NCBI GenBank assembly: GCA_030374765.1
Contig: JARGXX010000086.1
Span: 682,001 to 746,000, forward strand
Direction: 5' to 3'
Source: Agarophyton chilense
Taxonomy: Eukaryota; Rhodophyta; Florideophyceae; Gracilariales; Gracilariaceae
DNA: 64,000 bases
Positions 1-64,000 of the stretch are shown piece by piece. The notes beneath the pieces are model-generated. The model ran no database searches. It saw only the letters and a program-made list of their open reading frames with translations, and was not told where the DNA came from. The translations under genes were made by a program, and so were the position numbers. How positions within the stretch are numbered: the stretch's first letter is position 1; every line of letters begins with the position of its first letter.

Positions 1-360
1 AAAGAGGCAGAGACGTGGGCTCAGAGCTTCTATACTGAACATGGCAATGCCAGAGTACCTGCGGTAGTTACAAAGTCGGACGAAAGCAAGTCAAAAACCT
101 CCGAGCAATCCGAAAGCCCGAAGAGCCAAAACGATGCAACTGCGAATCTTGGAGAACATGACAAGCCCGACAATGCCGACTCTGTCCCAGATCAAGCAAA
201 GGTGATTGCAGATTCTCAAAAAGTCTCAGCCGACAATGCCAATGTGTTTACTGATTTGAAGCCGGTGGCCGACCATGATCAAACATCAACCGGTTCGCAA
301 GTGGCAATAGCATCCGACACTGCAGAAAATGCCGAGATCAAGCTTGATAAAGCGCTTTAA
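1..360 (+). CDS. 3' end of an unknown acidic protein (partial)
   Basis: The reading frame is open from base 1 to a TAA at 358-360, giving 119 residues; the start lies before the window. The peptide is hydrophilic and rich in Asp, Glu, Ser, Lys and Gln (for example a run KSDESKSKTSEQSESPKSQ), with no Cys and no hydrophobic segment, so it looks like a disordered C-terminal tail. The first residues (KEAETWAQSFY) could be the edge of a folded domain. No family is recognised. It is called coding because of the uninterrupted frame and biased composition. Its downstream neighbour, AlaRS, is on the opposite strand, so the two genes converge. Confidence 0.55.
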   Translation, partial: KEAETWAQSFYTEHGNARVPAVVTKSDESKSKTSEQSESPKSQNDATANLGEHDKPDNADSVPDQAKVIADSQKVSADNANVFTDLKPVADHDQTSTGSQVAIASDTAENAEIKLDKAL

Positions 361-1525
361 ATGTATCTGTCTAGTCATATGGGAAGGCACATGAATGTTA
401 ACGAGAGGCTTCTTAAAGAATCTCACAACAAGGATGACTAATACTTGACTCCGCAATTGGAATTGCTGCGCACGCATCGTACATCCTTGCGCTATGCTTT
501 GCCTCTGAGAGAACTAGGAAGGGGTTCTCGTTCCCCTCTGACATCCTATCGTGCGCTTCTGTCCCTAACCGCTGTGCAATCAATGCATATCTAGTACTTT
601 TGGATCACGTTCCCTTCAGCGTCCAGAGAGTAGAGTGCACTTGACAAATTGCATATAAGTCCACCGCTGCGCGGTAGCTTCGAAACGGTCAATTGCACGA
701 ACCTAAATATGCCCATCTTGTGGATTGCACCCGCACGAGAACCTCTTTTGCAAGATACTGATATTACAAGAGCGGCAGTGCGGAATACAATCACATCCTA
801 CATACCGTAGGAAACCAGAAGAACGAGGCTGGTACAAGCTTATTCATTTAAACGGAAGCACATAAATAAAGAATATCAACATAAAGGTAAACGGATTAAC
901 AGGGTTCACTGACTGAAAGGCATAACAAGTCTGTTCCTTCGACCAAAGAATCTCCGGTGGTAGTTATTCAATGGCGTAGAATGCGGATGTTGATGCAAAC
1001 ACAGAAGCAAAGGCTACACTGACCTACCTGAATCACCGCTCCCCTTCGTCAGAGACTGTCCCACTTCATGTAGCACGAGAAAAGACTTACGACTCGTTTC
1101 TCTCGGTGTCCTTTTGCTTATAAGTCGCACATCTCACGCATTCATCTGCCAAATAAGATTACATCGGTCATGAAGATTAAGTCAAGTGTAGAAAAAACTT
1201 AGAACTGTGAGCCTTGCAAGATTTGAGGCGAAACTTTTTGCTCAAACCCGACAAGCACAGACAAAACTGAGGCGGTTGGCGTGAGCGACGAAGGATCAAT
1301 CGATATCACGTACATCGATATCATCTATTCAGATGTACAAGACAAAGGAGCCTCTCTCCAAATGCCTGAATCTGACTCGATGGCCTCACGCAAAGGAACG
1401 GGTGTCTCCACGTTACCTTCGTACATGTAGTCCTGCGCAAAGATGACCAAACTTGTAGTACGTCGAAAGCAGGGTTCGACATATTGAGTTCCCAGTAGGA
1501 TTCTAGCGAAGAATTCCATATTCTT
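361..1525. other. Intergenic region without recognised gene
   Basis: About 1.2 kb between two convergent genes. Only short, mutually overlapping frames without family resemblance are present. An AATAAA-like stretch near 862 could serve as a polyadenylation signal. No RNA gene or repeat was recognised. Confidence 0.5.
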
Positions 1526-4366
1526 CTATGTACCTACAAGAGCATCTTCTAGTACAGTCCTGGCGCGTTGCAAAGCTTCACAAAGCTTGGCTACATTCTT
1601 CCCACCTGCCTGTGCAAAATTTGGTCGCCCACCACCACCCCCGCCGCATATCTTGGCAACACCTCCTACAAGCTTCCCGGCACTAATATGTTTTTGGGCT
1701 TTTTTCCCAACTGAACAGACGAAAGAAATCCTCCCGTCCTTTTCTGATGCAAGTAACACAACAGCGCTTTGGCCGAGGGAGCTCCCAAGATTTTCAACCG
1801 CTGCCTTTAGGCTATCTGATGACAACCCATCAAGTCTCTCCACGACGTAATGAAATTCACCTACCTCGTTGGCATTGGTTGCGAAAGTCATGGCCCTCGA
1901 GATAGCGAGCTCTGCCAAAGCCTGATCCAACTGTTTCGATTTTACCTTCAATTCTTCCTGCAATGCTGCTACCCGTGATGGAAGCTCTTCTGGCTTTGCC
2001 TTCAGAGAATTGCTCAACTTCTTTACTGCTGCATCCCTCACACTCAAATACGGCATAACTGCCGCCCCACAAACCGCTTCAATTCGCCGAACTCCAGAAC
2101 TGGGACCAGACTCGCTTACGATCTTGAAAAGGCCAATGTCCGCCGTATTCGCCACATGTGTTCCACCGCACAACTCCATTGATACGCCTGGTACATCAAC
2201 AACACGTACTTCTGAGGTGTCATACTTCTCTCCAAACATGGCGACTGCTCCAGAAGATTTGGCTTCATCCAATGTCATGAACGATACGTGCGTGTCACGA
2301 CCTTCTCCAATCCATTCGTTGATTATATCTTCTACGGCCTGCAATTCTTCATGTGCCACAGCTCGTGGGCAATTAAAATCAAATCTTAGTCGGTCCGCGT
2401 CAACAAGTGAACCTGCCTGTGCGATGCTATCGTCGGCAATGACCTTTTTCAACGCAGCCTGCAACAGATGTGTGGCGGTGTGGTGCGCCATTATCTTCCG
2501 ACGGGAAATGGCGTCCACAACAGCGTGCACTTCATCTCCAGCACTGATGCGCCCTTGTGTTACTTGCCCGACGTGCACATACGCACCAGCTTCTTTCCGA
2601 GTGTCATCGACACGAATGGCCCCATTCGGGCCGTTTAGTAGGCCGGTATCACCAACCTGCCCACCGCCTTCCGCGTAGAACGGCGATTGCGAAAGCATAA
2701 CCCGTACTTGTTCACCTTCTTCTACACTGTTCCTAATCTCAGTGTTACCCTCAGCCATGACAATGAGACCTGATACATGGGACCCACTGAGAGCAGTGGT
2801 GTAATACCCATCGAACTTTGTAGGCCCGGCTACTGACAACGCTTCCATTATTACCGCGGTCGCGCTGACATCAAACTCATCCATGTCTCTGGCAGCGCGT
2901 GCACGCCGCCGCTGTTCTGCCATACATCCTTCAAAGCCCTTGATGTCGACACCAAAGTCATTTTCCGCAGCTATTTCTTCGGTAAGTTCAAGAGGGAATC
3001 CGAATGTGTCATACAACTCAAAGGCATCCTCGCCAGCGATGACCGTGTCTCCCGACTTGCGAAGATCTTCCAAAACTTCTGCCAGCCTGTCTTCCCCTCT
3101 TTCAAGAGTCAACAAGAAGCGCTGTTCCTCACGGGATAATTCTGCGATGACATGAGCCATATTTTCATGAATAGCGTCTAGCCCGGCTTCTTTGGCCAGC
3201 TCGGCAACTGTTGGTATGACGTCGGCGATAAAAGCATTTCCGACACCCAAAAGGCGTGCGTGACGAACAATGCGGCGCAGGAGGCGTCGTACTATGTAAC
3301 CTCTACCCACATTACTGGGTCGCACGCCGTCGGCTACAAGGTGTGACACCGCGCGAAGATGATCGGCCACGACCTTGAAGGATGTCTTTTGCGCTTCGGT
3401 TGCATTTTTATACACCACATCAGTTTGGTCAGCAACTGCATCGATGATAGGCTTGATAAGATCAGTCTCGTAGTTATTGTCAGCTCGCTGCAAGACTTGC
3501 GCCATGCGTTCAAGTCCCATACCCGTATCAATATTCTTGGCAGCTAGAGGAGTAAGAACGCCGTGATTATCGCGTTCGTACTGCATAAATACTAGATTAT
3601 ACAACTCTATAAAGCGGTGGTCATCCTGAAGATCGACAGGGTGATCTGAAAGCGGGTCAAAATCGTAGTATATCTCACTGCAAGGCCCACACGGACCCGT
3701 GGGGCCAGAAGCCCAAAAGTTGTCTTCAACACCAAGTCGTTGTATTCTGTTCTCCGGTACTCCGACGACGTCACGCCATATGCGCAACGCTTCTTCGTCA
3801 CTCTCAAAAACACTGACAGCAAGTCTCTCCGAGGGAATTTGGTAGACCTGGGTGAGCAACTGCCACGCCCATTGAATGGCATCAGACTTAAAGTAGTCGC
3901 CGAAGGAGAAATTGCCAAGCATCTCAAAGAAAGTATGATGACGCTTGGTGCGACCGACATTCTCAATATCGTTGGTACGAATGCATTTCTGAGAGGTAGT
4001 GGCCCGAAGATACTGACGCGGGGCAAGTCCCATAAAGATAGGCTTGAAGGGGACCATACCCGCTATGGTTAGCATGATGGTAGGGTCGTCTGGAATAAGA
4101 CTAGCGCTCGGAAGCGGCTGGTGGTGCTTGTGCTCGAAAAAGGCGAGAAACGCGTCGCGAATCTGGCGGGAGGACATGCGGGCGCCGACGGGCACATCGC
4201 GGACGGAGGGCTGTGCAGAAGACGTGGCAATACAGGCAAACGGCGGGCGCGCCCAACGCTGACAAACAGGACGACAAAGACGGGGGGGACGGTAGGTAGG
4301 CGACCGAAAAGCGCGCACGGCTGAACGCTTCGCAAGCGCCAGAGACGGTGCGAAGGCGACACGCAT
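1526..4366 (-). CDS. AARS: Alanyl-tRNA synthetase, probably organelle-targeted
   Basis: A single 946-codon frame encodes a complete class II alanyl-tRNA synthetase, which charges tRNA-Ala and edits misacylated Ser or Gly. The catalytic core begins near residue 64 (MSSRQIRDAFLAFFEHK). The editing domain shows HTATHLL near residue 626 and the zinc/editing motif CGGTH near 731. The C-terminal C-Ala domain with a Gly-rich run (GGGGGGRPNF) lies near 909. E. coli AlaRS is 876 aa, so the length fits with about 60 extra N-terminal residues. These are rich in Arg, Ala and Pro and almost free of acids, as expected of a mitochondrial or plastid presequence. Dual targeting or an internal cytosolic start at Met64 is possible. 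It is divergent with the bHLH gene, 467 bp away. The family call is secure; the localisation is inferred. Confidence 0.96.
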   Translation of the reverse strand: MRVAFAPSLALAKRSAVRAFRSPTYRPPRLCRPVCQRWARPPFACIATSSAQPSVRDVPVGARMSSRQIRDAFLAFFEHKHHQPLPSASLIPDDPTIMLTIAGMVPFKPIFMGLAPRQYLRATTSQKCIRTNDIENVGRTKRHHTFFEMLGNFSFGDYFKSDAIQWAWQLLTQVYQIPSERLAVSVFESDEEALRIWRDVVGVPENRIQRLGVEDNFWASGPTGPCGPCSEIYYDFDPLSDHPVDLQDDHRFIELYNLVFMQYERDNHGVLTPLAAKNIDTGMGLERMAQVLQRADNNYETDLIKPIIDAVADQTDVVYKNATEAQKTSFKVVADHLRAVSHLVADGVRPSNVGRGYIVRRLLRRIVRHARLLGVGNAFIADVIPTVAELAKEAGLDAIHENMAHVIAELSREEQRFLLTLERGEDRLAEVLEDLRKSGDTVIAGEDAFELYDTFGFPLELTEEIAAENDFGVDIKGFEGCMAEQRRRARAARDMDEFDVSATAVIMEALSVAGPTKFDGYYTTALSGSHVSGLIVMAEGNTEIRNSVEEGEQVRVMLSQSPFYAEGGGQVGDTGLLNGPNGAIRVDDTRKEAGAYVHVGQVTQGRISAGDEVHAVVDAISRRKIMAHHTATHLLQAALKKVIADDSIAQAGSLVDADRLRFDFNCPRAVAHEELQAVEDIINEWIGEGRDTHVSFMTLDEAKSSGAVAMFGEKYDTSEVRVVDVPGVSMELCGGTHVANTADIGLFKIVSESGPSSGVRRIEAVCGAAVMPYLSVRDAAVKKLSNSLKAKPEELPSRVAALQEELKVKSKQLDQALAELAISRAMTFATNANEVGEFHYVVERLDGLSSDSLKAAVENLGSSLGQSAVVLLASEKDGRISFVCSVGKKAQKHISAGKLVGGVAKICGGGGGGRPNFAQAGGKNVAKLCEALQRARTVLEDALVGT

Positions 4367-4833
4367 GGCGGCGGCACCTCCAGGAACACACTGACGACGA
4401 AGTGCTCTTTCGAACGATGCGATGGCGGTTCAACGGGGAAGTGCAATGGCGGGCGAGGAGGCGGAGATGTACGAAGGGTACAGAAAGTATGCGGTACCAA
4501 CCACGTGTCATATTGTACGAGTGGCGAGGCACGAAGGGCGGTTTGCATGGTCGGGAGGACGCCATGTCACGCGGAAGCGCAGGTGTGACACGACGAGGCG
4601 ATCATGCGCGTTACAGCAGCTCGCATTTGTGGCTCCACCAACGCTCCTGCAACGGCGCCTCTCCCGTCCCTCGCGTTCTCGACGTGCTTGCGCACACGCT
4701 GCGTTGCGCTCCCGCCTGATATTGGGAGTGTGCGCCACGCTGCGTCCTATCTCATTACTTCCGCTTCGCCTCTTGTTGAGTACGACCGTCATGCACCACC
4801 ATCTGCGATCCAAACCTTCTTTTGTTCTCAGTC
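4367..4833. promoter_or_regulatory. Divergent intergenic region (AlaRS / bHLH-GAF 1)
   Basis: This 467-bp stretch lies between two divergently transcribed genes and must hold both promoters and 5' leaders. No TATA box or named operator is evident. It contains frames only in shadow of the flanking genes. Confidence 0.4.
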
Positions 4834-5955
4834 ATGGAGTCCAACACCGCGCTTGTGAGCCCCCTTCCGCCAGACTTCGCCTTGCTAGACGACGCTCTCC
4901 TGCTCGCTCATCAGAATTCGCTGCCGCCATCCGACACGCGTGCGTCTGACTTCGACCTCTCTCTTCCGCTTCACGATGGCTCCGCCCTGTTTGTCATTCC
5001 GCAAAAGTTCAACCCGCACTCCTTTTTCGTTCCTTCTCTCTCGGCAACCGATGGCATACATTCAGACTTCTCACCAGAGCGTCTTTTTAGCTTGACATCG
5101 GCCGATGGTGATAGTCAGTCGGCAGATGATTCATCAACTCTGCACCTGCATGCTACCCGAGGGGACGTTACACGTCTCGCGCCTCCTGAGCCACCCGCCC
5201 TTCGTCCAAACGTCTCCCACACACGCCGCTGTCGCGCAAAGGTGAACACCAATTTCGAACGCCTTCTGCAAGTGCTACCCGACCCGTCATCCGGAATCGA
5301 AGTCAAGCATAAGGCGCAAGTATTACAATATGCTATCGACTACTACAAACACGTCAGTTGCAAAAACCGTATGCTTGAGATGAAGCTCGCGCTCAGGTCA
5401 CCATCCGAGATGTACCGTTGGGTTCAGTCTGTGGTGTCAGCATCCCCCAATCTAAAAGAGACACTCAAATCTTTCATAGCCATGATCTGCCTGACAAAGA
5501 ACTGGAAGTACGCCGAGCTATGGGCCCCGCAAACGCGTGCCGGCAGCTCATCCGTATCGCTCAGGTACGTAGCCGGTGCTCTTCCGCCCACTGTCGGCGG
5601 AGAAGCGCTGCACAGGCTGAGAAAATATCGCGCACGTTCGCGAAAGTACAAGTTTCCGCCGCGATGTGGTGTGCCAGGACGGGTGTTTCTCACCATGAGG
5701 CCGGAGTGGCTGCCGCTTCTCAACGACCCCGTCGCGTTTCCCCGCGCACCTCATGCCGTGCGGAATCAAGTGCAGGTCACCTTTGCCGTCCCCGTCATCG
5801 TCAATGGCGCAGTGGAAATGGTTGTAGAGTTTTTTGACACAGAAAGAAGGGATTACGATCCGGCCACCCTCAACATGGCGAACGACATAGCCGCAATGTT
5901 TGGCAAGGCTTTCACTGAAAAGGACACCTCTCGATGCGCTTCGCAATTCTGGTAG
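4834..5955 (+). CDS. bHLH transcription factor with C-terminal GAF-like domain, copy 1
   Basis: The product is 373 aa from the first ATG. Residues 1-125 are low-complexity, acidic and proline-rich, like an activation region. Residues 128-180 form a helix-loop-helix: a basic stretch SHTRRCRAKV, helix 1 NFERLLQVLP, a loop, and helix 2 KHKAQVLQYAIDYYKHV. Residues 215-360 form a second domain beginning NWKYAELW, with CGVPGRVF, a PEW motif, AFPRAPHA and a final FAVPVIV..MVVEFF strand. This order matches GAF-like sensor domains of plant NIN-like and MYC-type regulators. The position that is a DNA-contacting Glu in canonical bHLH proteins is Thr here. It is paralogous to the protein at 9,878-11,479. 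Nuclear regulator is inferred; no ligand is known. Confidence 0.8.
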   Translation: MESNTALVSPLPPDFALLDDALLLAHQNSLPPSDTRASDFDLSLPLHDGSALFVIPQKFNPHSFFVPSLSATDGIHSDFSPERLFSLTSADGDSQSADDSSTLHLHATRGDVTRLAPPEPPALRPNVSHTRRCRAKVNTNFERLLQVLPDPSSGIEVKHKAQVLQYAIDYYKHVSCKNRMLEMKLALRSPSEMYRWVQSVVSASPNLKETLKSFIAMICLTKNWKYAELWAPQTRAGSSSVSLRYVAGALPPTVGGEALHRLRKYRARSRKYKFPPRCGVPGRVFLTMRPEWLPLLNDPVAFPRAPHAVRNQVQVTFAVPVIVNGAVEMVVEFFDTERRDYDPATLNMANDIAAMFGKAFTEKDTSRCASQFW

Positions 5956-6348
5956 CTTTGTCTCCTCTTTATGCTCACAATCATTTCAATGTATACTACG
6001 TTCTGAAATCCTTTGAACGCATTTTGTCCTTGCTCATTTTTCATTTTTGTACAATACGCCAAGCGTAAGCTATGCTTAAGAGTAGTTCTGCTAGAAACGC
6101 AATTGTAAAGAGTTACCTGTGTCTCACACAGATTGATTCTGGCAACATGTTCGAACGCTGGGGCGCATCTATAATGTTTGCAAAGAAGTTAGTGTCACCA
6201 AGGGCATAGTATACTCAAAAATAGGAATGACAATGATGCGGGTGAACAAAACCTTAAGCGATCCCCCGTCACCACTTCTCTAAAGAGCTAAAGTTGTGTT
6301 TATGCACACAAACCCAAATGAATGTAAAGAGAAACACGATGAAATGTA
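5956..6348. other. Convergent intergenic region
   Basis: 393 bp between the 3' ends of the bHLH-GAF gene and the NIFK-like gene, mildly AT-rich. No gene, RNA or repeat recognised; presumably the two 3' UTRs. Confidence 0.4.
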
Positions 6349-7455
6349 TTAACTTCCACGCGGGAGTTCAAGAAATGCATGTGCCAGCCCTTGTCTGGCG
6401 AGAGTCGCCTGCTTCCTCCTAGCGGATTTGAGAATTCTTTTCGAGCGAGTTGCAAGCTTGACAGGATCCTTTGCGTGATTCAGCATATTTCTTCTTTCGA
6501 TTTGAGACCAAGGAATGTGTCTGAAGGTTCGATTCGCACCCTTGAAAGTTTCGGCATGAACTTTTTCGGAAGGTACAAATCGAGCGACTAGCTTTTGTTT
6601 GTGCATGATATAGCCGTCCATTGCGTCGGCCGCTATTTCGGCTACCTCCTTGTGAGCAAATTCAATGAATGCATATCCTCTTGAGCGACCGGTTCTTACG
6701 GATCTACTCAGGCGAACTCGCAACACTTCACCAAACTGAGAAAAATAACTCATCATTTCTTTCTCATAAAAGCCATGGGGTATATGGCCTAAGTACAACA
6801 CTCCCGGATCCACAGCTCGGTCGGGTTTGGCGAGCTTACCATTTTTTCGAAGTTTACGAACTTTCCACCTCATTCTGCGGGCTTCCTTCTTTTTCGCCAC
6901 ACCCAACTTGAGGTTGTCAAGGTTTTGGCGAGCGTCGGTCTTCTTCTGGGCATCGTGATTGTCGTGGACGTTTTCAGAAGCAGTACGCTTGTGACTGGAA
7001 ACACTTTGTTGGGGCGACTTTTGCTGCGCTCTGTCCTTGCCATTGACAGCCTTGCGCTTGACAGTTTTTTTTGAGCTGTCCAGCGCAGCATCATTTTGGG
7101 GGGACTTTCGTTTCATGTTGCGTTTGGCTTGCAGTTCGGTAGCAGCTGCTTTACGATCGGCCTCTGGAATCAGTCTTCGAAGGGGGGACTGTTCCAGCAG
7201 CTTGAGCTTCGACTCTGTCATCTCCTTGTTAATGATCACTTGCGGGCTTGCAGTTGCTGAGGTATCGGTGGGGCTCGTGCTCTTTTTCATGATCTTGGGA
7301 CTGGTTTGTTTCGCAAGCTGAGTTGAGCGTTTTTTCAGCTGTGGACCTGAGGGTTTAGAGGAATGAGCTATTGGTTTGGCGGAAGGAGCCTGGCGGGAGC
7401 GGGGGGATTTTTTGCTGATGGAGGTGGTGCGAGGGGACTTGTTTGGTGTGGACAT
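6349..7455 (-). CDS. NIFK/Nop15-like nucleolar RRM protein
   Basis: 368 aa from the ATG at 7,453-7,455. The N-terminal 200 residues are strongly basic and Ser/Pro/Lys-rich with repeated SPR/SPK motifs, a likely disordered nucleolar or phosphorylated region. One RRM follows, with RNP2 (VLYLGHIP) and RNP1 (RGYAFIEF). It opens with the family signature GVLYLGHIPHGFYEKEMMSYF and is followed by MHKQKLVARFVP and a basic tail. This layout is that of NIFK (MKI67 FHA-interacting nucleolar phosphoprotein) and yeast Nop15, which act in 60S ribosome assembly and ITS2 processing. NOG1, another 60S factor, is nearby on the opposite strand. The RRM and family are clear; interaction with a Ki-67-like partner is not implied. 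Confidence 0.88.
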   Translation of the reverse strand: MSTPNKSPRTTSISKKSPRSRQAPSAKPIAHSSKPSGPQLKKRSTQLAKQTSPKIMKKSTSPTDTSATASPQVIINKEMTESKLKLLEQSPLRRLIPEADRKAAATELQAKRNMKRKSPQNDAALDSSKKTVKRKAVNGKDRAQQKSPQQSVSSHKRTASENVHDNHDAQKKTDARQNLDNLKLGVAKKKEARRMRWKVRKLRKNGKLAKPDRAVDPGVLYLGHIPHGFYEKEMMSYFSQFGEVLRVRLSRSVRTGRSRGYAFIEFAHKEVAEIAADAMDGYIMHKQKLVARFVPSEKVHAETFKGANRTFRHIPWSQIERRNMLNHAKDPVKLATRSKRILKSARRKQATLARQGLAHAFLELPRGS

Positions 7456-9877
7456 GGTTTGTTGAGAATATGAAGGCAGTGACCAATGGAACGGAGAAGC
7501 GCCGACTGCGGCAGACGTCCTTGCCGCTGGACGTAGAGAGGTGGAGTGAAACGGCTTGATATCGACGTGCAACACAGATGGCGGCCTACCGATTGCGTCG
7601 TCTTCGACGTCTCTCGGTCACATGCCGAAGCGTCCGTCGCTACCTACATGCACCCGCACCCACTGCCCCCCAGCGCATTGCGCCCACGCCCCCGTGGCTG
7701 CGATCTATCGAAAATGTTTGGAAATAGTTGCCGTTTTCCGGAAGATCGAAAACTGAATCATTTCGTGAAAATGTGAAAAGTTTTTCTGCGGAGCAGAACT
7801 GAATCATTTTGGGGGCTTGATGTAAGGTTAACGTTCTGTAAGGCAGTTGTTTGACCTGCTGTCGTCAGCAAGTGACAAACACGTGACAAGATGTGTGGAA
7901 TTGGCGAGCACGCCTTTCGCTGGAGACGAAGGCGGTGAAGACATTGACATGCCACCAAACAAGAGTGCTTTTTTTGAGATGCTTTCAGCCGTGATCGTTT
8001 CCGTCAAATCCATGCAACCATTGATCGTAGAAATCATGATTGTAAACTCAGCGTGCTCACGCACATTGCATAGTGAGAGAGCGTGCCAGCACCCGCTAAA
8101 CTGCCCTCTGCTATGATACTATATCTACTACTACCCGAGGCCGCCGAAGCATACAAAATAAGCGGGCTGTCATGGTCAGACGAGAGTGTAGTGACTCGGT
8201 ACTGCGTAAAAGTGGCAGGCAATGAAGGTGAGTCACGATGACCAAGCAAAGAGACCTCCTTTGTAATCAGGTCCGTGCGGCATGGCGGGGCAGAACTAAT
8301 GCCCCCTTTGGCTGATTTGTGGTCCAGACAGTGATTCTGTTATTGGCTATATCTTCAGAGATACTTTGGTTATTGAATCATTTGTATAATCTCGCAACGA
8401 CGATGTCAGCTGACAGCAAAACGCACGTCGCTTTTTTATTATTATTATGGAAGCGCTTGAGTATACATGTGTAATAGCTTTGACATGCGCTCCATGGAAA
8501 GTGGCAGGCAGTGATGTCGGTGTTGTGGAGGTTTTTGGACTCCAAGCCTCCTTTTTTGAGAGCATCTATTTGTTTGATTGAGTTACTACACTGCGTGCTT
8601 GGTGATCACGGGAGTGCCAACTGCAAAAGGCAGAGCCAATTTGATAAATGTGCAGTATTTGGCAGTGGATCAGATGGCAGCTGTCCAAAGTTTGTAGAAA
8701 ATGTATCGTGCGTTGTAGTGTTGCCCAGTTTCTGGCTCAACGTGTAAGGTGAGACGTGTAGTTGACGCGACTTGCTTTTTGAATGGCTGCTGCGTAGCAA
8801 TTATCTTGGGACAAATGCGCGCTTACTTTTGACGGCGTGTAACAGAAGATATAAACGTAATTGCTCTCGTGCGTTTGGTGTAGGGATACGCTACGGGACA
8901 TGTCACAGGATAAAAAGAGACGGTGGATTAAGGAAAACGTTGGTGTTGGAACGGCGGAGAACAGGCATGGGGCTTTGGTTTATGGCACTTGAGAGCAAAG
9001 AACTGCGTTTGGTGGCATGGGTGATTGCACAGTAGGTATCGTCGTAGGCGAATTGAACTTGGTGTGCGACAAATTTGCTCACGCCGCAGCAAGAAAGGAG
9101 CTGTGAAGGTACGGTGCCTGGCGTAGAAAAGCGCAAGTGGCGAAATAGCGCGGGGCGTCGGGCCAAAAGTGAAGAGGGCGCGATCTAAAACATGAGCAAC
9201 ACGAAGCTTTGTTCTATGGTGGAAACATGGCGTCTAGAGAGAGGTAGTTAGCTACGAGGGGCTGCGCCCCGCGATGGACGCGCCGGTGGAACGCCCATGT
9301 GGAACGCACACGCCACGTCGAGCACCACCAAATGGCACGGAGTGGATGCGCAACACGCACGCACCACACGTGCGCACGCATGTTCTCAAAAGTTGTTTTA
9401 CACCGCGCGTCACAAGCCACAGCCTGCCGCCAGCTGCTTGCGCAAAGCGCCTCCCGCTGCTGTAATCCGCAGCCAGCGGCACGCGCGCGCCCCAGTCGGG
9501 CTGCGGCCCGCGGGGCCGCCGCCTCAGCGGGGCTGCGGTTGCGGCCCGTCGAGCGGAGCACAAGTCAGACGGGGTGCGGCACGTGACGATGGGTGCGACA
9601 AAACGATGATACTTTGAGAAGCCGCCTTGCTTCTTCGCCCCGTTTGCTGCGCGTGTGTGTGCGGTCCGTCTTGCTTGCTCGCCGTGCGCCCTTGTCGTCG
9701 CCGCCTGCTTGGTGGCCGTCTGTCTGCCCGCCCGCCTGCCCGCCCGCCTGCCCCGCCCGCGCCTGTACGTGCCGTGTAGCGCCGCTACATCTCGTTGCTG
9801 CTGCTGTTGTTGCCGCTGCTGCTGCTGCTGTTGTTGCCGCCGCTGCTGCTGCTGCTGCTGCTGCTATCGTGCACGCC
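7456..9877. other. Long gene-poor intergenic region and 5' leader of bHLH-GAF 2
   Basis: About 2.4 kb containing only short unrelated frames. It is AT-moderate to about 9,150 and then turns abruptly GC-rich to 9,877, as expected for the promoter and leader of the following gene. A frame upstream of the 9,878 ATG stays open to 9,593, but there is no earlier in-frame ATG and it is low-complexity Ala/Pro, so it is treated as leader. No RNA gene was recognised. Confidence 0.5.
9794..9866 (+). repeat. CTG/CTT-type triplet repeat in the bHLH-GAF 2 leader
   Basis: An imperfect run of GCT/GTT/GCC triplets about 73 bp long, ending 11 bases before the ATG at 9,878. It is in frame with the gene and would read as polyAla/Val if translated. 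Such a tract can be length-polymorphic and may affect translation from the downstream ATG. Confidence 0.85.
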
Positions 9878-11479
9878 ATGGATTCCGCCAACGGCGTCGA
9901 GTTTTTCGTCGACGGCTTTCCGGCGCTCAGGGACACATCGCGTTTCCTCAACTCCCTGTCGGCTGCGTCTCCCCCGCTCAACTTCACCCTCTCCTCGCTT
10001 CCAGACGACCTCAATGCACTTCCATACGAAATGCCGCTCGCCCACGCCCTGGCCTCCGACACTCTCAACCTCACCGCCCCGCTGGCGCTGCCCATCCCCA
10101 ACAACCTCGACATCCCCTTCGTCAAGTCCGAGTCCGACCCGCCCGTCTCCGCCCTCACCGCCGCCAGTCTCCAGTCCTCCGCTTCCACCGTCGTACCAAA
10201 CGCTCCAATCTGCAACAACAAGCCGCGCCCCGCCGTGCGCTCCTGTACTCCCGCCGCCGTGGCTGCTCTCCGTGCCGCCTTGCCCAACCACAACTTTTCG
10301 AGCGCCAGTGATGTTTCTTCCAATCCTTTGCCTCGTCTCGCCTCACCCGACTCCAACTCCGCCTCCACCGTCTCCGATTGGAATCTTTCCACCGCCAATT
10401 CGGAGCCCAACGCATCCACCGCGCCCAGCCACGCCCTGCAAAGCGCCGCATGCTCACATGGCGAACCCAAGTCCTGTAAGAATCAACTGTCACCGGAGCC
10501 GCAGAAAAGTCACACGCGCCGTTGTCGAGAAAAGGTCACACGACAGTTTGAGCATCTCCTGGATGTGTTACCGCCCCCGCCTCCTGGCGTCGAGGTCAAA
10601 CACAAGGCTCAGATTCTCGATTATACTATCAATGTGTTTCGATCGCTGCTGGCGCGACGCACATCGCTGCAGACCCATATCGCACTGGCTTCGAGTCACT
10701 CTGTTCTTCAGTGGGCCACTTCTATTTTGGCTTCGCACCAGTCGAATCCCTCACCCGATCTGCTTTCTATATCTACCCTCTTGGATCCCTTCATGGGCTT
10801 CTACTGCGTCAAAAACTCTTGGACATATGCCGAAACCTGGATCACCTCCCCGGAAAGCACGCACGCCTCTCTTTGCTCTTGTGTCATCAACACAGAGAAC
10901 CCTCACTTGTCAGCCTCCTTGAATGCGTTCGCCACCTCCTCCAAAGCGCGATATCAACCTCCGTCCAGCGTTGTCACCGGTATCATTTCCCGCGTGCGTC
11001 AAACAAAGCGCCCTGAGTGGCTGACACATCTGCCGCGCGATGAATCCGTGTTTGATCGAGCAAACATAGCGGCCAAACACAACGTCACCGTTGCTCTGGC
11101 AGTGCCAGTAATCGCCTTCGACAAGTGCCTCGCCGTCATTCTTTTTGCCGACGTCAACTCAAAGCCCTTCTCTGCAGCTGCTGTTGACCAACTGTTCCAA
11201 TACACAGCCATATTGGCTGAGTGCTTCGTTCGGCATCCTCGGGAGTCTTTTTCGCCACAACAGACTGTCGTAACCGTCTCAAGCGGGGGACAGTTGTACT
11301 TGAGCCCGGGTACCAGTGTGGATGCGGATTCCAGTTTGGGGCCTTTGGCAAGGGCCGAGGCAGACCTTTCTGCGCCTCATGCGCTGTCAAGCGCCACTGC
11401 GTTGCTTGTTCCACAACCGACGCAAGGCTCCTCCAAAGGCTTTTTGGAAGAAACCCAAGCTGTAGGAATGAAGTACTGA
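9878..11479 (+). CDS. bHLH transcription factor with C-terminal GAF-like domain, copy 2
   Basis: 533 aa from ATG 9,878. A long Ser/Pro/Ala-rich N-terminus (1-205) precedes a helix-loop-helix at 210-262: basic SHTRRCREKV, helix 1 QFEHLLDVLP, helix 2 KHKAQILDYTINVFRSLL. A GAF-like domain at 300-450 begins NSWTYAETW and ends VALAVPVIAFDKCLAVILF; a Ser/Pro tail follows. The basic region, loop (PGVEVKHKAQ) and the W-YAE-W and PEW signatures match the protein at 4,834-5,955, so the two are paralogues about 4 kb apart in the same orientation. As in copy 1, the canonical basic-region Glu is Thr. A role as a ligand- or redox-responsive regulator is only inferred from architecture. Confidence 0.82.
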   Translation: MDSANGVEFFVDGFPALRDTSRFLNSLSAASPPLNFTLSSLPDDLNALPYEMPLAHALASDTLNLTAPLALPIPNNLDIPFVKSESDPPVSALTAASLQSSASTVVPNAPICNNKPRPAVRSCTPAAVAALRAALPNHNFSSASDVSSNPLPRLASPDSNSASTVSDWNLSTANSEPNASTAPSHALQSAACSHGEPKSCKNQLSPEPQKSHTRRCREKVTRQFEHLLDVLPPPPPGVEVKHKAQILDYTINVFRSLLARRTSLQTHIALASSHSVLQWATSILASHQSNPSPDLLSISTLLDPFMGFYCVKNSWTYAETWITSPESTHASLCSCVINTENPHLSASLNAFATSSKARYQPPSSVVTGIISRVRQTKRPEWLTHLPRDESVFDRANIAAKHNVTVALAVPVIAFDKCLAVILFADVNSKPFSAAAVDQLFQYTAILAECFVRHPRESFSPQQTVVTVSSGGQLYLSPGTSVDADSSLGPLARAEADLSAPHALSSATALLVPQPTQGSSKGFLEETQAVGMKY

Positions 11480-11761
11480 TATTTCGAACGTGGGCCTGAG
11501 GTCACCAACGAACTCTATCACTACGCACACGATAAGACTGCTCTGTTATACATGGTGAACCGCGTTGTGCAGATGATATATGATCTGGGCTTCAATGAAC
11601 ATACCTTGATACAGTTTTCCAGCACTTTGCCAATGGAGAGGATAATAACCACTTTTGGTGAAAGTCGGCGGAGTTGTGATAATCTATGTGCGCAAGGGGG
11701 TAAATTGCCGGTATTGAACTATAATAAAACTTATAAGCAGCTATATTGCAAATAAAAAGAA

Positions 11762-12613
11762 CTATCTGGTACCTGCCAATAACTTTTGAAAGAAATCTGC
11801 CTGCGTTGGTGTGTCGCGGTGTGTTTGGGCATCATCAACATCGGTGACATCGTTTCCGGGATTCTGTTTCGCTTTCTCAGCCAGTTGTTGCATACGCGAA
11901 GTCCACTCTTGAAAGTTGTGCAAGTACTCTTCTTTTTTCTGCTTTCCAAGCTCCTGTTGTTGGCTTTTCATCTCCTCAGTTGCTATATTCACTTTTGGAA
12001 GCTCAACTTCAGTTCCCCATGACGAAGCTTCTACGAGTGTTTCGTAGCTTTCGCCAGCAGCATCGACAACTGCTCTAATTTTACCCTCCGAGTCCCATCT
12101 CGGAGGAATGATCACATCTTTTGCGCTGGCAAGGCTTGCTTCTCCCCACGCGGACAACATGGTTTCGTCGACCTTGCTTTCCCGCCAGATACGTAGAACT
12201 TCTTCAAACACTTTCTGGCCACGGCCGTCATTTTCTTCCATGAGAATTACGCCAGCTGCGTCCAACTCTTTGAGCACAGCAGCGCGCAATGACACGCCCC
12301 GAGCGAGATCACATTGCACTCCGATGACCACAAAGTTTGTGGCGTGGATTTTTGACACAGTCCGCACTTGCTTCACAATTGTATAAAGCTCGGACGCTGT
12401 AGAGACAATCGCAATATATCTCCAATCTGGGCGTTGATAGAAAGAGCTCAATATGTGTAGATCAGAAACAACGGCGTGCTCCCTGCTGAGAAGCAACCCT
12501 TCCAACTCTTTGCTAAATGCCTTGCGAGCCTCATTTGTACCGACTATAATCGTCTGAGGGTGTGCCACATAGGGTGTGTTCTCCGTCTTGAGGTTGGACA
12601 AGAATGGAAGCAT
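11762..12613 (-). CDS. Conserved-looking protein of unknown function (283 aa)
   Basis: A 283-codon frame with an ATG at 12,611-12,613. The first 170 residues alternate predicted strands and helices like a small alpha/beta domain (TIIVGTNEARKAF, RYIAIVSTASELY, ATNFVVIGVQCDL, AAGVILMEEND). A charged, Gln/Lys/Glu-rich helical stretch follows near 205-250, and the protein ends QADFFQKLLAG, a short amphipathic segment. No family is recognised. The frame is long for this base composition and reads like a folded protein, so it is taken as real. It is divergent from NOG1 with 459 bp between the starts. Alternative: an additional 5' exon is missing. Confidence 0.65.
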   Translation of the reverse strand: MLPFLSNLKTENTPYVAHPQTIIVGTNEARKAFSKELEGLLLSREHAVVSDLHILSSFYQRPDWRYIAIVSTASELYTIVKQVRTVSKIHATNFVVIGVQCDLARGVSLRAAVLKELDAAGVILMEENDGRGQKVFEEVLRIWRESKVDETMLSAWGEASLASAKDVIIPPRWDSEGKIRAVVDAAGESYETLVEASSWGTEVELPKVNIATEEMKSQQQELGKQKKEEYLHNFQEWTSRMQQLAEKAKQNPGNDVTDVDDAQTHRDTPTQADFFQKLLAGTR

Positions 12614-13072
12614 TGCTCTTTTTTTGGACCGCGGCGATGGGGCACTTCACTCGCACTTGAATAACTATGCGGATGGGTTTGCGTCACAATCTTCGTCGCA
12701 GCTTTCAAAGGTTGTTTCTTTTTCAAGATGCGTTGAACTCGAAGACATGTTTAAAAAAACAAACAAATGAATTTTAAACACTTTGCCCTGTCATGCCCTT
12801 TGTAAGGAAAGCGCTTACAGTATGCTCTTTCTGTAGTTGTCGAGCGCCGGCCGTCGCCCTCGCGCTCGGCGTGGCGCAATGGTATTTTGTGTAGCGAACA
12901 AACAAGGCATTGAACATCGGTGGGCTCTGCCAACTCGTAAGGGCTCTCCATCGCACAGCCTGTTCAACGTTGCCCCTGCGCTGTGAGAGTGCTGCTCAGT
13001 GAATTCACCCCTGTTCATAATCTGCATTCCGGAAAGCTTTGTGTGGATTAAGTCCCCAAAGAAGAGCCATCA
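12614..13072. promoter_or_regulatory. Divergent intergenic region upstream of NOG1
   Basis: 459 bp between divergent starts. Nothing recognisable beyond short A/T runs; presumably holds both promoters. Confidence 0.35.
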
Positions 13073-15073
13073 ATGGTCTTGGTAAACTTTAAGACCATAA
13101 CAGTCGTATCAGCAGCGGATGCTCTGGTCGACAATGTGTTATCAAAAACGCAGCGAAAGACGCCCACAGTGGTGCACAAAGGGTACTCAATTGGTCGTAT
13201 TCGCGACTTCTACATGCGAAAAGTAAAATTCTCTCAACAGATGTTTCATGACAAACTTTCGCAGATTCTGGACGACTTTCCGAAGTTTGACGAACTGCAT
13301 CCATTCTATGCAGATTTGCTCAACGTTTTGTACGACCGTGATCATTACAAGCTTGCTCTTGGACAACTTGCAACTGCTCGATCCTTAATTGATGGAATAG
13401 CGAGAGATTACGTGCGTTTGTTGAAGTACGCAGATTCTCTGTATCGCTGCAAATGTCTCAAACGCGCTGCTTTGGGACGGATGTGCACACTCATTTCGCG
13501 CCATAAGAAGAATCTTGCTTACCTGGAACAAGTGCGACAACATCTAGCTCGTTTGCCGTCTATAGATCCGGCCACGAGAACTCTACTAATTTCTGGATTC
13601 CCAAACGTTGGAAAGAGCTCCTTTATCAACAAGATCACCCGTGCCGACGTTGACGTGCAACCATATGCCTTCACAACCAAATCCCTTTTTGTCGGACATT
13701 GTGACTTCAAGTACCTCAGATGGCAAGTGATTGATACACCCGGGATTTTGGACCATGAGCTGGAAGCTCGAAATACCATCGAGATGCAGAGCATTACTGC
13801 ACTAGCTCACTTGCGAGCCTGTATTTTGTTTTTCATTGACCCCAGCGAGCAATGTGGATATTCCCTCGAAAAACAGCATTCCTTGTTTAAGAGCATAATG
13901 CCCTTATTCGCTAACAAGCCTGTCATTGTAGTTGCAAACAAGACAGATCTTGGGTGGGAATCAGACCTCGATGATTCCGGTCGAGCATTGCTAGAATCCT
14001 TCCAATCTGATTCAGGGGGCAGAGCTATACTAATGAAGATGTCCACCCACGAGGAGGTTGGCGTGACTGAAGTGAAGAACACCGCATGTGAAAGGCTTTT
14101 AGAAGCCAGAGTTGAGTCTAAAGTTCGAGGAAAGAAGATACAAAAAGTTCTTAATCGCTTACATCTTGCAACTCCGAAGGCCCTATCTGAAGAGAGGAGA
14201 CCAAACATACCTGCTTCCGTGCTCGCAAAAAGGGCCATCAAAAGCCAAATGGCAGAGGATACCGAGGTCGACGACACTGATATTGACATGGGGTCGGAAG
14301 GAGGTGGTCCTGGCGGACGGAAACTTGAAAGAGATTTACAAGAAGAAAATGGTGGGGCTGGTGTGTATTCTATGGATTGGCGCAAGCTCTACCAACTTCG
14401 GAAACGAGAATGGGCGTATGATGTCATGCCAGAAATTGTTGACGGAAAGAACATTGCAGACTTCGTTGATCCAGATATAGGAGCCAAGCTTCATCAACTT
14501 GAACTTGAAGAAGAAGCTCGAGAAGCTGTGCGAGATGTGACAGATGACGCCGAAGTTGGTGGCTTCCGCTTCGTCACAGATGAAGAGAAGCAGGTTGTGC
14601 AACAAATTAAGGATCGTAAATCTCTCATTATACAGGATTCTGTTCGTGAGAAAAATGCGCACAAACATCGCAGTGCATTGCAAAGAAATAAGGTCCCGGC
14701 TCGCCGTTCTCGACTTCAGGAGCATCTGGAGGGTCTTGGACTTGAAAAAGAAGAAGCTTCAGATTTAGTGGATCGTGCCGCCAGTCGCAGAGGGGTGAAA
14801 CGAGCGAGGTCTGAAAGTGCGGCAATTTCGGCAGCTCGCGAAGGAAGCCGAACTCGCTCGGTATCTAAACCACGATCCGTTAGTATTGTACGGAATGACG
14901 GTTTCTCCAACCCTCACCAGAAGGCGAAGGCCATGGAATTGGCCAGAAAGAAACAGAAGAATAGTATAGCGAAGTATGCTCGGAAGGGAGATGCAGACCG
15001 AAGCATTCCTTCGAAACTTCCGAAGCACTTATTCAGTGGAAAACGTGGAATTGGTAAGACCGATCGAAGATAG
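13073..15073 (+). CDS. NOG1: NOG1 nucleolar GTPase (60S ribosome biogenesis)
   Basis: 666 aa, intronless. NOG1 (human GTPBP4/NOG1) is a nucleolar GTPase placed on pre-60S particles. The N-terminus (MVLVNFKTITVVSAADALVD) and helical domain match the family. G motifs are present: G1 GFPNVGKSSF near 174, G3 VIDTPG near 222, and G4 NKTD near 289. The NOG1 C-terminal region follows, with a basic, Ser/Arg-rich end (RTRSVSKPRSVSI, SKLPKHLFSGKRG) of the kind that enters the exit tunnel and binds rRNA. The length is close to the usual 640-680 aa. Together with the NIFK-like and ribosomal protein genes in the window it belongs to the ribosome-biogenesis regulon, though no shared promoter element was seen. 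Confidence 0.97.
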   Translation: MVLVNFKTITVVSAADALVDNVLSKTQRKTPTVVHKGYSIGRIRDFYMRKVKFSQQMFHDKLSQILDDFPKFDELHPFYADLLNVLYDRDHYKLALGQLATARSLIDGIARDYVRLLKYADSLYRCKCLKRAALGRMCTLISRHKKNLAYLEQVRQHLARLPSIDPATRTLLISGFPNVGKSSFINKITRADVDVQPYAFTTKSLFVGHCDFKYLRWQVIDTPGILDHELEARNTIEMQSITALAHLRACILFFIDPSEQCGYSLEKQHSLFKSIMPLFANKPVIVVANKTDLGWESDLDDSGRALLESFQSDSGGRAILMKMSTHEEVGVTEVKNTACERLLEARVESKVRGKKIQKVLNRLHLATPKALSEERRPNIPASVLAKRAIKSQMAEDTEVDDTDIDMGSEGGGPGGRKLERDLQEENGGAGVYSMDWRKLYQLRKREWAYDVMPEIVDGKNIADFVDPDIGAKLHQLELEEEAREAVRDVTDDAEVGGFRFVTDEEKQVVQQIKDRKSLIIQDSVREKNAHKHRSALQRNKVPARRSRLQEHLEGLGLEKEEASDLVDRAASRRGVKRARSESAAISAAREGSRTRSVSKPRSVSIVRNDGFSNPHQKAKAMELARKKQKNSIAKYARKGDADRSIPSKLPKHLFSGKRGIGKTDRR

Positions 15074-15329
15074 CAGAACAAAAACATTCGTCTCATAGTT
15101 TTGTGCACAGTCTTTGGTAAACTTCTAGAGTTTACTGTGAGATACAATGTATGATTTCTCAAGGTCTTGTTATCTATCTCATCACAATTCGTCTGTACTA
15201 GTGCAGAAGATAGTTTCCGAAACTCGAGCACAACCCAAAACTGGGGCTAAGACCAATGCTTAGAAGCATGAATACTCGCAAGCCTCTTACCCAATGATTA
15301 TCTCTAATTGAAACTTCTTTCGCTGCTAT
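15074..15329. other. Convergent 3' region
   Basis: 256 bp between the stops of NOG1 (+) and the tail-anchored protein (-); AT-rich, no gene. Confidence 0.3.
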
Positions 15330-18245
15330 TCACATAAGAACCCTGGTAAATCTATCACGTGCAATCCAACTGTCCCATACGACAGGCACAACACACACAA
15401 CTATCACAAGAATGATAAAACACTCAAAAAAAATCCACAACCTTACATATATAGACTCAGATCTTCGCCTGGATTCAACTTCTTCTCGCCACATGCGGCA
15501 GAGTTGAGTATTTTCTTGAAGAGCAGCAAGGATGTGACGTTCCCTTTCGTGAGAATTGCAATGAACGATAATACTTGGCTCGCTGCGCCTGATGATGTCC
15601 GATGAAATGCCCATTTCATCCAGATTTTGCAGCTTCCGACGCACAGGAGGGGAAAGAACCCGGGATTGTATTATACTTTTCCTTCGCTCCTCACTTGTGC
15701 TTGTGCAGGCAGAACTCAATGGAGAGCTTGATAATGGGTCAAACGAAACCCGTGCTTTCACAGGCTTCCGAACAACTTCAAAGTCTTCAGGAGTTGGCCC
15801 GGCCGTATTCCTGTCGGAGGCATCCTTCGCTGACATCTCTGATGCAATGGAGGTTTCATCAGGCTGCAACACACACTGGTTTGGGGTTGATTCAGAGGCG
15901 TCTTGAAGCGGTGCACAAGCATGTGGCTCAATGATTTCTTCGCCGCATGCGCCATTGATTTTAGAATGAGAACTTCTGACTTCACTGCCAAGAGTCTCTG
16001 TTTCCGTCTTTGAGAGGACATAAGAAACGGTATCTGTTGTGTGGTTATTGTCCACCATTGCCTCAGTGTCTTTAGTATCATCCGTAGTTGTCTGCTGGTC
16101 ACTCGAGTTTGCGCTTTCTACTTCCACAAACCCATTGAAAAACGTTTGATCTGAGGATTGTAGGTTGCTCATTGCATCTTGTGCAAGAAATTCTGTTTGC
16201 TCATCTCCCTGAAAGACCTCCTCCATGGAACTTTCAAGGGTCAGACAACATGGCGCAGAAGCAGCTGAGCCATCTTCAGCAATCCCATTGGGGCTGCCAA
16301 GCTCATTCCCAAAAGATCCAGTCTCTATATAGGAGTTCAACATACGAATGTAAGCTTCCTTAGAGTGCATGGAAAGCTCTGACGACTCACTAATGTTTCC
16401 GCTTTTGTAGAGGAGCTCCTCATGCTCACTCTCTCCGAGAAAATCAGAGTCGCTGCGACAGTGTTCTAACCTCCCTGGAGATACCGCGTTTGCAAATAAC
16501 GGGGATTTAAAACCATAAGCGATATCATTGTTCGCAGATTCTATTCTATCAGGGAGAAGTTCGGATGATGAAATTTTTGAAATGTAGGCATAATCATCAG
16601 TATCCGAAGCGATGCCCTCTTCAATTTCGAGCCCATGCTGTGATTTACACTCGACGTCTCCATTTTCATCGCAAATGGGTTGTGAATCTGCGGGCTGTAG
16701 ATCGCTTCCTGTTCCTTCGACGACTGACTCCAGTCGCGTTACGTTGCCCTCACCTTCGAAGTCGGATGACTCATCGGGTTCATCAATTTCCTGACCGAAC
16801 TCTTCTGCTTGTGCAAGCTTGACAGCTGGTGTACTCCGTTCCTCATCGCTCTCATACCTACTGCTGTCGTCTGAAATGTTTCCCTCGTCCTCTGTATCAA
16901 AGGACAACTTTCGGCTATCTTCCGGGGATAATTGGGGAAGACATGAGACAGCATCAGAAATTTCAGGGCTCTGGAAGTGGCTTTCAGGAGATGAAGCTTC
17001 TTCCTCCGAATCAGAAATGTCTTCAACCGCGTTGATATCTGAACTCACGCCGCCATCAGTCTCAATAATGGTCGAATCTCTCGAGTTGTTGCTATAATTT
17101 TCCACCGGGAGGGCTTCGATGTCGTCATGGCTGTCGGAAATAGTTATTATGTTATCGCCGCATGATGAAACAGAACCATGGAAAGTATCCTGAAGTGTCT
17201 TCGGTAGTGATGAAGTTCTTGGAATAGTAGCGAGCTGAAAGTGATTCGGTTGATTTGGCGAAAAATGGTTCCCTGGTCGCATTTTAGCTGCTGTGTGTAC
17301 GTCCGGTGACATTTTTGCGACGCTGTGGCGGGGTGTGAACCACTGGTGAGGGCCAGACGCGGCTGAAGAGGAATTGACAGGCAGTCGTCTCGGGGATGCT
17401 GCTGGAAAGTTACATCGAGGTGTGTAGAAGCGTTCAGGACTCATTGGTTCAGAATTGTCGAGTCCAGAACTACTGCGCTGCAAAGGCTGAGCTGCAATTT
17501 TTCGGATGTTCAAGGTCAACTTAGACTGGTGTCCGTCGGTTTGCTGGACTGGAGTGGAGGGCAGGTCGTCGATGCTTCGCTCTTGCGTTTCGTGACCGGT
17601 GTCTTGCTCTTGAATGTTTTGGTTTTGCAATTCTGATTGAAGCGAAGTACTGACAGAGTTGAAATGGGAACCATTTTCGGCTGCATCAGCTTGTATTTCC
17701 TGGACTGTTTCAGAGTTATGCCCTGCCGACACTCCGCAGTTGTCAACGAAGCGATGAAGCGCCGTTTTTATATCCTCGGCGAAGCACTGTACTTGCTGGT
17801 CATGGACTAGCTGCAGAGATGCAGATGAATTGGCGGCGGAACGCTGTTCGATTGGGTAGCAAAATAAGGAAAATGCAAAAGCCTCGACAAACGTGTCAAA
17901 GTGAATTCGTTGGTTGGAGTAATTTTTTGAAGGTGAGCGAAGGGGAGAGGAGAGGTCCGGGCTGATGCATATCTCAAGACCAAGCATGAACGTATGCGAA
18001 GTGAGCGGTGGGATGATTTGTGACTCTTGAAGATGATCAACCAGAAAGCCGAGTGTGACGGTGGGTAGGCCGCAGTCTTCCGCAAAGCGAGCATGTTCAA
18101 TGAAGATTGGTTGGAGGTGTGCGCGTGCGACTGCAAGGGCGTCTCGCACCGTGGGGGTGTTGAACTGTTTGTAGAATGCATTGTGCTGTTGCCACGCGTC
18201 CTGGGAGGACGGTTGTTCTCGAAAGGGTTTGTGCGTGCGAGACAT
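15330..18245 (-). CDS. Large acidic tail-anchored protein, unknown function
   Basis: 971 aa from ATG 18,243-18,245. Residues 1-150 look folded (GFLVDHLQESQIIPP, FDTFVEAFAFSLFCYP). Residues about 150-870 are a long acidic, Ser/Glu/Asp-rich low-complexity region with repeated SDSE/DSED-type clusters. A basic helical segment (ERERHILAALQENTQ) leads into one hydrophobic helix near 935-957 (FFECFIILVIVVCVVPVVW), followed by only 14 residues. That is the layout of a tail-anchored or type II membrane protein of ER, nuclear envelope or outer organelle membrane with a large cytosolic acidic domain. No family is recognised. It lies divergent to the S8 gene. Confidence 0.75.
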   Translation of the reverse strand: MSRTHKPFREQPSSQDAWQQHNAFYKQFNTPTVRDALAVARAHLQPIFIEHARFAEDCGLPTVTLGFLVDHLQESQIIPPLTSHTFMLGLEICISPDLSSPLRSPSKNYSNQRIHFDTFVEAFAFSLFCYPIEQRSAANSSASLQLVHDQQVQCFAEDIKTALHRFVDNCGVSAGHNSETVQEIQADAAENGSHFNSVSTSLQSELQNQNIQEQDTGHETQERSIDDLPSTPVQQTDGHQSKLTLNIRKIAAQPLQRSSSGLDNSEPMSPERFYTPRCNFPAASPRRLPVNSSSAASGPHQWFTPRHSVAKMSPDVHTAAKMRPGNHFSPNQPNHFQLATIPRTSSLPKTLQDTFHGSVSSCGDNIITISDSHDDIEALPVENYSNNSRDSTIIETDGGVSSDINAVEDISDSEEEASSPESHFQSPEISDAVSCLPQLSPEDSRKLSFDTEDEGNISDDSSRYESDEERSTPAVKLAQAEEFGQEIDEPDESSDFEGEGNVTRLESVVEGTGSDLQPADSQPICDENGDVECKSQHGLEIEEGIASDTDDYAYISKISSSELLPDRIESANNDIAYGFKSPLFANAVSPGRLEHCRSDSDFLGESEHEELLYKSGNISESSELSMHSKEAYIRMLNSYIETGSFGNELGSPNGIAEDGSAASAPCCLTLESSMEEVFQGDEQTEFLAQDAMSNLQSSDQTFFNGFVEVESANSSDQQTTTDDTKDTEAMVDNNHTTDTVSYVLSKTETETLGSEVRSSHSKINGACGEEIIEPHACAPLQDASESTPNQCVLQPDETSIASEMSAKDASDRNTAGPTPEDFEVVRKPVKARVSFDPLSSSPLSSACTSTSEERRKSIIQSRVLSPPVRRKLQNLDEMGISSDIIRRSEPSIIVHCNSHERERHILAALQENTQLCRMWREEVESRRRSESIYVRLWIFFECFIILVIVVCVVPVVWDSWIARDRFTRVLM

Positions 18246-18781
18246 TGTAGCTGCGATTGGAAGCGCCGTTGAGGACGCGAGACGGAGCCGGGGGATGTAT
18301 GCGGCGCGGCTCTGGCGGCTTAGTGGTGGAAGAAGTCGTCGACCCGTCGTCAGTTATCAAAGGGTAACTTGCCGGCGGGCGAGGGTTGCGTTTCGCTGTA
18401 CGCGCGTTTCGTTTCGCTGCGCTTATCACCTGCAGGTAGTGAATGCGTGAGCGAGAGGGAGTGATCCATGACGCGAATGACCTAAAGGCTGCTCTTCGCG
18501 AAAGCAAACAGCACCCTGTTTTTGAATTTAAAAATGCTGCGCGTCGCAGCGGTTTCATTTGAAACGCTACGATTCAGTAAGTATGGCGCAAAACAAGTGG
18601 CCAGACACCGGAGTGCTGTAAGCCACAACTCACCGCGGGCAGGACGCTTGCTGGTGGGGACGTGGACACGTTTGCACTTTTCAGCTAAGCGGCCCGCAAA
18701 GAGGGATGAGACGCGCTGTGTGTGTGCGCGAGGTTTGGCCGCTTCGCTTCATGTCGTCATCCGCGCATTGCGACCCACACC
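18246..18781. promoter_or_regulatory. Divergent intergenic region (tail-anchored protein / S8)
   Basis: 536 bp. A short frame starting with an ATG at 18,534 overlaps the S8 leader in another frame and is not considered a gene. No named element seen. Confidence 0.35.
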
Positions 18782-19210
18782 ATGCGCGGCAGGGGCGTGA
18801 TGCTTGCTGATCCCATCAGTGATCTCTTCGCCCGACTTCGCAACGGTCAAAACGCCAAACGCGCCACCATTCACCACCCGTATTCGCGCTTCGCCAAAGA
18901 TGTAGTCGACACGCTCATCAGACAAGGCTATGTATCTTCTATAAACATCATTCCGCCAGAATGTCCGAGAGCCCCCCAGTTCAATCAAATGCGAATTGCC
19001 CTCAAGTACGATAATGAGGGACAGCCGGCTATTAAGAGAATTCGACGCGTTTCGAAGCCTTCGAGGCGGGTCTACCGATCTATCGCCCAGTTGCCGTTGG
19101 CTTCGAATGGCCTGGGTTCTTGGATTCTATCTACGCCGAAGGGCGTCCTTCATTGTGCCGAAGCCCGCGATATGAACGTTGGTGGTGAGGTCTTGGGGGA
19201 AGTGTTCTGA
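18782..19210 (+). CDS. Bacterial-type ribosomal protein S8 (uS8), probably mitochondrial
   Basis: 142 aa from ATG 18,782. It is of the bacterial/organellar uS8 type: DPISDLFARLRNGQNAK at the N-terminus, IALKYDNEGQPAIKRIRRVSKPSRRVY in the middle and the C-terminal STPKGVLHCAEARDMNVGGEVL. S8 binds helix 21 of the small-subunit rRNA. Eukaryotic cytosolic S15A differs in these motifs. Red-algal plastid genomes usually keep their own rps8, so a nuclear bacterial-type copy is more likely mitochondrial. No strong presequence is visible after the chosen ATG; internal targeting information or an upstream exon is possible. Confidence 0.9.
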   Translation: MRGRGVMLADPISDLFARLRNGQNAKRATIHHPYSRFAKDVVDTLIRQGYVSSINIIPPECPRAPQFNQMRIALKYDNEGQPAIKRIRRVSKPSRRVYRSIAQLPLASNGLGSWILSTPKGVLHCAEARDMNVGGEVLGEVF

Positions 19211-19400
19211 ATATTTGTGTCTACCACGCGGTTTTCCGCCTTTTGTCTCAGTAGAGCTTTTTTTATCCAAGTTTTCTGCCGTGTGTCTAACTGCGTTTTA
19301 TCGCGTCAAAAAGCGAACCCAGGGCCCCGGAAACGTTTCGTCGCCTTTAATATTCTCAGAAGTGAGCGTTTACAGTGGTAAGTATAAGCTATGGATTGCG

Positions 19401-22400
19401 CTACGGATCCGACGGTTGTAGACTCATTGCATTCGCGTCTAGAATTGTGCCTCTGCCGTAAACATCTCGTTCCACGAACAATTCGTTTGGTACCACTGAT
19501 GCCAAAGGAACTGTCCCGTCGGACATTGCACGAACTGCGATCATCCACGAAGCAGCAAGGGCTACAACCAACAAAAGCAAACCACCGAGAACTAAACCAA
19601 CGATAATGCTTGCTTGAATGCCCAGAATTCTTCCGTTGTTAACATTGATGAGAATGTTTTGTTCGGTTCTTGCCACAATTGTTGTGCTCACGAGTCCTAC
19701 CTCCTTACGACAAGCTTCAACCCATCCTTCAGTTACGTTGTAGTCCACAGTCTTGCTGTTCTCGTACACGTAAGAGAAAAACTCTGATCCCTTGTCAAAC
19801 ACAGATTCGTTGAATGGCTTCAGCTTGGAAACCGCGTACAACCCAGGCATGTCATCCGTTGAGTTTCCAAGATAATCAATTTTTCTCAGCACCGGAAGTC
19901 TCCAGCAAAAGCAGAAGTCTTGAACAGGGATTGACGCCGGAACAAATGCTCCAGTTTTGTTTCGTCTGTACACCTGAGCCCAGTACAAATTATCAGCGAG
20001 GTTAGCTCGAATAGGTGGGTCCTGAAAACCGCGAAGAACAAAATTCTCTGTCGTGTGAAAGACAAATACGAATCGCTCGTCTCCTTGGGCTGAGAACACG
20101 TTGCGGAGACATGCCTCAGTCGCGTAGAACATCTCGTTTCCTGAGGGTCCCATAACAATCTTGCGCTGTTCTCCGTTGAGAACTTGGGCAGGAAGATGTG
20201 CAGCATTAGAGGCGACAACAATTGTCACTTGTCCGTATTCTCCTCCTGAACCAACGTCGATCTGTGATACAAAACCGTCCAGTTTACCAGAGGAGGCCGC
20301 TTCAGCATACTGAATCCCGGTTATGTTGTTGACGTCAGCCATCATATTGGCTGGTTCTCCGACACTGGCCAAAAGCCTTCGACGGCTGTTACCTCCTTGG
20401 TACAAATTCAGAGCCAAGCGATTCAGTTCTGAGAGAAATGATGCAAACTCAACACCCATTAAATTGATGGTTCTTAACGGTGTGTTCCTGATACAACATT
20501 CAACAGTCTGAATAATGTTGTACACCGTCATTTCATCCAGTGTGGACTGCTTTGCTAGGTCAATCGCGAACGCTAAACAGTCGCGGCCATGATAAGAATT
20601 CGGGAAACAACTGCAGTAAATTTGTCGAGAACCACTGGATAATTCGAAAGCATACTCCATTCTTGCTGCCAGCAACTCCTCCGGGGATATCGCTTGGCGC
20701 TCAGCCAGAACTCGAGTCGACGACAGATTCCCTGCGAAGAATTCCGAATCAAGCAGCTTCAAGGCCAAGTCGTGAGCGAGCTGTGTCCATGTGTTGTCAT
20801 CACCGTAGTTGAACAAGACGTTGAGGTACGACTGATAGTCTCGGACTTCACTAGATTCGGACACTGTGATATTTGATGAAAGAATAGCTTCATTAAGAAG
20901 TGCCTTTCCTTGCATATCGAACAACAAGACTCTCATTTTGTAACTTCCAGGTCGCCCCACCTGGAAATAAACAACGTTGTATCCAGTGCACCCTCCGAGA
21001 CAGAACTCGTTTCCATTCTCGTCGGTCATAATAAAATAGTACGAAAACGTCGACTTTGTCGAAGGAATGCCAGCTGTTGCAGTGAAAACGGTCCTCGTCG
21101 TTCCATTTGTCACCGTCGGTATTGGAAAGCGAACAGAAGGCGCATCTGCAGTTCGGATTGATAAAACTACAGAAGTTGCTTCTACTTCTCTGGTAGCCGC
21201 GCTGAACACAATTTTAAATCTGTACGTTGTTGATGGTTTCAGTTTTCCAGCTTCTATACCAAGAGGCTTAGTGTTTCCCGACACCGAAAAGATGTTGGAT
21301 TCTTCTGAGTAAAACAACGGATTGTTAATCACACTTGAAGAAAAGAAATCCGGAACAGACGGTTCCAAGAGCTCATACGTCCACGTTATATTGGATTCTG
21401 CTCTAACATTGATAATTGTCTTCTCGTAATGAGGCACATGATTCCAATCCAGAACACTATTGTCGACGTTAGTCAGCTGAAGAGAGTAGTCTCCAAGATG
21501 TGCTTGTGATCCATCGTTCTGTATTATAACAGTCAAAGTTTGTGTGCTCGACACTCGATCCATTCCTTTTCTCACTATAAGCCGGTACTGGATGTAGCTT
21601 ACATCCCCAAGCGCTTCCACTACGTGGATGGGCACCGTGAAGGACGAAACTAATGGGTCTGGCACGAGGACATCAGCACAAGGACTGGATTCTTCGCTGG
21701 TGAAATTGTTTTTAGCCGATTGACGACAAAGCCATTCGTACGACAGACCCGAGTTGCGATCACCAGACAGTACATCCGGATCATATGACTTGGTGGCGTA
21801 CATGTTGAGTGTTGTGTGATTGTTCACTGTTAGGGATTCTTCTCCTTCTCGAATGACTGCAACGAGTGGGGAATGGTCAATAAGAACGTAGGACTGAGCT
21901 TGTCCCAAGACCAAATCCCGATCTCGCATCCACACCTTGAACGTAACAGTATGGTTCCCAGTTATTAAACTCTCTCGAGGAATAACATATTCCCAGCCTA
22001 ATCTGGCAGGAGTGTCTGTGAGCTCCCCAATAGCTGGAGAACCAGTCGTGTTTAGAGCAGAGAACCGCTGAACCTGTCCAAAAGCTTCCCATTCGAAGAG
22101 CAAGCTAGAATTTCCAACATAGCATTTCTCTGGAGGCGTTACGACAGCCGAAAGTCGAAGAGGCGTGTCGGGGCTGGCAATGTAGCGATCGGGAGGCTTC
22201 AAGATGAAAGCTCCAATTGAAACAATGTGTTCGCGGAGCAAGAAGATTTCGTGCTCAAGCACTATCCCGATCATATCAACAGTTAACTTCAAAGCGTATA
22301 ACCCCGCTTCAAACCATTCCGGCTGAAACTCTAGCGTTTGTGCCGAAGGATCCGTCGATGAAAAGTTGCTGGTCTTCAGAAGATCATTCTGAGAATCTCC

Positions 22401-24161
22401 ACTGAAATGAAAAGTCCACAGATATGACCGAATTTGGCTTGTGAAAGGAACAACCACTGCTGTGAACCGCACGGGTGTGCAATCCCCAACACGATATGTT
22501 GAAAAGTCAATCTCAGAAGTTCCAGACTGCGTTATACGAACAACGGCGTTTTTGACAATGTAGCGGAAATATACCTTGTTCGACTGGGCAAAGCCCATTT
22601 GAACATGAATAAGATGTTCAAAGCCAGAGCCAAGCTCCACGCGCGGCGGCGAGGTTAGAACTATAAGGTTTTCGGAGTATGATTGGAAATACTTCTTGGC
22701 AATCTTCACGTCAGAGAAATAAAGGGCGTCGACGTCAGGATCGAAAAACGGAAAGTAGCCCCGGATTTGAACAGTTTCTCCACCCTCTTCGATTCCGTAT
22801 TCTGGATCAATCGAGTTGATACGCAACTCATTTGTGTCGTACGTGAACAGTGATGAAAACCCAGGAACATAAACGGCGGCTAATATTTCACTTCGAAGGA
22901 CACCTCCCGAAACGCTGTCAACTTGACAGTACAACGTCCAGTTCAAGGAAGACCCATGACCAGGTTGTGAAATGAAAGACAGCCTTTGCGCGAATTCAGG
23001 AAAGCCGATTTGTTGGTAGCTACCTGCAATCAAGGAAAACGGATCACTGACATTTCGAACTTCTATGTAGTAGGCGGAAATGTTGTACAGATCGGCGTTG
23101 AAGAAGCTCAATCTTAAACTTTGACCTCCTTCAGGGCGAAGGAAACCGTGATCGGGAGCAATACCATATACTGCCACCGGTGGCTTTCCGGTTATCTCCA
23201 CGTTTAAATCCAATTCCAGGAGGTCTTCAGCAAGAGCTGCGTATTGCGACGTGATTCCAGACCAGGAGAACCTAATAACAAAAGCGCCAGCCCGGTAGGG
23301 CTGAAACATGAAACCGAAGCAAAGACTCCCGGAGAGATCGATATAGAATCCATATCCGCACCCCTGAGAAAGTTGCAGGACATTGTCTTGATTGAGACTT
23401 GCAAGCTTGTCGACAGAGCAAACGGCTCCATCGTGGGCAACTTGCGCTTTGACGTTCTCTGGAGTAGTTTCCAAAGTGCTCCCGTACCGAAGTGAATCTG
23501 AAGGGAGCGTTTCAGAAGTAGATGACCCATCAGGATACTGAATCAAAGCCCGTATTTTGTGATCCGTCGAAACTGTACCATCTACGAGTTTCTCGTACGG
23601 CACAGAATAGCGGTTCCCATATCCTGACACGACTTGGAACGAGCCCCCCGACTTGTCGGCGACGTATAGAGTCAGACCAACAATGAGATATGGTACGGTG
23701 ACGGTGCTGATAATATCTCCAGTAGTGCTATGGATTGCAACAAGTTTGTACTCTGTTTTGCCAACAAAGTTGTCGAAGGAAAACGAGCAAGTAATGTTCA
23801 TGGCGGTAGCTCCTGAAAACGAGCTTATTAGGTTGTCATTGTTCGTCAGATTCAGAACGAGTTGGTTTGAGCTTGATTGCTCAAGAACAACTTCTTCCGG
23901 AAGAATTCCCTCTGGTATTTCTAGAACAAAAATCTTGAGGTGGTCGATTTCGCCGTTCTCCTGTAGCAGCACAACGGTTTCTTCATGGTATGTCCTGTTC
24001 AAGAATCCAGTGCGCAGAGTGAGAGGGCGAAAAAAGTCAAGGGCGGGTAGACTGACAACATCGCCGCTGGCACGCGCGAATGGAATGAAGAGGGCAGCCA
24101 GCAACAGAACTTGTCTGAATATCGATGGAAGAAGAGAAGTGGGACAACGGGTTTGAACCAT
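19401..24161 (-). CDS. Large single-pass surface protein with IPT/TIG and REJ/PKD-like domains
   Basis: 1586 aa in one uninterrupted frame. The N-terminus is a signal peptide (LLPSIFRQVLLLAALFIPFARA). Many NxS/T sites mark a luminal/extracellular chain. IPT/TIG-like units are seen (for example INSIDPEYGIEEGGETVQIR near residue 455). A REJ-like/PKD-type stretch spans roughly 540-880, with FTAVVVPF..IRSYLWTFHF and KSYDPD..LSYEWLCRQS. A Cys-containing membrane-proximal part follows. One transmembrane helix (IQASIIVGLVLGGLLLLVVALAA) lies near 1,525-1,548, with a cytosolic tail of about 40 residues. REJ domains occur in polycystin-1 and sea-urchin receptor for egg jelly; here there is no polycystin channel. 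A cell-surface receptor or cell-wall sensor role is inferred. Its size without introns is notable. Confidence 0.85.
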   Translation of the reverse strand: MVQTRCPTSLLPSIFRQVLLLAALFIPFARASGDVVSLPALDFFRPLTLRTGFLNRTYHEETVVLLQENGEIDHLKIFVLEIPEGILPEEVVLEQSSSNQLVLNLTNNDNLISSFSGATAMNITCSFSFDNFVGKTEYKLVAIHSTTGDIISTVTVPYLIVGLTLYVADKSGGSFQVVSGYGNRYSVPYEKLVDGTVSTDHKIRALIQYPDGSSTSETLPSDSLRYGSTLETTPENVKAQVAHDGAVCSVDKLASLNQDNVLQLSQGCGYGFYIDLSGSLCFGFMFQPYRAGAFVIRFSWSGITSQYAALAEDLLELDLNVEITGKPPVAVYGIAPDHGFLRPEGGQSLRLSFFNADLYNISAYYIEVRNVSDPFSLIAGSYQQIGFPEFAQRLSFISQPGHGSSLNWTLYCQVDSVSGGVLRSEILAAVYVPGFSSLFTYDTNELRINSIDPEYGIEEGGETVQIRGYFPFFDPDVDALYFSDVKIAKKYFQSYSENLIVLTSPPRVELGSGFEHLIHVQMGFAQSNKVYFRYIVKNAVVRITQSGTSEIDFSTYRVGDCTPVRFTAVVVPFTSQIRSYLWTFHFSGDSQNDLLKTSNFSSTDPSAQTLEFQPEWFEAGLYALKLTVDMIGIVLEHEIFLLREHIVSIGAFILKPPDRYIASPDTPLRLSAVVTPPEKCYVGNSSLLFEWEAFGQVQRFSALNTTGSPAIGELTDTPARLGWEYVIPRESLITGNHTVTFKVWMRDRDLVLGQAQSYVLIDHSPLVAVIREGEESLTVNNHTTLNMYATKSYDPDVLSGDRNSGLSYEWLCRQSAKNNFTSEESSPCADVLVPDPLVSSFTVPIHVVEALGDVSYIQYRLIVRKGMDRVSSTQTLTVIIQNDGSQAHLGDYSLQLTNVDNSVLDWNHVPHYEKTIINVRAESNITWTYELLEPSVPDFFSSSVINNPLFYSEESNIFSVSGNTKPLGIEAGKLKPSTTYRFKIVFSAATREVEATSVVLSIRTADAPSVRFPIPTVTNGTTRTVFTATAGIPSTKSTFSYYFIMTDENGNEFCLGGCTGYNVVYFQVGRPGSYKMRVLLFDMQGKALLNEAILSSNITVSESSEVRDYQSYLNVLFNYGDDNTWTQLAHDLALKLLDSEFFAGNLSSTRVLAERQAISPEELLAARMEYAFELSSGSRQIYCSCFPNSYHGRDCLAFAIDLAKQSTLDEMTVYNIIQTVECCIRNTPLRTINLMGVEFASFLSELNRLALNLYQGGNSRRRLLASVGEPANMMADVNNITGIQYAEAASSGKLDGFVSQIDVGSGGEYGQVTIVVASNAAHLPAQVLNGEQRKIVMGPSGNEMFYATEACLRNVFSAQGDERFVFVFHTTENFVLRGFQDPPIRANLADNLYWAQVYRRNKTGAFVPASIPVQDFCFCWRLPVLRKIDYLGNSTDDMPGLYAVSKLKPFNESVFDKGSEFFSYVYENSKTVDYNVTEGWVEACRKEVGLVSTTIVARTEQNILINVNNGRILGIQASIIVGLVLGGLLLLVVALAASWMIAVRAMSDGTVPLASVVPNELFVERDVYGRGTILDANAMSLQPSDP

Positions 24162-25344
24162 GACGACACCCAGTTTTCTGCTTCACTTATTCGTCCCACC
24201 GTCTTCGGGGAAGGGGGTATGGGAGAACGAAGAGGACGCAGCTCCGATGGTCGTCGATGGGGGGTTTCTGTCGAAGTTGTGAGTTTTGAGCGAAGGATTC
24301 GAGATTGCTAGTGAATTGTGTTTTGGTTTCGCTGTTTGACGAAAGACAAATTATCATGCTGACAGCACGGAAAAGAACATTTCGAAACAAAAGAGAGCAA
24401 CGTTGGGGGTATGGGAAGCACAAACGGTTCTAAGAAGCGGCGTACTGAAGAACTCTTGCAAAACAAGTGACGATGTGCAGGCAGCTGCGCTCACGGGGCA
24501 GCTCGATGGAAATTTAAACAAACGCATCGCGAGAGTTGCTTGTCGAGAGTGACAGGGTAAATGTAGTTCTAATGTAGGCGGACTGCCATAAACATACACC
24601 TGTTTCAAAAAGTATGATGAGTGGGTGCAAGTACATGTAGAATTAGAGATAAAAGCTGGCGCAAGAGGGGGAAGAAAGGACGGACATTGTGAAGTTATTT
24701 GGGCGAGGGAATTCACGTGAAAAGCGGAGGAGCGGTAGTTTTGACATATTTCTGGAGCACATGGTTGTTGTAGCGTCTTGCGTGACAGATGTTGCATCTC
24801 AAGAGCCCTTTGGGTGTGGTTGCATTTGACACGGGGATTGCAAAATGCCCCCCAAGCCACGCAAAAGGACAAGAGATGTTCAGTGTGCATTGCAGGGAAC
24901 AGCCTGCATTGCAGAGATGGTGATGGTGTGCGTCACGTAGAGAAGAGCGGTTGGAGCATGCACAAAGGTGGGTTTAGCCAGTAGAGCTAGCTAGAGCTAG
25001 CTAGCAAACGGACTCGGGGACTACATTGCGCCTGACAGGCGCAATGGACTGTGACTGCCGCCGGCTGGCCACAAGCCGTGTAGAGACATAGCGAGGAGGT
25101 GGCACTTGTAGGCGCTACGGCAAGCAGGCGACTGGGGTTCGCAGCCTAATGAAGCAGAGAAATGTGTAGGGCAGCAAGTCCAGCAGAAGAGCTCACGTTG
25201 TCGGTAAACATGCAACTACACTGCAGGATGCTGAAAGTGGTGAAGGAAGTACTAATTGATTTTAGTATGTAGAGTGCACAAGCGTTGACGCACATGCATG
25301 GTTGATAGCGAGTTGCGCAAATGCGAATAGATACATGGGGGTAG
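24162..25344. other. Intergenic region
   Basis: About 1.2 kb upstream of the REJ-type gene and downstream of CSP41. It contains a short AGCTAGCT-type direct/palindromic run near 24,985-25,003. No gene recognised. Confidence 0.4.
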
Positions 25345-26487
25345 CTAGACGACAGAAGCGCGCTTGACGGAATTGAGGATGATTTGATCGGTCTCAAAGT
25401 CATTTTTGAGGTCACCGCGTTGCTTGGCTGGCAAATAGTCATTTTGATACGAGTCTTGAATGCCAGCGGCGAGGTCATACTCGATGGTCCAGTCGAGCTC
25501 TCGCAGGGCCTTGGACGGGGAGCAGAAAAAGTGCTGCGGGCGGAACGGGAACGCTTTTTTCTTGCCAAAGTCGAATTGTTTGGGGTTGTAGTGCACCAGC
25601 TCTGGATGTGGCTTTCCCATTGCGCTTGCAAAGAGCCTAGCGGCGCCGTCAAAGGTGACGGCGCTGCGGTCCTGAATGTTGTAGACCTGGTGGTAGGCGG
25701 TGGGATTGAGGGCGCAGGCGGCCATGGCGGCGGCCAGGTCACGCACGTGGCCGAGGCCGGTGAGATGGGCGCCGTGGCCCGGAATGCAGATGGGCATTCC
25801 CCTGTCAATGCGGTCGAAGAACCACTGCTCTAGGCGGTTGTAGTTGAGGGCGCCGTAGATGTAGGTAGGTCTGATGGCGGTGAAGTTGACGGGCGAGGAG
25901 CGCAGGTACTGCTCGGTGTCCAGCTTGCCCTTGTGTCTGGAGTTGGGATCAGTGGGGTCGCCCTCGATGTGCGGCATGAGGTCAGACTTGAGGTACACGC
26001 CGGCGGAGGACATGTACACAAAATGAGCGCGCATGCGGGCGGCAATATCGATAAGCGGGGCCGAGTCGGAGAGGCTTCGGCCATTATTATCAAAGACAAC
26101 GTCAAAGTGGTGGCCGTCAAGGGCGGCGGCCAGGGCGACGGGGTCGGTGCGATCAGCCAGCAGCGGCGTGGTGCGCGAATTACGTTGAGCAAAGTGGGCG
26201 TCCGTCTCGGCGGGGACGCGGAGTGCCGGGTCGCCCACGCGACGCGAGCCGCGATTGAGCAGCACGACGTGGGCGCCGCGCGCCGCCAGCTCGTGCACGA
26301 GGTAGAGGCCGGAGAAGCGGGTACCGCCGACGACGAGCACGCGCTTGTCGCGCAGGGTTTGGGCGCCTTGTGCGGCGGCGCGCACGACGGGGACGGGACG
26401 GGGCGACGACGGGGGCCGTGACGGCGGAGGGCGCCGCGGGGCGAAGCGCGGGGCGAAGGAGGACGCGAAGGCTACGGAGGGCGGCAT
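25345..26487 (-). CDS. CSP41B: CSP41b-like chloroplast RNA-binding protein (atypical SDR/epimerase family)
   Basis: 380 aa from ATG 26,485-26,487. The start codon choice gives a typical plastid transit peptide: MPPSVAFASSFAPRFAPRRP, rich in Arg, Pro, Ser and Ala and without acids. The mature part begins with a Rossmann dinucleotide motif (RVLVVGGTRFSGLYL). It carries the CSP41-specific blocks YMSSAGVYLKSD, SRHKGKLDTEQYL, IRPTYIYGALNYNRLEQWFF, LGHVRDL and HYNPKQFDFGKKKAFPFR. CSP41 proteins bind stem-loops in chloroplast RNA and act in plastid transcript stability and ribosome metabolism. The gene shares a 384-bp bidirectional region with the B12D-like gene. Confidence 0.95.
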   Translation of the reverse strand: MPPSVAFASSFAPRFAPRRPPPSRPPSSPRPVPVVRAAAQGAQTLRDKRVLVVGGTRFSGLYLVHELAARGAHVVLLNRGSRRVGDPALRVPAETDAHFAQRNSRTTPLLADRTDPVALAAALDGHHFDVVFDNNGRSLSDSAPLIDIAARMRAHFVYMSSAGVYLKSDLMPHIEGDPTDPNSRHKGKLDTEQYLRSSPVNFTAIRPTYIYGALNYNRLEQWFFDRIDRGMPICIPGHGAHLTGLGHVRDLAAAMAACALNPTAYHQVYNIQDRSAVTFDGAARLFASAMGKPHPELVHYNPKQFDFGKKKAFPFRPQHFFCSPSKALRELDWTIEYDLAAGIQDSYQNDYLPAKQRGDLKNDFETDQIILNSVKRASVV

Positions 26488-26871
26488 GGGGACGGGGGGG
26501 AGGACGCAGCGGCTCAGCGGCAGCGGTGGGCGGGCGCGCGACAAAGCGCGCCACGATGGGGCGCGCCTGTGGGGAGGTCAGCACAAGCCGGTGGGTGGGG
26601 AGCGCTCGCGCGAGCGAGCCTCTCTCACAGTGAGAGGCTGTGTTTTGCACAGAGAGAGCTTACAGCCGAAGATGCTTACAAAACGTGGACACGCGGGGCA
26701 CGTGGCCACGGCGCAAAGGCGCGGCAACAAGGGTGGCTGTGAGTGGACGGCGTGGGACGCGGGGGGGGGCGAGCGGAGAGTGTGTACGTATGTATAGGTT
26801 AGTAGATTTGGTGCGAGCGAAGGGGGGCGGTGTGTGGGGCGGACGCGATCGGGAGCGAGACATATTGCGCG
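26488..26871. promoter_or_regulatory. Bidirectional promoter region with two dyad symmetries
   Basis: GC-rich 384-bp region between divergent genes. It contains a perfect 12-bp palindrome GCTCGCGCGAGC at 26,604-26,615. Immediately after it, an 8-bp inverted repeat AGCCTCTC (26,617-26,624) / GAGAGGCT (26,632-26,639) has a 7-nt loop. Both could be binding sites for dimeric factors; function is inferred from position only. Confidence 0.5.
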
Positions 26872-27203
26872 ATGGCGTCGGGATGGGCGCATTTCCGAAA
26901 GGTGTGGCTCAAGCCGGAGGTGTACCCGCTGGTCGGGGCCATGGGCGCGGCGCTGGGCGTGATGGCGGTGGCGCTCGTGAACAAGGCGCGCAGCCCGAAC
27001 GTGGCGTGGAACAAGAGCAAGCGCGGCTCGGGCACCTTGTACGACGACATCGACGAGGTGGTGCCGCTGTGGAATGACTCCAAGAACAACTCCACCAGCA
27101 TTTTCCAAGCGTCATCGGGCATCCGCGACTCCAAGCGGCAGGGGCGCTCCGACCTGGGCTCGTTTGTGATCAAGGCCGCGGCCGACGAGGAGGAGGAGGA
27201 GGA

Positions 27204-27238
<35 letters not shown>

Positions 27239-27543
27239 GCGATGAGAGCGACGAGGCAACAGAGGAGCAGGCGTCGGTGGCGCAATCCGTGGAGCACGTG
27301 ATGGAACAAGTGACGAACCAAGTGAGCGACGAAAGCGCGGAGACGCAGGCGTCAGTGGTGCAGTCCGTGGCACATGTGCTGGACGAAAGCGCCGACGCCA
27401 TCAACGCGGCCGTGGACGCGGCGCTGCGCACGGCAGAGGACGTGTCCGAAAGCGTGAGCGAGAGCGTGGTGGAATCGGTGGCACCGCCGTTGCCGACGGC
27501 CGACGTGCAGCCTGCACCTGCAGATGCATCGCAGTCGGCGTGA
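26872..27543 (+). CDS. B12D/NDUFA4-like small membrane protein with long polyE/polyQ tail
   Basis: 223 aa from ATG 26,872. Residues 1-60 match the B12D (MLRQ/NDUFA4-like) family: WAHFRKVWLKPEVYPLVGAM, one membrane helix GAALGVMAVALVNKA, then SPNVAWNKSKRG. Family members are usually 80-100 aa mitochondrial inner-membrane proteins of the respiratory chain. Here an extra 150 residues follow: seven Glu and ten Gln codons in pure GAG/CAG runs, then an acidic, Val/Ser/Ala-rich region with repeated SVAQSVEHV/SVVQSVAHV and SESVSESVVESV units. The extension is unlike the family and may be a disordered or coiled tail. It is divergent with CSP41. Confidence 0.78.
27187..27237 (+). repeat. In-frame (GAG)7(CAG)10 triplet repeat
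   Basis: Seven GAG codons (27,187-27,207) followed by ten uninterrupted CAG codons (27,208-27,237) in the B12D-like gene. Pure codon runs point to recent replication slippage. Confidence 0.95.
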
Positions 27544-27927
27544 GAGCCAAGGACGCGTGTGCGCTGTACTGCTGTCGGCAACGCGTTTTGGCAGCTTTGC
27601 CTCTTCTACACACTAAAGCGCCTCTTTTTTTTTTTTCCTTTTTTTCCTTGCGCTGTTGCGTCAAGTCTGCGGTGGTGCACGTCAGCGAGAGAGCGAGCTG
27701 GGGAGCGAGAGAGAGAGCGAGAGAGAGAGCGAGGGAGCGGTGGGAGCGGTGGGAGCGAGGGGGAGGCGCGTCGATGGCGGTGGTGCGCACACGCCCGACT
27801 AACTCTTGAATTTGTGTAGTAAAAGCACTCCTCGAGATGTAGCCCCGTTGGAAAGCATTTCGTCTTGCTTCCTTTTCCGACCACACACGCGCCGCCGCCG
27901 CCGCGCTCACCCCATCCCCCCACCACC
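27544..27927. other. Intergenic region with GA-rich and T-rich tracts
   Basis: 384 bp between two genes on the same strand. Contains T-runs near 27,626-27,650 and a GA-rich tract of GAGAGAGC/GGGAGCGGT units near 27,690-27,765. Presumed terminator of one gene and promoter of the next. Confidence 0.45.
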
Positions 27928-29193
27928 ATGACAAGCCGCTTCGATGCGGCGCGCCGCCGCCACGCGCTCTTCGCCGCCGACGTGCAGCTGCTGCGCGGCA
28001 CCGTGCGCACTCCGCGCCCAATCGCGCCGCCGTCGTCTTCGTCGTTGCCGTCGTTGCCGCCGTTGCCGCCGTTGCCGCCGCCGACGCCCGTGTCGGGCGC
28101 CGGCGTGCAGGCCACGCGACTGGCGGCCACGCGCGACGGTGCCTTTGTGTGTTGTAGCGCCACGGCCGCTTTCCATCTCAGCGTGCGCGGCTGGCGCAAG
28201 CGCTCGCGCGCCGCTGCCGCCGCAACTGCGGCCGCCGCGCCGCAGCACTCGTCGCCGTCGTCGCTGGTGACGAGCGCGGTGGCGGACGATTACCTGGTAC
28301 CGCAGGGCGAGTGCGACGTGCAAGCCACTCGCGACGTACTTCACAGCGCGCATCGCGCCGAGATTCAGTCCGTGGCGTGCGACGCGCGTCGCGTGGCAAC
28401 CGTTGATGCGTACGGTCGCTGCGTACTTACGCGCGTAGACGCGGCGACTGGCGTCAAGCACATTCTTCGCCCGCCGTCCACGCGCGACGGCGAGTCGGGT
28501 TGGTGTGGAGTTGCGCTACACGCACGCCACGCCTCCATGTGCGCCATCACACGCCAGTCGCACCGCGACGCCACCCTCTTCGACGGCGAACTGGTCACAC
28601 GTCGCTTCCACACGGTGTGTGCGCCGCGCGCCGCCGTGTTCAGCGGCGCCCTTCTTGTCGTCGCCGACGGCAACGACCTCACTCTATTCGACGCGCGCGC
28701 GGCCGAGCGCGGCGGATGCGCGGCGCGCGTGCGCGTGGCGCGCGCGCCGCTGCTGTGCGTGAGCGCGGACGACGGCGGCCACGCCAATGACGACGCGGAC
28801 GCGCTGGGCACAGGCGGTGAGGATCGCGCACTGGCGGTGGTGGACGTGCGCGTCATGCGCGTGCGCGCGCGGTGGCGCGCGTGTGTGAGACATGCGTTGA
28901 CGGCTGTGGTGTTACGCGCGTCGCATGCCGTGGTGAGCGGCGCGGATAACGAGCTGGTGGGCGGTGTGCTTGACCACGGCGACGTGGACGATGACGGCTT
29001 GGGACGACGCGAGTCGCGCGCTATGCTGTCGGGCGCGCTGCCCGGCGCGCGCGGGAGAGCGTTTGCTGTGCGCGCTGACGCGCGCGTGGTGGGGCTGGCG
29101 GCCACGCCGGCGACGACGGCGCGCGGCGAGCTGCGCGTGGGCGCGCTGTCCGAGACGGGCGCGCTGTACGTGCTGCGCGCGTGCGCTTCGTGA
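27928..29193 (+). CDS. WD40-like beta-propeller protein
   Basis: 421 aa from ATG 27,928. After a Ser/Pro/Ala-rich segment the chain has degenerate propeller blades: AHRAEIQSVACDARRVATVDAYGRCVL, CAVDVRVM-type DVRVMRVRARW, VVSGADNELVGGVLD and GALYVLRA at the end. The short hydrophobic strands are spaced about 40 residues apart, as in WD40 repeats. The family within the WD superfamily is not recognised. The gene is extremely GC-rich with long Ala/Arg-coding runs, so part of the linker may be poorly constrained. It converges on the zinc-finger gene 175 bp away. Confidence 0.65.
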   Translation: MTSRFDAARRRHALFAADVQLLRGTVRTPRPIAPPSSSSLPSLPPLPPLPPPTPVSGAGVQATRLAATRDGAFVCCSATAAFHLSVRGWRKRSRAAAAATAAAAPQHSSPSSLVTSAVADDYLVPQGECDVQATRDVLHSAHRAEIQSVACDARRVATVDAYGRCVLTRVDAATGVKHILRPPSTRDGESGWCGVALHARHASMCAITRQSHRDATLFDGELVTRRFHTVCAPRAAVFSGALLVVADGNDLTLFDARAAERGGCAARVRVARAPLLCVSADDGGHANDDADALGTGGEDRALAVVDVRVMRVRARWRACVRHALTAVVLRASHAVVSGADNELVGGVLDHGDVDDDGLGRRESRAMLSGALPGARGRAFAVRADARVVGLAATPATTARGELRVGALSETGALYVLRACAS

Positions 29194-29280
29194 CACACGG
29201 CGTGGCAGAGAGGGGATGAGCGTAGTATATAACGTGGGTGTTTGACTCTCTCTCTATCTCTCTCTATCTCCTGTTTACAT

Positions 29281-29303
29281 GATGATGATGATGATGATGA
29301 TGA
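29281..29303 (+). repeat. (GAT)n microsatellite
   Basis: About 23 bp of uninterrupted GAT repeats between the convergent WD40-like and zinc-finger genes, preceded by a CTCTCTAT-rich stretch. Confidence 0.95.
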
Positions 29304-29368
29304 GAGTAAAGCGCAACGATTGCAATATGGTATAACAACAACAAACGAGGGCGAACGCAGCGCAGCAA

Positions 29369-30226
29369 CTAGCACGACTGCGCGCCGGCGCCAAGCCGCG
29401 ACGCCTTCCTCCTGAGATTGGTCTTGGTGTAGATATGGCACCTCGCGCGCGGCACGGCATGACAAATGCCGCGACAATGCGGACACAACCACGTGCCACT
29501 GACGCGAGCGCGCTCAAAGTCCCACTTCATCTCGACGAAACACGGGCGACACACGGCCTTTCTACACTTGCGTTGCGTGTGCAGATTGGCGCAGAAGATT
29601 TTGTCGGACTTTTGTGTGCGCGCGCACACGTGACAAAAGCGAGAGGGACTTGGCGGAAGGGGCGAACGTCGACGCGAGGTGCGGACACGTTTGATGCGGG
29701 GTGTATTGAGTGGGGTGGGGTTTGACGGGCGCGAGGGTGGTGATGAGGGTGGGGGGGGCGTTGTGGATGGTGGTGGGGTTGCCGTTGGGGGGGGCGAGGG
29801 CGGTTGGGGTTGCGACGGTTGCGACGATTGCGACGGCTGCGACGGGGGCGACGGCTGCGACGGGGGCGACGGCTGCGACGGGGGCGACGGCTGCGACGGG
29901 GGCGGCGCGACGGCGCGCAGCGGCAGCGGCAACGGCAGCGGAGCGGGCAGGGCGAGCGGCGGCGGTGACGGTGGCGACGGTGACGGTGGCGGCGGCGAAG
30001 ATACGCTCCGCGAGTACGAAGGCGAGCGAGACGCCACGGTGCGGTACAAGGCGACCAGAATATCGTCGTGCTGCGGCTGTAGCTTGCGCGGCGGGGCACA
30101 CGCGGTGGAGTACAGATCGCCCAGATCGTCCTCGGTGAAACGCAGCGACAGCGGCAACGGCAGCGGCAGCGGCAGCGTTTGGGGCAGCAGCGTCTGCGGC
30201 AGCGACGTGAACTGAGTGCGCGGCAT
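29369..30226 (-). CDS. 4CXXC-type zinc-finger protein (CDCA7-like domain) with Pro-rich linker
   Basis: 285 aa from ATG 30,224-30,226. Residues about 1-90 precede a long Pro/Ser/Gln linker encoded largely by tandem repeats (PSQPSPPSQPSPPSQP). The C-terminal 80 residues form a Cys-rich module with FCHVCARTQKSDKIFC, KCRKAVCRPCF and the diagnostic WLCPHCRGICH. These match the zf-4CXXC_R1 domain of CDCA7-type proteins. In animals CDCA7 recruits the HELLS remodeller for DNA methylation maintenance; plants have several relatives. Some later Cys positions of CDCA7 are absent here, so it may be a divergent member. A nuclear, chromatin-related role is inferred. Confidence 0.75.
   Translation of the reverse strand: MPRTQFTSLPQTLLPQTLPLPLPLPLSLRFTEDDLGDLYSTACAPPRKLQPQHDDILVALYRTVASRSPSYSRSVSSPPPPSPSPPSPPPLALPAPLPLPLPLRAVAPPPSQPSPPSQPSPPSQPSPPSQPSQSSQPSQPQPPSPPPTATPPPSTTPPPPSSPPSRPSNPTPLNTPRIKRVRTSRRRSPLPPSPSRFCHVCARTQKSDKIFCANLHTQRKCRKAVCRPCFVEMKWDFERARVSGTWLCPHCRGICHAVPRARCHIYTKTNLRRKASRLGAGAQSC
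29832..29903 (+). repeat. 18-bp minisatellite, four perfect copies
   Basis: The unit GACGGCTGCGACGGGGGC occurs four times without a mismatch inside the zinc-finger gene. On the minus strand it encodes the six-residue repeat in the Pro/Ser/Gln linker. Confidence 0.95.
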
Positions 30227-31094
30227 GTCGAACAAAGTAGCGGCGGGCGGACGGACGGCGGAAAGCGATGGCGGGGGAGTGCGCTGATGATGGACGACGA
30301 AGGGTGGGGAGGCGCGCGGAGGGCGCACGGCGACATAAGTGCGTGAAGCGCGCGGGGGAGACAACGGCGCGTCTTAATGCACGCGCCAGACACGCGCTCC
30401 ACACGCGCGCCACACGCGCGCCACACGCGCCACACATGCCGTACAGTACTCGACGCGCTGACGTCAGACGCATTGCTGCGGCGGCAGCTTCTGCGAAGCG
30501 CGTGTCGCACACACGCACGCCGTCACAGCCGGCTGTACACCACGCTTCACGACGCGCTTTCCGCGCGCAGCTGCCGGCAGCAGCATGTCTCTCGCCCCTG
30601 TCACGCCCACATAACGCCCCTACACGCGCCGCCGCCATCATCCTCATCATCATCATCATCGTGTCATCGTCTTCGTCGTCTCCGCCTCACACCATATCAC
30701 ACACCACACACCACACCCCTCTTCACACGCGATCGTGGCGCCGTCCCCGTCCCGCCGCCAAATAGATCGACGTCTATCGCCGTCAGTCGCCGCCCCCACG
30801 CCCCCCTGCATACAGCGCGCGCGCGCGCGCGCGAGCGACAAACAGCACGACCGCTGTGGTCTGACGCGCGCGCCGCGTGGCTTACAACGTGCCGCCCGCG
30901 CGTCTCACTACACTGACGGTCGCCACGTCGTGTGCTGTGCGCGTGTCACGCGTGTGCGCGGTGCAACACGTGTGATTGCTACCGCACACACCCCCGCGCT
31001 TGCTTGTTATCGCCCGCACCTCGCCGCATCGGCTGCTTTCCATCGCATCCATCGCATCCATCGCATCTACGCCCGTCGCCCGCCCCGCCTCGCG
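30227..31094. promoter_or_regulatory. Divergent GC-rich region with simple repeats
   Basis: 868 bp between the zinc-finger gene (-) and FabD (+). It holds a CATCAT-type triplet run near 30,630-30,660, an alternating (GC)n tract near 30,815-30,834 that could adopt Z-DNA, and repeats of the 9-mer CATCCATCG/CATCGCATC near 31,041-31,068. The frame of FabD is open back to 30,735, but no earlier in-frame ATG gives a plausible protein. Confidence 0.5.
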
Positions 31095-32189
31095 ATGCGC
31101 GCCTTCGTCGCGCCTGTCGCGCTTCCGCGCCGCGTCGTCACCTCGTCGTCGTCGTCGTCGTCTCCTTCGTCGTCGTCGTCGTGGAAACGCGGCGCGCGCG
31201 CGTGCGCGCGTCCCACCGTCGTGCTGGCGCCGGGGCAGGGCGCGCAGACAGTGGCCATGGGCGCCGCGTGGCGCGCCGCCTCGCCGAGCGCAGCCGCCAT
31301 CTTCGAGCGTGCGGACCACGTGCTACGCGACGTCTTCCCGCGTCCATTGTCCGAGTACGTCCTTGACGCCACCGTCGACGCTACCGCGCTAGCGCGCACC
31401 GACGTGGCGCAGCCAGCTATCTTTGTCACATCCATCGCCTGTCACGTCGCGCTCTCGGATCCGGCCTTGGCCGCGTCGCTACCTTCCTTGTTGTCGTCGT
31501 CTCCGTCGCCGCTCGCCGTCGCCGCCGGACTCAGTCTGGGCGAGTACACCGCGCTCACCGTCGCGGGCGCGCTGTCGTTTGAGGAAGCTTTACGACTGGT
31601 TGCACTGCGAGCGCGCGCCATGCAACAAGCCGCTGATGCATCGGACGGTGCTATGCTCGCTCTTCTCGGCGCCGACCAAGCCGTCGCCGCAGAGATCGTG
31701 CAAGCCGTCTCTCATCCCGACGACGTGCTGGTCGCCGCCAATTTCAACGCCCCTGGTCAGGTCGTACTTTCCGGCGCGTCGCGCGCCATTCAACGCGCCG
31801 CCAACTTCGCCGTCGAGCACCACAAGTTGCGCGTTGTACCGCTCAAAGTGGCTGGTGCCTTCCACTCGCCGCTTATGGAGCCGGCCGCGAACGCCTTGGC
31901 CGATGCGTTGCGCTCCACCACATTCAATGCTCCGTCTGTGCCGGTGCTGTCTAACGTCACCGCCGAGCCGCACCGCGTGTCGCACATTGCCGATATGCTC
32001 GTCGCACAGCTCACCAGCCCGGTGCGCTGGGCCGACTGCTGTCAGTACATTCGTGCCAACTTTCCGCGCGCCACCTGGCTCGAGCTGGCGCCTGGCACCA
32101 CCCTGTCCGCCATCATGCGCAAGATCGATCGCTCCGTCAGCGTCGTCAACCTCGCACAGCCCCCCGTCGAGGCACAACAGGCGCAGTAG
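31095..32189 (+). CDS. fabD: Malonyl-CoA:ACP transacylase, plastid-targeted
   Basis: 364 aa from ATG 31,095. Residues 1-45 are a plastid transit peptide (MRAFVAPVALPRRVVTSSSS, with a poly-Ser run from TCG repeats). The mature enzyme shows VLAPGQGAQ, the nucleophile elbow GLSLGEYTAL (active-site Ser near residue 148) and the catalytic His in AGAFHSPLM near residue 255, with QLTSPVRW and LELAPGTTL near the end. It loads malonyl groups onto acyl carrier protein for type II fatty-acid synthesis in the plastid. The length after transit peptide removal is the usual 310-320 aa. It converges on eL20 156 bp away. Confidence 0.97.
   Translation: MRAFVAPVALPRRVVTSSSSSSSPSSSSSWKRGARACARPTVVLAPGQGAQTVAMGAAWRAASPSAAAIFERADHVLRDVFPRPLSEYVLDATVDATALARTDVAQPAIFVTSIACHVALSDPALAASLPSLLSSSPSPLAVAAGLSLGEYTALTVAGALSFEEALRLVALRARAMQQAADASDGAMLALLGADQAVAAEIVQAVSHPDDVLVAANFNAPGQVVLSGASRAIQRAANFAVEHHKLRVVPLKVAGAFHSPLMEPAANALADALRSTTFNAPSVPVLSNVTAEPHRVSHIADMLVAQLTSPVRWADCCQYIRANFPRATWLELAPGTTLSAIMRKIDRSVSVVNLAQPPVEAQQAQ
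31143..31184 (+). repeat. (TCG)n triplet repeat in FabD transit peptide
   Basis: Two runs of TCG codons, interrupted by CTCCTT, encode poly-Ser in the transit peptide. Slippage here changes the targeting peptide without harming the enzyme. Confidence 0.9.
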
Positions 32190-32345
32190 CGCGCACAAGC
32201 CACAAGCCGCCTTCCCGTCTTTGGTGCTAAACAGTAAAAACAACAATCCATTGCACTCGCGCCTCTACTACAACTAACAACAAACAACAAAACGCTCACT
32301 GCTCTTGCCGCTTTTATCAACTTGTACTACCTTTCGGCCGCTCAC

Positions 32346-32891
32346 TTAGGACACGCACGTCGCGGGCCTGGTCGCCAGATACGTGGCGCGCTTGCTCTTG
32401 GTGGACGCGCGCGGGCGCGTGTGCGGCAGCGGGAACCTCAGATCCGCATCGAGCAACTGCTGCGTAGCGGGGCGCCGCACGTCCTCGTCACTAATCAGCT
32501 TCACCTTGAGCACCTGGATGGACGACCAGCGCGCACGGTGACGTCCGCTCATTTCCATGTACATCTGCTCCACCGCCCCCGTCACCGACACGTCGCGATA
32601 CTCCTTGTACATGTTTACCGTGTCGGAGCGCGACTTGTATCGCAACCACACCCCAATGTTCTTCACCGTTGACATGTCCTTCTCGTGCATCTCGTTCACG
32701 GCCAAAATCTCACCGTTTGCCTTCTTGACGCGCTTGAGCTTTCGCAGAAAGTACCAGAAGCGAGACTTTGCCACCACGGCGTTGGGGGCAAAGATTCGCA
32801 TGCGGTACACCGCTGTTTCCTCGTCGTGCTTGGATCCGCCCTTTCCTGGAACCATGCGCCCCACCACGTGGTACTGGTGCAGCCAAGTCAT
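32346..32891 (-). CDS. RPL18A: 60S ribosomal protein L18a (eL20)
   Basis: 181 aa from ATG 32,889-32,891. It is colinear with eukaryotic L18a (human 176 aa): QYHVVGRMVP, YRMRIFAPNAVVAKSRFWYF, KNIGVWLRYKSRS, NMYKEYRDVSVTGAVEQMY, GRHRARWSSIQVLKV and KFPLPH-like RFPLPHTRPR near the C-terminus. It is a cytosolic large-subunit protein. No intron is needed in the coding part. A frame stays open upstream but lacks conservation, so the internal ATG is chosen. Confidence 0.97.
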   Translation of the reverse strand: MTWLHQYHVVGRMVPGKGGSKHDEETAVYRMRIFAPNAVVAKSRFWYFLRKLKRVKKANGEILAVNEMHEKDMSTVKNIGVWLRYKSRSDTVNMYKEYRDVSVTGAVEQMYMEMSGRHRARWSSIQVLKVKLISDEDVRRPATQQLLDADLRFPLPHTRPRASTKSKRATYLATRPATCVS

Positions 32892-35800
32892 GTTTGCTAT
32901 CGTTGTGGCGCAGATCGACGAAGAAAGCGGGGGAGGGGATGAACGCGACACACACTGGATGCTCTCGACGGGGCGCGCGATCGTGTAGCAGCGGGTCGGT
33001 GGCGAGGCGTTGCTACAGAGTGAAGGCACGCACAGCACAGACGTCGACGGCGGCGACATCACTGCCTCCAAAAAATGTGAAAAATATTCCAAATGTTTAC
33101 AAATGTTTGTAAATATTTATAAATGCTTGGCGGTGCGGGCGTTGCTTACCGCTCTGACACTGTCACTGACACGTGCTGACCAGCGCGGTGGAACGCTGTA
33201 AAGCGCACTCACCATTGCGCGCTGTGCAACCTGACTTGCGACTGAGTTGCATTTTGCTCCTCTTCGCGAACGAGATGAGGATCAGTTTCTACCGAGAGCT
33301 GTAGCCTGTGCCGTGTAGCTGGACGTTTAGCGTTGGGGGCGGGGGAACCTCACCCTGCTGCTGCATGCATCCATCAAAAGTGCACTGCCACCGGCTAATG
33401 GGATCGTGCCCGAATACGTCCCCTGAGGGAGCGCAACTGGGAAAGGCCTCATATCTTGCACTTTGTATGCGACCGGCAACGTGAAATCTTGCCATCTCCA
33501 CCATGATGCAATCTCAGCAATGCCATCTCGGCAAAATGCCTTCTCAGCAATGCGTGCTGTGTTTTGTAACTTGGCGTGTTCTTTCCAGGGTTCGGCGCAT
33601 CTGAGATATTTGCATTTCGCGCCTACCAATCGCAGCTCGGCAACCTGCTTCCACGTTAAAGCAATAACGAGGCACACCACCCAGGGCGGACAGACCGTCG
33701 TACTCCTCTACCCGTAACACAAAACTACAAGGGTACCCATTTTGTAACCCTATCGAGCGGAGAAAAGACATCTCCGACAACGTTGATTTCTTGTTAGGCA
33801 AAAACAAGAAAAACAAAAACAAAAAAGGCTCTCCCCGTTTTTTTTTATTCATCAGGGCTTACCCACTGTAGCCGTGTTCCGCTTACAACAGCTACCCAGA
33901 ACAAGATGGCAAGAGTGGGTGGGTGGGGCGACTGTATTCATTGTGGAATAAAACAATCGCAGTTGAGCACCATCAAACGGAGAATCTACAGTCTACAACG
34001 GCAGCCGTTGCTACACATGATGCGTGGAAATCAGCGCAAGGGAACAAACGCGACAGGAAAACGTTACAGAGCGATGTAGACGAAGGGGGAAGCGTTGGCA
34101 GATGATCAAACTTTGTTCTCCGTTTGGCGTCGTGACGACTCTTTGCGAACGGCCAGCCTACCTGAGGGCCACGGATGCGCACTGCTGCATTGTGGGCTGG
34201 CGATGGTTCAAAAGATTTGCGCGGCATGCATTTGCTGCTCTTGAGAGGCAGCGTGACGTCTACTGGGTGACAAGAAAAAGTGACAACGCGTGAATCGACC
34301 CCCTCATACCGCTCCTCCGTGCTTGGCGAGAGGAGGAGTAGAAACATTCGCGTATCTCGAAAGCGAGACATGATGTTTATTCACCAAACAGAACGGCACC
34401 TACACCAAAACTTCAGCCTAACTTTTCGTAATCTTTACGTCAACAACAACAACAACAACAACAACAAGTCCTTGCTCTCTTGTGTTCGACACTCCCCCTT
34501 GTCAAAACCCTCTCTGTGAGCCGTCTCGATCTGCGGGCTTTTCCCCGTCAGGTAACATCTCGCTTCCCCCCGATTGCACCCATTTCCATCAAATTCCGTA
34601 CGCAATCAAGTGCATTCTGTCATAAAATGTCAAATCTCCTCAAAAAAGGAAAACAGCTCTCGTGACTCCGTGTAGCGTTGAAACCCACAAACCTCATGCG
34701 AGAGTTCATCAAAACAAGGCCATTTCTGCGACCTCTCCCAAAGTTTTTGCACATTTGCATCTTGATACAGACAAGTGGTTCAACATAGCCCGCATGGTCC
34801 AAAACCCCCTGTCCCAACGTTCCTTCTGAGCGCCCGTACACCCAACGACGCATTTCTGCCTACAGTACACCTCTCTCAGAAATACTGCCGAATCACTTTT
34901 TCCTGCCATTTTTACTCGAGTTTCTCCCGAGCATCATCTTCATTCACCTTTTCAAAAGTCCATGACTTTGACCACGAGACGTCTCGACTCGCCCAACATT
35001 CCGTGCTCGGTCAAAGTCTCGGAGAGTCCCAAATCGTGTGCGATACTCACACAAGTTAATGAGCTTGCGGTAGCTCGTCGAGTTTCACAGTGCTTTACAC
35101 CAAGAAATAATTATTTTGGCGCGCTCCATTTTGACCGAGAATGGCGAGCTTGTACTGAGCGCCTCTCTTTTTTCACAACGCTCTGCTTCCCTTCTCCAAC
35201 ACAAGTAACGAGCGACTTCAATACGAGTGCGTTTTCTTCTCTGACACAAGCACACCTGTTCCACTTTGGTTTTGAGCAAAGCGGACCAGCTTATATGCCT
35301 GCTAATTCCCGTACACTGCGTGTGTGCAGTAAACTCTCTACGAGGGATATGAAGCCATTTTCAAAATTCCAGTTCGGAGCTCCTGTTGTCAAAACGTCAG
35401 CAACTGCTGAACGGCAGAGCAGTGCGCACGCCTGTCTTCGTACGTGCTTCACTACTTTTAGGCATGGGTCAATCGTGGCTCAACAGCGCGTCCATGTTTA
35501 GCCCCTACGTAGACGAAAACATTTTCGGTCGTTTTCTCTAGCTAGCAAATCATTGCCCAGTCACATCCCATACAATAGTGACATGTTTTCTTGATGCGTT
35601 CCAAACCCATTGCGGCGATGACGCATTAATGAGGAAGCAACAAGGCAATAATATGACCCATGTCGTGTTCGGGCTCATATTCGCAGTGGAGTGCTTTTTT
35701 CTCAAGACATGAGTTGCCTTCATCATCCATTCCGCATGCATTTGTGCAACGGATGTCGAAAAGAAACAACTTCGACATAAAACGTCCATGCAACTCTTTT

Positions 35801-35893
35801 GCTGCGCAACTATACAAAGATTATCATCAACCTGCACGTCAAGACCGTTTCTGACTGAATCAAGTGATCTGCACAAAATTGAGCACAAACAGT
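32892..35893. other. Long gene-poor region
   Basis: 3.0 kb with no recognised gene. It holds an AT-rich run of AAATGTTT/AAATATTT units near 33,080-33,125, a twice-repeated CTCAGCAATGC near 33,512-33,552, and an (AAC)n microsatellite at about 34,441-34,467. A 179-codon ATG frame at 34,962-35,501 (+) shows no domain or signal and is not called. The T-rich 33,838-33,846 run is unremarkable. Confidence 0.5.
34441..34467 (+). repeat. (CAA)n microsatellite
   Basis: About 27 bp of perfect CAA/AAC repeats in an intergenic region. Confidence 0.95.
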
Positions 35894-36911
35894 TTATTTA
35901 GCTGCCATTGTACCATTCGCTGTTGATGTGATGACAGCCGCCTCGGCAGCTTTCTTTTCGGTCGCCTTGAGCATAATTTTGTTGTCAATCAAGTCGTGCA
36001 GTGCGATGATAGATCGTATTAGGGCAGAAACATAAAGCACCAGCATCATATCATTGTTCTTGACATGGAAACCTCTCAATAATTTCGGAACATCGAGGCT
36101 CGGCAGTAAGCTGAACACATCCTGCATTCTGTACATGATCTCGTTATTCACCGGGAGTTTCGTCGCTGCCACGTCCTCGAGGTATGTCTTCAACTCAGCA
36201 AGACGATCACCGAGAGACATAAGCGCCGCAGACTTTGCGGAGATGTCGCTCGTGAGATTTGAAATCGACGAGTCCTTGATATCGCGCAGCAAATGTCCGA
36301 CGCCCACTTCCTCCGCATCAGTTGCGTCAATTTCACTGGGAAGATGTTCAAAAGTCTTAGTAATCGCGCCGTCTTTTTGAGCTTCTTCTACGGAGAGATA
36401 CGCTTCAGTCGGCAATCCAAGATCTTTGGGTTTCACGTCCACAATAACGAGTACGGGATTTGGGCAATACGATCGGATGAGCTCATTGATGTCAAGATCG
36501 CCGGTATGGATCTTTGGCCCAGTTGAGTACCATCCGACTAATCGTTCACGCGCGTTCACTTTTCGAAACATGCCCATCATGTTCTCAAGGAAATTGTGAT
36601 CCAGAAACCATACAGATGGATCCTTTTCGTCTTCCTCAAAAGGAACTGCAAAACAGTTTGTACAACTCACTTTTCCCTTGGCGACATGCCCTAGTAGCAC
36701 GCCAACTGCTCGTCTGACATTGAAATATCGCAGAGATGCGGATAATGAGTCGTGCGCGTTAGATTACGTGCAGATGGACGTGCGCGCAGAAGAGATGCTT
36801 CATTCGGGATACTTACTTTTTAGTGTCCTCGCATACTCTGTTGTAATGGTCAATCACTCCCAGTAGAACCAGAGGATGGACGGCCACAGACGTTGGAATT
36901 ACGGGAGCCAT
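35894..36911 (-). CDS. RPN8: 26S proteasome regulatory subunit Rpn8/PSMD7 (two exons)
   Basis: Exon 1 is 36,817-36,911 (ATG 36,909-36,911; MAPVIPTSVAVHPLVLLGVI then DHYNRVCEDTK). Exon 2 is 35,894-36,713. The 103-nt intron (36,714-36,816) begins GTAAGT and ends TCAG; joining the exons gives ..TKKRAVGVLLG.., matching the family's KRVVGVLLG. The product is 304 aa: an MPN domain with DHNFLENMMGMFRKVNARER and GWYSTGPK, then VDVKPKDLGLPTEAY, EEVGVGHLLRDIKD and the Rpn8 helical tail. Rpn8 is the catalytically inactive MPN partner of Rpn11 in the proteasome lid. A CTAAC branch-point-like motif lies in the intron. This is one of only two clear introns in the window. Confidence 0.97.
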
Positions 36912-37524
36912 TCTGCTGAGAATTTCTGAAAAAGGGGCCTTTTCTCTTCGGTTTAGGGGGTTGTTATCGCGGGTTATCTCTTCAAAATAGAAAAGCTCGT
37001 CTTTGGATTCCCCGGAAACCCTCCGCGGGACAGGAGCGCAGACGTAGAGTTATTAAGAGCAAGATGTTGACTTGTTGTGAAGGGAAAAAGCAAGAGCGAT
37101 GTTGACTGTCGTGCCGTCTGGTCCTGGTGTTGGCGCATTTCCAAGGAGGGAATCGTTCCAGCCCGAGAGCGACCTGACTATTCCAATTGGCGTAAGGAAT
37201 TTGCAATTTATTTTTCAATCAAATCTTTGTTGTATTAAAAAGTTCAAAGTTTGAACAGTTTCAGGATGCATCAGTGTAAAGGAGAAACAAAGGACGGGAA
37301 AAAAGACCTGCCAAGAGAGGACTCTGAATACGACAAGCAGCTCAACGAGTACAAATAGAAGCAAAAGAACGCTTTTATTTGAATGAGTTCAACTTCATTC
37401 AAACACCGCTTCCCAAATAACAAATAAGGAAACGAATGAAGCATCTTTGCATTTGCAAACAACATATATATGAACATTAGTATTGGCTTCACAGCCACAT
37501 CTCGGTCGGACGGTATTAAGGATG
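36912..37524. other. Intergenic region
   Basis: 613 bp upstream of Rpn8 and downstream of the MOSC-like gene; moderately AT-rich towards its right end. No gene seen. Confidence 0.4.
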
Positions 37525-38964
37525 TTAGTCTGCACGGAACTCAACAATGGTAATTCGCTGCCCACTTTGAACCGAACATTCGTTTCCTCCTAAATTGACC
37601 GGAACCAATGTATTTCCACCTCCAAGCAGATGCTGCGTTGGAATCCCACCATCCAAACCTTCCCTTGGAATGTTTACAATTTCAAATAAGTACTCATCAA
37701 TCTTGATGATTTTAGCTTTCGAAAGTTCTGGTTCTGAGCTTGAAATGATTAGGTTTGTTCCCACAAGAAGCTCACCATTCTCCTTTGAAGGCGTCAGACT
37801 TTCCTCGCTTGTTATAAGCAGAGGACGATCAGCTGTGGGCCACGTCTTAAACAAACGATGACCTCCATCCGAGAGAGGTGGTGGTCGAACCAGCAAGAGT
37901 CGAACTCCGGGAATCTCCAAATAGTTGGCAAAGAACTTTGACACGTTATCACCTTGATCGACAGCCTCGTACTGAACGCCGTAAATGGTAATCTTCTTCA
38001 TCTGACCCCACAACTTTGGTTCGTGTAAAATTGTCGATTGACCTGGAGCCGAAAGACTCAAGTGCCCGTTCTCAAGAATAGTGGGAGAAACGTCTGAAAG
38101 CAAAGGAACCTTCTCGTTCGAAATGTATCGACCGGTAAATTCGGAAACTGCGTACAAAAGATGGTTTTCAACGCCATGCTGGGAAAGTTTCAGCGATGTC
38201 ACGGACTGTGGGAGACAGCCATGAATGGGTTGTATTTGAAGCCCGACGATGCTTGTGTTTTTTTGCTCTTCACCGCCAGTTGACTCGGGTCCGGCGGTTT
38301 CAGCAACAGAAGCAACCTGCTCTTCCTCAATTCCCGAGGCTGTGTTCAACTTGTCAAGGTCGCCATGAACCTCTTGGCTGGCAGTCTCGAATGCGCTCGA
38401 TTCCGCATTCGGATTTATCAAAACTCGCCCTGTTAGTAGAGCTTCATCATCGGTTCTCAGTGGTGTTGCTGGTGGAGACTTTGGCTCCGCGTCAGATAGC
38501 GACGAGTCCATAAGTTTCCTGGAGGCCTTTTCCAAAGAATCATGCTGCTCTTCGACAGCTGAATCAGAAGCAACTGTCGAGAATTGTTCACTCTGCGGGG
38601 CCTGTTGAGTGACGGAAGCTTTGTCGTCTTCAGAAGCGGCATGACTGTCTTTCTCCTCCGATACGCAGAGGTTTTGGTACTGCGCATAAAGATAACCGGC
38701 GCCAAAACCAACGGCAAAGTTCGCGATGCAAACAAGTGCAAAACGCGAGGCAAACGCGATGGCAACAGACGCGTCTTGCGCACGGAGGAGTAGTAAACCG
38801 GATTGGTGTGTCATGGTAGGTGAGACGAACGTGAAACAGGATATTCTTCCCGCTTGCGAAGCGGTTTCGCTCGCGGATGGAATCAGGGAGGGCGGTAAGA
38901 AATTGCCATTCCGACGAGAAGTAGCCTCCTGTCTATTCTCCTGAGGAAGCTCTGTCCAGCGCAT
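37525..38964 (-). CDS. Membrane-anchored MOSC-like protein, probably lacking the Mo-binding Cys
   Basis: 479 aa from ATG 38,962-38,964; a second ATG at 38,812-38,814 gives 429 aa and sits just before the membrane helix. One hydrophobic helix (FALVCIANFAVGFGAGYLYA) is near residue 73-92. An acidic Ser/Glu-rich linker spans about 100-240. The last 240 residues resemble a MOSC_N + MOSC arrangement: GRYISNEKVPLLSDV, LSLSAPGQSTI, SKFFANYLEIPGVRLLLVRP, LLITSEESL, then IIKIDEYLFEIVNIP and a final strand. The layout recalls mARC (mitochondrial amidoxime-reducing component). The Cys that holds molybdenum in mARC would fall near VNIPREG and is not there. Family assignment is tentative; a scaffold or degenerate role is possible. 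Confidence 0.6.
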   Translation of the reverse strand: MRWTELPQENRQEATSRRNGNFLPPSLIPSASETASQAGRISCFTFVSPTMTHQSGLLLLRAQDASVAIAFASRFALVCIANFAVGFGAGYLYAQYQNLCVSEEKDSHAASEDDKASVTQQAPQSEQFSTVASDSAVEEQHDSLEKASRKLMDSSLSDAEPKSPPATPLRTDDEALLTGRVLINPNAESSAFETASQEVHGDLDKLNTASGIEEEQVASVAETAGPESTGGEEQKNTSIVGLQIQPIHGCLPQSVTSLKLSQHGVENHLLYAVSEFTGRYISNEKVPLLSDVSPTILENGHLSLSAPGQSTILHEPKLWGQMKKITIYGVQYEAVDQGDNVSKFFANYLEIPGVRLLLVRPPPLSDGGHRLFKTWPTADRPLLITSEESLTPSKENGELLVGTNLIISSSEPELSKAKIIKIDEYLFEIVNIPREGLDGGIPTQHLLGGGNTLVPVNLGGNECSVQSGQRITIVEFRAD

Positions 38965-39727
38965 TAGCTACGCTGATTAGTGGGACGAAGACACCTTTCT
39001 TTCAGCTGTAATTCGGTTGGTACGGCAGGCGACTGTTGGGACTGGGCGGAAACAGGTACTTGACGGGGCCCTCTGTATCGGACGACTTCAAGAAACGGCA
39101 GAATTGGCCTCGTTCTTCAAGCCCAAAGGGTTGATCATGAGAGACAGCAAAGCATTCTCCGTGAAGCACTTTTGGTGCGCAAGTACAGAGGGTCTTCAGA
39201 ATACGAAGCTATAGAAAATGTGGGTTCTGAAACAAGCCAGTCTTTTTGGTAAGATACCTTCGTAGATACCCTGGCGCGCATCTGTACCGCAGATATGACT
39301 CATACTATGAATTTCATAGAGCGATATCTACCAATTGCAGATAAATTTCCAACGACAGCGTTTTGACCATCATCCAGCGTTGGCGAGCGTATCACCGTTC
39401 ATGGTGAAGTTACGAGGGGTGGGAGGAGTAAACCCTTCAGGGTAAAGGGTTTACTGCTGGCTTCGACGGTACTACACGTTGTGCTCAATACAAAGACGGC
39501 GGAGGTGGTTTGAGCGAATCTCATTTCGGAAAGCGTGAAGTTTGTTTTGTTGTATTCATATGACTAGTACTAAAATGCTCTTTACGGCAGTGGTTACGTT
39601 GCGGCTCCCGTGCAACATGGGCAGTTTGATAACATATTTGAAACGACTGTTCAAGGCCAGGGCCCCAACGCATTCGTTGCGGACATGAAGAGTTTAGACA
39701 GTAGAATGGGAAGGGGGGATTGCGTCT
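38965..39727. other. Intergenic region containing a perfect hairpin
   Basis: 763 bp between ThiE and the MOSC-like gene. Apart from the inverted repeat described separately, nothing is recognised. Confidence 0.4.
39427..39455. repeat. Perfect 11-bp inverted repeat (hairpin)
   Basis: AGTAAACCCTT (39,427-39,437) and AAGGGTTTACT (39,445-39,455) are exact reverse complements around a 7-nt loop, CAGGGTA. The stem is followed by no T-run. It lies about 270 bp beyond the ThiE stop and could be a factor-binding dyad, a structured RNA end or a transposon footprint. Confidence 0.9.
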
Positions 39728-40663
39728 CTATGTTACGGTAACGTCGCGCTTGCCCATGATTGCAGCCAACTTCTGAGCTGCTAGTGAAGGCTGATGACTT
39801 GCCATTATGGCCGAAATGACCGCAACGCCATCGACACCTGCGCGTTTGCAGAAGGCAACGTTGTGCTCGTTAATGCCGCCGATGGCAACCACCGGAATTC
39901 TGGAGTCAGTATGACGCACTAAGCGGCGTAGTTGGTCTTCGCCGAGAGCCTGCCCAGCATCAGGTTTGGAAGAGGTTGCGAACACTGGCCCTACACCGAT
40001 GTAATCTGCGCCATCAGCTATAGCAGTGTCAATTTCGTGCTCAGTGGCAGCAGAGACGCCGACGATTGCGTGGTTACCCAACAAGCGTCTGGCGGTTGAA
40101 ACGGATTGGTCGTCCTGGCCGAGATGGACGCCATCGGCGCCCAACAAAGCGGCGAGACGAATATCATCGTTGACGACGAAGGCGACATGGGCATGCTCTG
40201 TGATTTGGCGCAAGTGCTTCCCCAATTCGATTGACTGTTCGCGAGAAACGTTTTTGTCGCGCAGTCTACGGATTGGTCAGCGGGGAGTGGCTAGTGAAAA
40301 TGGGCCAAGCACGAATGACGCAGCTGGACGGGAGCTGGGCAAAAAGAAGCGTCAAACGTACTGCACAAAGGTGACTTGGTGCGGATGCGCTGCCGTGGGC
40401 ATGACTTGCGAGACTATCTGCTGCACACTGAGACGCGGCGCAGTGCGGCGGTCCGTGACCAAATACACGGACGGGTCGAAATTGCGGCGCGATACGCGCA
40501 TGCAAACGGCACGGCGAGGAAGGCATATCGGGCTAGGCCGTGGCATCCGACGCGGCGGGGACGGGGACGGGGACGGGGACGGTGCGCGGAACGCGGGGAA
40601 CGGGAGGCGAGCTACGAAAGCGGCGCGCTTGTACGCAACGGGCGAAGAGGGTGCGCCACACAT
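39728..40663 (-). CDS. thiE: Thiamine-phosphate synthase, plastid-targeted, two exons
   Basis: Exon 1 is 40,362-40,663, exon 2 is 39,728-40,265; the 96-nt intron (40,266-40,361) starts GTACGT and ends CGTAG, with a CTGAC element 12 nt before its end. Joining gives YLVTDRR..QVTFVQLRDKNVSRE, the ThiE start. Exon 2 carries AFVVNDDIRLAALLGADGVH, VSAATEHEIDTAIADGADYI, GPVFATSSKPDAG and IPVVAIGGI. The enzyme joins HMP-PP and thiazole phosphate to thiamine phosphate. Exon 1 encodes about 55 Arg/Pro/Ser-rich residues of a likely plastid transit peptide, with SPSPSPSP from an (ACGGGG)n repeat. Plants fuse this domain to a ThiD kinase; here it stands alone. The ATG chosen is the nearest upstream of the transit-like segment. 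Confidence 0.93.
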
Positions 40664-41105
40664 GGCGGGGAGCGTGGGGGCGCGTTTGACTGGTGCGACG
40701 GAAGGAGTTATGAAGGAACGAAAGGGCCCCTGGCATGTGTCGCCGTGTAAAGCACAACAAGCATGCGTTTCGGCACACGCATCGCTTGGCGCGAAATAAT
40801 CGTCTCTGCGCGCGCGTATGAACGTATGAACGCCCGGGGCGCAATCTTTGCGTCTTGCGGCATGTCGGAGCCACATGGCAGCAGCAGCACCTCGCTCGCC
40901 CCCCTGCGCGCCAGTCCGCCGCAATCCCAACCATATCTGCTCACTACCGAACGAGCCGTCGGTACACGCGTCCGCGCCGAGTCTCCCGTTCCCTTCCCCC
41001 CCTTCCCCCCCTTCCCCCCCTTCCCCCCCTTGCCCCCCTTCCCCTGCACCTTTTTGCGCACCGCGCACCGATCCTTCAAGCCCGCCGCACTCTTCTCCGT
41101 CTTCT
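40664..41105. promoter_or_regulatory. Divergent region (ThiE / PARP) with polypyrimidine tract
   Basis: 442 bp between divergent starts. On the + strand a tract of repeated CCCCCCTT units spans about 40,997-41,040, shortly before the PARP start; the mirror is a purine tract on the other strand. Such tracts are common in 5' leaders and promoters. An in-frame ATG at 40,875 would extend PARP by 77 low-complexity residues. Confidence 0.5.
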
Positions 41106-44100
41106 ATGCTTATGACCGTTCCGGACCTGACCAAACCGCGCCGTCTGTTGCGCCGCTCCCACTTCTGGCAAGTGCACCTGCGCGGAACCGTCGTCGTCAC
41201 CCGTCACGGCAAGGGTCTTGGCCTTCACGGCGGTCGAGAGACCGTGCGCCACTTCTCAGACGCCCAGGAGGCCTCCAAGTGGGCCGTTGACACCTTCGTC
41301 TCAAAGATGGCTGACGGATATCTCCCTCCGGAACAGTTTCACGACTTGCGCACTGCGGAAGCGCACCAAGTCTCTCAGAAAAACAACATTGATATCGCAA
41401 ACGACCACAACCAAATCACCGAACCCCCACCGCGCAAACAGCCTGACTCGACGCAACCCTCACTCCACCCCAAACAATCCGAAGCTTCGGAGCAATTGCA
41501 CGTAGCTGCCAAGCCTCAGAGACCCGCACAGTCCGAAAGCATCCAGCCAGCCGATCAATCTCAGCAGCGTGAGGCTCCTATTACGAAACCAGAGATTAGC
41601 CGAATACAACAGCCCAACAAGGCCGATCAACCAAGGCAAGACGAACAACCCGACCCTAGCGCGCAGCCCAGAATAAGTGCACGGCCCCAGCTGGTCGAAG
41701 AGGGTAAACCACAGTCCGAGTCGAAGGGGCACCGCGAGCAGAAGGCCCAAGGAAAGCCAATCGCGCAAGTCAAACCGAGCGTACAAGGAAACCACAGCGA
41801 GCAAGGGAAGCCGACCAACCAAGCAGATCCTATCGTGAATGTCAAACCAGGCGAACAACGAAAATCAAGCGACCATGGAAATCTGATGGAGCAAAGCAAA
41901 TCGGGAGAGCAAGACAAGCTCCGCGAACAAGACCGTCCGAGCGAGCAAAGTCACCAAAGCGAACAAAGAAAACAAACCGAGCAACACAAACCGAGCGAGC
42001 AACACAAACCGAGCGAGCAGCACAAACCGAGCGAGCAGCACAACCCGAACGAGCAACATAAACCAAACGAGCAGCACAACCCGAACGAGCAACATAAACC
42101 AAACGAGCAACACAAACCGAACGAGCAAGGCGAACCGAGCGAACAAGGCAAGCCTAGCGAGAGAGCCCAGCCGAACGATAGAGACAAGCCAGATGAGCAT
42201 GGCAGGCTGGGTGATAAGGGCAAGCCGGGTGAGCAGGACAAGCCGAAAGAGCAAGGCATTGATCAGAGCAAGCCGGATGAGCAGCTCAACCCAGGTGAGC
42301 AACGCAAGCCGGGCGATCAGAGCAAGGCGAAAGACGCTGAGAAGCAGCGCGGACAGAGCATGCAAAGCGAACATAACCGACAGCGTAAACCTGAGCAGGC
42401 CGGTACATACGAGAACGTGAAACAATCTGAGAATACCGGACAGCTGAAGCAAGTCGAACACTCGAAGAAGTCCGAGCCGAAGCAATCACAAGCACTCAAA
42501 CATGCCGTACAGTTCAGCAAACCCGACCACAACCATGTCCGCGCTCAGAACGAAAAACTCAAAGCATTACCCTCGACACCATCCAAACATGGGAATCTAC
42601 CAAATGCAGCCCATCATCCACAACCCGCCATAACACCAACATCGATCCGTAGATCCGGTCGTAAGCGTTCTGCTCCTGCGCCCTACGTTGCAGAGTCCGC
42701 CTCTCGCCCGCGACCTCGTCGACGAACATCGGAACATTCCGCCCTCAGTGATCCTGATCCTGCTTCTCCTGCGCCGAGAATCCCTTCGAAATTCGATCTC
42801 GAAAAAGGCTCTCCTAAAGGTGATGAAGAGCAGGATGTTATTGAAATCGACACCCACAGTCCCACGGCGACATCTCCACTAACCACAGCACGGGGAAATG
42901 CTAAAAACAAACCTCGGAAACGGGGTACTAAGCGCACAGCTCGAGGCAGAGCTCAAGTTGTGGTCAAAAGCCCCACCGCCAAGAAGCACAAGCGCCCTTC
43001 GAGAAGCTTGCTTCCCCTTCCAGAGAACGTTTCCCTCGGTGTAGTGGATCAATCAAGCGGTGTCGATAACGGTGTTATATACACAGAGGAAACGAATTCT
43101 GGAGAACCTGATGTCTTCGATGTATTGTTAGTTTATATCGACAAGTATACTCACACGGATAAGTTCATTGTTCTGCAGCTAATTCATGATCCTAGCTCTG
43201 AGTCACCATATGTCCTGTTCGAAAAGATTGGACGCACGGGCTCTGAGGGCCAATCGCTTCGAATAGATTTTACGACGAATAGTTTACATGAAGCCAGGGA
43301 GGAGTTTGTTCGACGCTTTTGCGATTATACAGGACTTTCTTGGGCATCCCGCCATGAAGCTCCAGTTCCTGGAAGGTACAGATTCGCAAAACAGGATTAC
43401 GAGCTTAAGTTTAAAGTGCTTTTTCTCGCCGATCCTCACTGGCAGTATTGGGTGGACGAAGGTGAAAACAGGAAACCCAAAAAGTGGCTAGACTACAACG
43501 AAGAAGATAGCATGCTTGCTGAGGAGCTTCAAATGGAGTTCTCTGCCAATCCATGGCTCGCAGAACGAATAGTTCAGAATGGTTCACATTACGATCTCGT
43601 TAATTTGGAAACTATGACTACTACCGAGGTCGGCCATCCGAACAGCAGCGTCCACCACTTTAGGAGGGCGACTGTAAGTGAGAAACCTAAATCTAGGCGG
43701 AGCAGCAGCGAGAACCAACCCAGCACCATGGTTTCCGCGAGGCAAGCAACAAGCATTCAATCGGCGAGAGATGGGGTTGGGATGGACAATCCCGCCGCCA
43801 TTCAACCTCATATGCGACAAGAAGCAAGCAAGACACGGCCACAAGCACAGATAGCACCTCCGATGGTAGCGAACAGAGCAGAGACAGAATCACAACTACC
43901 AGCGGTTTTAAAAGTTCCAAACGTCGCTCCAGTGCCAACTTCATTGTTTTCTGTTTCTCCGATTGCTCATAGTGCTGTGATGTCCCAAGCGCTACTGGCA
44001 TCGGCCTCAATGGTATCTCATCCGGCTACACAAACGCTTCCAGTCAATCCTTTGATGCATCCCATCCCTGGCACAATTCGAACGGGATCTGTTACCATGC

Positions 44101-45362
44101 CCATTCCGCAGGTCGGACTCACTAACCATACCCATAACGGGTCTATACCGACCTCCATCCATCCCTCACTTGTCGACAGAAATGTGGTTGGCGGCGTGGA
44201 GGGTGGGCTTTTACAGCTAGACAGCCGTGCGAAGCTGGCAAGTGGGGCGGAACCGTTGTTAATGAATATTGCCATGCATCAGCGAAGCTCTCACTTTCTA
44301 CAATCCTCTCTTCCTAACCCCACAAAAGCCCTTATTAACCTCTTATTCGATAACGAGACTCACACAAGCTCGTTAAAACGGTTTGGTATTGACATTCGGT
44401 TATTGCCGCTCAACCATTTGACTGCGAAGCAAGTTCAACAAGGTGTTTCTGTTCTTGAACAGATCGAAACGGCTCTTACGCACAGCGCAAGTTTTCCGCG
44501 TGCGGAACTGGAGCGATTATCAACAAAGTTTTATGCCGTGTTGCCACACAACTTTGAAAACAGACGGCCACTGATTATTCATAGAATTGAATTGCTGCAG
44601 CGATGTTATGATATGTGCATTGTGTTGTTTCACATGGTGCAAGCGTTGTCTATTCTGACTACAGCGAGGACAAAGATAGGGGCTTTGGGAGGACAAAAAT
44701 ATGTACCCAATCTTCCAGAGCAACTGTATAACTTGCTGAATGTGGACATGAATGTTGTGCTCCCCGGATCCGAGGAACACTTGATTATATCAGAAGCGTT
44801 CCACCAGACAAAAGGGGTATTCACTACATCAGAATTAGTGAGCATTTGGCGGGTTGATCGGCAGGGGGACGTTGAACGCTTCTCGAGATTGAACTTGGTG
44901 AACCATGCACTGCTGTGGTCAGGATGTCATATTGGATCGGTACCGTCGATTCTGATGAATGGGTTACAAATCGTTGGACACAGTGGTGGCCGTCTGGGCA
45001 AGGGCATTTACTGTGCATCTGAAAGTGGGAAGAGTCTACAGTGTACTGTTCCTGAAAGTGGAAGTCAAATCGGGTGTATGTTTCTTGTGGAAGCGGCGCT
45101 AGGAAGAAGCTACGAAGTGTTTGAGGACCAAAGCTTTTTGCTGTCTCCACCTCACGGATTCAATTCTTTGAGAGCGTGTGGAAGAAGGGCGCCTGCAGGA
45201 TATAAGAATGTTCGCTTGGATAACGTACCCGTGAGTATCGCGGTGATGGGGGCGCAACCGCAGATGAACGCTGCTCAAAGCAGCTTTTCACAGGACGAGT
45301 TTGTTGTGTATGACGAAGCGCAAGTTCGGCTACGATATGTTGTGACTGTAAAGAAGAAGTAG
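41106..45362 (+). CDS. PARP-family protein with two WGR-like domains and a Q/K/E/P repeat linker
   Basis: 1418 aa from ATG 41,106 (40,875 also possible). A WGR-like domain near 10-75 (HFWQVHLRGTVVVTRHGKGL) is followed by a hydrophilic linker with 6-residue repeats of (S/N)EQHKP type near 290-345 and a basic stretch near 515-640. A second WGR domain spans about 655-770 (YTHTDKFIVLQLIHD, VLFEKIGRTG). The helical PARP regulatory domain lies near 1,070-1,180 (PLNHLTAKQVQQGVSVLEQI). The ADP-ribosyltransferase domain lies near 1,195-1,415. Its H-Y-E triad reads Ser1272 (LLWSG instead of LLWHG), Tyr1302 (GKGIYCA) and Glu1398 (DEFVVYD). The family modifies proteins with ADP-ribose from NAD+ at DNA breaks; loss of the NAD-anchoring His makes activity doubtful. 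Nuclear location is inferred. Confidence 0.92.
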   Translation: MLMTVPDLTKPRRLLRRSHFWQVHLRGTVVVTRHGKGLGLHGGRETVRHFSDAQEASKWAVDTFVSKMADGYLPPEQFHDLRTAEAHQVSQKNNIDIANDHNQITEPPPRKQPDSTQPSLHPKQSEASEQLHVAAKPQRPAQSESIQPADQSQQREAPITKPEISRIQQPNKADQPRQDEQPDPSAQPRISARPQLVEEGKPQSESKGHREQKAQGKPIAQVKPSVQGNHSEQGKPTNQADPIVNVKPGEQRKSSDHGNLMEQSKSGEQDKLREQDRPSEQSHQSEQRKQTEQHKPSEQHKPSEQHKPSEQHNPNEQHKPNEQHNPNEQHKPNEQHKPNEQGEPSEQGKPSERAQPNDRDKPDEHGRLGDKGKPGEQDKPKEQGIDQSKPDEQLNPGEQRKPGDQSKAKDAEKQRGQSMQSEHNRQRKPEQAGTYENVKQSENTGQLKQVEHSKKSEPKQSQALKHAVQFSKPDHNHVRAQNEKLKALPSTPSKHGNLPNAAHHPQPAITPTSIRRSGRKRSAPAPYVAESASRPRPRRRTSEHSALSDPDPASPAPRIPSKFDLEKGSPKGDEEQDVIEIDTHSPTATSPLTTARGNAKNKPRKRGTKRTARGRAQVVVKSPTAKKHKRPSRSLLPLPENVSLGVVDQSSGVDNGVIYTEETNSGEPDVFDVLLVYIDKYTHTDKFIVLQLIHDPSSESPYVLFEKIGRTGSEGQSLRIDFTTNSLHEAREEFVRRFCDYTGLSWASRHEAPVPGRYRFAKQDYELKFKVLFLADPHWQYWVDEGENRKPKKWLDYNEEDSMLAEELQMEFSANPWLAERIVQNGSHYDLVNLETMTTTEVGHPNSSVHHFRRATVSEKPKSRRSSSENQPSTMVSARQATSIQSARDGVGMDNPAAIQPHMRQEASKTRPQAQIAPPMVANRAETESQLPAVLKVPNVAPVPTSLFSVSPIAHSAVMSQALLASASMVSHPATQTLPVNPLMHPIPGTIRTGSVTMPIPQVGLTNHTHNGSIPTSIHPSLVDRNVVGGVEGGLLQLDSRAKLASGAEPLLMNIAMHQRSSHFLQSSLPNPTKALINLLFDNETHTSSLKRFGIDIRLLPLNHLTAKQVQQGVSVLEQIETALTHSASFPRAELERLSTKFYAVLPHNFENRRPLIIHRIELLQRCYDMCIVLFHMVQALSILTTARTKIGALGGQKYVPNLPEQLYNLLNVDMNVVLPGSEEHLIISEAFHQTKGVFTTSELVSIWRVDRQGDVERFSRLNLVNHALLWSGCHIGSVPSILMNGLQIVGHSGGRLGKGIYCASESGKSLQCTVPESGSQIGCMFLVEAALGRSYEVFEDQSFLLSPPHGFNSLRACGRRAPAGYKNVRLDNVPVSIAVMGAQPQMNAAQSSFSQDEFVVYDEAQVRLRYVVTVKKK
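41976..42128 (+). repeat. 18-bp coding minisatellite in the PARP linker
   Basis: About eight imperfect copies of an 18-bp unit (GAGCAACACAAACCGAGC and variants) encode alternating SEQHKP and NEQHNP/NEQHKP hexapeptides. Related, more diverged EQxKPxE repeats continue on both sides. Confidence 0.9.
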
Positions 45363-46415
45363 GAACGCTAAGTGTTGATTGTAGCAACATGTGAGGAGAA
45401 ACTGGGAAGCGCGAGCCAAATTATTCGTTTGATTGTCGTGGAGGGTGCGTGGTGGATAGCTCTGCTCGTGGTCTGCAATGTAGGCTCTGCAATGTAGGCT
45501 CTGCAATGTGGTTTGTTGTTCTGATCTGAATAGCATCGTATATTCGCAATCGCTTGACGCGTGTAATATTCAGTTCTAAAAGTGCTCAAGCATTTGCAAG
45601 CCGAATGACACCGGGGGGGGGGGGGGCTCGTGTGGTGCCCAAGAATGGTGGTATGCATTGGCGGAGTCGCGAGTGGTGGATTAGGTGCGCATTGCTCACC
45701 TGCGCGAGTTAGGCACGTGCGGGCCGGTAGACGCAGGTGGACACGAGAGTTGTGGGGCGGGGAGGAGGGGTTTTCTCTGCGGGGAAGAAAAATGTTGTTT
45801 TGAGGGAGACGCGGAACGTGGGCAAGGGAAGACAAGGAGCGAATGCGGAGCTTTCGGTGGCGGGAGGGTAGCGTTGTAGCGCGAAGAGGAGAAAGATAAG
45901 TGCTTGCGGAACGGGACGGTTGCGCGCGGGGTAGATAGTAGCCCTTGGTGGTAAGATGTAAACTTGCCAGAAAGATCCGTTAGCGCGACGGCGACGGCCA
46001 AGAAGCGTGGTAGGGAGCGTCGAACGCACAAGACGGGCGATGCGCGCTGACTTGTCGTTGGCACGCTGGCACGGTGTCATTGGCGAGTGCCGCGCAGCCG
46101 CGCAGCCGCGCCTGCCGTCAGTGCTGACACGCCGCCTGTGACGTCATGGCATGGCCGTCTCACAGCGCGCTCTCTCGAACGTTGCGACTCGCACCTGGCG
46201 ACGACGCGATGTTGTGCACCACGCGGTGGCTCCTCGTTCCAAAACGCTCAACACTCGCGACTTATGCGCCCGTCGCTTTGATAACGGTCCCCGCTTCTCA
46301 CCATCCGCCCGCCCCCCGCCCCTCGAAAGCCACTCGCGGTACCACCGGCCTCCCCATTTAGGCGCGTGAGGCGGCGTTGTGGCGTCTGTGCTACGCGCCC
46401 GCGCGCCGCTTGCAG
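45363..46415. other. Intergenic region
   Basis: About 1.05 kb between PARP and the first six-TM gene, both on the + strand. Contains a run of 13-14 G near 45,612-45,626 and the 14-bp repeat listed separately. No gene recognised. Confidence 0.4.
45472..45510 (+). repeat. 14-bp tandem repeat, about 2.8 copies
   Basis: TCTGCAATGTAGGC occurs twice exactly and a third time in part (TCTGCAATGTGG), 110 bp after the PARP stop. Confidence 0.9.
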
Positions 46416-47231
46416 ATGACTCCCATGGCTTCTGCTACGCCACATGCGCCCGACCGCTTGCCGCCGCCGCCCCGCTTCTGGGGCCCGTTTCGTCCGGTGT
46501 TTGGCGGCCACACTCTGTTTGAGGCGGCCACTTCGTGCTTTCTGCCCACGTTTGTTGTGTTTTTGTGGCGCTTTTTGTTCGCGTGCTTCTTGGTTACCAT
46601 TTTGGTCACCTACGCTGTCATGGGCATCAACGTTTACAGATTCGAGTCGTTTGGCGTGTGGGTGCATATCGGCTTGGCGCTGTCCTTCTTCTTGCTCTCC
46701 ATGTGCTCGTTCCTCTTCCTGGTGCAGAAGGAGCATCCGCCGCTCTCTTCTCCTCTGGCGTGCCTTTCCGTCGTTTTGCATCAAATGTTTGCCACGTCCG
46801 TGGTGTTTTTCGCCGCTGCATACTGGGCGTTCCTGCGCGATTATTCGAAACACATTCACATGGCGGAGCTGGTTCAGAACGCAGCCAATGTGGCCATGGT
46901 GCTCATTGACCTCCTGCTCGCGCTGCGCATCCAGTTCAAGCTGGTGTATTGTCTGTGCTTTGTGTCATTCGCTGTAACGTATCTCATTTTCGTGTGGGTG
47001 CGCTTTGCAATCATCAATGATTTCGTGTACGACTTTCTCGACTATCGAACGCACGCAAAGGGTATCACCGTGGCACACTACCTCGGGGGCTTGGCGTGGG
47101 CTATACTGGCCTCTTTCGGAGTCTTTTTGATATCGCGGCTCAGCCGACTGCCTTGTGTCAAGGATCGCTCCACTTATTCGAAGGAAGGATCACCGGCATC
47201 TCACCTGAATCGATATTTTGCGTTTGTGTAA
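46416..47231 (+). CDS. Six-TM membrane protein A (lineage family, tentatively Rolling-stone/AIG1-like)
   Basis: 271 aa from ATG 46,416. A Pro-rich N-terminus (RLPPPPRFWGPFRPVFGG) is followed by about six hydrophobic helices near 44-68, 78-100, 117-135, 150-170, 173-195 and 222-243. The family signature is in helices 4-5: NAANVAMVLIDLLLALRIQF then KLVYCLCFVSFAVTYLIFVW. The same order N/H-x-x-N...D-LLS/LAL..(F)..L-Y is found in proteins B, C and D of this array. It resembles the organisation of Rolling-stone and AIG1/FAR-17a membrane proteins, but this is a weak resemblance. Function unknown; the C-terminus is short and cytosolic-looking. Confidence 0.72.
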   Translation: MTPMASATPHAPDRLPPPPRFWGPFRPVFGGHTLFEAATSCFLPTFVVFLWRFLFACFLVTILVTYAVMGINVYRFESFGVWVHIGLALSFFLLSMCSFLFLVQKEHPPLSSPLACLSVVLHQMFATSVVFFAAAYWAFLRDYSKHIHMAELVQNAANVAMVLIDLLLALRIQFKLVYCLCFVSFAVTYLIFVWVRFAIINDFVYDFLDYRTHAKGITVAHYLGGLAWAILASFGVFLISRLSRLPCVKDRSTYSKEGSPASHLNRYFAFV

Positions 47232-49995
47232 CTTGGAGAACGTGCGCGTACTTTGGCTGCTTTGCACCAGAACATGCATGTTGTTTGGTTGACACTGTAC
47301 GACACTGCTGAATGCGTTTTTCAACTGGCAACAGCCTTATCTCAACAGATACAAGAAGACGACGCGCAGTCGCAGAGACACGAGCTCCGGCGTGTAGTAA
47401 GCTCGAGGACGATTGGCCATTGCGTACACTGGCATTGCGCGCATTAGCATTGCGTGCACAAGCATTGAATGCACAAGCATTGAATGCACTGGCAATGCGC
47501 CGAGCGCTCGCCATGAGCAAGTGACTCAGTTGGTAACTTAATGATGTACGGCGAGCACGCGTCGGTACATGTCCGCGAGGTTGAGAGCCGGTGTATGTAG
47601 AAGGCGTTGTGCGACAGATATCAATTTGATCGCGCTCTGCGAGACTGTAATTACTACTGTAAAGAGCGATGCGTGCTCGCTCCATCGACTCGGACAAAAG
47701 TTGTGGAAGCAATCCTACCATTGAAACGCTTTGTGTGTTTTGATACTCCCACGGTAAGTCAACCTTACGCTCTCCGTATAAAGCATCCCTCACGCGCGGT
47801 TGTCACAATCGACGCCGCGGACAGACACTCGGACCCGGATTACAGCTGTATGTTTACTGGCCCGCCCAGCTTCTTGGCGTTGAGGCACAGTCAGCAGCAT
47901 ACAGTTACTTGGTCGTGGGCGTCGTAGATACGCTATAAAAGCCATGTGGTGCTTCAAATCATCGCTTCGATGAGTATCTGCCAGCTACAAAATCTTATTT
48001 TGCAGTCGTGCAGCACACTCGCACACAGAAACTACCTTACTACCTCCAACGTCGCTCTAGAAACACAATTCCCGTAACGTGTTTTATACTCTTTGCTGCA
48101 AGTCGCAAAACTCATGTCCAAACCGCACAAACAAAAACTGTTCTCCATTGCTCGAAAACTTGTTGGTGTGCTTCAAAAATGTATCAAGCCTCAAGTGATG
48201 AGGTCACGCGTTGGCGTGTCTGCTCCGCATGTCAGCTGATCTTTAATAATCTACTTTTAGAAAGCCACCACTTTTTGCAAACGTTGTGTTTCCACTGTCT
48301 GTTTCTGCAACCCTTTGCACGTGAGCTGTTGACGATGAAACAACTTTGTATGCACCTCGTTGTATGTGCACACTCTGTCTGCCTCAAAGCATGCAAATCC
48401 ATTGTATCAATATCATGTCCAAGCTGAGAGAAATGCGTACCTGCGCTTTTTTATATGTCGAGCGGCAAGCTTGTTGATAGTCCTATGGACACGATTAATA
48501 CTGTCGGCATACAGTACACAAGCGCTGCAGTTACCAACTTAAAAACTCCACGGTGAACGCCGTCGGTGTCTGAGAAATCTTCAAACCTTGTGGCGGGCGC
48601 GCTTCAAAAGTTGAGTTTGAAGCCCCCCGCCGTTTTCGTTGATGCTGTGCATAGTGACCACGTAAAGTATGTAAATGTATGTACTACTTGTAGCAACATA
48701 TGTAAAGATACCACGCCTTGAACACGTATCGTTCCATTATTTTAATCACTTCAAGCTTTTGCACCATCTTTCGTGCATTGGTGCCACCACTGTCGCAGCC
48801 GCTTGCAGCTTTTCCTCGCCGTCTCCAGGCGCCGCGCGAAAGCACGTCGAGTAACTTCACTACGATACGTCAAGTTACCGCGCTGTCGGGCCGTCGCGGA
48901 GATTGCCAATGCCGACGTCTTTTTTTTTTTTTTTTCTTTTTTCGCGTTCGTTTATATTACACCGGTGTGGTACTTTCCCTTCGCAACGTGTGAGGGGTTT
49001 TTTTTTGGGCCCGACATCATGTCGGTGTGTTCAAGAATACAAGAAAAACGATGAAAAGAGAAGACACCGGTGCTGGTCAGTTTTTTTGTCCCCTGCACCA
49101 GGTGTTGGTATGATAAGCTCAAGTTGAGATGCGTGCGGTGCTGAGCTGAAACATTTTGTCATCCCTAACAGACGTTGATTATGTTTCAACTGCTTGCTGT
49201 GCACTACGCTCGGGGTGAAACCAATGGCGGGCAACTTTTCGATATTGTCATCGAAACTACGAAGGGTACAACATGTGCAATCCCAATCTACGCTGAAAGA
49301 GAAAACCATCCTCGCCGGTTGTTGGTGATCAGCATTTGTTATCTCTCCGCGGCTCCATTAAACATAGGCTGTGTGTTCGTGAGCCAAACTCACGCGAGTC
49401 GCGAGACGCACAACTATTAATGAACAGCACGTGTGATAAACGCTGCGATGGATGTTGAAGGGAAGCAAAATGGAAGCCACATGAAAAAAACATATCACGT
49501 GGGCTCTTCCGACTGCGGTGGTACGGATTTTTGGTTGCTGGAGCGGGGGATGTACTTGTCGGGGCTCAGAAAGCGAGCTGAGTGATAATTGTTCATGCAT
49601 GGCGGATCTGTTGTGCCTGCGAGGCTCTGCGTCAGTGTGAGATGTGGAAAACAGGAAGAAAAAAGTGCGGATCGCGAGGCAGCGTATGAGAAGACGTTGG
49701 GTATGTACTCTTTAAGGATGACATAAATGGACGGCAAGGACAGTGTTTGACATGAAGTTGCACATGTGGAAAAAGTATGATCTCTCAAGTGCATGCGGGG
49801 CTTGGTCAAAAACCAAAAGCCGAACGATGATGTGGCGCTCCCTGTAGCTAGCCAGCTAGCCAGCGAAGACTTAGAGAAAGCGCAGCCAAACAGTGCATCT
49901 CCCCAAACGCCACCTTCAGCACGCCATCGGTGTAAACCACGCGCGCCTCCACAGTCGCTCACAATTCAACGTATTCACACACACACACACACACA
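47232..49995. other. Gene-poor spacer between membrane-protein genes A and B
   Basis: 2.76 kb without a recognisable gene. Near 47,420-47,510 there are short imperfect repeats of GCATTGAATGCACAA/GCATTGCGCGCATTA type. A T-rich tract lies at about 48,919-48,947 and a (CA)n run at 49,977-49,994 immediately before the next ATG. Confidence 0.5.
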
Positions 49996-52032
49996 ATGGC
50001 ACGCACGCGCATCACGCGCACGGCGCGGGTGCGCACCGTCAGCCTCCCACTTGCGACCCCGCGCGCACACGCGGCGGGTGCTCACTTGGCGTGCGCGCGC
50101 GCCTTGCACGCGCCCCAACCCAATCGTTGTGCGACAAGTCAGTCATTCCCGGATCTGTGCGCTACGTGCCACTACAGCGTCGCTGTCGTTCAATTGTGGC
50201 GCCTTCTCAACACACTCTCTCGCATAACGTCATCACTGTCGCTGCTTTCGTTCCACTCCCATCCTCGACTTGTCGCTCGCGCGTCTTGCTGGCTCATGCC
50301 CTCAACGTCAACGTCTTCCCCGCCTGCTGCCATGCTCCCGCCGCCACGCTTCCCGCCAACCGTACCGTCAAAGCCGCTAGTCGTCGCGCCCCCCCTCCCC
50401 CTCTCTCATGCCAGCTTTGTTGAACAACCCACGGCTCCGCCCTTGTCCACCGTCGCTTCGTCGCGTCCCATTTCCTCCCCCCCGTCCTTGCCAGACATGA
50501 TCGCCTCCTCTGACTCAGAGTCCGTACATTCTGCCTCGCCCACCACGCATCCCCATCTCTTTCGAGCCCCGCTGCTGTTCCAGCCACATGCGTTTACCGA
50601 AGCCTCGCGTTCCGTCTGTCTTCCGCTTTCAGTACTTCTTCTCTTGCGTCTCTTTCCTGTCGCCTCCCTCGTCGGTCATCTCGTCTTCTTTTCGCTGCAC
50701 GCCGATTTCAACTTCACCGAGTATCTAACTTGGAACTACTTTGCTCTCACTCTCGCCTTGTTGCTCGCCCTAACCTGTTCCCTCCTGGACGTCATACACG
50801 ACCATCCCGATCAACAAGACAACGAATCACAAGAGTTTCCTACCTTGGCAGAACACAACAAAGCCGATGACGTCGAACGTCAATCCCGAATCGCCACACC
50901 GTCCTCCCAACCCAAGTGGCTTCTCTTCTTAACTCGCCTCACCGTTCCAGCGTACCAACTAGCCGTGTCTGCCACAATCTTCGGCGCTGTCGTTTTCTGG
51001 GCTGCTGTCTACCCCAATGCCACCATTCCACTCACTTATGCACTCCTCGCCCAGGCTGTCGCCGCCCCAGCCATTGCCATCGTCGACTTTTTTCTTTCTT
51101 TCCACATGAATTTCCGTCTCATCTACATATTCCTCTACATCTTGTACAATGCAGCTTACGTTGCTGTTGCCTACACTCTCACAGAACGTGCCTATATTTT
51201 CGTTTTTCTTCGTCGCGATGCGAGCCGCAGTGCCTTTGCCGCAAAAGCTGCAGGTTTGGCTGCCGCTTGCTTGTTCACTGCTGTTCTACTCTACTTCATT
51301 ACTGCGCTACGCTCTCTGCGTTCGACCAGGTCTCTACCAGATGCTATTTCCGCCAGGAGCAAGTCGAAGCGCATTCTGGAAGACCGCCCCGAATCTGCTT
51401 CGCGTTCCGCCGCATCTTCGCATTCACACCATTCTGACCTTTCTCAACTTGGCCTCCGTCGCATCCCCAGCAACTCTTTCTACGACAGTGCTGAGTTCGT
51501 GCACGTCGAAAATGAAGATCAAATAGACCAATCCACGTCCTTGTCCGCCCGAGACCGTGCATCTGTCCCTATTGACCTTGGTGGTGGTAGTTCCGGGCGC
51601 AGTTCTTGGTTCCGAGCCTCAAGCGCTCGCTTGACTGCAACTCTTTCGGGGGGCAGTGCGGGTGAAGCTCGTCCTGGTTTTGCAAGGACTAGCTCTTCAT
51701 CAAGTGTTTGGGAGGATATGGACCAGCCAGCGCCACAAAAAGAAGACGAGGTGTTCTCTATGCCCGCGTGCTACAATGCGACAAAACAGCATGAGCTGGC
51801 CAGAATGTCGCAAGTGCCACGGATAGACTCTGCCAAACAACTGCCAAGACTTGTTTCCCGACAGGCGTCTGGCAGGTTTTCACGAACTAGTTCGACAAGT
51901 AGCGCACGTCTTGGCCCCGCTCCCCACTTGCCTTCTTCCGCCATTACTGCATCCATGTTCGTGCGAAACGGTAGTGCTCACTACTCAACGGACAGAACAA
52001 ACCGGGAAGGTGGTGGTGCCGAAACTCGATGA
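49996..52032 (+). CDS. Six-TM membrane protein B with long N- and C-terminal tails
   Basis: 678 aa from the first ATG (49,996); ATGs at 50,296 (578 aa) and 50,332 are equally plausible, and the first 100 residues look unconstrained. Predicted helices include VCLPLSVLLLLRLFPVASLV, WNYFALTLALLLALTCSLL, WLLFLTRLTVPAYQLAV, AVAAPAIAIVDFFLSFHMNF, LIYIFLYILYNAAYVAVAY and AAGLAAACLFTAVLLYFITA. The IVDFFLSFHMNFRLIY segment aligns with FVDFFLSLRMGFQLAY of protein C, establishing common descent. A 240-residue Ser/Arg/Asp-rich C-terminal tail with SRTSSTSSARLG-type clusters looks phosphorylatable and cytosolic. Function unknown. Confidence 0.75.
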   Translation: MARTRITRTARVRTVSLPLATPRAHAAGAHLACARALHAPQPNRCATSQSFPDLCATCHYSVAVVQLWRLLNTLSRITSSLSLLSFHSHPRLVARASCWLMPSTSTSSPPAAMLPPPRFPPTVPSKPLVVAPPLPLSHASFVEQPTAPPLSTVASSRPISSPPSLPDMIASSDSESVHSASPTTHPHLFRAPLLFQPHAFTEASRSVCLPLSVLLLLRLFPVASLVGHLVFFSLHADFNFTEYLTWNYFALTLALLLALTCSLLDVIHDHPDQQDNESQEFPTLAEHNKADDVERQSRIATPSSQPKWLLFLTRLTVPAYQLAVSATIFGAVVFWAAVYPNATIPLTYALLAQAVAAPAIAIVDFFLSFHMNFRLIYIFLYILYNAAYVAVAYTLTERAYIFVFLRRDASRSAFAAKAAGLAAACLFTAVLLYFITALRSLRSTRSLPDAISARSKSKRILEDRPESASRSAASSHSHHSDLSQLGLRRIPSNSFYDSAEFVHVENEDQIDQSTSLSARDRASVPIDLGGGSSGRSSWFRASSARLTATLSGGSAGEARPGFARTSSSSSVWEDMDQPAPQKEDEVFSMPACYNATKQHELARMSQVPRIDSAKQLPRLVSRQASGRFSRTSSTSSARLGPAPHLPSSAITASMFVRNGSAHYSTDRTNREGGGAETR

Positions 52033-52906
52033 CGGTTCTCTGCCTTCCAGGCCAGTTTTCATTATCGTTGTTTTCTGCAAGGTCAAGGGGACAGCCGCCC
52101 CACTAAGACGTTCATGGTTGAACAACGTGCCTCCTCATGATTGCGATTTCCTCATTGATCCAAGCAAAGGGTGACCCATTTTTTTCGATATCCGCAACTT
52201 CACCCGGTGGTTTGGTCCCACAGCCTGATTCCTACCAACGTTTTTCACATGCGCTCGGTATCGAAATGGTCCGATGTTGAATTCTTTTTTGTGGTCTGAT
52301 TACGCAACAAACAACATGTTGCGAGCGTGGTCATCATTTTTGCTAATACCTTTTAGAGCCCTGCCCGTTCGTAGATTTTCCAAGATTTACCGGGAACCCC
52401 GAGGAGCCTGTTTGGTGTTTGGCCCATTAGAAATCCCATGGACTATTATTCTGCCTTGCAGTAAAAAGAGCTACAACTCCGAAGTCTCCATGTAATCTTC
52501 GCATTTGTCAAAGTTTTGCAGACTTAAGAACTGTGTGTCATGAATAGCAAGAGCGCTAGATGAAACATGAGCCAACCTCTAATTCTGCACAACTCCTCTA
52601 CAGAATGTTTAATGTGCCGGGGATGTAGCTAGCCTAACCCGGAGCTTTTACGTCGTGTTTGGGCATGTTACTCTGAACTAATCAACTGGTAGAATGTTTA
52701 TGTGGGCTTCATGCAGCGGTGCTTTGGATTTGTATTCAACAAAGGTTCATCATCTAAGAATTCTGCCCAGACAGAGGCGACCGTAACTCGCCCTCGGACA
52801 AACATACATTATATTTGCAACAGGTTCAAATACAGGGCATGGGCTGCACAGAGAATGTGCATGTACTCAACAATAATGTTTTACCATATTGTCCCGGAGT
52901 TTCCCA
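52033..52906. other. Intergenic region
   Basis: 874 bp between protein B and the left edge of the direct duplication. No gene or repeat seen. Confidence 0.4.
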
Positions 52907-54740
52907 TCAGATTCTAGCTGGTTCGTTTCGATTGCAATTTTGTTCAACAAATAGTCACCGTCCCCCCACCACGACTTTGTTCCTTGTTCCACTGATAATC
53001 TCCTTCTCATATTCGTCATCTCCAGGCTTCAAACGTCCAAGTACTAAAGTTCGGTTTGTTCGGGTTCTTGACCGTTCTGGTTCAAGACCGATTTAGTTCT
53101 TGACCGTTAGGAGAAACGAGATGGAAATCATCCAAATACCTCCCAGTGCTCTACGCCATGGAGAAGAACTGCAAAACAAACGGTCATCTCCACCACCCTC
53201 GATGCGAACGCTCGAGTCAACCAAAAGTGCATTTCAATCCACTAGCAGCTCGTTTCAGTCTCAAGATTTTGCACGCAAACATCAGCTGGAAACTCGCGTG
53301 TTGGCACCGGATAATCCATTTCCTACTTACAAGTCTCACACTCTGTCGGAAGCAGGAGGCTCCGTTTGGGTGTCTTCGCGTGTGATTCTCCTTTGGCGGT
53401 TATGTTGCACATGGCTTTTTGTATTTACTCTCGGATTGCTCGCGCCGAGTGGACAATTCAATTACGGATGGTTCAGCACATGGATATATTTGGGAGTAAC
53501 TTGCACAATGATTCTCGCGACTTTCAGTTCATTGCTGTATCACTTGTACCCAGAACAATCGTCTTCAATCATGTCTGGGCGATGGTCCTTCCCACTCTTG
53601 GCCAATTCCACTGTTTGCACGTACCAAGTATTTCTATCACTCTCTGCGGGAGCAGATCTTGTGTACTGGCTTTTGCTTCAAGAGAGGGAAGGGATGGTAA
53701 TCCCGCGCGTACTTGTCCATGCGGTCAATTTTCTTCTTCTCTTTGTAGATTTCTTTCTCTCGTTGCGGATGGGGTTTCAGCTTGCCTATGTGTTTGTCGC
53801 GGTTGCTTTCGTCACCGCATGGCTTCTTTTCGCATGGATTCGGTACGCAGTGACCAGGGATTGGATACATCGTGTTCTGGATTTCAGAATTGTTGGAGGA
53901 GCTCGAGCGGCAAAAGCTCACGTCGCAATTATTTTCGCAATCCTTGTCTCTGGCATATTGTTTCTCCTTCTAAATCGCTTGAACCGAATAAACTTTATAT
54001 CCCGAAGGATAAAAGCACTTATCGCCGACGAACTTCAAGTAACTGGCGAATCCGTCTTGACGGACGAAGAAAACCCCAAAGAAAAAAATCTCGATGACGT
54101 CCTCATCGAAACAAAAAACCCGAATGATTCAGTGATACAAATAGAATGTTTTACGCCGTGAGGTGATTCTCAGTGCTTGGGCCCAGTCTTCCTTGTTGCA
54201 CATAACTATCTTTTAACATGTACAAATACGTAAAATCTGGGTTGTCTTGAAATCTGCCTAGGGCCATGTTTAGCAAGTTAAGGAGAGATGTAACGCAATC
54301 GACTGGATTGCAGTCAATTGGAATTCTGGATTGCTCTCTGGCAAACAACTAGAAATCAGAACAATTCGATGAAGACAATCATCACGTCAGCTTGTGTCGC
54401 CACAACTGCATATTCAGAACCGAAGAGCTTTATTCGTGCTAATAGGCAGAAGGAATGACATTACGTTTGTTCAGAACTAGAATAGTTTCCTGAACACGGA
54501 TGACTGGAGCTTCAAAGACCTGTTGGTTTTCGGCTGTTCCAAAAGTTGAAGATTGCAATCGAGAAACAGCGCCAAGCAAGTCAACAACGAATTTGCGTTC
54601 CTTTACAAGATTGGAGCTCAAATCGCACTCCCATCGCCTTCACAATGGTTTTATCCCTTCGGCTCATTCAGAATTGTTAATTACTTGATGATTAGCCTGG
54701 TGCAATACGAAGTGGAGTCACGAAAGCAGCCGTGCATTTG
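52907..54740 (+). repeat. Direct duplication, left copy (about 1.83 kb)
   Basis: This segment recurs in the same orientation at 59,871-61,711. Homology begins at GAGTTTCCCATCAG and ends at CGTGCATTTG. The 5' leader part (52,907-53,120) differs at many positions. The coding part is closer. The last 580 bp (54,161-54,740) differ at only about three positions. It carries the intact six-TM gene C. Confidence 0.93.
53121..54161 (+). CDS. Six-TM membrane protein C (intact copy)
   Basis: 346 aa from ATG 53,121. A hydrophilic N-terminus of about 80 residues precedes WVSSRVILLWRLCCTWLFVF, WIYLGVTCTMILATFSSLL, STVCTYQVFLSLSAGADLVY, VHAVNFLLLFVDFFLSLRMG, LAYVFVAVAFVTAWLLFAWI and VAIIFAILVSGILFLLLNRL, six hydrophobic helices. 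The tail is charged (RRIKALIADELQVTGES). It belongs with proteins A and B, sharing the HAVN..FVDFFLSL block and helix order. A duplicate at 60,094-61,132 is decayed, so this is the functional copy if either is. A membrane role is clear; substrate or partner unknown. Confidence 0.78.
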   Translation: MEIIQIPPSALRHGEELQNKRSSPPPSMRTLESTKSAFQSTSSSFQSQDFARKHQLETRVLAPDNPFPTYKSHTLSEAGGSVWVSSRVILLWRLCCTWLFVFTLGLLAPSGQFNYGWFSTWIYLGVTCTMILATFSSLLYHLYPEQSSSIMSGRWSFPLLANSTVCTYQVFLSLSAGADLVYWLLLQEREGMVIPRVLVHAVNFLLLFVDFFLSLRMGFQLAYVFVAVAFVTAWLLFAWIRYAVTRDWIHRVLDFRIVGGARAAKAHVAIIFAILVSGILFLLLNRLNRINFISRRIKALIADELQVTGESVLTDEENPKEKNLDDVLIETKNPNDSVIQIECFTP

Positions 54741-54930
54741 GGTACAAAGATTAATGGTGATGCGTTTACAAGATACTTGACAAAACTACCACTAATGAAT
54801 ATCAAGAGATAGAACGCAGAGAAGAGCTTTAATTGGAGAAGCTTCCTCCGTCTTCCGTGTCTCAATACTATCCTTTGTTGAAACGAACTTCGACAAATGG
54901 AATAAACTGCGCTGGCTTTTCATTTCTGGC

Positions 54931-56445
54931 CTAACTTGAAAGTCTGCATCGCTCAAAGACCTTATACAGACGTGACGTTGTAGTTATTTCTCTCAAGACT
55001 CGTTCAGTAAGAAATTTTTTCGGAGGGTGGTAGTTGCTGCGCATAGCGGAAAACAGTACATGGCGAATAACCCAATTTCGCCCTTGACTCTCGTTTTCAG
55101 CCTTCAAAGACTTCCAGGACTCATCATCAGGGGGAAATTCGTTATCGGTTCCGCACGGCCAATCTGGACTTTCACGCTCTGAGAGACTTAACATGGGATT
55201 CCAATGACTGCCGTACCATTCTCCAAAGGCCTCTGAAACACACCGAAAACACCGCTCCTCTTCATTCCAGTCTGTGTCTACAGCAAGATGATATAAAAAA
55301 GAGCCCAAGAAGCGAAGGTCAGGCAGCACATTGGGAATGATCTGGGGCAGCGTTTTTAAGTGGAGGGTTTGCGGGGTATCTCCTTCCGTGGAGAGAGAAT
55401 AATACTCTGATAACATGGGACCCTTTCCAGTAGTACCATGGCACAGGACTCTGCGTTAATTCTTCGAGTGATTAAGCACTCTGGATTGGTTGACAGATAA
55501 TTGGTTAACAGCTTCATGATTGGCGCCGGGGGTTTCAGAGTAAATGCTTCCATATCTGCAAATCGAATCAAGGTCTGCTGATATATCAGTTGCCTCAGTA
55601 GGGATGGCACATCTGCCATCAGCAATTTTGTTTCATATTGCAACAGAACAAATCTCTCCGAGGCTACACCGACAAATTGGTGTTCTCGCAAAATCTCACA
55701 GAGACCTGAATGTGAATCTCTCTTAACCTTGTCTAACAGATTATCAACGGAAGTCAAGAGAGGTTCTGCATCAGGTCGCCGACGGCGGCTGGCCTGGATT
55801 CCAATCGCTGCATTCTTTGCTTCTTGAGTAGCAAGAAACACGTCGTAGAGACCAACCGGAGCGTTTGAGCCTGTTCTAATCTTGTCTTTAGCATGTTTAT
55901 GTCTAGAAGACTTCTCTTTTCATTCAGTAATATGAGTATTGCTCTGTAGCATAAGATAGGTTTGGCTCCGCTTTCGTTTTGAGAGCGGTCGCGGAGGCAT
56001 ATCATCTTTTGCAATTAGTTCCCTGGATACCCCTCCATTGGCACTTTTATCTATCATAAGTTGAGGGTCCCCATTTGAAGCAGTTCCTCCACTTTCTATA
56101 CGGCGATTTGACTTACAAACGGAACTCTGTTTCGCCCATATAACGTGGTTTTGATCTTGCGGCGTAGTACGTGCACGGTCTGAGTCTGAATTAGGAACAC
56201 TACCTTCTCCGTGTATGGGTTTAATACCAAATCCAGAGCCCGTGGATTGCGCAGAAGGCAGAGTCTGCGTTGAAAACATCCGGGAGCATTCTGCAAGCTT
56301 TAGTTCTTTGCTCAAAGCTTCAACAACTGCCCCTACGATAGAAATTTCGTGAAGAAAACGGACCTCTTTCTTGGTGGGGTGCACGTTCACATCAATACTG
56401 TATCTTTCTGGTCCATATTTAGATCGGATGCAAAGACGCCCCGAA
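54931..56445 (-). pseudogene. MLH1: MLH1 mismatch-repair gene, 5'-truncated pseudogene
   Basis: The minus strand encodes the C-terminal two thirds of MLH1. It starts inside the MutL fold at [19 protein letters not shown], then LTSVDNLL..CEILREHQFVGVASERF, LLRQLIYQQTLIRFADMEAF, a second frame with LPDLRFLGSFLYHLAVDTDW, ESQGRNWVIRHVLFSAMRSN and the end LYKVFERC. The whole ATPase domain (about 250 residues with the GHKL motifs) is missing upstream. The frame is broken by an in-frame TGA near 55,918-55,920 and by a one-base shift near 55,430, and the FERC end, normally terminal, carries four extra residues. The break lies beside an alternating CGCG/CACG tract near 56,463-56,488. It is a decayed fragment; a working MLH1 must exist elsewhere if the species has one. 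Confidence 0.9.
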
Positions 56446-57061
56446 CGGGGCCAGCGCCACGCGTTGCACGCGCGCACGCGCGCGCAGTCGTTTCAAAAGA
56501 GGACCGATGCCCGGTAACACTGCGTACGCCCACGGCTCTCTGCGAACTATCATCCTCGACACATGGACGCAGCGACTGCGAACTGTCAACAATCTTGGTC
56601 ACTTTCAGGCGCTCGCAACCCATCCAAATGTTGCTACCACAGCCTATCTTGATTCTCTGCTTCATTCAATTTCATCTCTTCCCGCTCTGCGACGTTCCTA
56701 TGACAAATTAGCCCGCCTTGCCAACATAACTCAAGACTGGTAGTCAATGCGCCTGCAAAAATCTTTCTGTGTCTCATATGAGCTGCAACCTCCGACTCAA
56801 TCGCAGCCGAGCACCCATTAATCTCAACTCCTTTCAACCCCATTGCTATCAACCTCTCCTTCTGTTCCCTCATTATTTGTAGCTGGGACTTAATGCCATA
56901 GTTTCCCAACAAGTTTCACTACATCCTCGGTACAATGCTCAGAACTGGTCCGCCCACGCATTGCAGTCACAAATGGTGCGTGAGCTGCAGCAAGTCCACA
57001 GAATCAGCTCAACCAGCATAGCATTACTTGGAAGAGTTGCAATAGTGTAATGAACAAGAAC
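56446..57061. other. Region between MLH1 fragment and Uma2 unit
   Basis: About 616 bp. Begins with an alternating purine-pyrimidine CGCGCACGCGCG tract near 56,463-56,488. A 78-codon frame at 56,507-56,743 (+) and an overlapping minus frame show no family. The left edge of the inverted unit lies near 57,062, but the exact end cannot be set because its partner runs to the end of the window. Confidence 0.45.
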
Positions 57062-57242
57062 GACAATTGAGTCTTTACTCCGTGCGGGTGAACCTAGTTC
57101 TAAATTTGTGCGTTCTTGGGTTTGATCTTCTGGTACCGTTGAGATAAGCAATACAATCAGACCTCTTAATGAAACACAAACAAATGGGCCCAAAAATGTC
57201 ACAACAAAGCATATCTAATGATTGTGTAGTCCAAAACTGTGT

Positions 57243-58460
57243 TCAGTGTCTCCGTTGTAGACGTTTGGACTTCTTTTTCTTTGGACTGTTTGTGGGGCTT
57301 GCACTCGAGCTTCCACTGGAGTTGCTCAAGCTCACATTAGGGTATTCTTTCTTCACCTTTTCCTTGAGCCTTCTGTGCTTGGACGTTCCACTTTTCAATT
57401 CCAAACGCATCTGTTCTATCTCTGCGTCTTTTGAACGGCGCAGCTCTTCCTTCTCTGCGTCTTTCGAAGCCAGCGCTGCGTCTTTCGAACGGCGCAGCTC
57501 TTCCTTCTCTGCGTCTTTTGAACGACGCAGCTCTTCCTTCTCTGCGTCTTTTGAACGAAGTAGCTCTTCCTTCTCTGCGTCTTTTGAACGACGCAGCTCT
57601 TCCTTCTCTGCGTCTTTCGAAGCCAGCGCTGCGTCTTTAGAACGGAAAGAGGATGCGAGATCATCAAGCGTTTTTGACGGATCCGGTTTGAACAGATCCT
57701 TGGGCCTGTGATCGCCACAAGGACCAAGATCAACAGATTCTTCTCCACGGAATACGCGGTTGGGATAATATTTACCTGTCTCCCGATTCATTTTGTATAC
57801 TTCAACGCGTGGATCGCGTTTCTTTTCGTCATCACAGGTGGTATCTCTATTCACGATGACGAACTGGTTAACACCTGCTCGTTCATACTCGCGTACTTTG
57901 ATCACAGTGTCGGTGGTCTCGTTCTTGCTGGTAACTTCAACAACAGTTTCCGGAGGTCTACCGAGAGGGTGAGTGACTTTTTGGGAGTTGGGAGAGAGTT
58001 GAAGTCTTTCTGCTTGCGTCAACAAGCGACCAGTGCTAATATCCGGCCTTCTCACACGTCTTCGACGCGGAGAGCGCGACGAAGATGGAGACTCTGGTGG
58101 AATAGCAGTTCCTGCCTGTAGAAAGGGTATTTGTGATGTCTTTCCTTCGACATATCGAGTATGAACCGAGGCCTGCATCATGTGGCTTATTTCATCGTGA
58201 TGATCATCGGCCATCGGTAGTGCAACAAGAAGGCCGTCCACGTACTCATACAAGCCAAACACAGAAGGATCGACGTTGAAGTATTCTTCCAGTGAGCAAG
58301 GCGTCAGGTGCAGTGCTCCCAGTTTGTTGTCTAGGGGAAGCTTTGGGGATGCGCTAGGCTGGGGGTTCGCCGAAAACGGGGCTGCTTGAGGGTTGGAATC
58401 GTCGCTCAGAGCTGAGTCCGGCGGGGACGGAGGTGGGGGGATGCGCGACGAATAAGACAT
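57243..58460 (-). CDS. Uma2-family (DUF820) PD-(D/E)XK nuclease-like protein, left copy
   Basis: 405 aa from ATG 58,458-58,460. After a Pro/Ser-rich start, residues about 52-240 follow the Uma2 layout: TPCSLEEYFNVD, YEYVDGLLVALPMADDHHDE, the acidic motif RRPDIS, PPETVVEVTSKNETTDTVIK with VREYERAGVNQFVIVNR, then VEVYKMNRETGKYY. The Asp of RRPD, the Glu of VVEV and the following Lys are candidate active-site residues of the PD-(D/E)XK fold. A C-terminal coiled region follows, built of 11-residue SKDAEKEELRR repeats, then a Ser/Lys-rich basic tail (SPKKKKSKRLQRR), a possible nuclear signal. Uma2 proteins are abundant in cyanobacteria and some other bacteria; a eukaryotic copy with repeats suggests ancient transfer followed by amplification. 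Substrate unknown. Confidence 0.85.
   Translation of the reverse strand: MSYSSRIPPPPSPPDSALSDDSNPQAAPFSANPQPSASPKLPLDNKLGALHLTPCSLEEYFNVDPSVFGLYEYVDGLLVALPMADDHHDEISHMMQASVHTRYVEGKTSQIPFLQAGTAIPPESPSSSRSPRRRRVRRPDISTGRLLTQAERLQLSPNSQKVTHPLGRPPETVVEVTSKNETTDTVIKVREYERAGVNQFVIVNRDTTCDDEKKRDPRVEVYKMNRETGKYYPNRVFRGEESVDLGPCGDHRPKDLFKPDPSKTLDDLASSFRSKDAALASKDAEKEELRRSKDAEKEELLRSKDAEKEELRRSKDAEKEELRRSKDAALASKDAEKEELRRSKDAEIEQMRLELKSGTSKHRRLKEKVKKEYPNVSLSNSSGSSSASPTNSPKKKKSKRLQRRH
57418..57650 (-). repeat. 33-bp coding minisatellite, left Uma2 copy
   Basis: Tandem 33-bp units encode SKDAEKEELRR; two units have a shortened SKDAALA form. Unit number and order differ from the right copy by one unit and by the position of the ALA variant. 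Confidence 0.93.
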
Positions 58461-58734
58461 GGTGAACCTTGACGTGGCTCTTGAGCGCTACGGTAGAGGT
58501 GCGAGAAGCGAGTGGTCATTCCCCTCCGCAGCGGAGTAGGTTACCAGGAGGGAGAATGGTCAAAGGATTCGTGAGTTCAGCGCAGGTTTGGCACTATGAT
58601 TGTCTCGAGGTTGATGGAAAACAAAGGCGCGGCGTTGGAACCATCCGCGGTGGTTGAATTCAGCTTTGACGAAAACAGGCGTAATCTTGCAACGGAAGCG
58701 GAAGCGCTGACTTCGCATTGTTCCAGGATCCAAT

Positions 58735-58778
58735 CAAAGCAAGTGCGAAGCGCGCAAGTGCGAAGCGCGCTTGCTTTG
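58735..58778. repeat. Hairpin with internal 15-bp tandem repeat upstream of Uma2 (left)
   Basis: CAAAGCAAG (58,735-58,743) and CTTGCTTTG (58,770-58,778) are exact reverse complements. Between and overlapping them GCAAGTGCGAAGCGC is repeated twice (58,739-58,753 and 58,754-58,768). The same structure is kept at 62,250-62,293 in the right copy, about 280 bp before the Uma2 ATG. Confidence 0.88.
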
Positions 58779-59315
58779 CGCTGGATTCTAACAACTGTTG
58801 AGCAAAAATTTCAGCGAAGCTGCCTTTCGTCTCCTCGCCGGCTCCCACCTCACTCCACATTATGATACACCGCCTCGTCTTCTTCGTCGTTGACGCCGTG
58901 CCGCCATATCTAACGACTTCTGTTTCCATCGCTTGCGCTACAGCGCCGGCTAAGGGCATCTCCGTTCCACTCAACGCTCCGCCTGCACGCAATACCGCTC
59001 AATCAGTCTTCTCTCGCGCGCGCAACTCTCGCGCCTAGGAGCCGCTATCCGGCAAAGAGCCGCCGCCAGTACTCGCTTACCTCTTTAGAGCACGTGAGGG
59101 GACCTTTCCTCATGATCATGATAATTGGCATACCGCATCTGCGTACGATTCCAATTGTGCGGGGCTGTAAGCCTCGCAACAGCTCACGTCCATCGTCAGC
59201 GAAAGCACGGCATGAGATGCACAGAGACACTGCTTTTCTGATCGACAACGCGCGAGTGCGATTGAGTCTGAAATTGTGAACTGCTCGTTCCCTTGCAGCA
59301 TCGGGCATAATTTGG

Positions 59316-59870
59316 CAGGAGGACTCGTATCCGCAGGGCACTGAAAGCGAATCGAAGGAAGCAGGTTTCCACGTGACGTAGGGTGGCGTACGTGCAAACC
59401 GCATTCATGGCAAGCGCCAAGGGGTGTGTGATTTGAACGGTTCACACAATCTCGATCGGAACGCGTGTGGAAAGATTTGACAGCGACAGCGTGCTTCACA
59501 TGTTCCGACACACCAGCAACTGGTTGGATGTTGAGTTGCGCACACTCCGAGTGTGGCGGCGACGCGTTGGAGTTGTGGACTTGTGCCGTATGGTCTCAGG
59601 AGCGTGGCCGTGTGGCACATCTTCCTGTCGCCGCCTGTAAATGAGCTGCTTGGGTGGCTCCCGTGCGAACCGATGCATTCAACCATGCATTCGGCCATGA
59701 ATACAGAACTGTGCTTGCTACAGCTATCGTACCCGCACTGGCCTCCAACGCCAATTCATCTCCCATCGCATTGCTCATGAGCCTGCTCATCTCATGAGCA
59801 CGCTCAACCGCAATTCTAACAAGCTGCAGCATCTTTTTCATGGACTGAATACATACACGCTCCTGAAACC
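59316..59870. other. Single-copy spacer between the two duplications
   Basis: 555 bp between the inner edge of the left Uma2 unit and the right copy of the direct duplication. An 81-codon minus-strand frame (59,596-59,841) with an amphipathic start (MKKMLQLVRIAVERAHEM) is present but has no recognised relative. Confidence 0.4.
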
Positions 59871-61711
59871 GAGTTTCCCATCAGATTCTAGCTGGCTCGT
59901 TTCGCTTGCAATATTGTTCAACAAATAGTCGCCCTCCCCCCACCACGACTTTGTTCCTTGTTCTACTGACAACCTCATTCTCATATTTGTCATCTCCATG
60001 CTTTCATGTCCAAGTACTAAAGTTCGGTTTGTTCGGGTTCCTGACCGTTCTGGTTGTAGACTGATTTAGTTCTTTACCGTTAGGATAAACGCGATGGAAA
60101 TCATCCAAATACCTCCCAGTGCTCTACGTCATGGAGAAGAACTGCAAAACAACGGTCATCTCCAGTACCCTCGATGCGAACGCTGAGTCCACTAAAAGTG
60201 CATTTCAATCCACTAGCAGGTCTTTTCAGTCTCAAGATTCGGCACGTAAACATCAGCTGGAAACTCGCGTGTTGGCACCGGATAATCCATTTCCTACTTT
60301 CAAGTCTCACACTCTGTCGGAAGCAGGAGGCTCCGTTTGGGTGTCTTCGCGCGTGATTCTCCTTTGGCGATTATGTTGCACATGCCTTTTTGTATTTACT
60401 CTCGGATTGCTCGCGCCGAGTGGACAATTCAATTACGGATGGTTCATCACATGGATATATTTGGGTGTAACTAGCACAATGATTCTCGCGACTATCAGTT
60501 CATTGCTGTATCGCTTGTACCCGGAACAATCGTCTTCAATCATGTCTGGGCGATGGTCCTTCCCACTCTTGGCCAATTCCACTGTTTGCACGTACCAACT
60601 ATTTCTATCACTCTCTACGGGAGCAGATCTTGCGTTCTAGCTTTTGCTTCAAGAGAGGGAAGGGATGATAATGCCGCGCGTACTTGTCCACGCGGTCAAT
60701 TTTCTTCTTCTCTTTGTGGATTTCTTTCTCTCGTTGCGGATGGGGTTTCAGCTTGCTTATGTGCTTGTCGCGATTGCTTTCATCACTGCATGGCTCCTTT
60801 TCGCACGAATTCGGTACGCAGTGACCAGGGACTGGGGACATCGTGTTTTGGATTTCACAATTGTTGGAGGAGCTCGAGCGGCAAAAGCTCACGTCGCAAT
60901 TATTTTCGCAATCCTTGTCTCTGGCGTATTGTTTCTCCTTCTAAATCGCTTGAACCGAATAAACTTTATATTCCGAAGGATAAAAGCACTTATCGCCGAC
61001 GAACTTCAAGTAACTGGCGAATCCAACTTGAAGGACGAAGTTAATCCCAAAGAAAAAAATCTTGATGACGTCCTCATCAAAACAAAAAACCCGAATGATT
61101 CAGTGATACAAATAGAATGTTTTACGCCGTGAGGTGATTCTCAGTGCTTGGGCCCAGTCTTCCTTGTTGCACATAACTATCTTTTAACATGTACAAATAC
61201 GTAAAATCTGGGTTGTCTTGAAATATGCCTAGGGCCATGTTTAGCAAGTTAAGGAGAGATGTAACGCAATCGACTGGATTGCAGTCAATTGGAATTCTGG
61301 ATTGCTCTCTGGCAAACAACTAGAAATCAGAACAATTCGATGAAGACAATCATCACGTCAGCTTGTGTCGCCACAACTGCATATTCAGAACCGAAGAGCT
61401 TTATTCGTGCTAATAGGCAGAAGGAATGACATTACGTTTGTTCAGAACTAGAATAGTTTCCTGAACACGGATGACTGGAGCTTCAAAGACCTGTTGGTTT
61501 TCGGCTGTTCCAAAAGTTGAAGATTGCAATCGAGAAACAGCGCCAAGCAAGTCAACAACGAATTTGCGTTCCTTTACAAGATTGGAGCTCAAATCGCACT
61601 CCCATCGCCTTCACAATGGTTTTATCCCTTCGGCTCATTCAGAATTGTTAATTACTTGATGATTAGCCTGGTGCAACGCGAAGTGGAGTCACGAAAGCAG
61701 CCGTGCATTTG
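59871..61711 (+). repeat. Direct duplication, right copy (about 1.84 kb)
   Basis: Second copy of 52,907-54,740. Its right edge at 61,711 is exactly where the right Uma2 unit begins, so one event joined or cut both. Carries the decayed six-TM gene D. Confidence 0.93.
60094..61132 (+). pseudogene. Six-TM membrane protein D (decayed copy of C)
   Basis: Aligned with gene C, this copy keeps the ATG (60,094) but has lost one base near 60,149 and another near 60,184, which moves the frame. It also has an in-frame TAG near 60,639-60,641, where C has Tyr-Trp after GADLV. Downstream the helices (VHAVNFLLLFVDFFLSLRMG onward) and the stop are preserved. Three lesions in about 1 kb with otherwise close identity indicate a young pseudogene. 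A shortened product from an internal ATG (60,648) cannot be excluded but would lack half the membrane helices. Confidence 0.88.
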
Positions 61712-62249
61712 TCAAATTATGCCCAATGCCGCAAGCGAACGAGCGGTTCACAATTTCAGACACACTCGAACTCGGGCGTTGTCGATCAGCAAAGGAGTGT
61801 CTCTGTGCATCTTACGTCGTGCTTTCGCTGACGATGGACGTGAGCTGATGCGAGGCTTTCAGCTCCGCACAATTGGGATTGTACGCAGATGCGCGTATGC
61901 CAATTATCATGATCACGAGGAAAGGTCCCGTCACGTGATCTTGAGAGGCAAGCGAGTATTGGCGCCGGCTCTCTACCGGATAGAGACTCTTAGGCGCAAA
62001 AGTTGCGCGTGCGAGAGAAGACTGATTGAGCGGTATTGCGTGCAGGCGGAGCGTTGAGTGGAACGGAGATGCCCTTAGCCGGCGCTGTAGCGCAAGCGAT
62101 GGAAGCAAAAGTCGTTAGACATGGCGGCACGGCGTCAACGACGAAGAAGACGAGGCGGTGTATCATAATGTGGAGTGAGGTGGGAGCCGGCGAGGAGACG
62201 AAAGGCAGCTTCGCTGAAATTTTTGCTCAACAGTTGTTAGAATCCAGCG

Positions 62250-62293
62250 CAAAGCAAGCGCGCTTCGCACTTGCGCGCTTCGCACTTGCTTTG
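62250..62293. repeat. Hairpin with internal tandem repeat upstream of Uma2 (right)
   Basis: Counterpart of 58,735-58,778: arms CAAAGCAAG (62,250-62,258) and CTTGCTTTG (62,285-62,293) around the doubled 15-bp motif. Confidence 0.88.
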
Positions 62294-62567
62294 ATTGGAT
62301 CCTGGAACAATGCGAAGTCAGCGCTTCCGCTTCCGTTGCAAGATTACGCCTGTTTTCGTCAAAGCTGAATTCAACCACCGCGGATGGTTCCAACGCCGCG
62401 CCTTTGTTTTCCATCAACCTCGAGACAATCATAGTGCCAAACCTGCGCTGAACTCACGAATCCTTTGACCATTCTCCCTCCTGGTAACCTACTCCGCTGC
62501 GGAGGGGAATGACCACTCGCTTCTCGCACCTCTACCGTAGCGCTCAAGAGCCACGTCAAGGTTCACC

Positions 62568-63818
62568 ATGTCTTATTCGTCGCGCATCCCCCCACCTCCG
62601 TCCCCGCCGGACTCAGCTCTGAGCGACGATTCCAACCCTCAAGCAGCCCCGTTTTCGGCGAACCCCCAGCCTAGCGCATCCCCAAAGCTTCCCCTAGACA
62701 ACAAACTGGGAGCACTGCACCTGACGCCTTGCTCACTGGAAGAATACTTCAACGTCGATCCTTCTGTGTTTGGCTTGTATGAGTACGTGGACGGCCTTCT
62801 TGTTGCACTACCGATGGCCGATGATCATCACGATGAAATAAGCCACATGATGCAGGCCTCGGTTCATACTCGATATGTCGAAGGAAAGACATCACAAATA
62901 CCCTTTCTACAGGCAGGAACTGCTATTCCACCAGAGTCTCCATCTTCGTCGCGCTCTCCGCGTCGAAGACGTGTGAGAAGGCCGGATATTAGCACTGGTC
63001 GCTTGTTGACGCAAGCAGAAAGACTTCAACTCTCTCCCAACTCCCAAAAAGTCACTCACCCTCTCGGTAGACCTCCGGAAACTGTTGTTGAAGTTACCAG
63101 CAAGAACGAGACCACCGACACTGTGATCAAAGTACGCGAGTATGAACGAGCAGGTGTTAACCAGTTCGTCATCGTGAATAGAGATACCACCTGTGATGAC
63201 GAAAAGAAACGCGATCCACGCGTTGAAGTATACAAAATGAATCGGGAGACAGGTAAATATTATCCCAAACGCGTATTCCGTGGAGAAGAATCTGTTGATC
63301 TTGGTCCTTGTGGCGATCACAGGCCCAAGGATCTGTTCAAACCGGATCCGTCAAAAACGCTTGATGATCTCGCATCCTCTTTCCGTTCTAAAGACGCAGC
63401 GCTGGCTTCGAAAGACGCAGAGAAGGAAGAGCTGCGTCGTTCAAAAGACGCAGAGAAGGAAGAGCTACTTCGTTCAAAAGACGCAGAGAAGGAAGAGCTG
63501 CGTCGTTCAAAAGACGCAGAGAAGGAAGAGCTGCGTCGTTCAAAAGACGCAGAGAAGGAAGAGCTGCGTCGTTCAAAAGACGCAGAGAAGGAAGAGCTGC
63601 GCCGTTCAAAAGACGCAGCGCTGGCTTCGAAAGACGCAGAGATAGAACAGATGCGTTTGGAATTGAAAAGTGGAACGTCCAAGCACAGAAGGCTCAGGGA
63701 AAAGGTGAAGAAAGAATACCCTAATATGAGCTTGAGCAACTCCAGTGGAAGTTCGAGTGCAAGCCCCACAAACAGTCCAAAGAAAAAGATGTCCAAACGT
63801 CTACAACGGAGACACTGA
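62568..63818 (+). CDS. Uma2-family (DUF820) PD-(D/E)XK nuclease-like protein, right copy
   Basis: 416 aa from ATG 62,568. The nuclease-like part (residues 1-230) is identical to the left copy, with YEYVDGLLVALP, RRPDIS and VVEVTSKN intact. A first difference is Asn to Lys in GKYYPKRVF. The repeat region has one more 11-residue SKDAEKEELRR unit and a different arrangement of the ALA variant. The tail differs at three residues (for example SPKKKMSKR). Both copies therefore have complete frames, unlike the neighbouring six-TM duplicate, suggesting selection, very recent copying or conversion. A smaller 99-codon ATG frame (62,069-62,368) upstream is kept in both copies but is not clearly a gene. 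Confidence 0.85.
   Translation: MSYSSRIPPPPSPPDSALSDDSNPQAAPFSANPQPSASPKLPLDNKLGALHLTPCSLEEYFNVDPSVFGLYEYVDGLLVALPMADDHHDEISHMMQASVHTRYVEGKTSQIPFLQAGTAIPPESPSSSRSPRRRRVRRPDISTGRLLTQAERLQLSPNSQKVTHPLGRPPETVVEVTSKNETTDTVIKVREYERAGVNQFVIVNRDTTCDDEKKRDPRVEVYKMNRETGKYYPKRVFRGEESVDLGPCGDHRPKDLFKPDPSKTLDDLASSFRSKDAALASKDAEKEELRRSKDAEKEELLRSKDAEKEELRRSKDAEKEELRRSKDAEKEELRRSKDAEKEELRRSKDAALASKDAEIEQMRLELKSGTSKHRRLREKVKKEYPNMSLSNSSGSSSASPTNSPKKKMSKRLQRRH
63390..63650 (+). repeat. 33-bp coding minisatellite, right Uma2 copy
   Basis: Seven or so 33-bp units, mostly exact, encode SKDAEKEELRR; one unit longer than in the left copy. Confidence 0.93.
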
Positions 63819-64000
63819 ACACAGTTTTGGACTCCACAAACATTAGATATGCTTTGTTGTGACATTTTTGAGCCCATTTGTTTGTGTTTCAATACGTCCT
63901 TTTACGTTGTTTGTCTCCGCGATACCAGGAGATCAACCCCGAGAACACCCAAATTTAAAACTAGGTTCACCCATACGGAGTAAAGACGCAATTGTCAACC

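Follow-up and report, generated by a model that had tools for sequence, protein, structure and literature searches.

The window analysed here (64,000 nucleotides from the red alga Agarophyton chilense) contains two open Uma2 genes. In the explanation that we prefer, to which we give a probability of about 0.8 taken as a whole, these genes lie on broken and duplicated pieces of a cut-and-paste transposon. As read from its sequence, the source of the pieces is a PIF/Harbinger DNA transposon of approximately 7 kb encoding a DDE_Tnp_4 transposase, followed by Uma2 and by a third gene in convergent orientation (ORF3). Contigs are designated by their numbers (C75, C92, C96), C86 being the contig of the window itself.

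Table 1. Features of the window discussed in the text (positions in the window).
Feature	Position	Strand	Description
S1	52897..54740	+	host stretch with an open gene of 353 aa with multiple TM segments (53100-54161)
MLH1 piece	54741..56424	-	piece of the MLH1 mismatch-repair gene, frame-broken
R	56425..56891		unrelated interspersed repeat, partial; adjoins fragment A
Fragment A	56892..59870	-	inner Harbinger part, between transposase and third gene
Uma2 gene copy A	57243..58460	-	ORF of 405 aa; Pfam PF05685, E 2.4e-13
Palindromic stretch	58736..58785		probably the hairpin of the original prediction
End piece of fragment A	59608..59870		263 bases; orientation differs between young and older copies
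S2	59871..61709	+	copy of S1 at 95.7%; TM gene split into two frames
Fragment B	61710..63996	+	shorter second copy of the inner Harbinger piece, inverted, both ends cut
Uma2 gene copy B	62568..63818	+	ORF of 416 aa; Pfam PF05685, E 1.2e-13

The original prediction had described two complete Uma2 genes in opposite orientation at 57062-63996, and this description was confirmed. The two copies display the same architecture, copy B being longer by 33 bases (one 11-residue repeat). The inverted arms 57476-59133 and 61895-63552 are 99% complementary over 1658 nucleotides, and an additional pair of arms is formed by 57167-57435 and 63626-63894. With blastn, the region 57062-59317 matches 61710-63996 at 95%, so that the outer coordinates initially proposed are exact. 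Copies are not limited to this pair: the sequence upstream of Uma2 was found in 20 places of the genome and PF05685 gave 17 matches (16 above the cut-off), which places the observation far above chance.

The proteins were searched against Pfam and their membership of the Uma2 family, claimed beforehand, was verified: PF05685 scores 50.4 bits for copy A and 51.4 bits for copy B (gathering cut-off of 27), and the search of NCBIfam gave no match bearing the name Uma2. The protein is composed of a Pro/Ser-rich N-terminus, the Uma2 domain (residues 71-245 in copy A), a charged coiled-coil encoded by 33-base repeats and a Ser-rich basic tail. From the alignment of nine proteins, we observe that Asp140 and Glu175 are invariant and that Lys188 is conserved in eight; we take these residues to be the catalytic residues of the PD-(D/E)XK type in Uma2. 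The predicted structures have mean pLDDT values of 55.4 and 50.6, too low to confirm a restriction-endonuclease fold, and the best sequence match of this type in the PDB, a chain of a putative restriction endonuclease domain-containing protein, is weak (E 0.25). On these sequence criteria the protein belongs to the Uma2 family and its nuclease activity is putative. It shares with the bacterial Uma2 (DUF820) proteins the Pfam domain and the residues D..ExT..K, but differs from them by its long N-terminus, its coiled coil, its basic tail and its location in a red-algal nuclear genome. Searches of limited reach returned no bacterial Uma2 relatives at E 1e-3, and short peptide patterns (one pattern; two patterns) retrieved no bacterial or viral relatives.

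That a Harbinger element carried the Uma2 gene is, in our judgment, very likely, and the idea that the gene was mobilised within a mobile element is borne out by the older copies, which show a PIF/Harbinger transposon. The parent element has TWA target sites and left ends in AGGGC, GGGGC or TGGTC. The left ends at C75, C92, C96, C97 and C111 start together within a few bases, their flanks (100-124 bases) being mutually unmatched. The Uma2-bearing element of C75 (60295-67288) interrupts another repeat, and its flanks are contiguous in a related repeat (C111:1328109-1328951, 77-83% identity). Its left junction reads ..cgTAA followed by GGGGCTGTG and its right junction GACTGCCC followed by TAAAGGG, the uninterrupted relative reading ..cgTAAGGG. 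This target site is ambiguous by one base: aligned to the last base of the C92 element, the right side is AAA versus TAA on the left, and it becomes TAA only if this last base is counted as lost. The C92 sister element (approximately 7.26 kb) is bordered by TATAA before AGGGCTGTCC and by TAATG after GACTGCCCT, a clean TAA/TAA duplication, and its terminal inverted repeats AGGGCTGTCCATAG and AGGGCAGTCTACGG are alike at 10 of 14 positions. At C111 both sides show TTAA, readable as TTA or TAA. TAA is found beside the left end at C96 and C97; the right end of C96 is not within the 501 bases examined. The clean target-site duplication is that of C92, an element with no Uma2 match, C75 and C111 being ambiguous by one base. 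The comparison of the C75 element with itself at E 1e-3 gave neither direct nor inverted matches, thus it has no long terminal direct repeats.

Concerning the transposase, an ORF of C97 is recognised by Pfam as DDE_Tnp_4 (E 2.6e-24), and broken relatives of it are present at C75, C96, C111, C62 and C112. Related DDE sequences are localized 1.4-6.2 kb from Uma2 at C75, C96, C97 (5' remnant), C111 (two) and C62; the chance that a random genomic point has one so near is 1.5-3%. Near C109 and C88, both among the older loci, no DDE match was found; at C109 the adjoining Harbinger backbone is present. ORF3 is paired with DDE sequences at many loci and lies beyond Uma2 at C75, C96, C111, C88 and C97. 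The order transposase, Uma2, convergent ORF3 in the parent is found whole or in part at further loci; C111:1326k has only the 3' part of Uma2. No complete open element with the three genes was found in the genome, the older copies being decayed. The DDE_Tnp_4 transposase, the TWA site, the short terminal inverted repeats and the second convergent gene are those of PIF/Harbinger elements (PHIS superfamily), from which the present element differs by the additional Uma2 gene between the two others and by an ORF3 without any Pfam match, hence without a Myb/SANT domain recognised by Pfam.

Harbinger sequence adjoins Uma2 at all five independent older loci, and a free family 1 gene that could have been the donor was not found in the genome; Uma2 is consequently probably an old accessory gene of the Harbinger lineage, comparable to YqaJ in ISL2EU, and the earlier idea of a captured nuclease fits with this. 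The gene would have entered the lineage long ago and been kept as an accessory nuclease. The transposase would cut and paste the element, with ORF3 as a possible DNA-binding partner; the coiled coil may hold Uma2 as an oligomer that the basic tail draws to DNA, where it could trim or nick donor or repair intermediates. This accessory role is the weakest step of the explanation, and we propose it tentatively, at somewhat less than even odds.

A second, different nuclease is found in several groups of eukaryotic DNA transposons, and the functions of their extra ORFs were unknown as of 2015 according to PMC4482050. The same source describes ISL2EU, with a related group of DDE transposases and a YqaJ exonuclease domain in its second ORF; in our element the nuclease is Uma2 and not YqaJ, it is encoded by a third gene and the target site is TWA and not AT. 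In KolobokP and KolobokD, too, a nuclease gene (His-Me, DEDDh) has been added to a DDD/E transposon (PMC9587614), but they belong to another transposon superfamily and have other nuclease folds; long terminal direct repeats are a further point of difference, being absent from C75. Fanzor is likewise a bacterial-type protein, related to TnpB, in eukaryotic transposons (PMC3627910), but of a protein family other than Uma2. In the literature, transposons with their own nuclease are known and we found none described with a Uma2-type nuclease. The Harbinger with Uma2 represents a further independent case, from red algae, and indicates a route for the multiplication of such a gene, of bacterial type, in a eukaryote nucleus. 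A more speculative proposal, which we advance with greater reserve than the accessory role, is that the Harbinger lineage recruited Uma2 as a permanent component of the machinery by which it transposes, arriving independently at the solution of ISL2EU-YqaJ and KolobokP, and that the open copies of the window would be this nuclease, stranded in the host chromosome, amplified there and available for adoption by the host. These open nuclease copies are directly testable.

A different role has a comparable standing, below an even chance: a host red-algal Uma2 gene could have fallen once into the interior of a gene-capturing Harbinger and be without function for the element. The nearest sister Harbingers (C92, C10, C95, C71, C21, C68, C99, C13 and C86:252k) have no Uma2 match, indicating that the family can do without it; in the C68 sister, examined for a state preceding Uma2, the 401 bases across the point where the match is lost matched nothing useful beyond approximately 40 bases. 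At C97 a piece with a diacylglycerol-kinase domain (DAGK) occupies the place of Uma2, as expected at a cargo site, and part of it matches C88:889864-890107, its likely source, at 95%. In a Harbinger of C22 there is a piece resembling a bromodomain, with a score under the Pfam cut-off. The omega values, computed on branches from the vote of the copies, are 0.95-1.49 for C75, C96, C88, C62 and C109, and these decayed copies look neutral; for the two copies of the window, 14-15 changes gave 0.75 and 0.83, which are point estimates and not decisive, and pairwise omega between copy B and the older copies is 0.66-1.23. With no clear selection after insertion, sister elements without Uma2 and a kinase piece in one copy, a passenger status is possible. 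Against it, the free family 1 host copy needed as donor was not found in the genome, and family 1 is old by the midpoint root, yet the young copies are open with their active-site residues, which a useless passenger of such age would hardly be.

The families were compared in a midpoint-rooted tree with long branches and no outside root. Families 2 and 4, for which other Gracilariaceae have relatives (Gracilariopsis chorda for family 4), leave family 1 outside them, and the split between families 1 and 2 precedes the parting of the family 2 members of A. chilense and G. domingensis. An ordinary family of duplicated host genes with a bacterial origin, near transposons by accident alone, may account for families 2 and 4, since they have relatives in other species and none of six loci (four at C22, two at C4) has a DDE match within 6 kb among the matches listed. 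Extended to family 1, this explanation is very improbable: the order transposase, Uma2, third gene is present at several loci, and the C75 element is inserted into another repeat. A second Uma2-Harbinger family at C22 was considered from an ORF3 beside one Uma2 copy; the homology of the C22 copies starts approximately 250 bases past this ORF3, which was therefore provisionally assigned to a neighbouring element. In family 3, at C33, a DDE relic lies approximately 0.7 kb from Uma2; the locus has many short inverted repeats, from which no terminal pair could be picked.

Returning to the pieces of Harbinger in the window, both copies are without terminal repeats and transposase. Fragment A matches C96:431308-434067, C75:62172-64700 and C109, and the window copies hold only the part matching this C75 segment plus a right part similar to C96 and C109. 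From sequence comparison, they are immobile inner fragments (approximately 3 kb) of a Harbinger transposon. The unit length of 2.25 kb given by the original prediction did not hold, the homology extending over the whole of fragment A and copy B being cut on both sides. The hairpin, said to be conserved, is probably the palindromic stretch of Table 1, which rests on a 15-nucleotide duplication (three of three young copies aligned, none of the five older ones). The 263-base end piece is inverted in seven young holders relative to twelve older holders.

Between the two Uma2 copies lies S2. The S stretch occurs in eight genomic places and is joined to fragment A in all seven young copies carrying both. 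The TM gene of S1 is the third in a local row of paralogues, and the domain of the MLH1 piece is found in an open frame of 801 aa on the same contig (C86:1385037). The neighbours of the young copies are alike on either side (the membrane gene, the MLH1 piece, one LTR-like insertion with the same junctions, the right flank), and the right flank of 1155 bases is 100% identical (rounded value) in six of the copies. Since they have these neighbours in common, the young copies, those of the window included, multiplied as parts of a larger chromosomal block that underwent segmental duplication, and not by transposing. The least probable reading is that of a new, separate Uma2-centred element of homing or non-classical type formed by the inverted unit of 2.25 kb. 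It would account for the multiple copies, open ORF and common flanks of the unit, but no sign of homing was noticed in the sequences compared, and this stand-alone element was rejected, as the unit has neither consistent ends among copies nor target-site duplications, the young copies have long neighbours in common, and the older ones adjoin Harbinger sequence with homology continuing past the unit. Finally, the C70 block, which is circularly permuted, had suggested a rolling-circle or episome insertion. This was dropped: by its TG..CA ends and CATAT duplication, the insertion looks like an LTR retrotransposon.

The original prediction described two complete Uma2 genes in inverted units; both are indeed open, with 405 and 416 amino acids, and the inverted arms and their coordinates were correct. 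The Uma2 assignment was borne out by scores of about 51 bits for both proteins against Pfam Uma2 (cut-off 27). In both proteins, the Uma2 domain follows an N-terminal part rich in Pro and Ser and precedes a charged stretch of repeats, with a basic, Ser-rich tail at the end. This layout is common to 9/9 aligned family members, two of which have a short repeat stretch. The number of 33-base coiled-coil repeats varies between near-identical copies and accounts for most of the length range of the protein. The window corresponds to C86:682001-746000 of a genome of 79.8 Mb in 135 contigs. The host is almost certainly the red alga Agarophyton chilense (Gracilaria chilensis), since a protein encoded in this genome (C4 copy) matches a database protein with that species label at 375 of 375 residues. 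In this genome, the 541-base stretch upstream of Uma2 was detected at 20 places, comprising 8 young copies (99-100%) and 12 older ones (81-91%). Uma2 is open in all eight young copies and has stops or frame breaks in most older copies. Distant relatives (31-42% identity) are located on contigs C22 (4), C33 and C4 (2), with fragments at C93. Pfam Uma2 recovered 17 places, 16 above the cut-off, including poor matches at C16 and C71; these six-frame counts are lower bounds. No bacterial donor appeared among the matches listed in the protein searches.

Coordinates of the main features (C, contig; L, stretch of a named contig)
Feature	Position	Strand	Remark
Uma2, copy A	window 57243-58460	-	
Uma2, copy B	window 62568-63818	+	
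33-base coiled-coil repeat	window 57405-57642, 63383-63656		
Multi-TM genes, row of three	window 46362-47228, 49936-52029, 53100-54161	+	mutually related
Host stretch S	window 52897-54740		no Uma2 at that junction; open 353-aa gene
MLH1 C-terminal domain	window 54741-56424	-	frame-broken
MLH1 C-terminal domain	C86:1385037-1385849		801-aa open frame at C86:1385037
End piece (263 bases)	window 59608-59870		
C75 Harbinger element	C75:60295-67288		inserted in a second repeat
Uninterrupted relative of that repeat	C111:1328109-1328951		77-83% alike
Uma2 of C75	C75:62782-64722		
Diacylglycerol-kinase (DAGK) catalytic domain piece	L051:3841-4653 (C97)		in Harbinger at Uma2 place
95% match to part of the C97 DAGK stretch	C88:889864-890107		
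ORFs near family-3 Uma2	L057:7790-8797, 8866-9423 (C33)		

We consider, with a probability of about 0.80, that the window pair represents open Uma2 genes on inner fragments of a PIF/Harbinger transposon; this value was lowered from 0.82 because the C75 duplication is unclear by one base. The homology of the older copies runs far past the unit originally proposed, and C75 and C97 share four matching pieces from C75:60289 to 66642. The C75 junctions are cgTAA/GGGGCTGTG on the left and GACTGCCC/TAAAGGG on the right, the uninterrupted site being cgTAAGGG. The C92 element, a sister in which no Uma2 was found, spans about 7.26 kb between clean TAA duplications (TATAA/AGGGCTGTCC and GACTGCCCT/TAATG). 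Aligned to the last base of the C92 element, the right side of C75 is AAA, one base off; a reading of TAA requires the loss of that base at C75. C111 has TTAA at both junctions (compatible with TTA or TAA), and TAA precedes the left end at C96 and C97. Five left ends start together to within a few bases, with flanks that do not match each other; C62 and C111 share their left flank (98%), which makes them duplicates of a single insertion. Within the PHIS superfamily, TWA duplications are characteristic of PIF/Harbinger (PMC4482050). The C97 ORF, located immediately inward of the left end, corresponds to DDE_Tnp_4 (E 2.6e-24). No intact parent element was seen.

At many loci of the genome, a third gene, ORF3, is convergent to the transposase. 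A family-1 Uma2 (the family of the window copies) lies between these two genes at C75 and C96, as does a 3' part of Uma2 at C111:1326k. At C62 and its duplicates, both transposase and Uma2 occur without an ORF3 match, C88 has Uma2 and ORF3 without a transposase match, and C109 has only Uma2 and adjoining Harbinger backbone. From this gene content, five independent older loci adjoin Harbinger sequence (C75, C96, C109, C88 and the C62/C111/C112/C113 group); a random point falls within 4-8 kb of at least one of the 150 transposase matches listed with a chance of 1.5-3%. A Harbinger very probably carried the Uma2 gene.

The gene may tentatively serve the element, as a candidate nuclease, or be cargo. 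The match of sister Harbingers to the Uma2 elements ends about 220 bases past the transposase in C10, C92, C95 (twice), C71, C21 and C68:3673k, and about 900 bases past it in C68:2110k, C99, C86:252k and C13; Uma2 thus sits in sequence unshared with sisters. The nearest ones gave no Uma2 match, a point in favour of cargo. Its place can also hold another gene: at C97, 2.1 kb of other sequence occupies the corresponding place and includes a DAGK-domain ORF (E 1.1e-18), an apparent captured host gene piece for which the matching C88 sequence is the likely source. Moreover, family 1 shows no clear sign of selection, the omega values, given without significance test, being 0.95-1.49 for older copies, 0.75-0.83 on few changes for the window copies and 0.66-1.23 pairwise. 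Against cargo, the genome searches gave no family-1 copy without a Harbinger origin, and the family kept D140, E175 and K188 in the protein alignment. In a midpoint-rooted tree with no outside root and some long branches, family 1 also diverged earlier than the A. chilense and G. domingensis members of family 2 separated from each other.

DNA transposons with nuclease genes are already known: ISL2EU carries YqaJ (PMC4482050), KolobokP a His-Me and KolobokD a DEDDh nuclease (PMC9587614), and Fanzor represents TnpB-like proteins in eukaryotic transposons (PMC3627910). Harbingers carry other added genes too, TET/JBP and SET (PMC12730594). Among the open-licence papers listed in the literature searches, none describes a Uma2-bearing transposon in its title or the start of its abstract.

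The young copies spread through segmental duplication, as judged from identical neighbours on both sides. One host stretch, S, adjoins seven of the eight young copies; it contains a multi-TM gene and has eight places in the genome. Beyond S, the same MLH1 gene piece is found in six copies. In C36, C41, C69 and C70 (twice), it stops at an identical base within a shared insertion, which has TG..CA ends and a CATAT duplication and looks like an LTR retrotransposon. The opposite side of this insertion was read in four of the five copies and in C86b. On the opposite flank, 1155 bases are common to six copies (100% after rounding). Window copy A is without this right flank, and copy B is truncated at both ends, at positions 61710 and 63996. 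The end piece is inverted in 7 young holders relative to 12 older holders.

The LTR-like ends and CATAT in the duplicated MLH1 piece were seen in L064-L073 (C36, C41, C69, C70, C86). The MLH1 C-terminal domain occurs at seven places, with the long open frame in only one and 356-aa frames in five. A distance of about 55 kb separates the two C70 blocks, which may form a very large tandem repeat. The three multi-TM proteins display 23-28% identity (best E 1e-22) and no Pfam match; the third gene sits in S and was duplicated together with Uma2. Another Harbinger family (C22, C6, C25, C88, C33 and C135) looks recently active: its transposase frames have 438 aa, and its 570-aa ORF3 copies share 95-98% identity with that of C22. 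The two C33 ORFs look, by eye, like bacterial homocysteine methyltransferase and GNAT genes.
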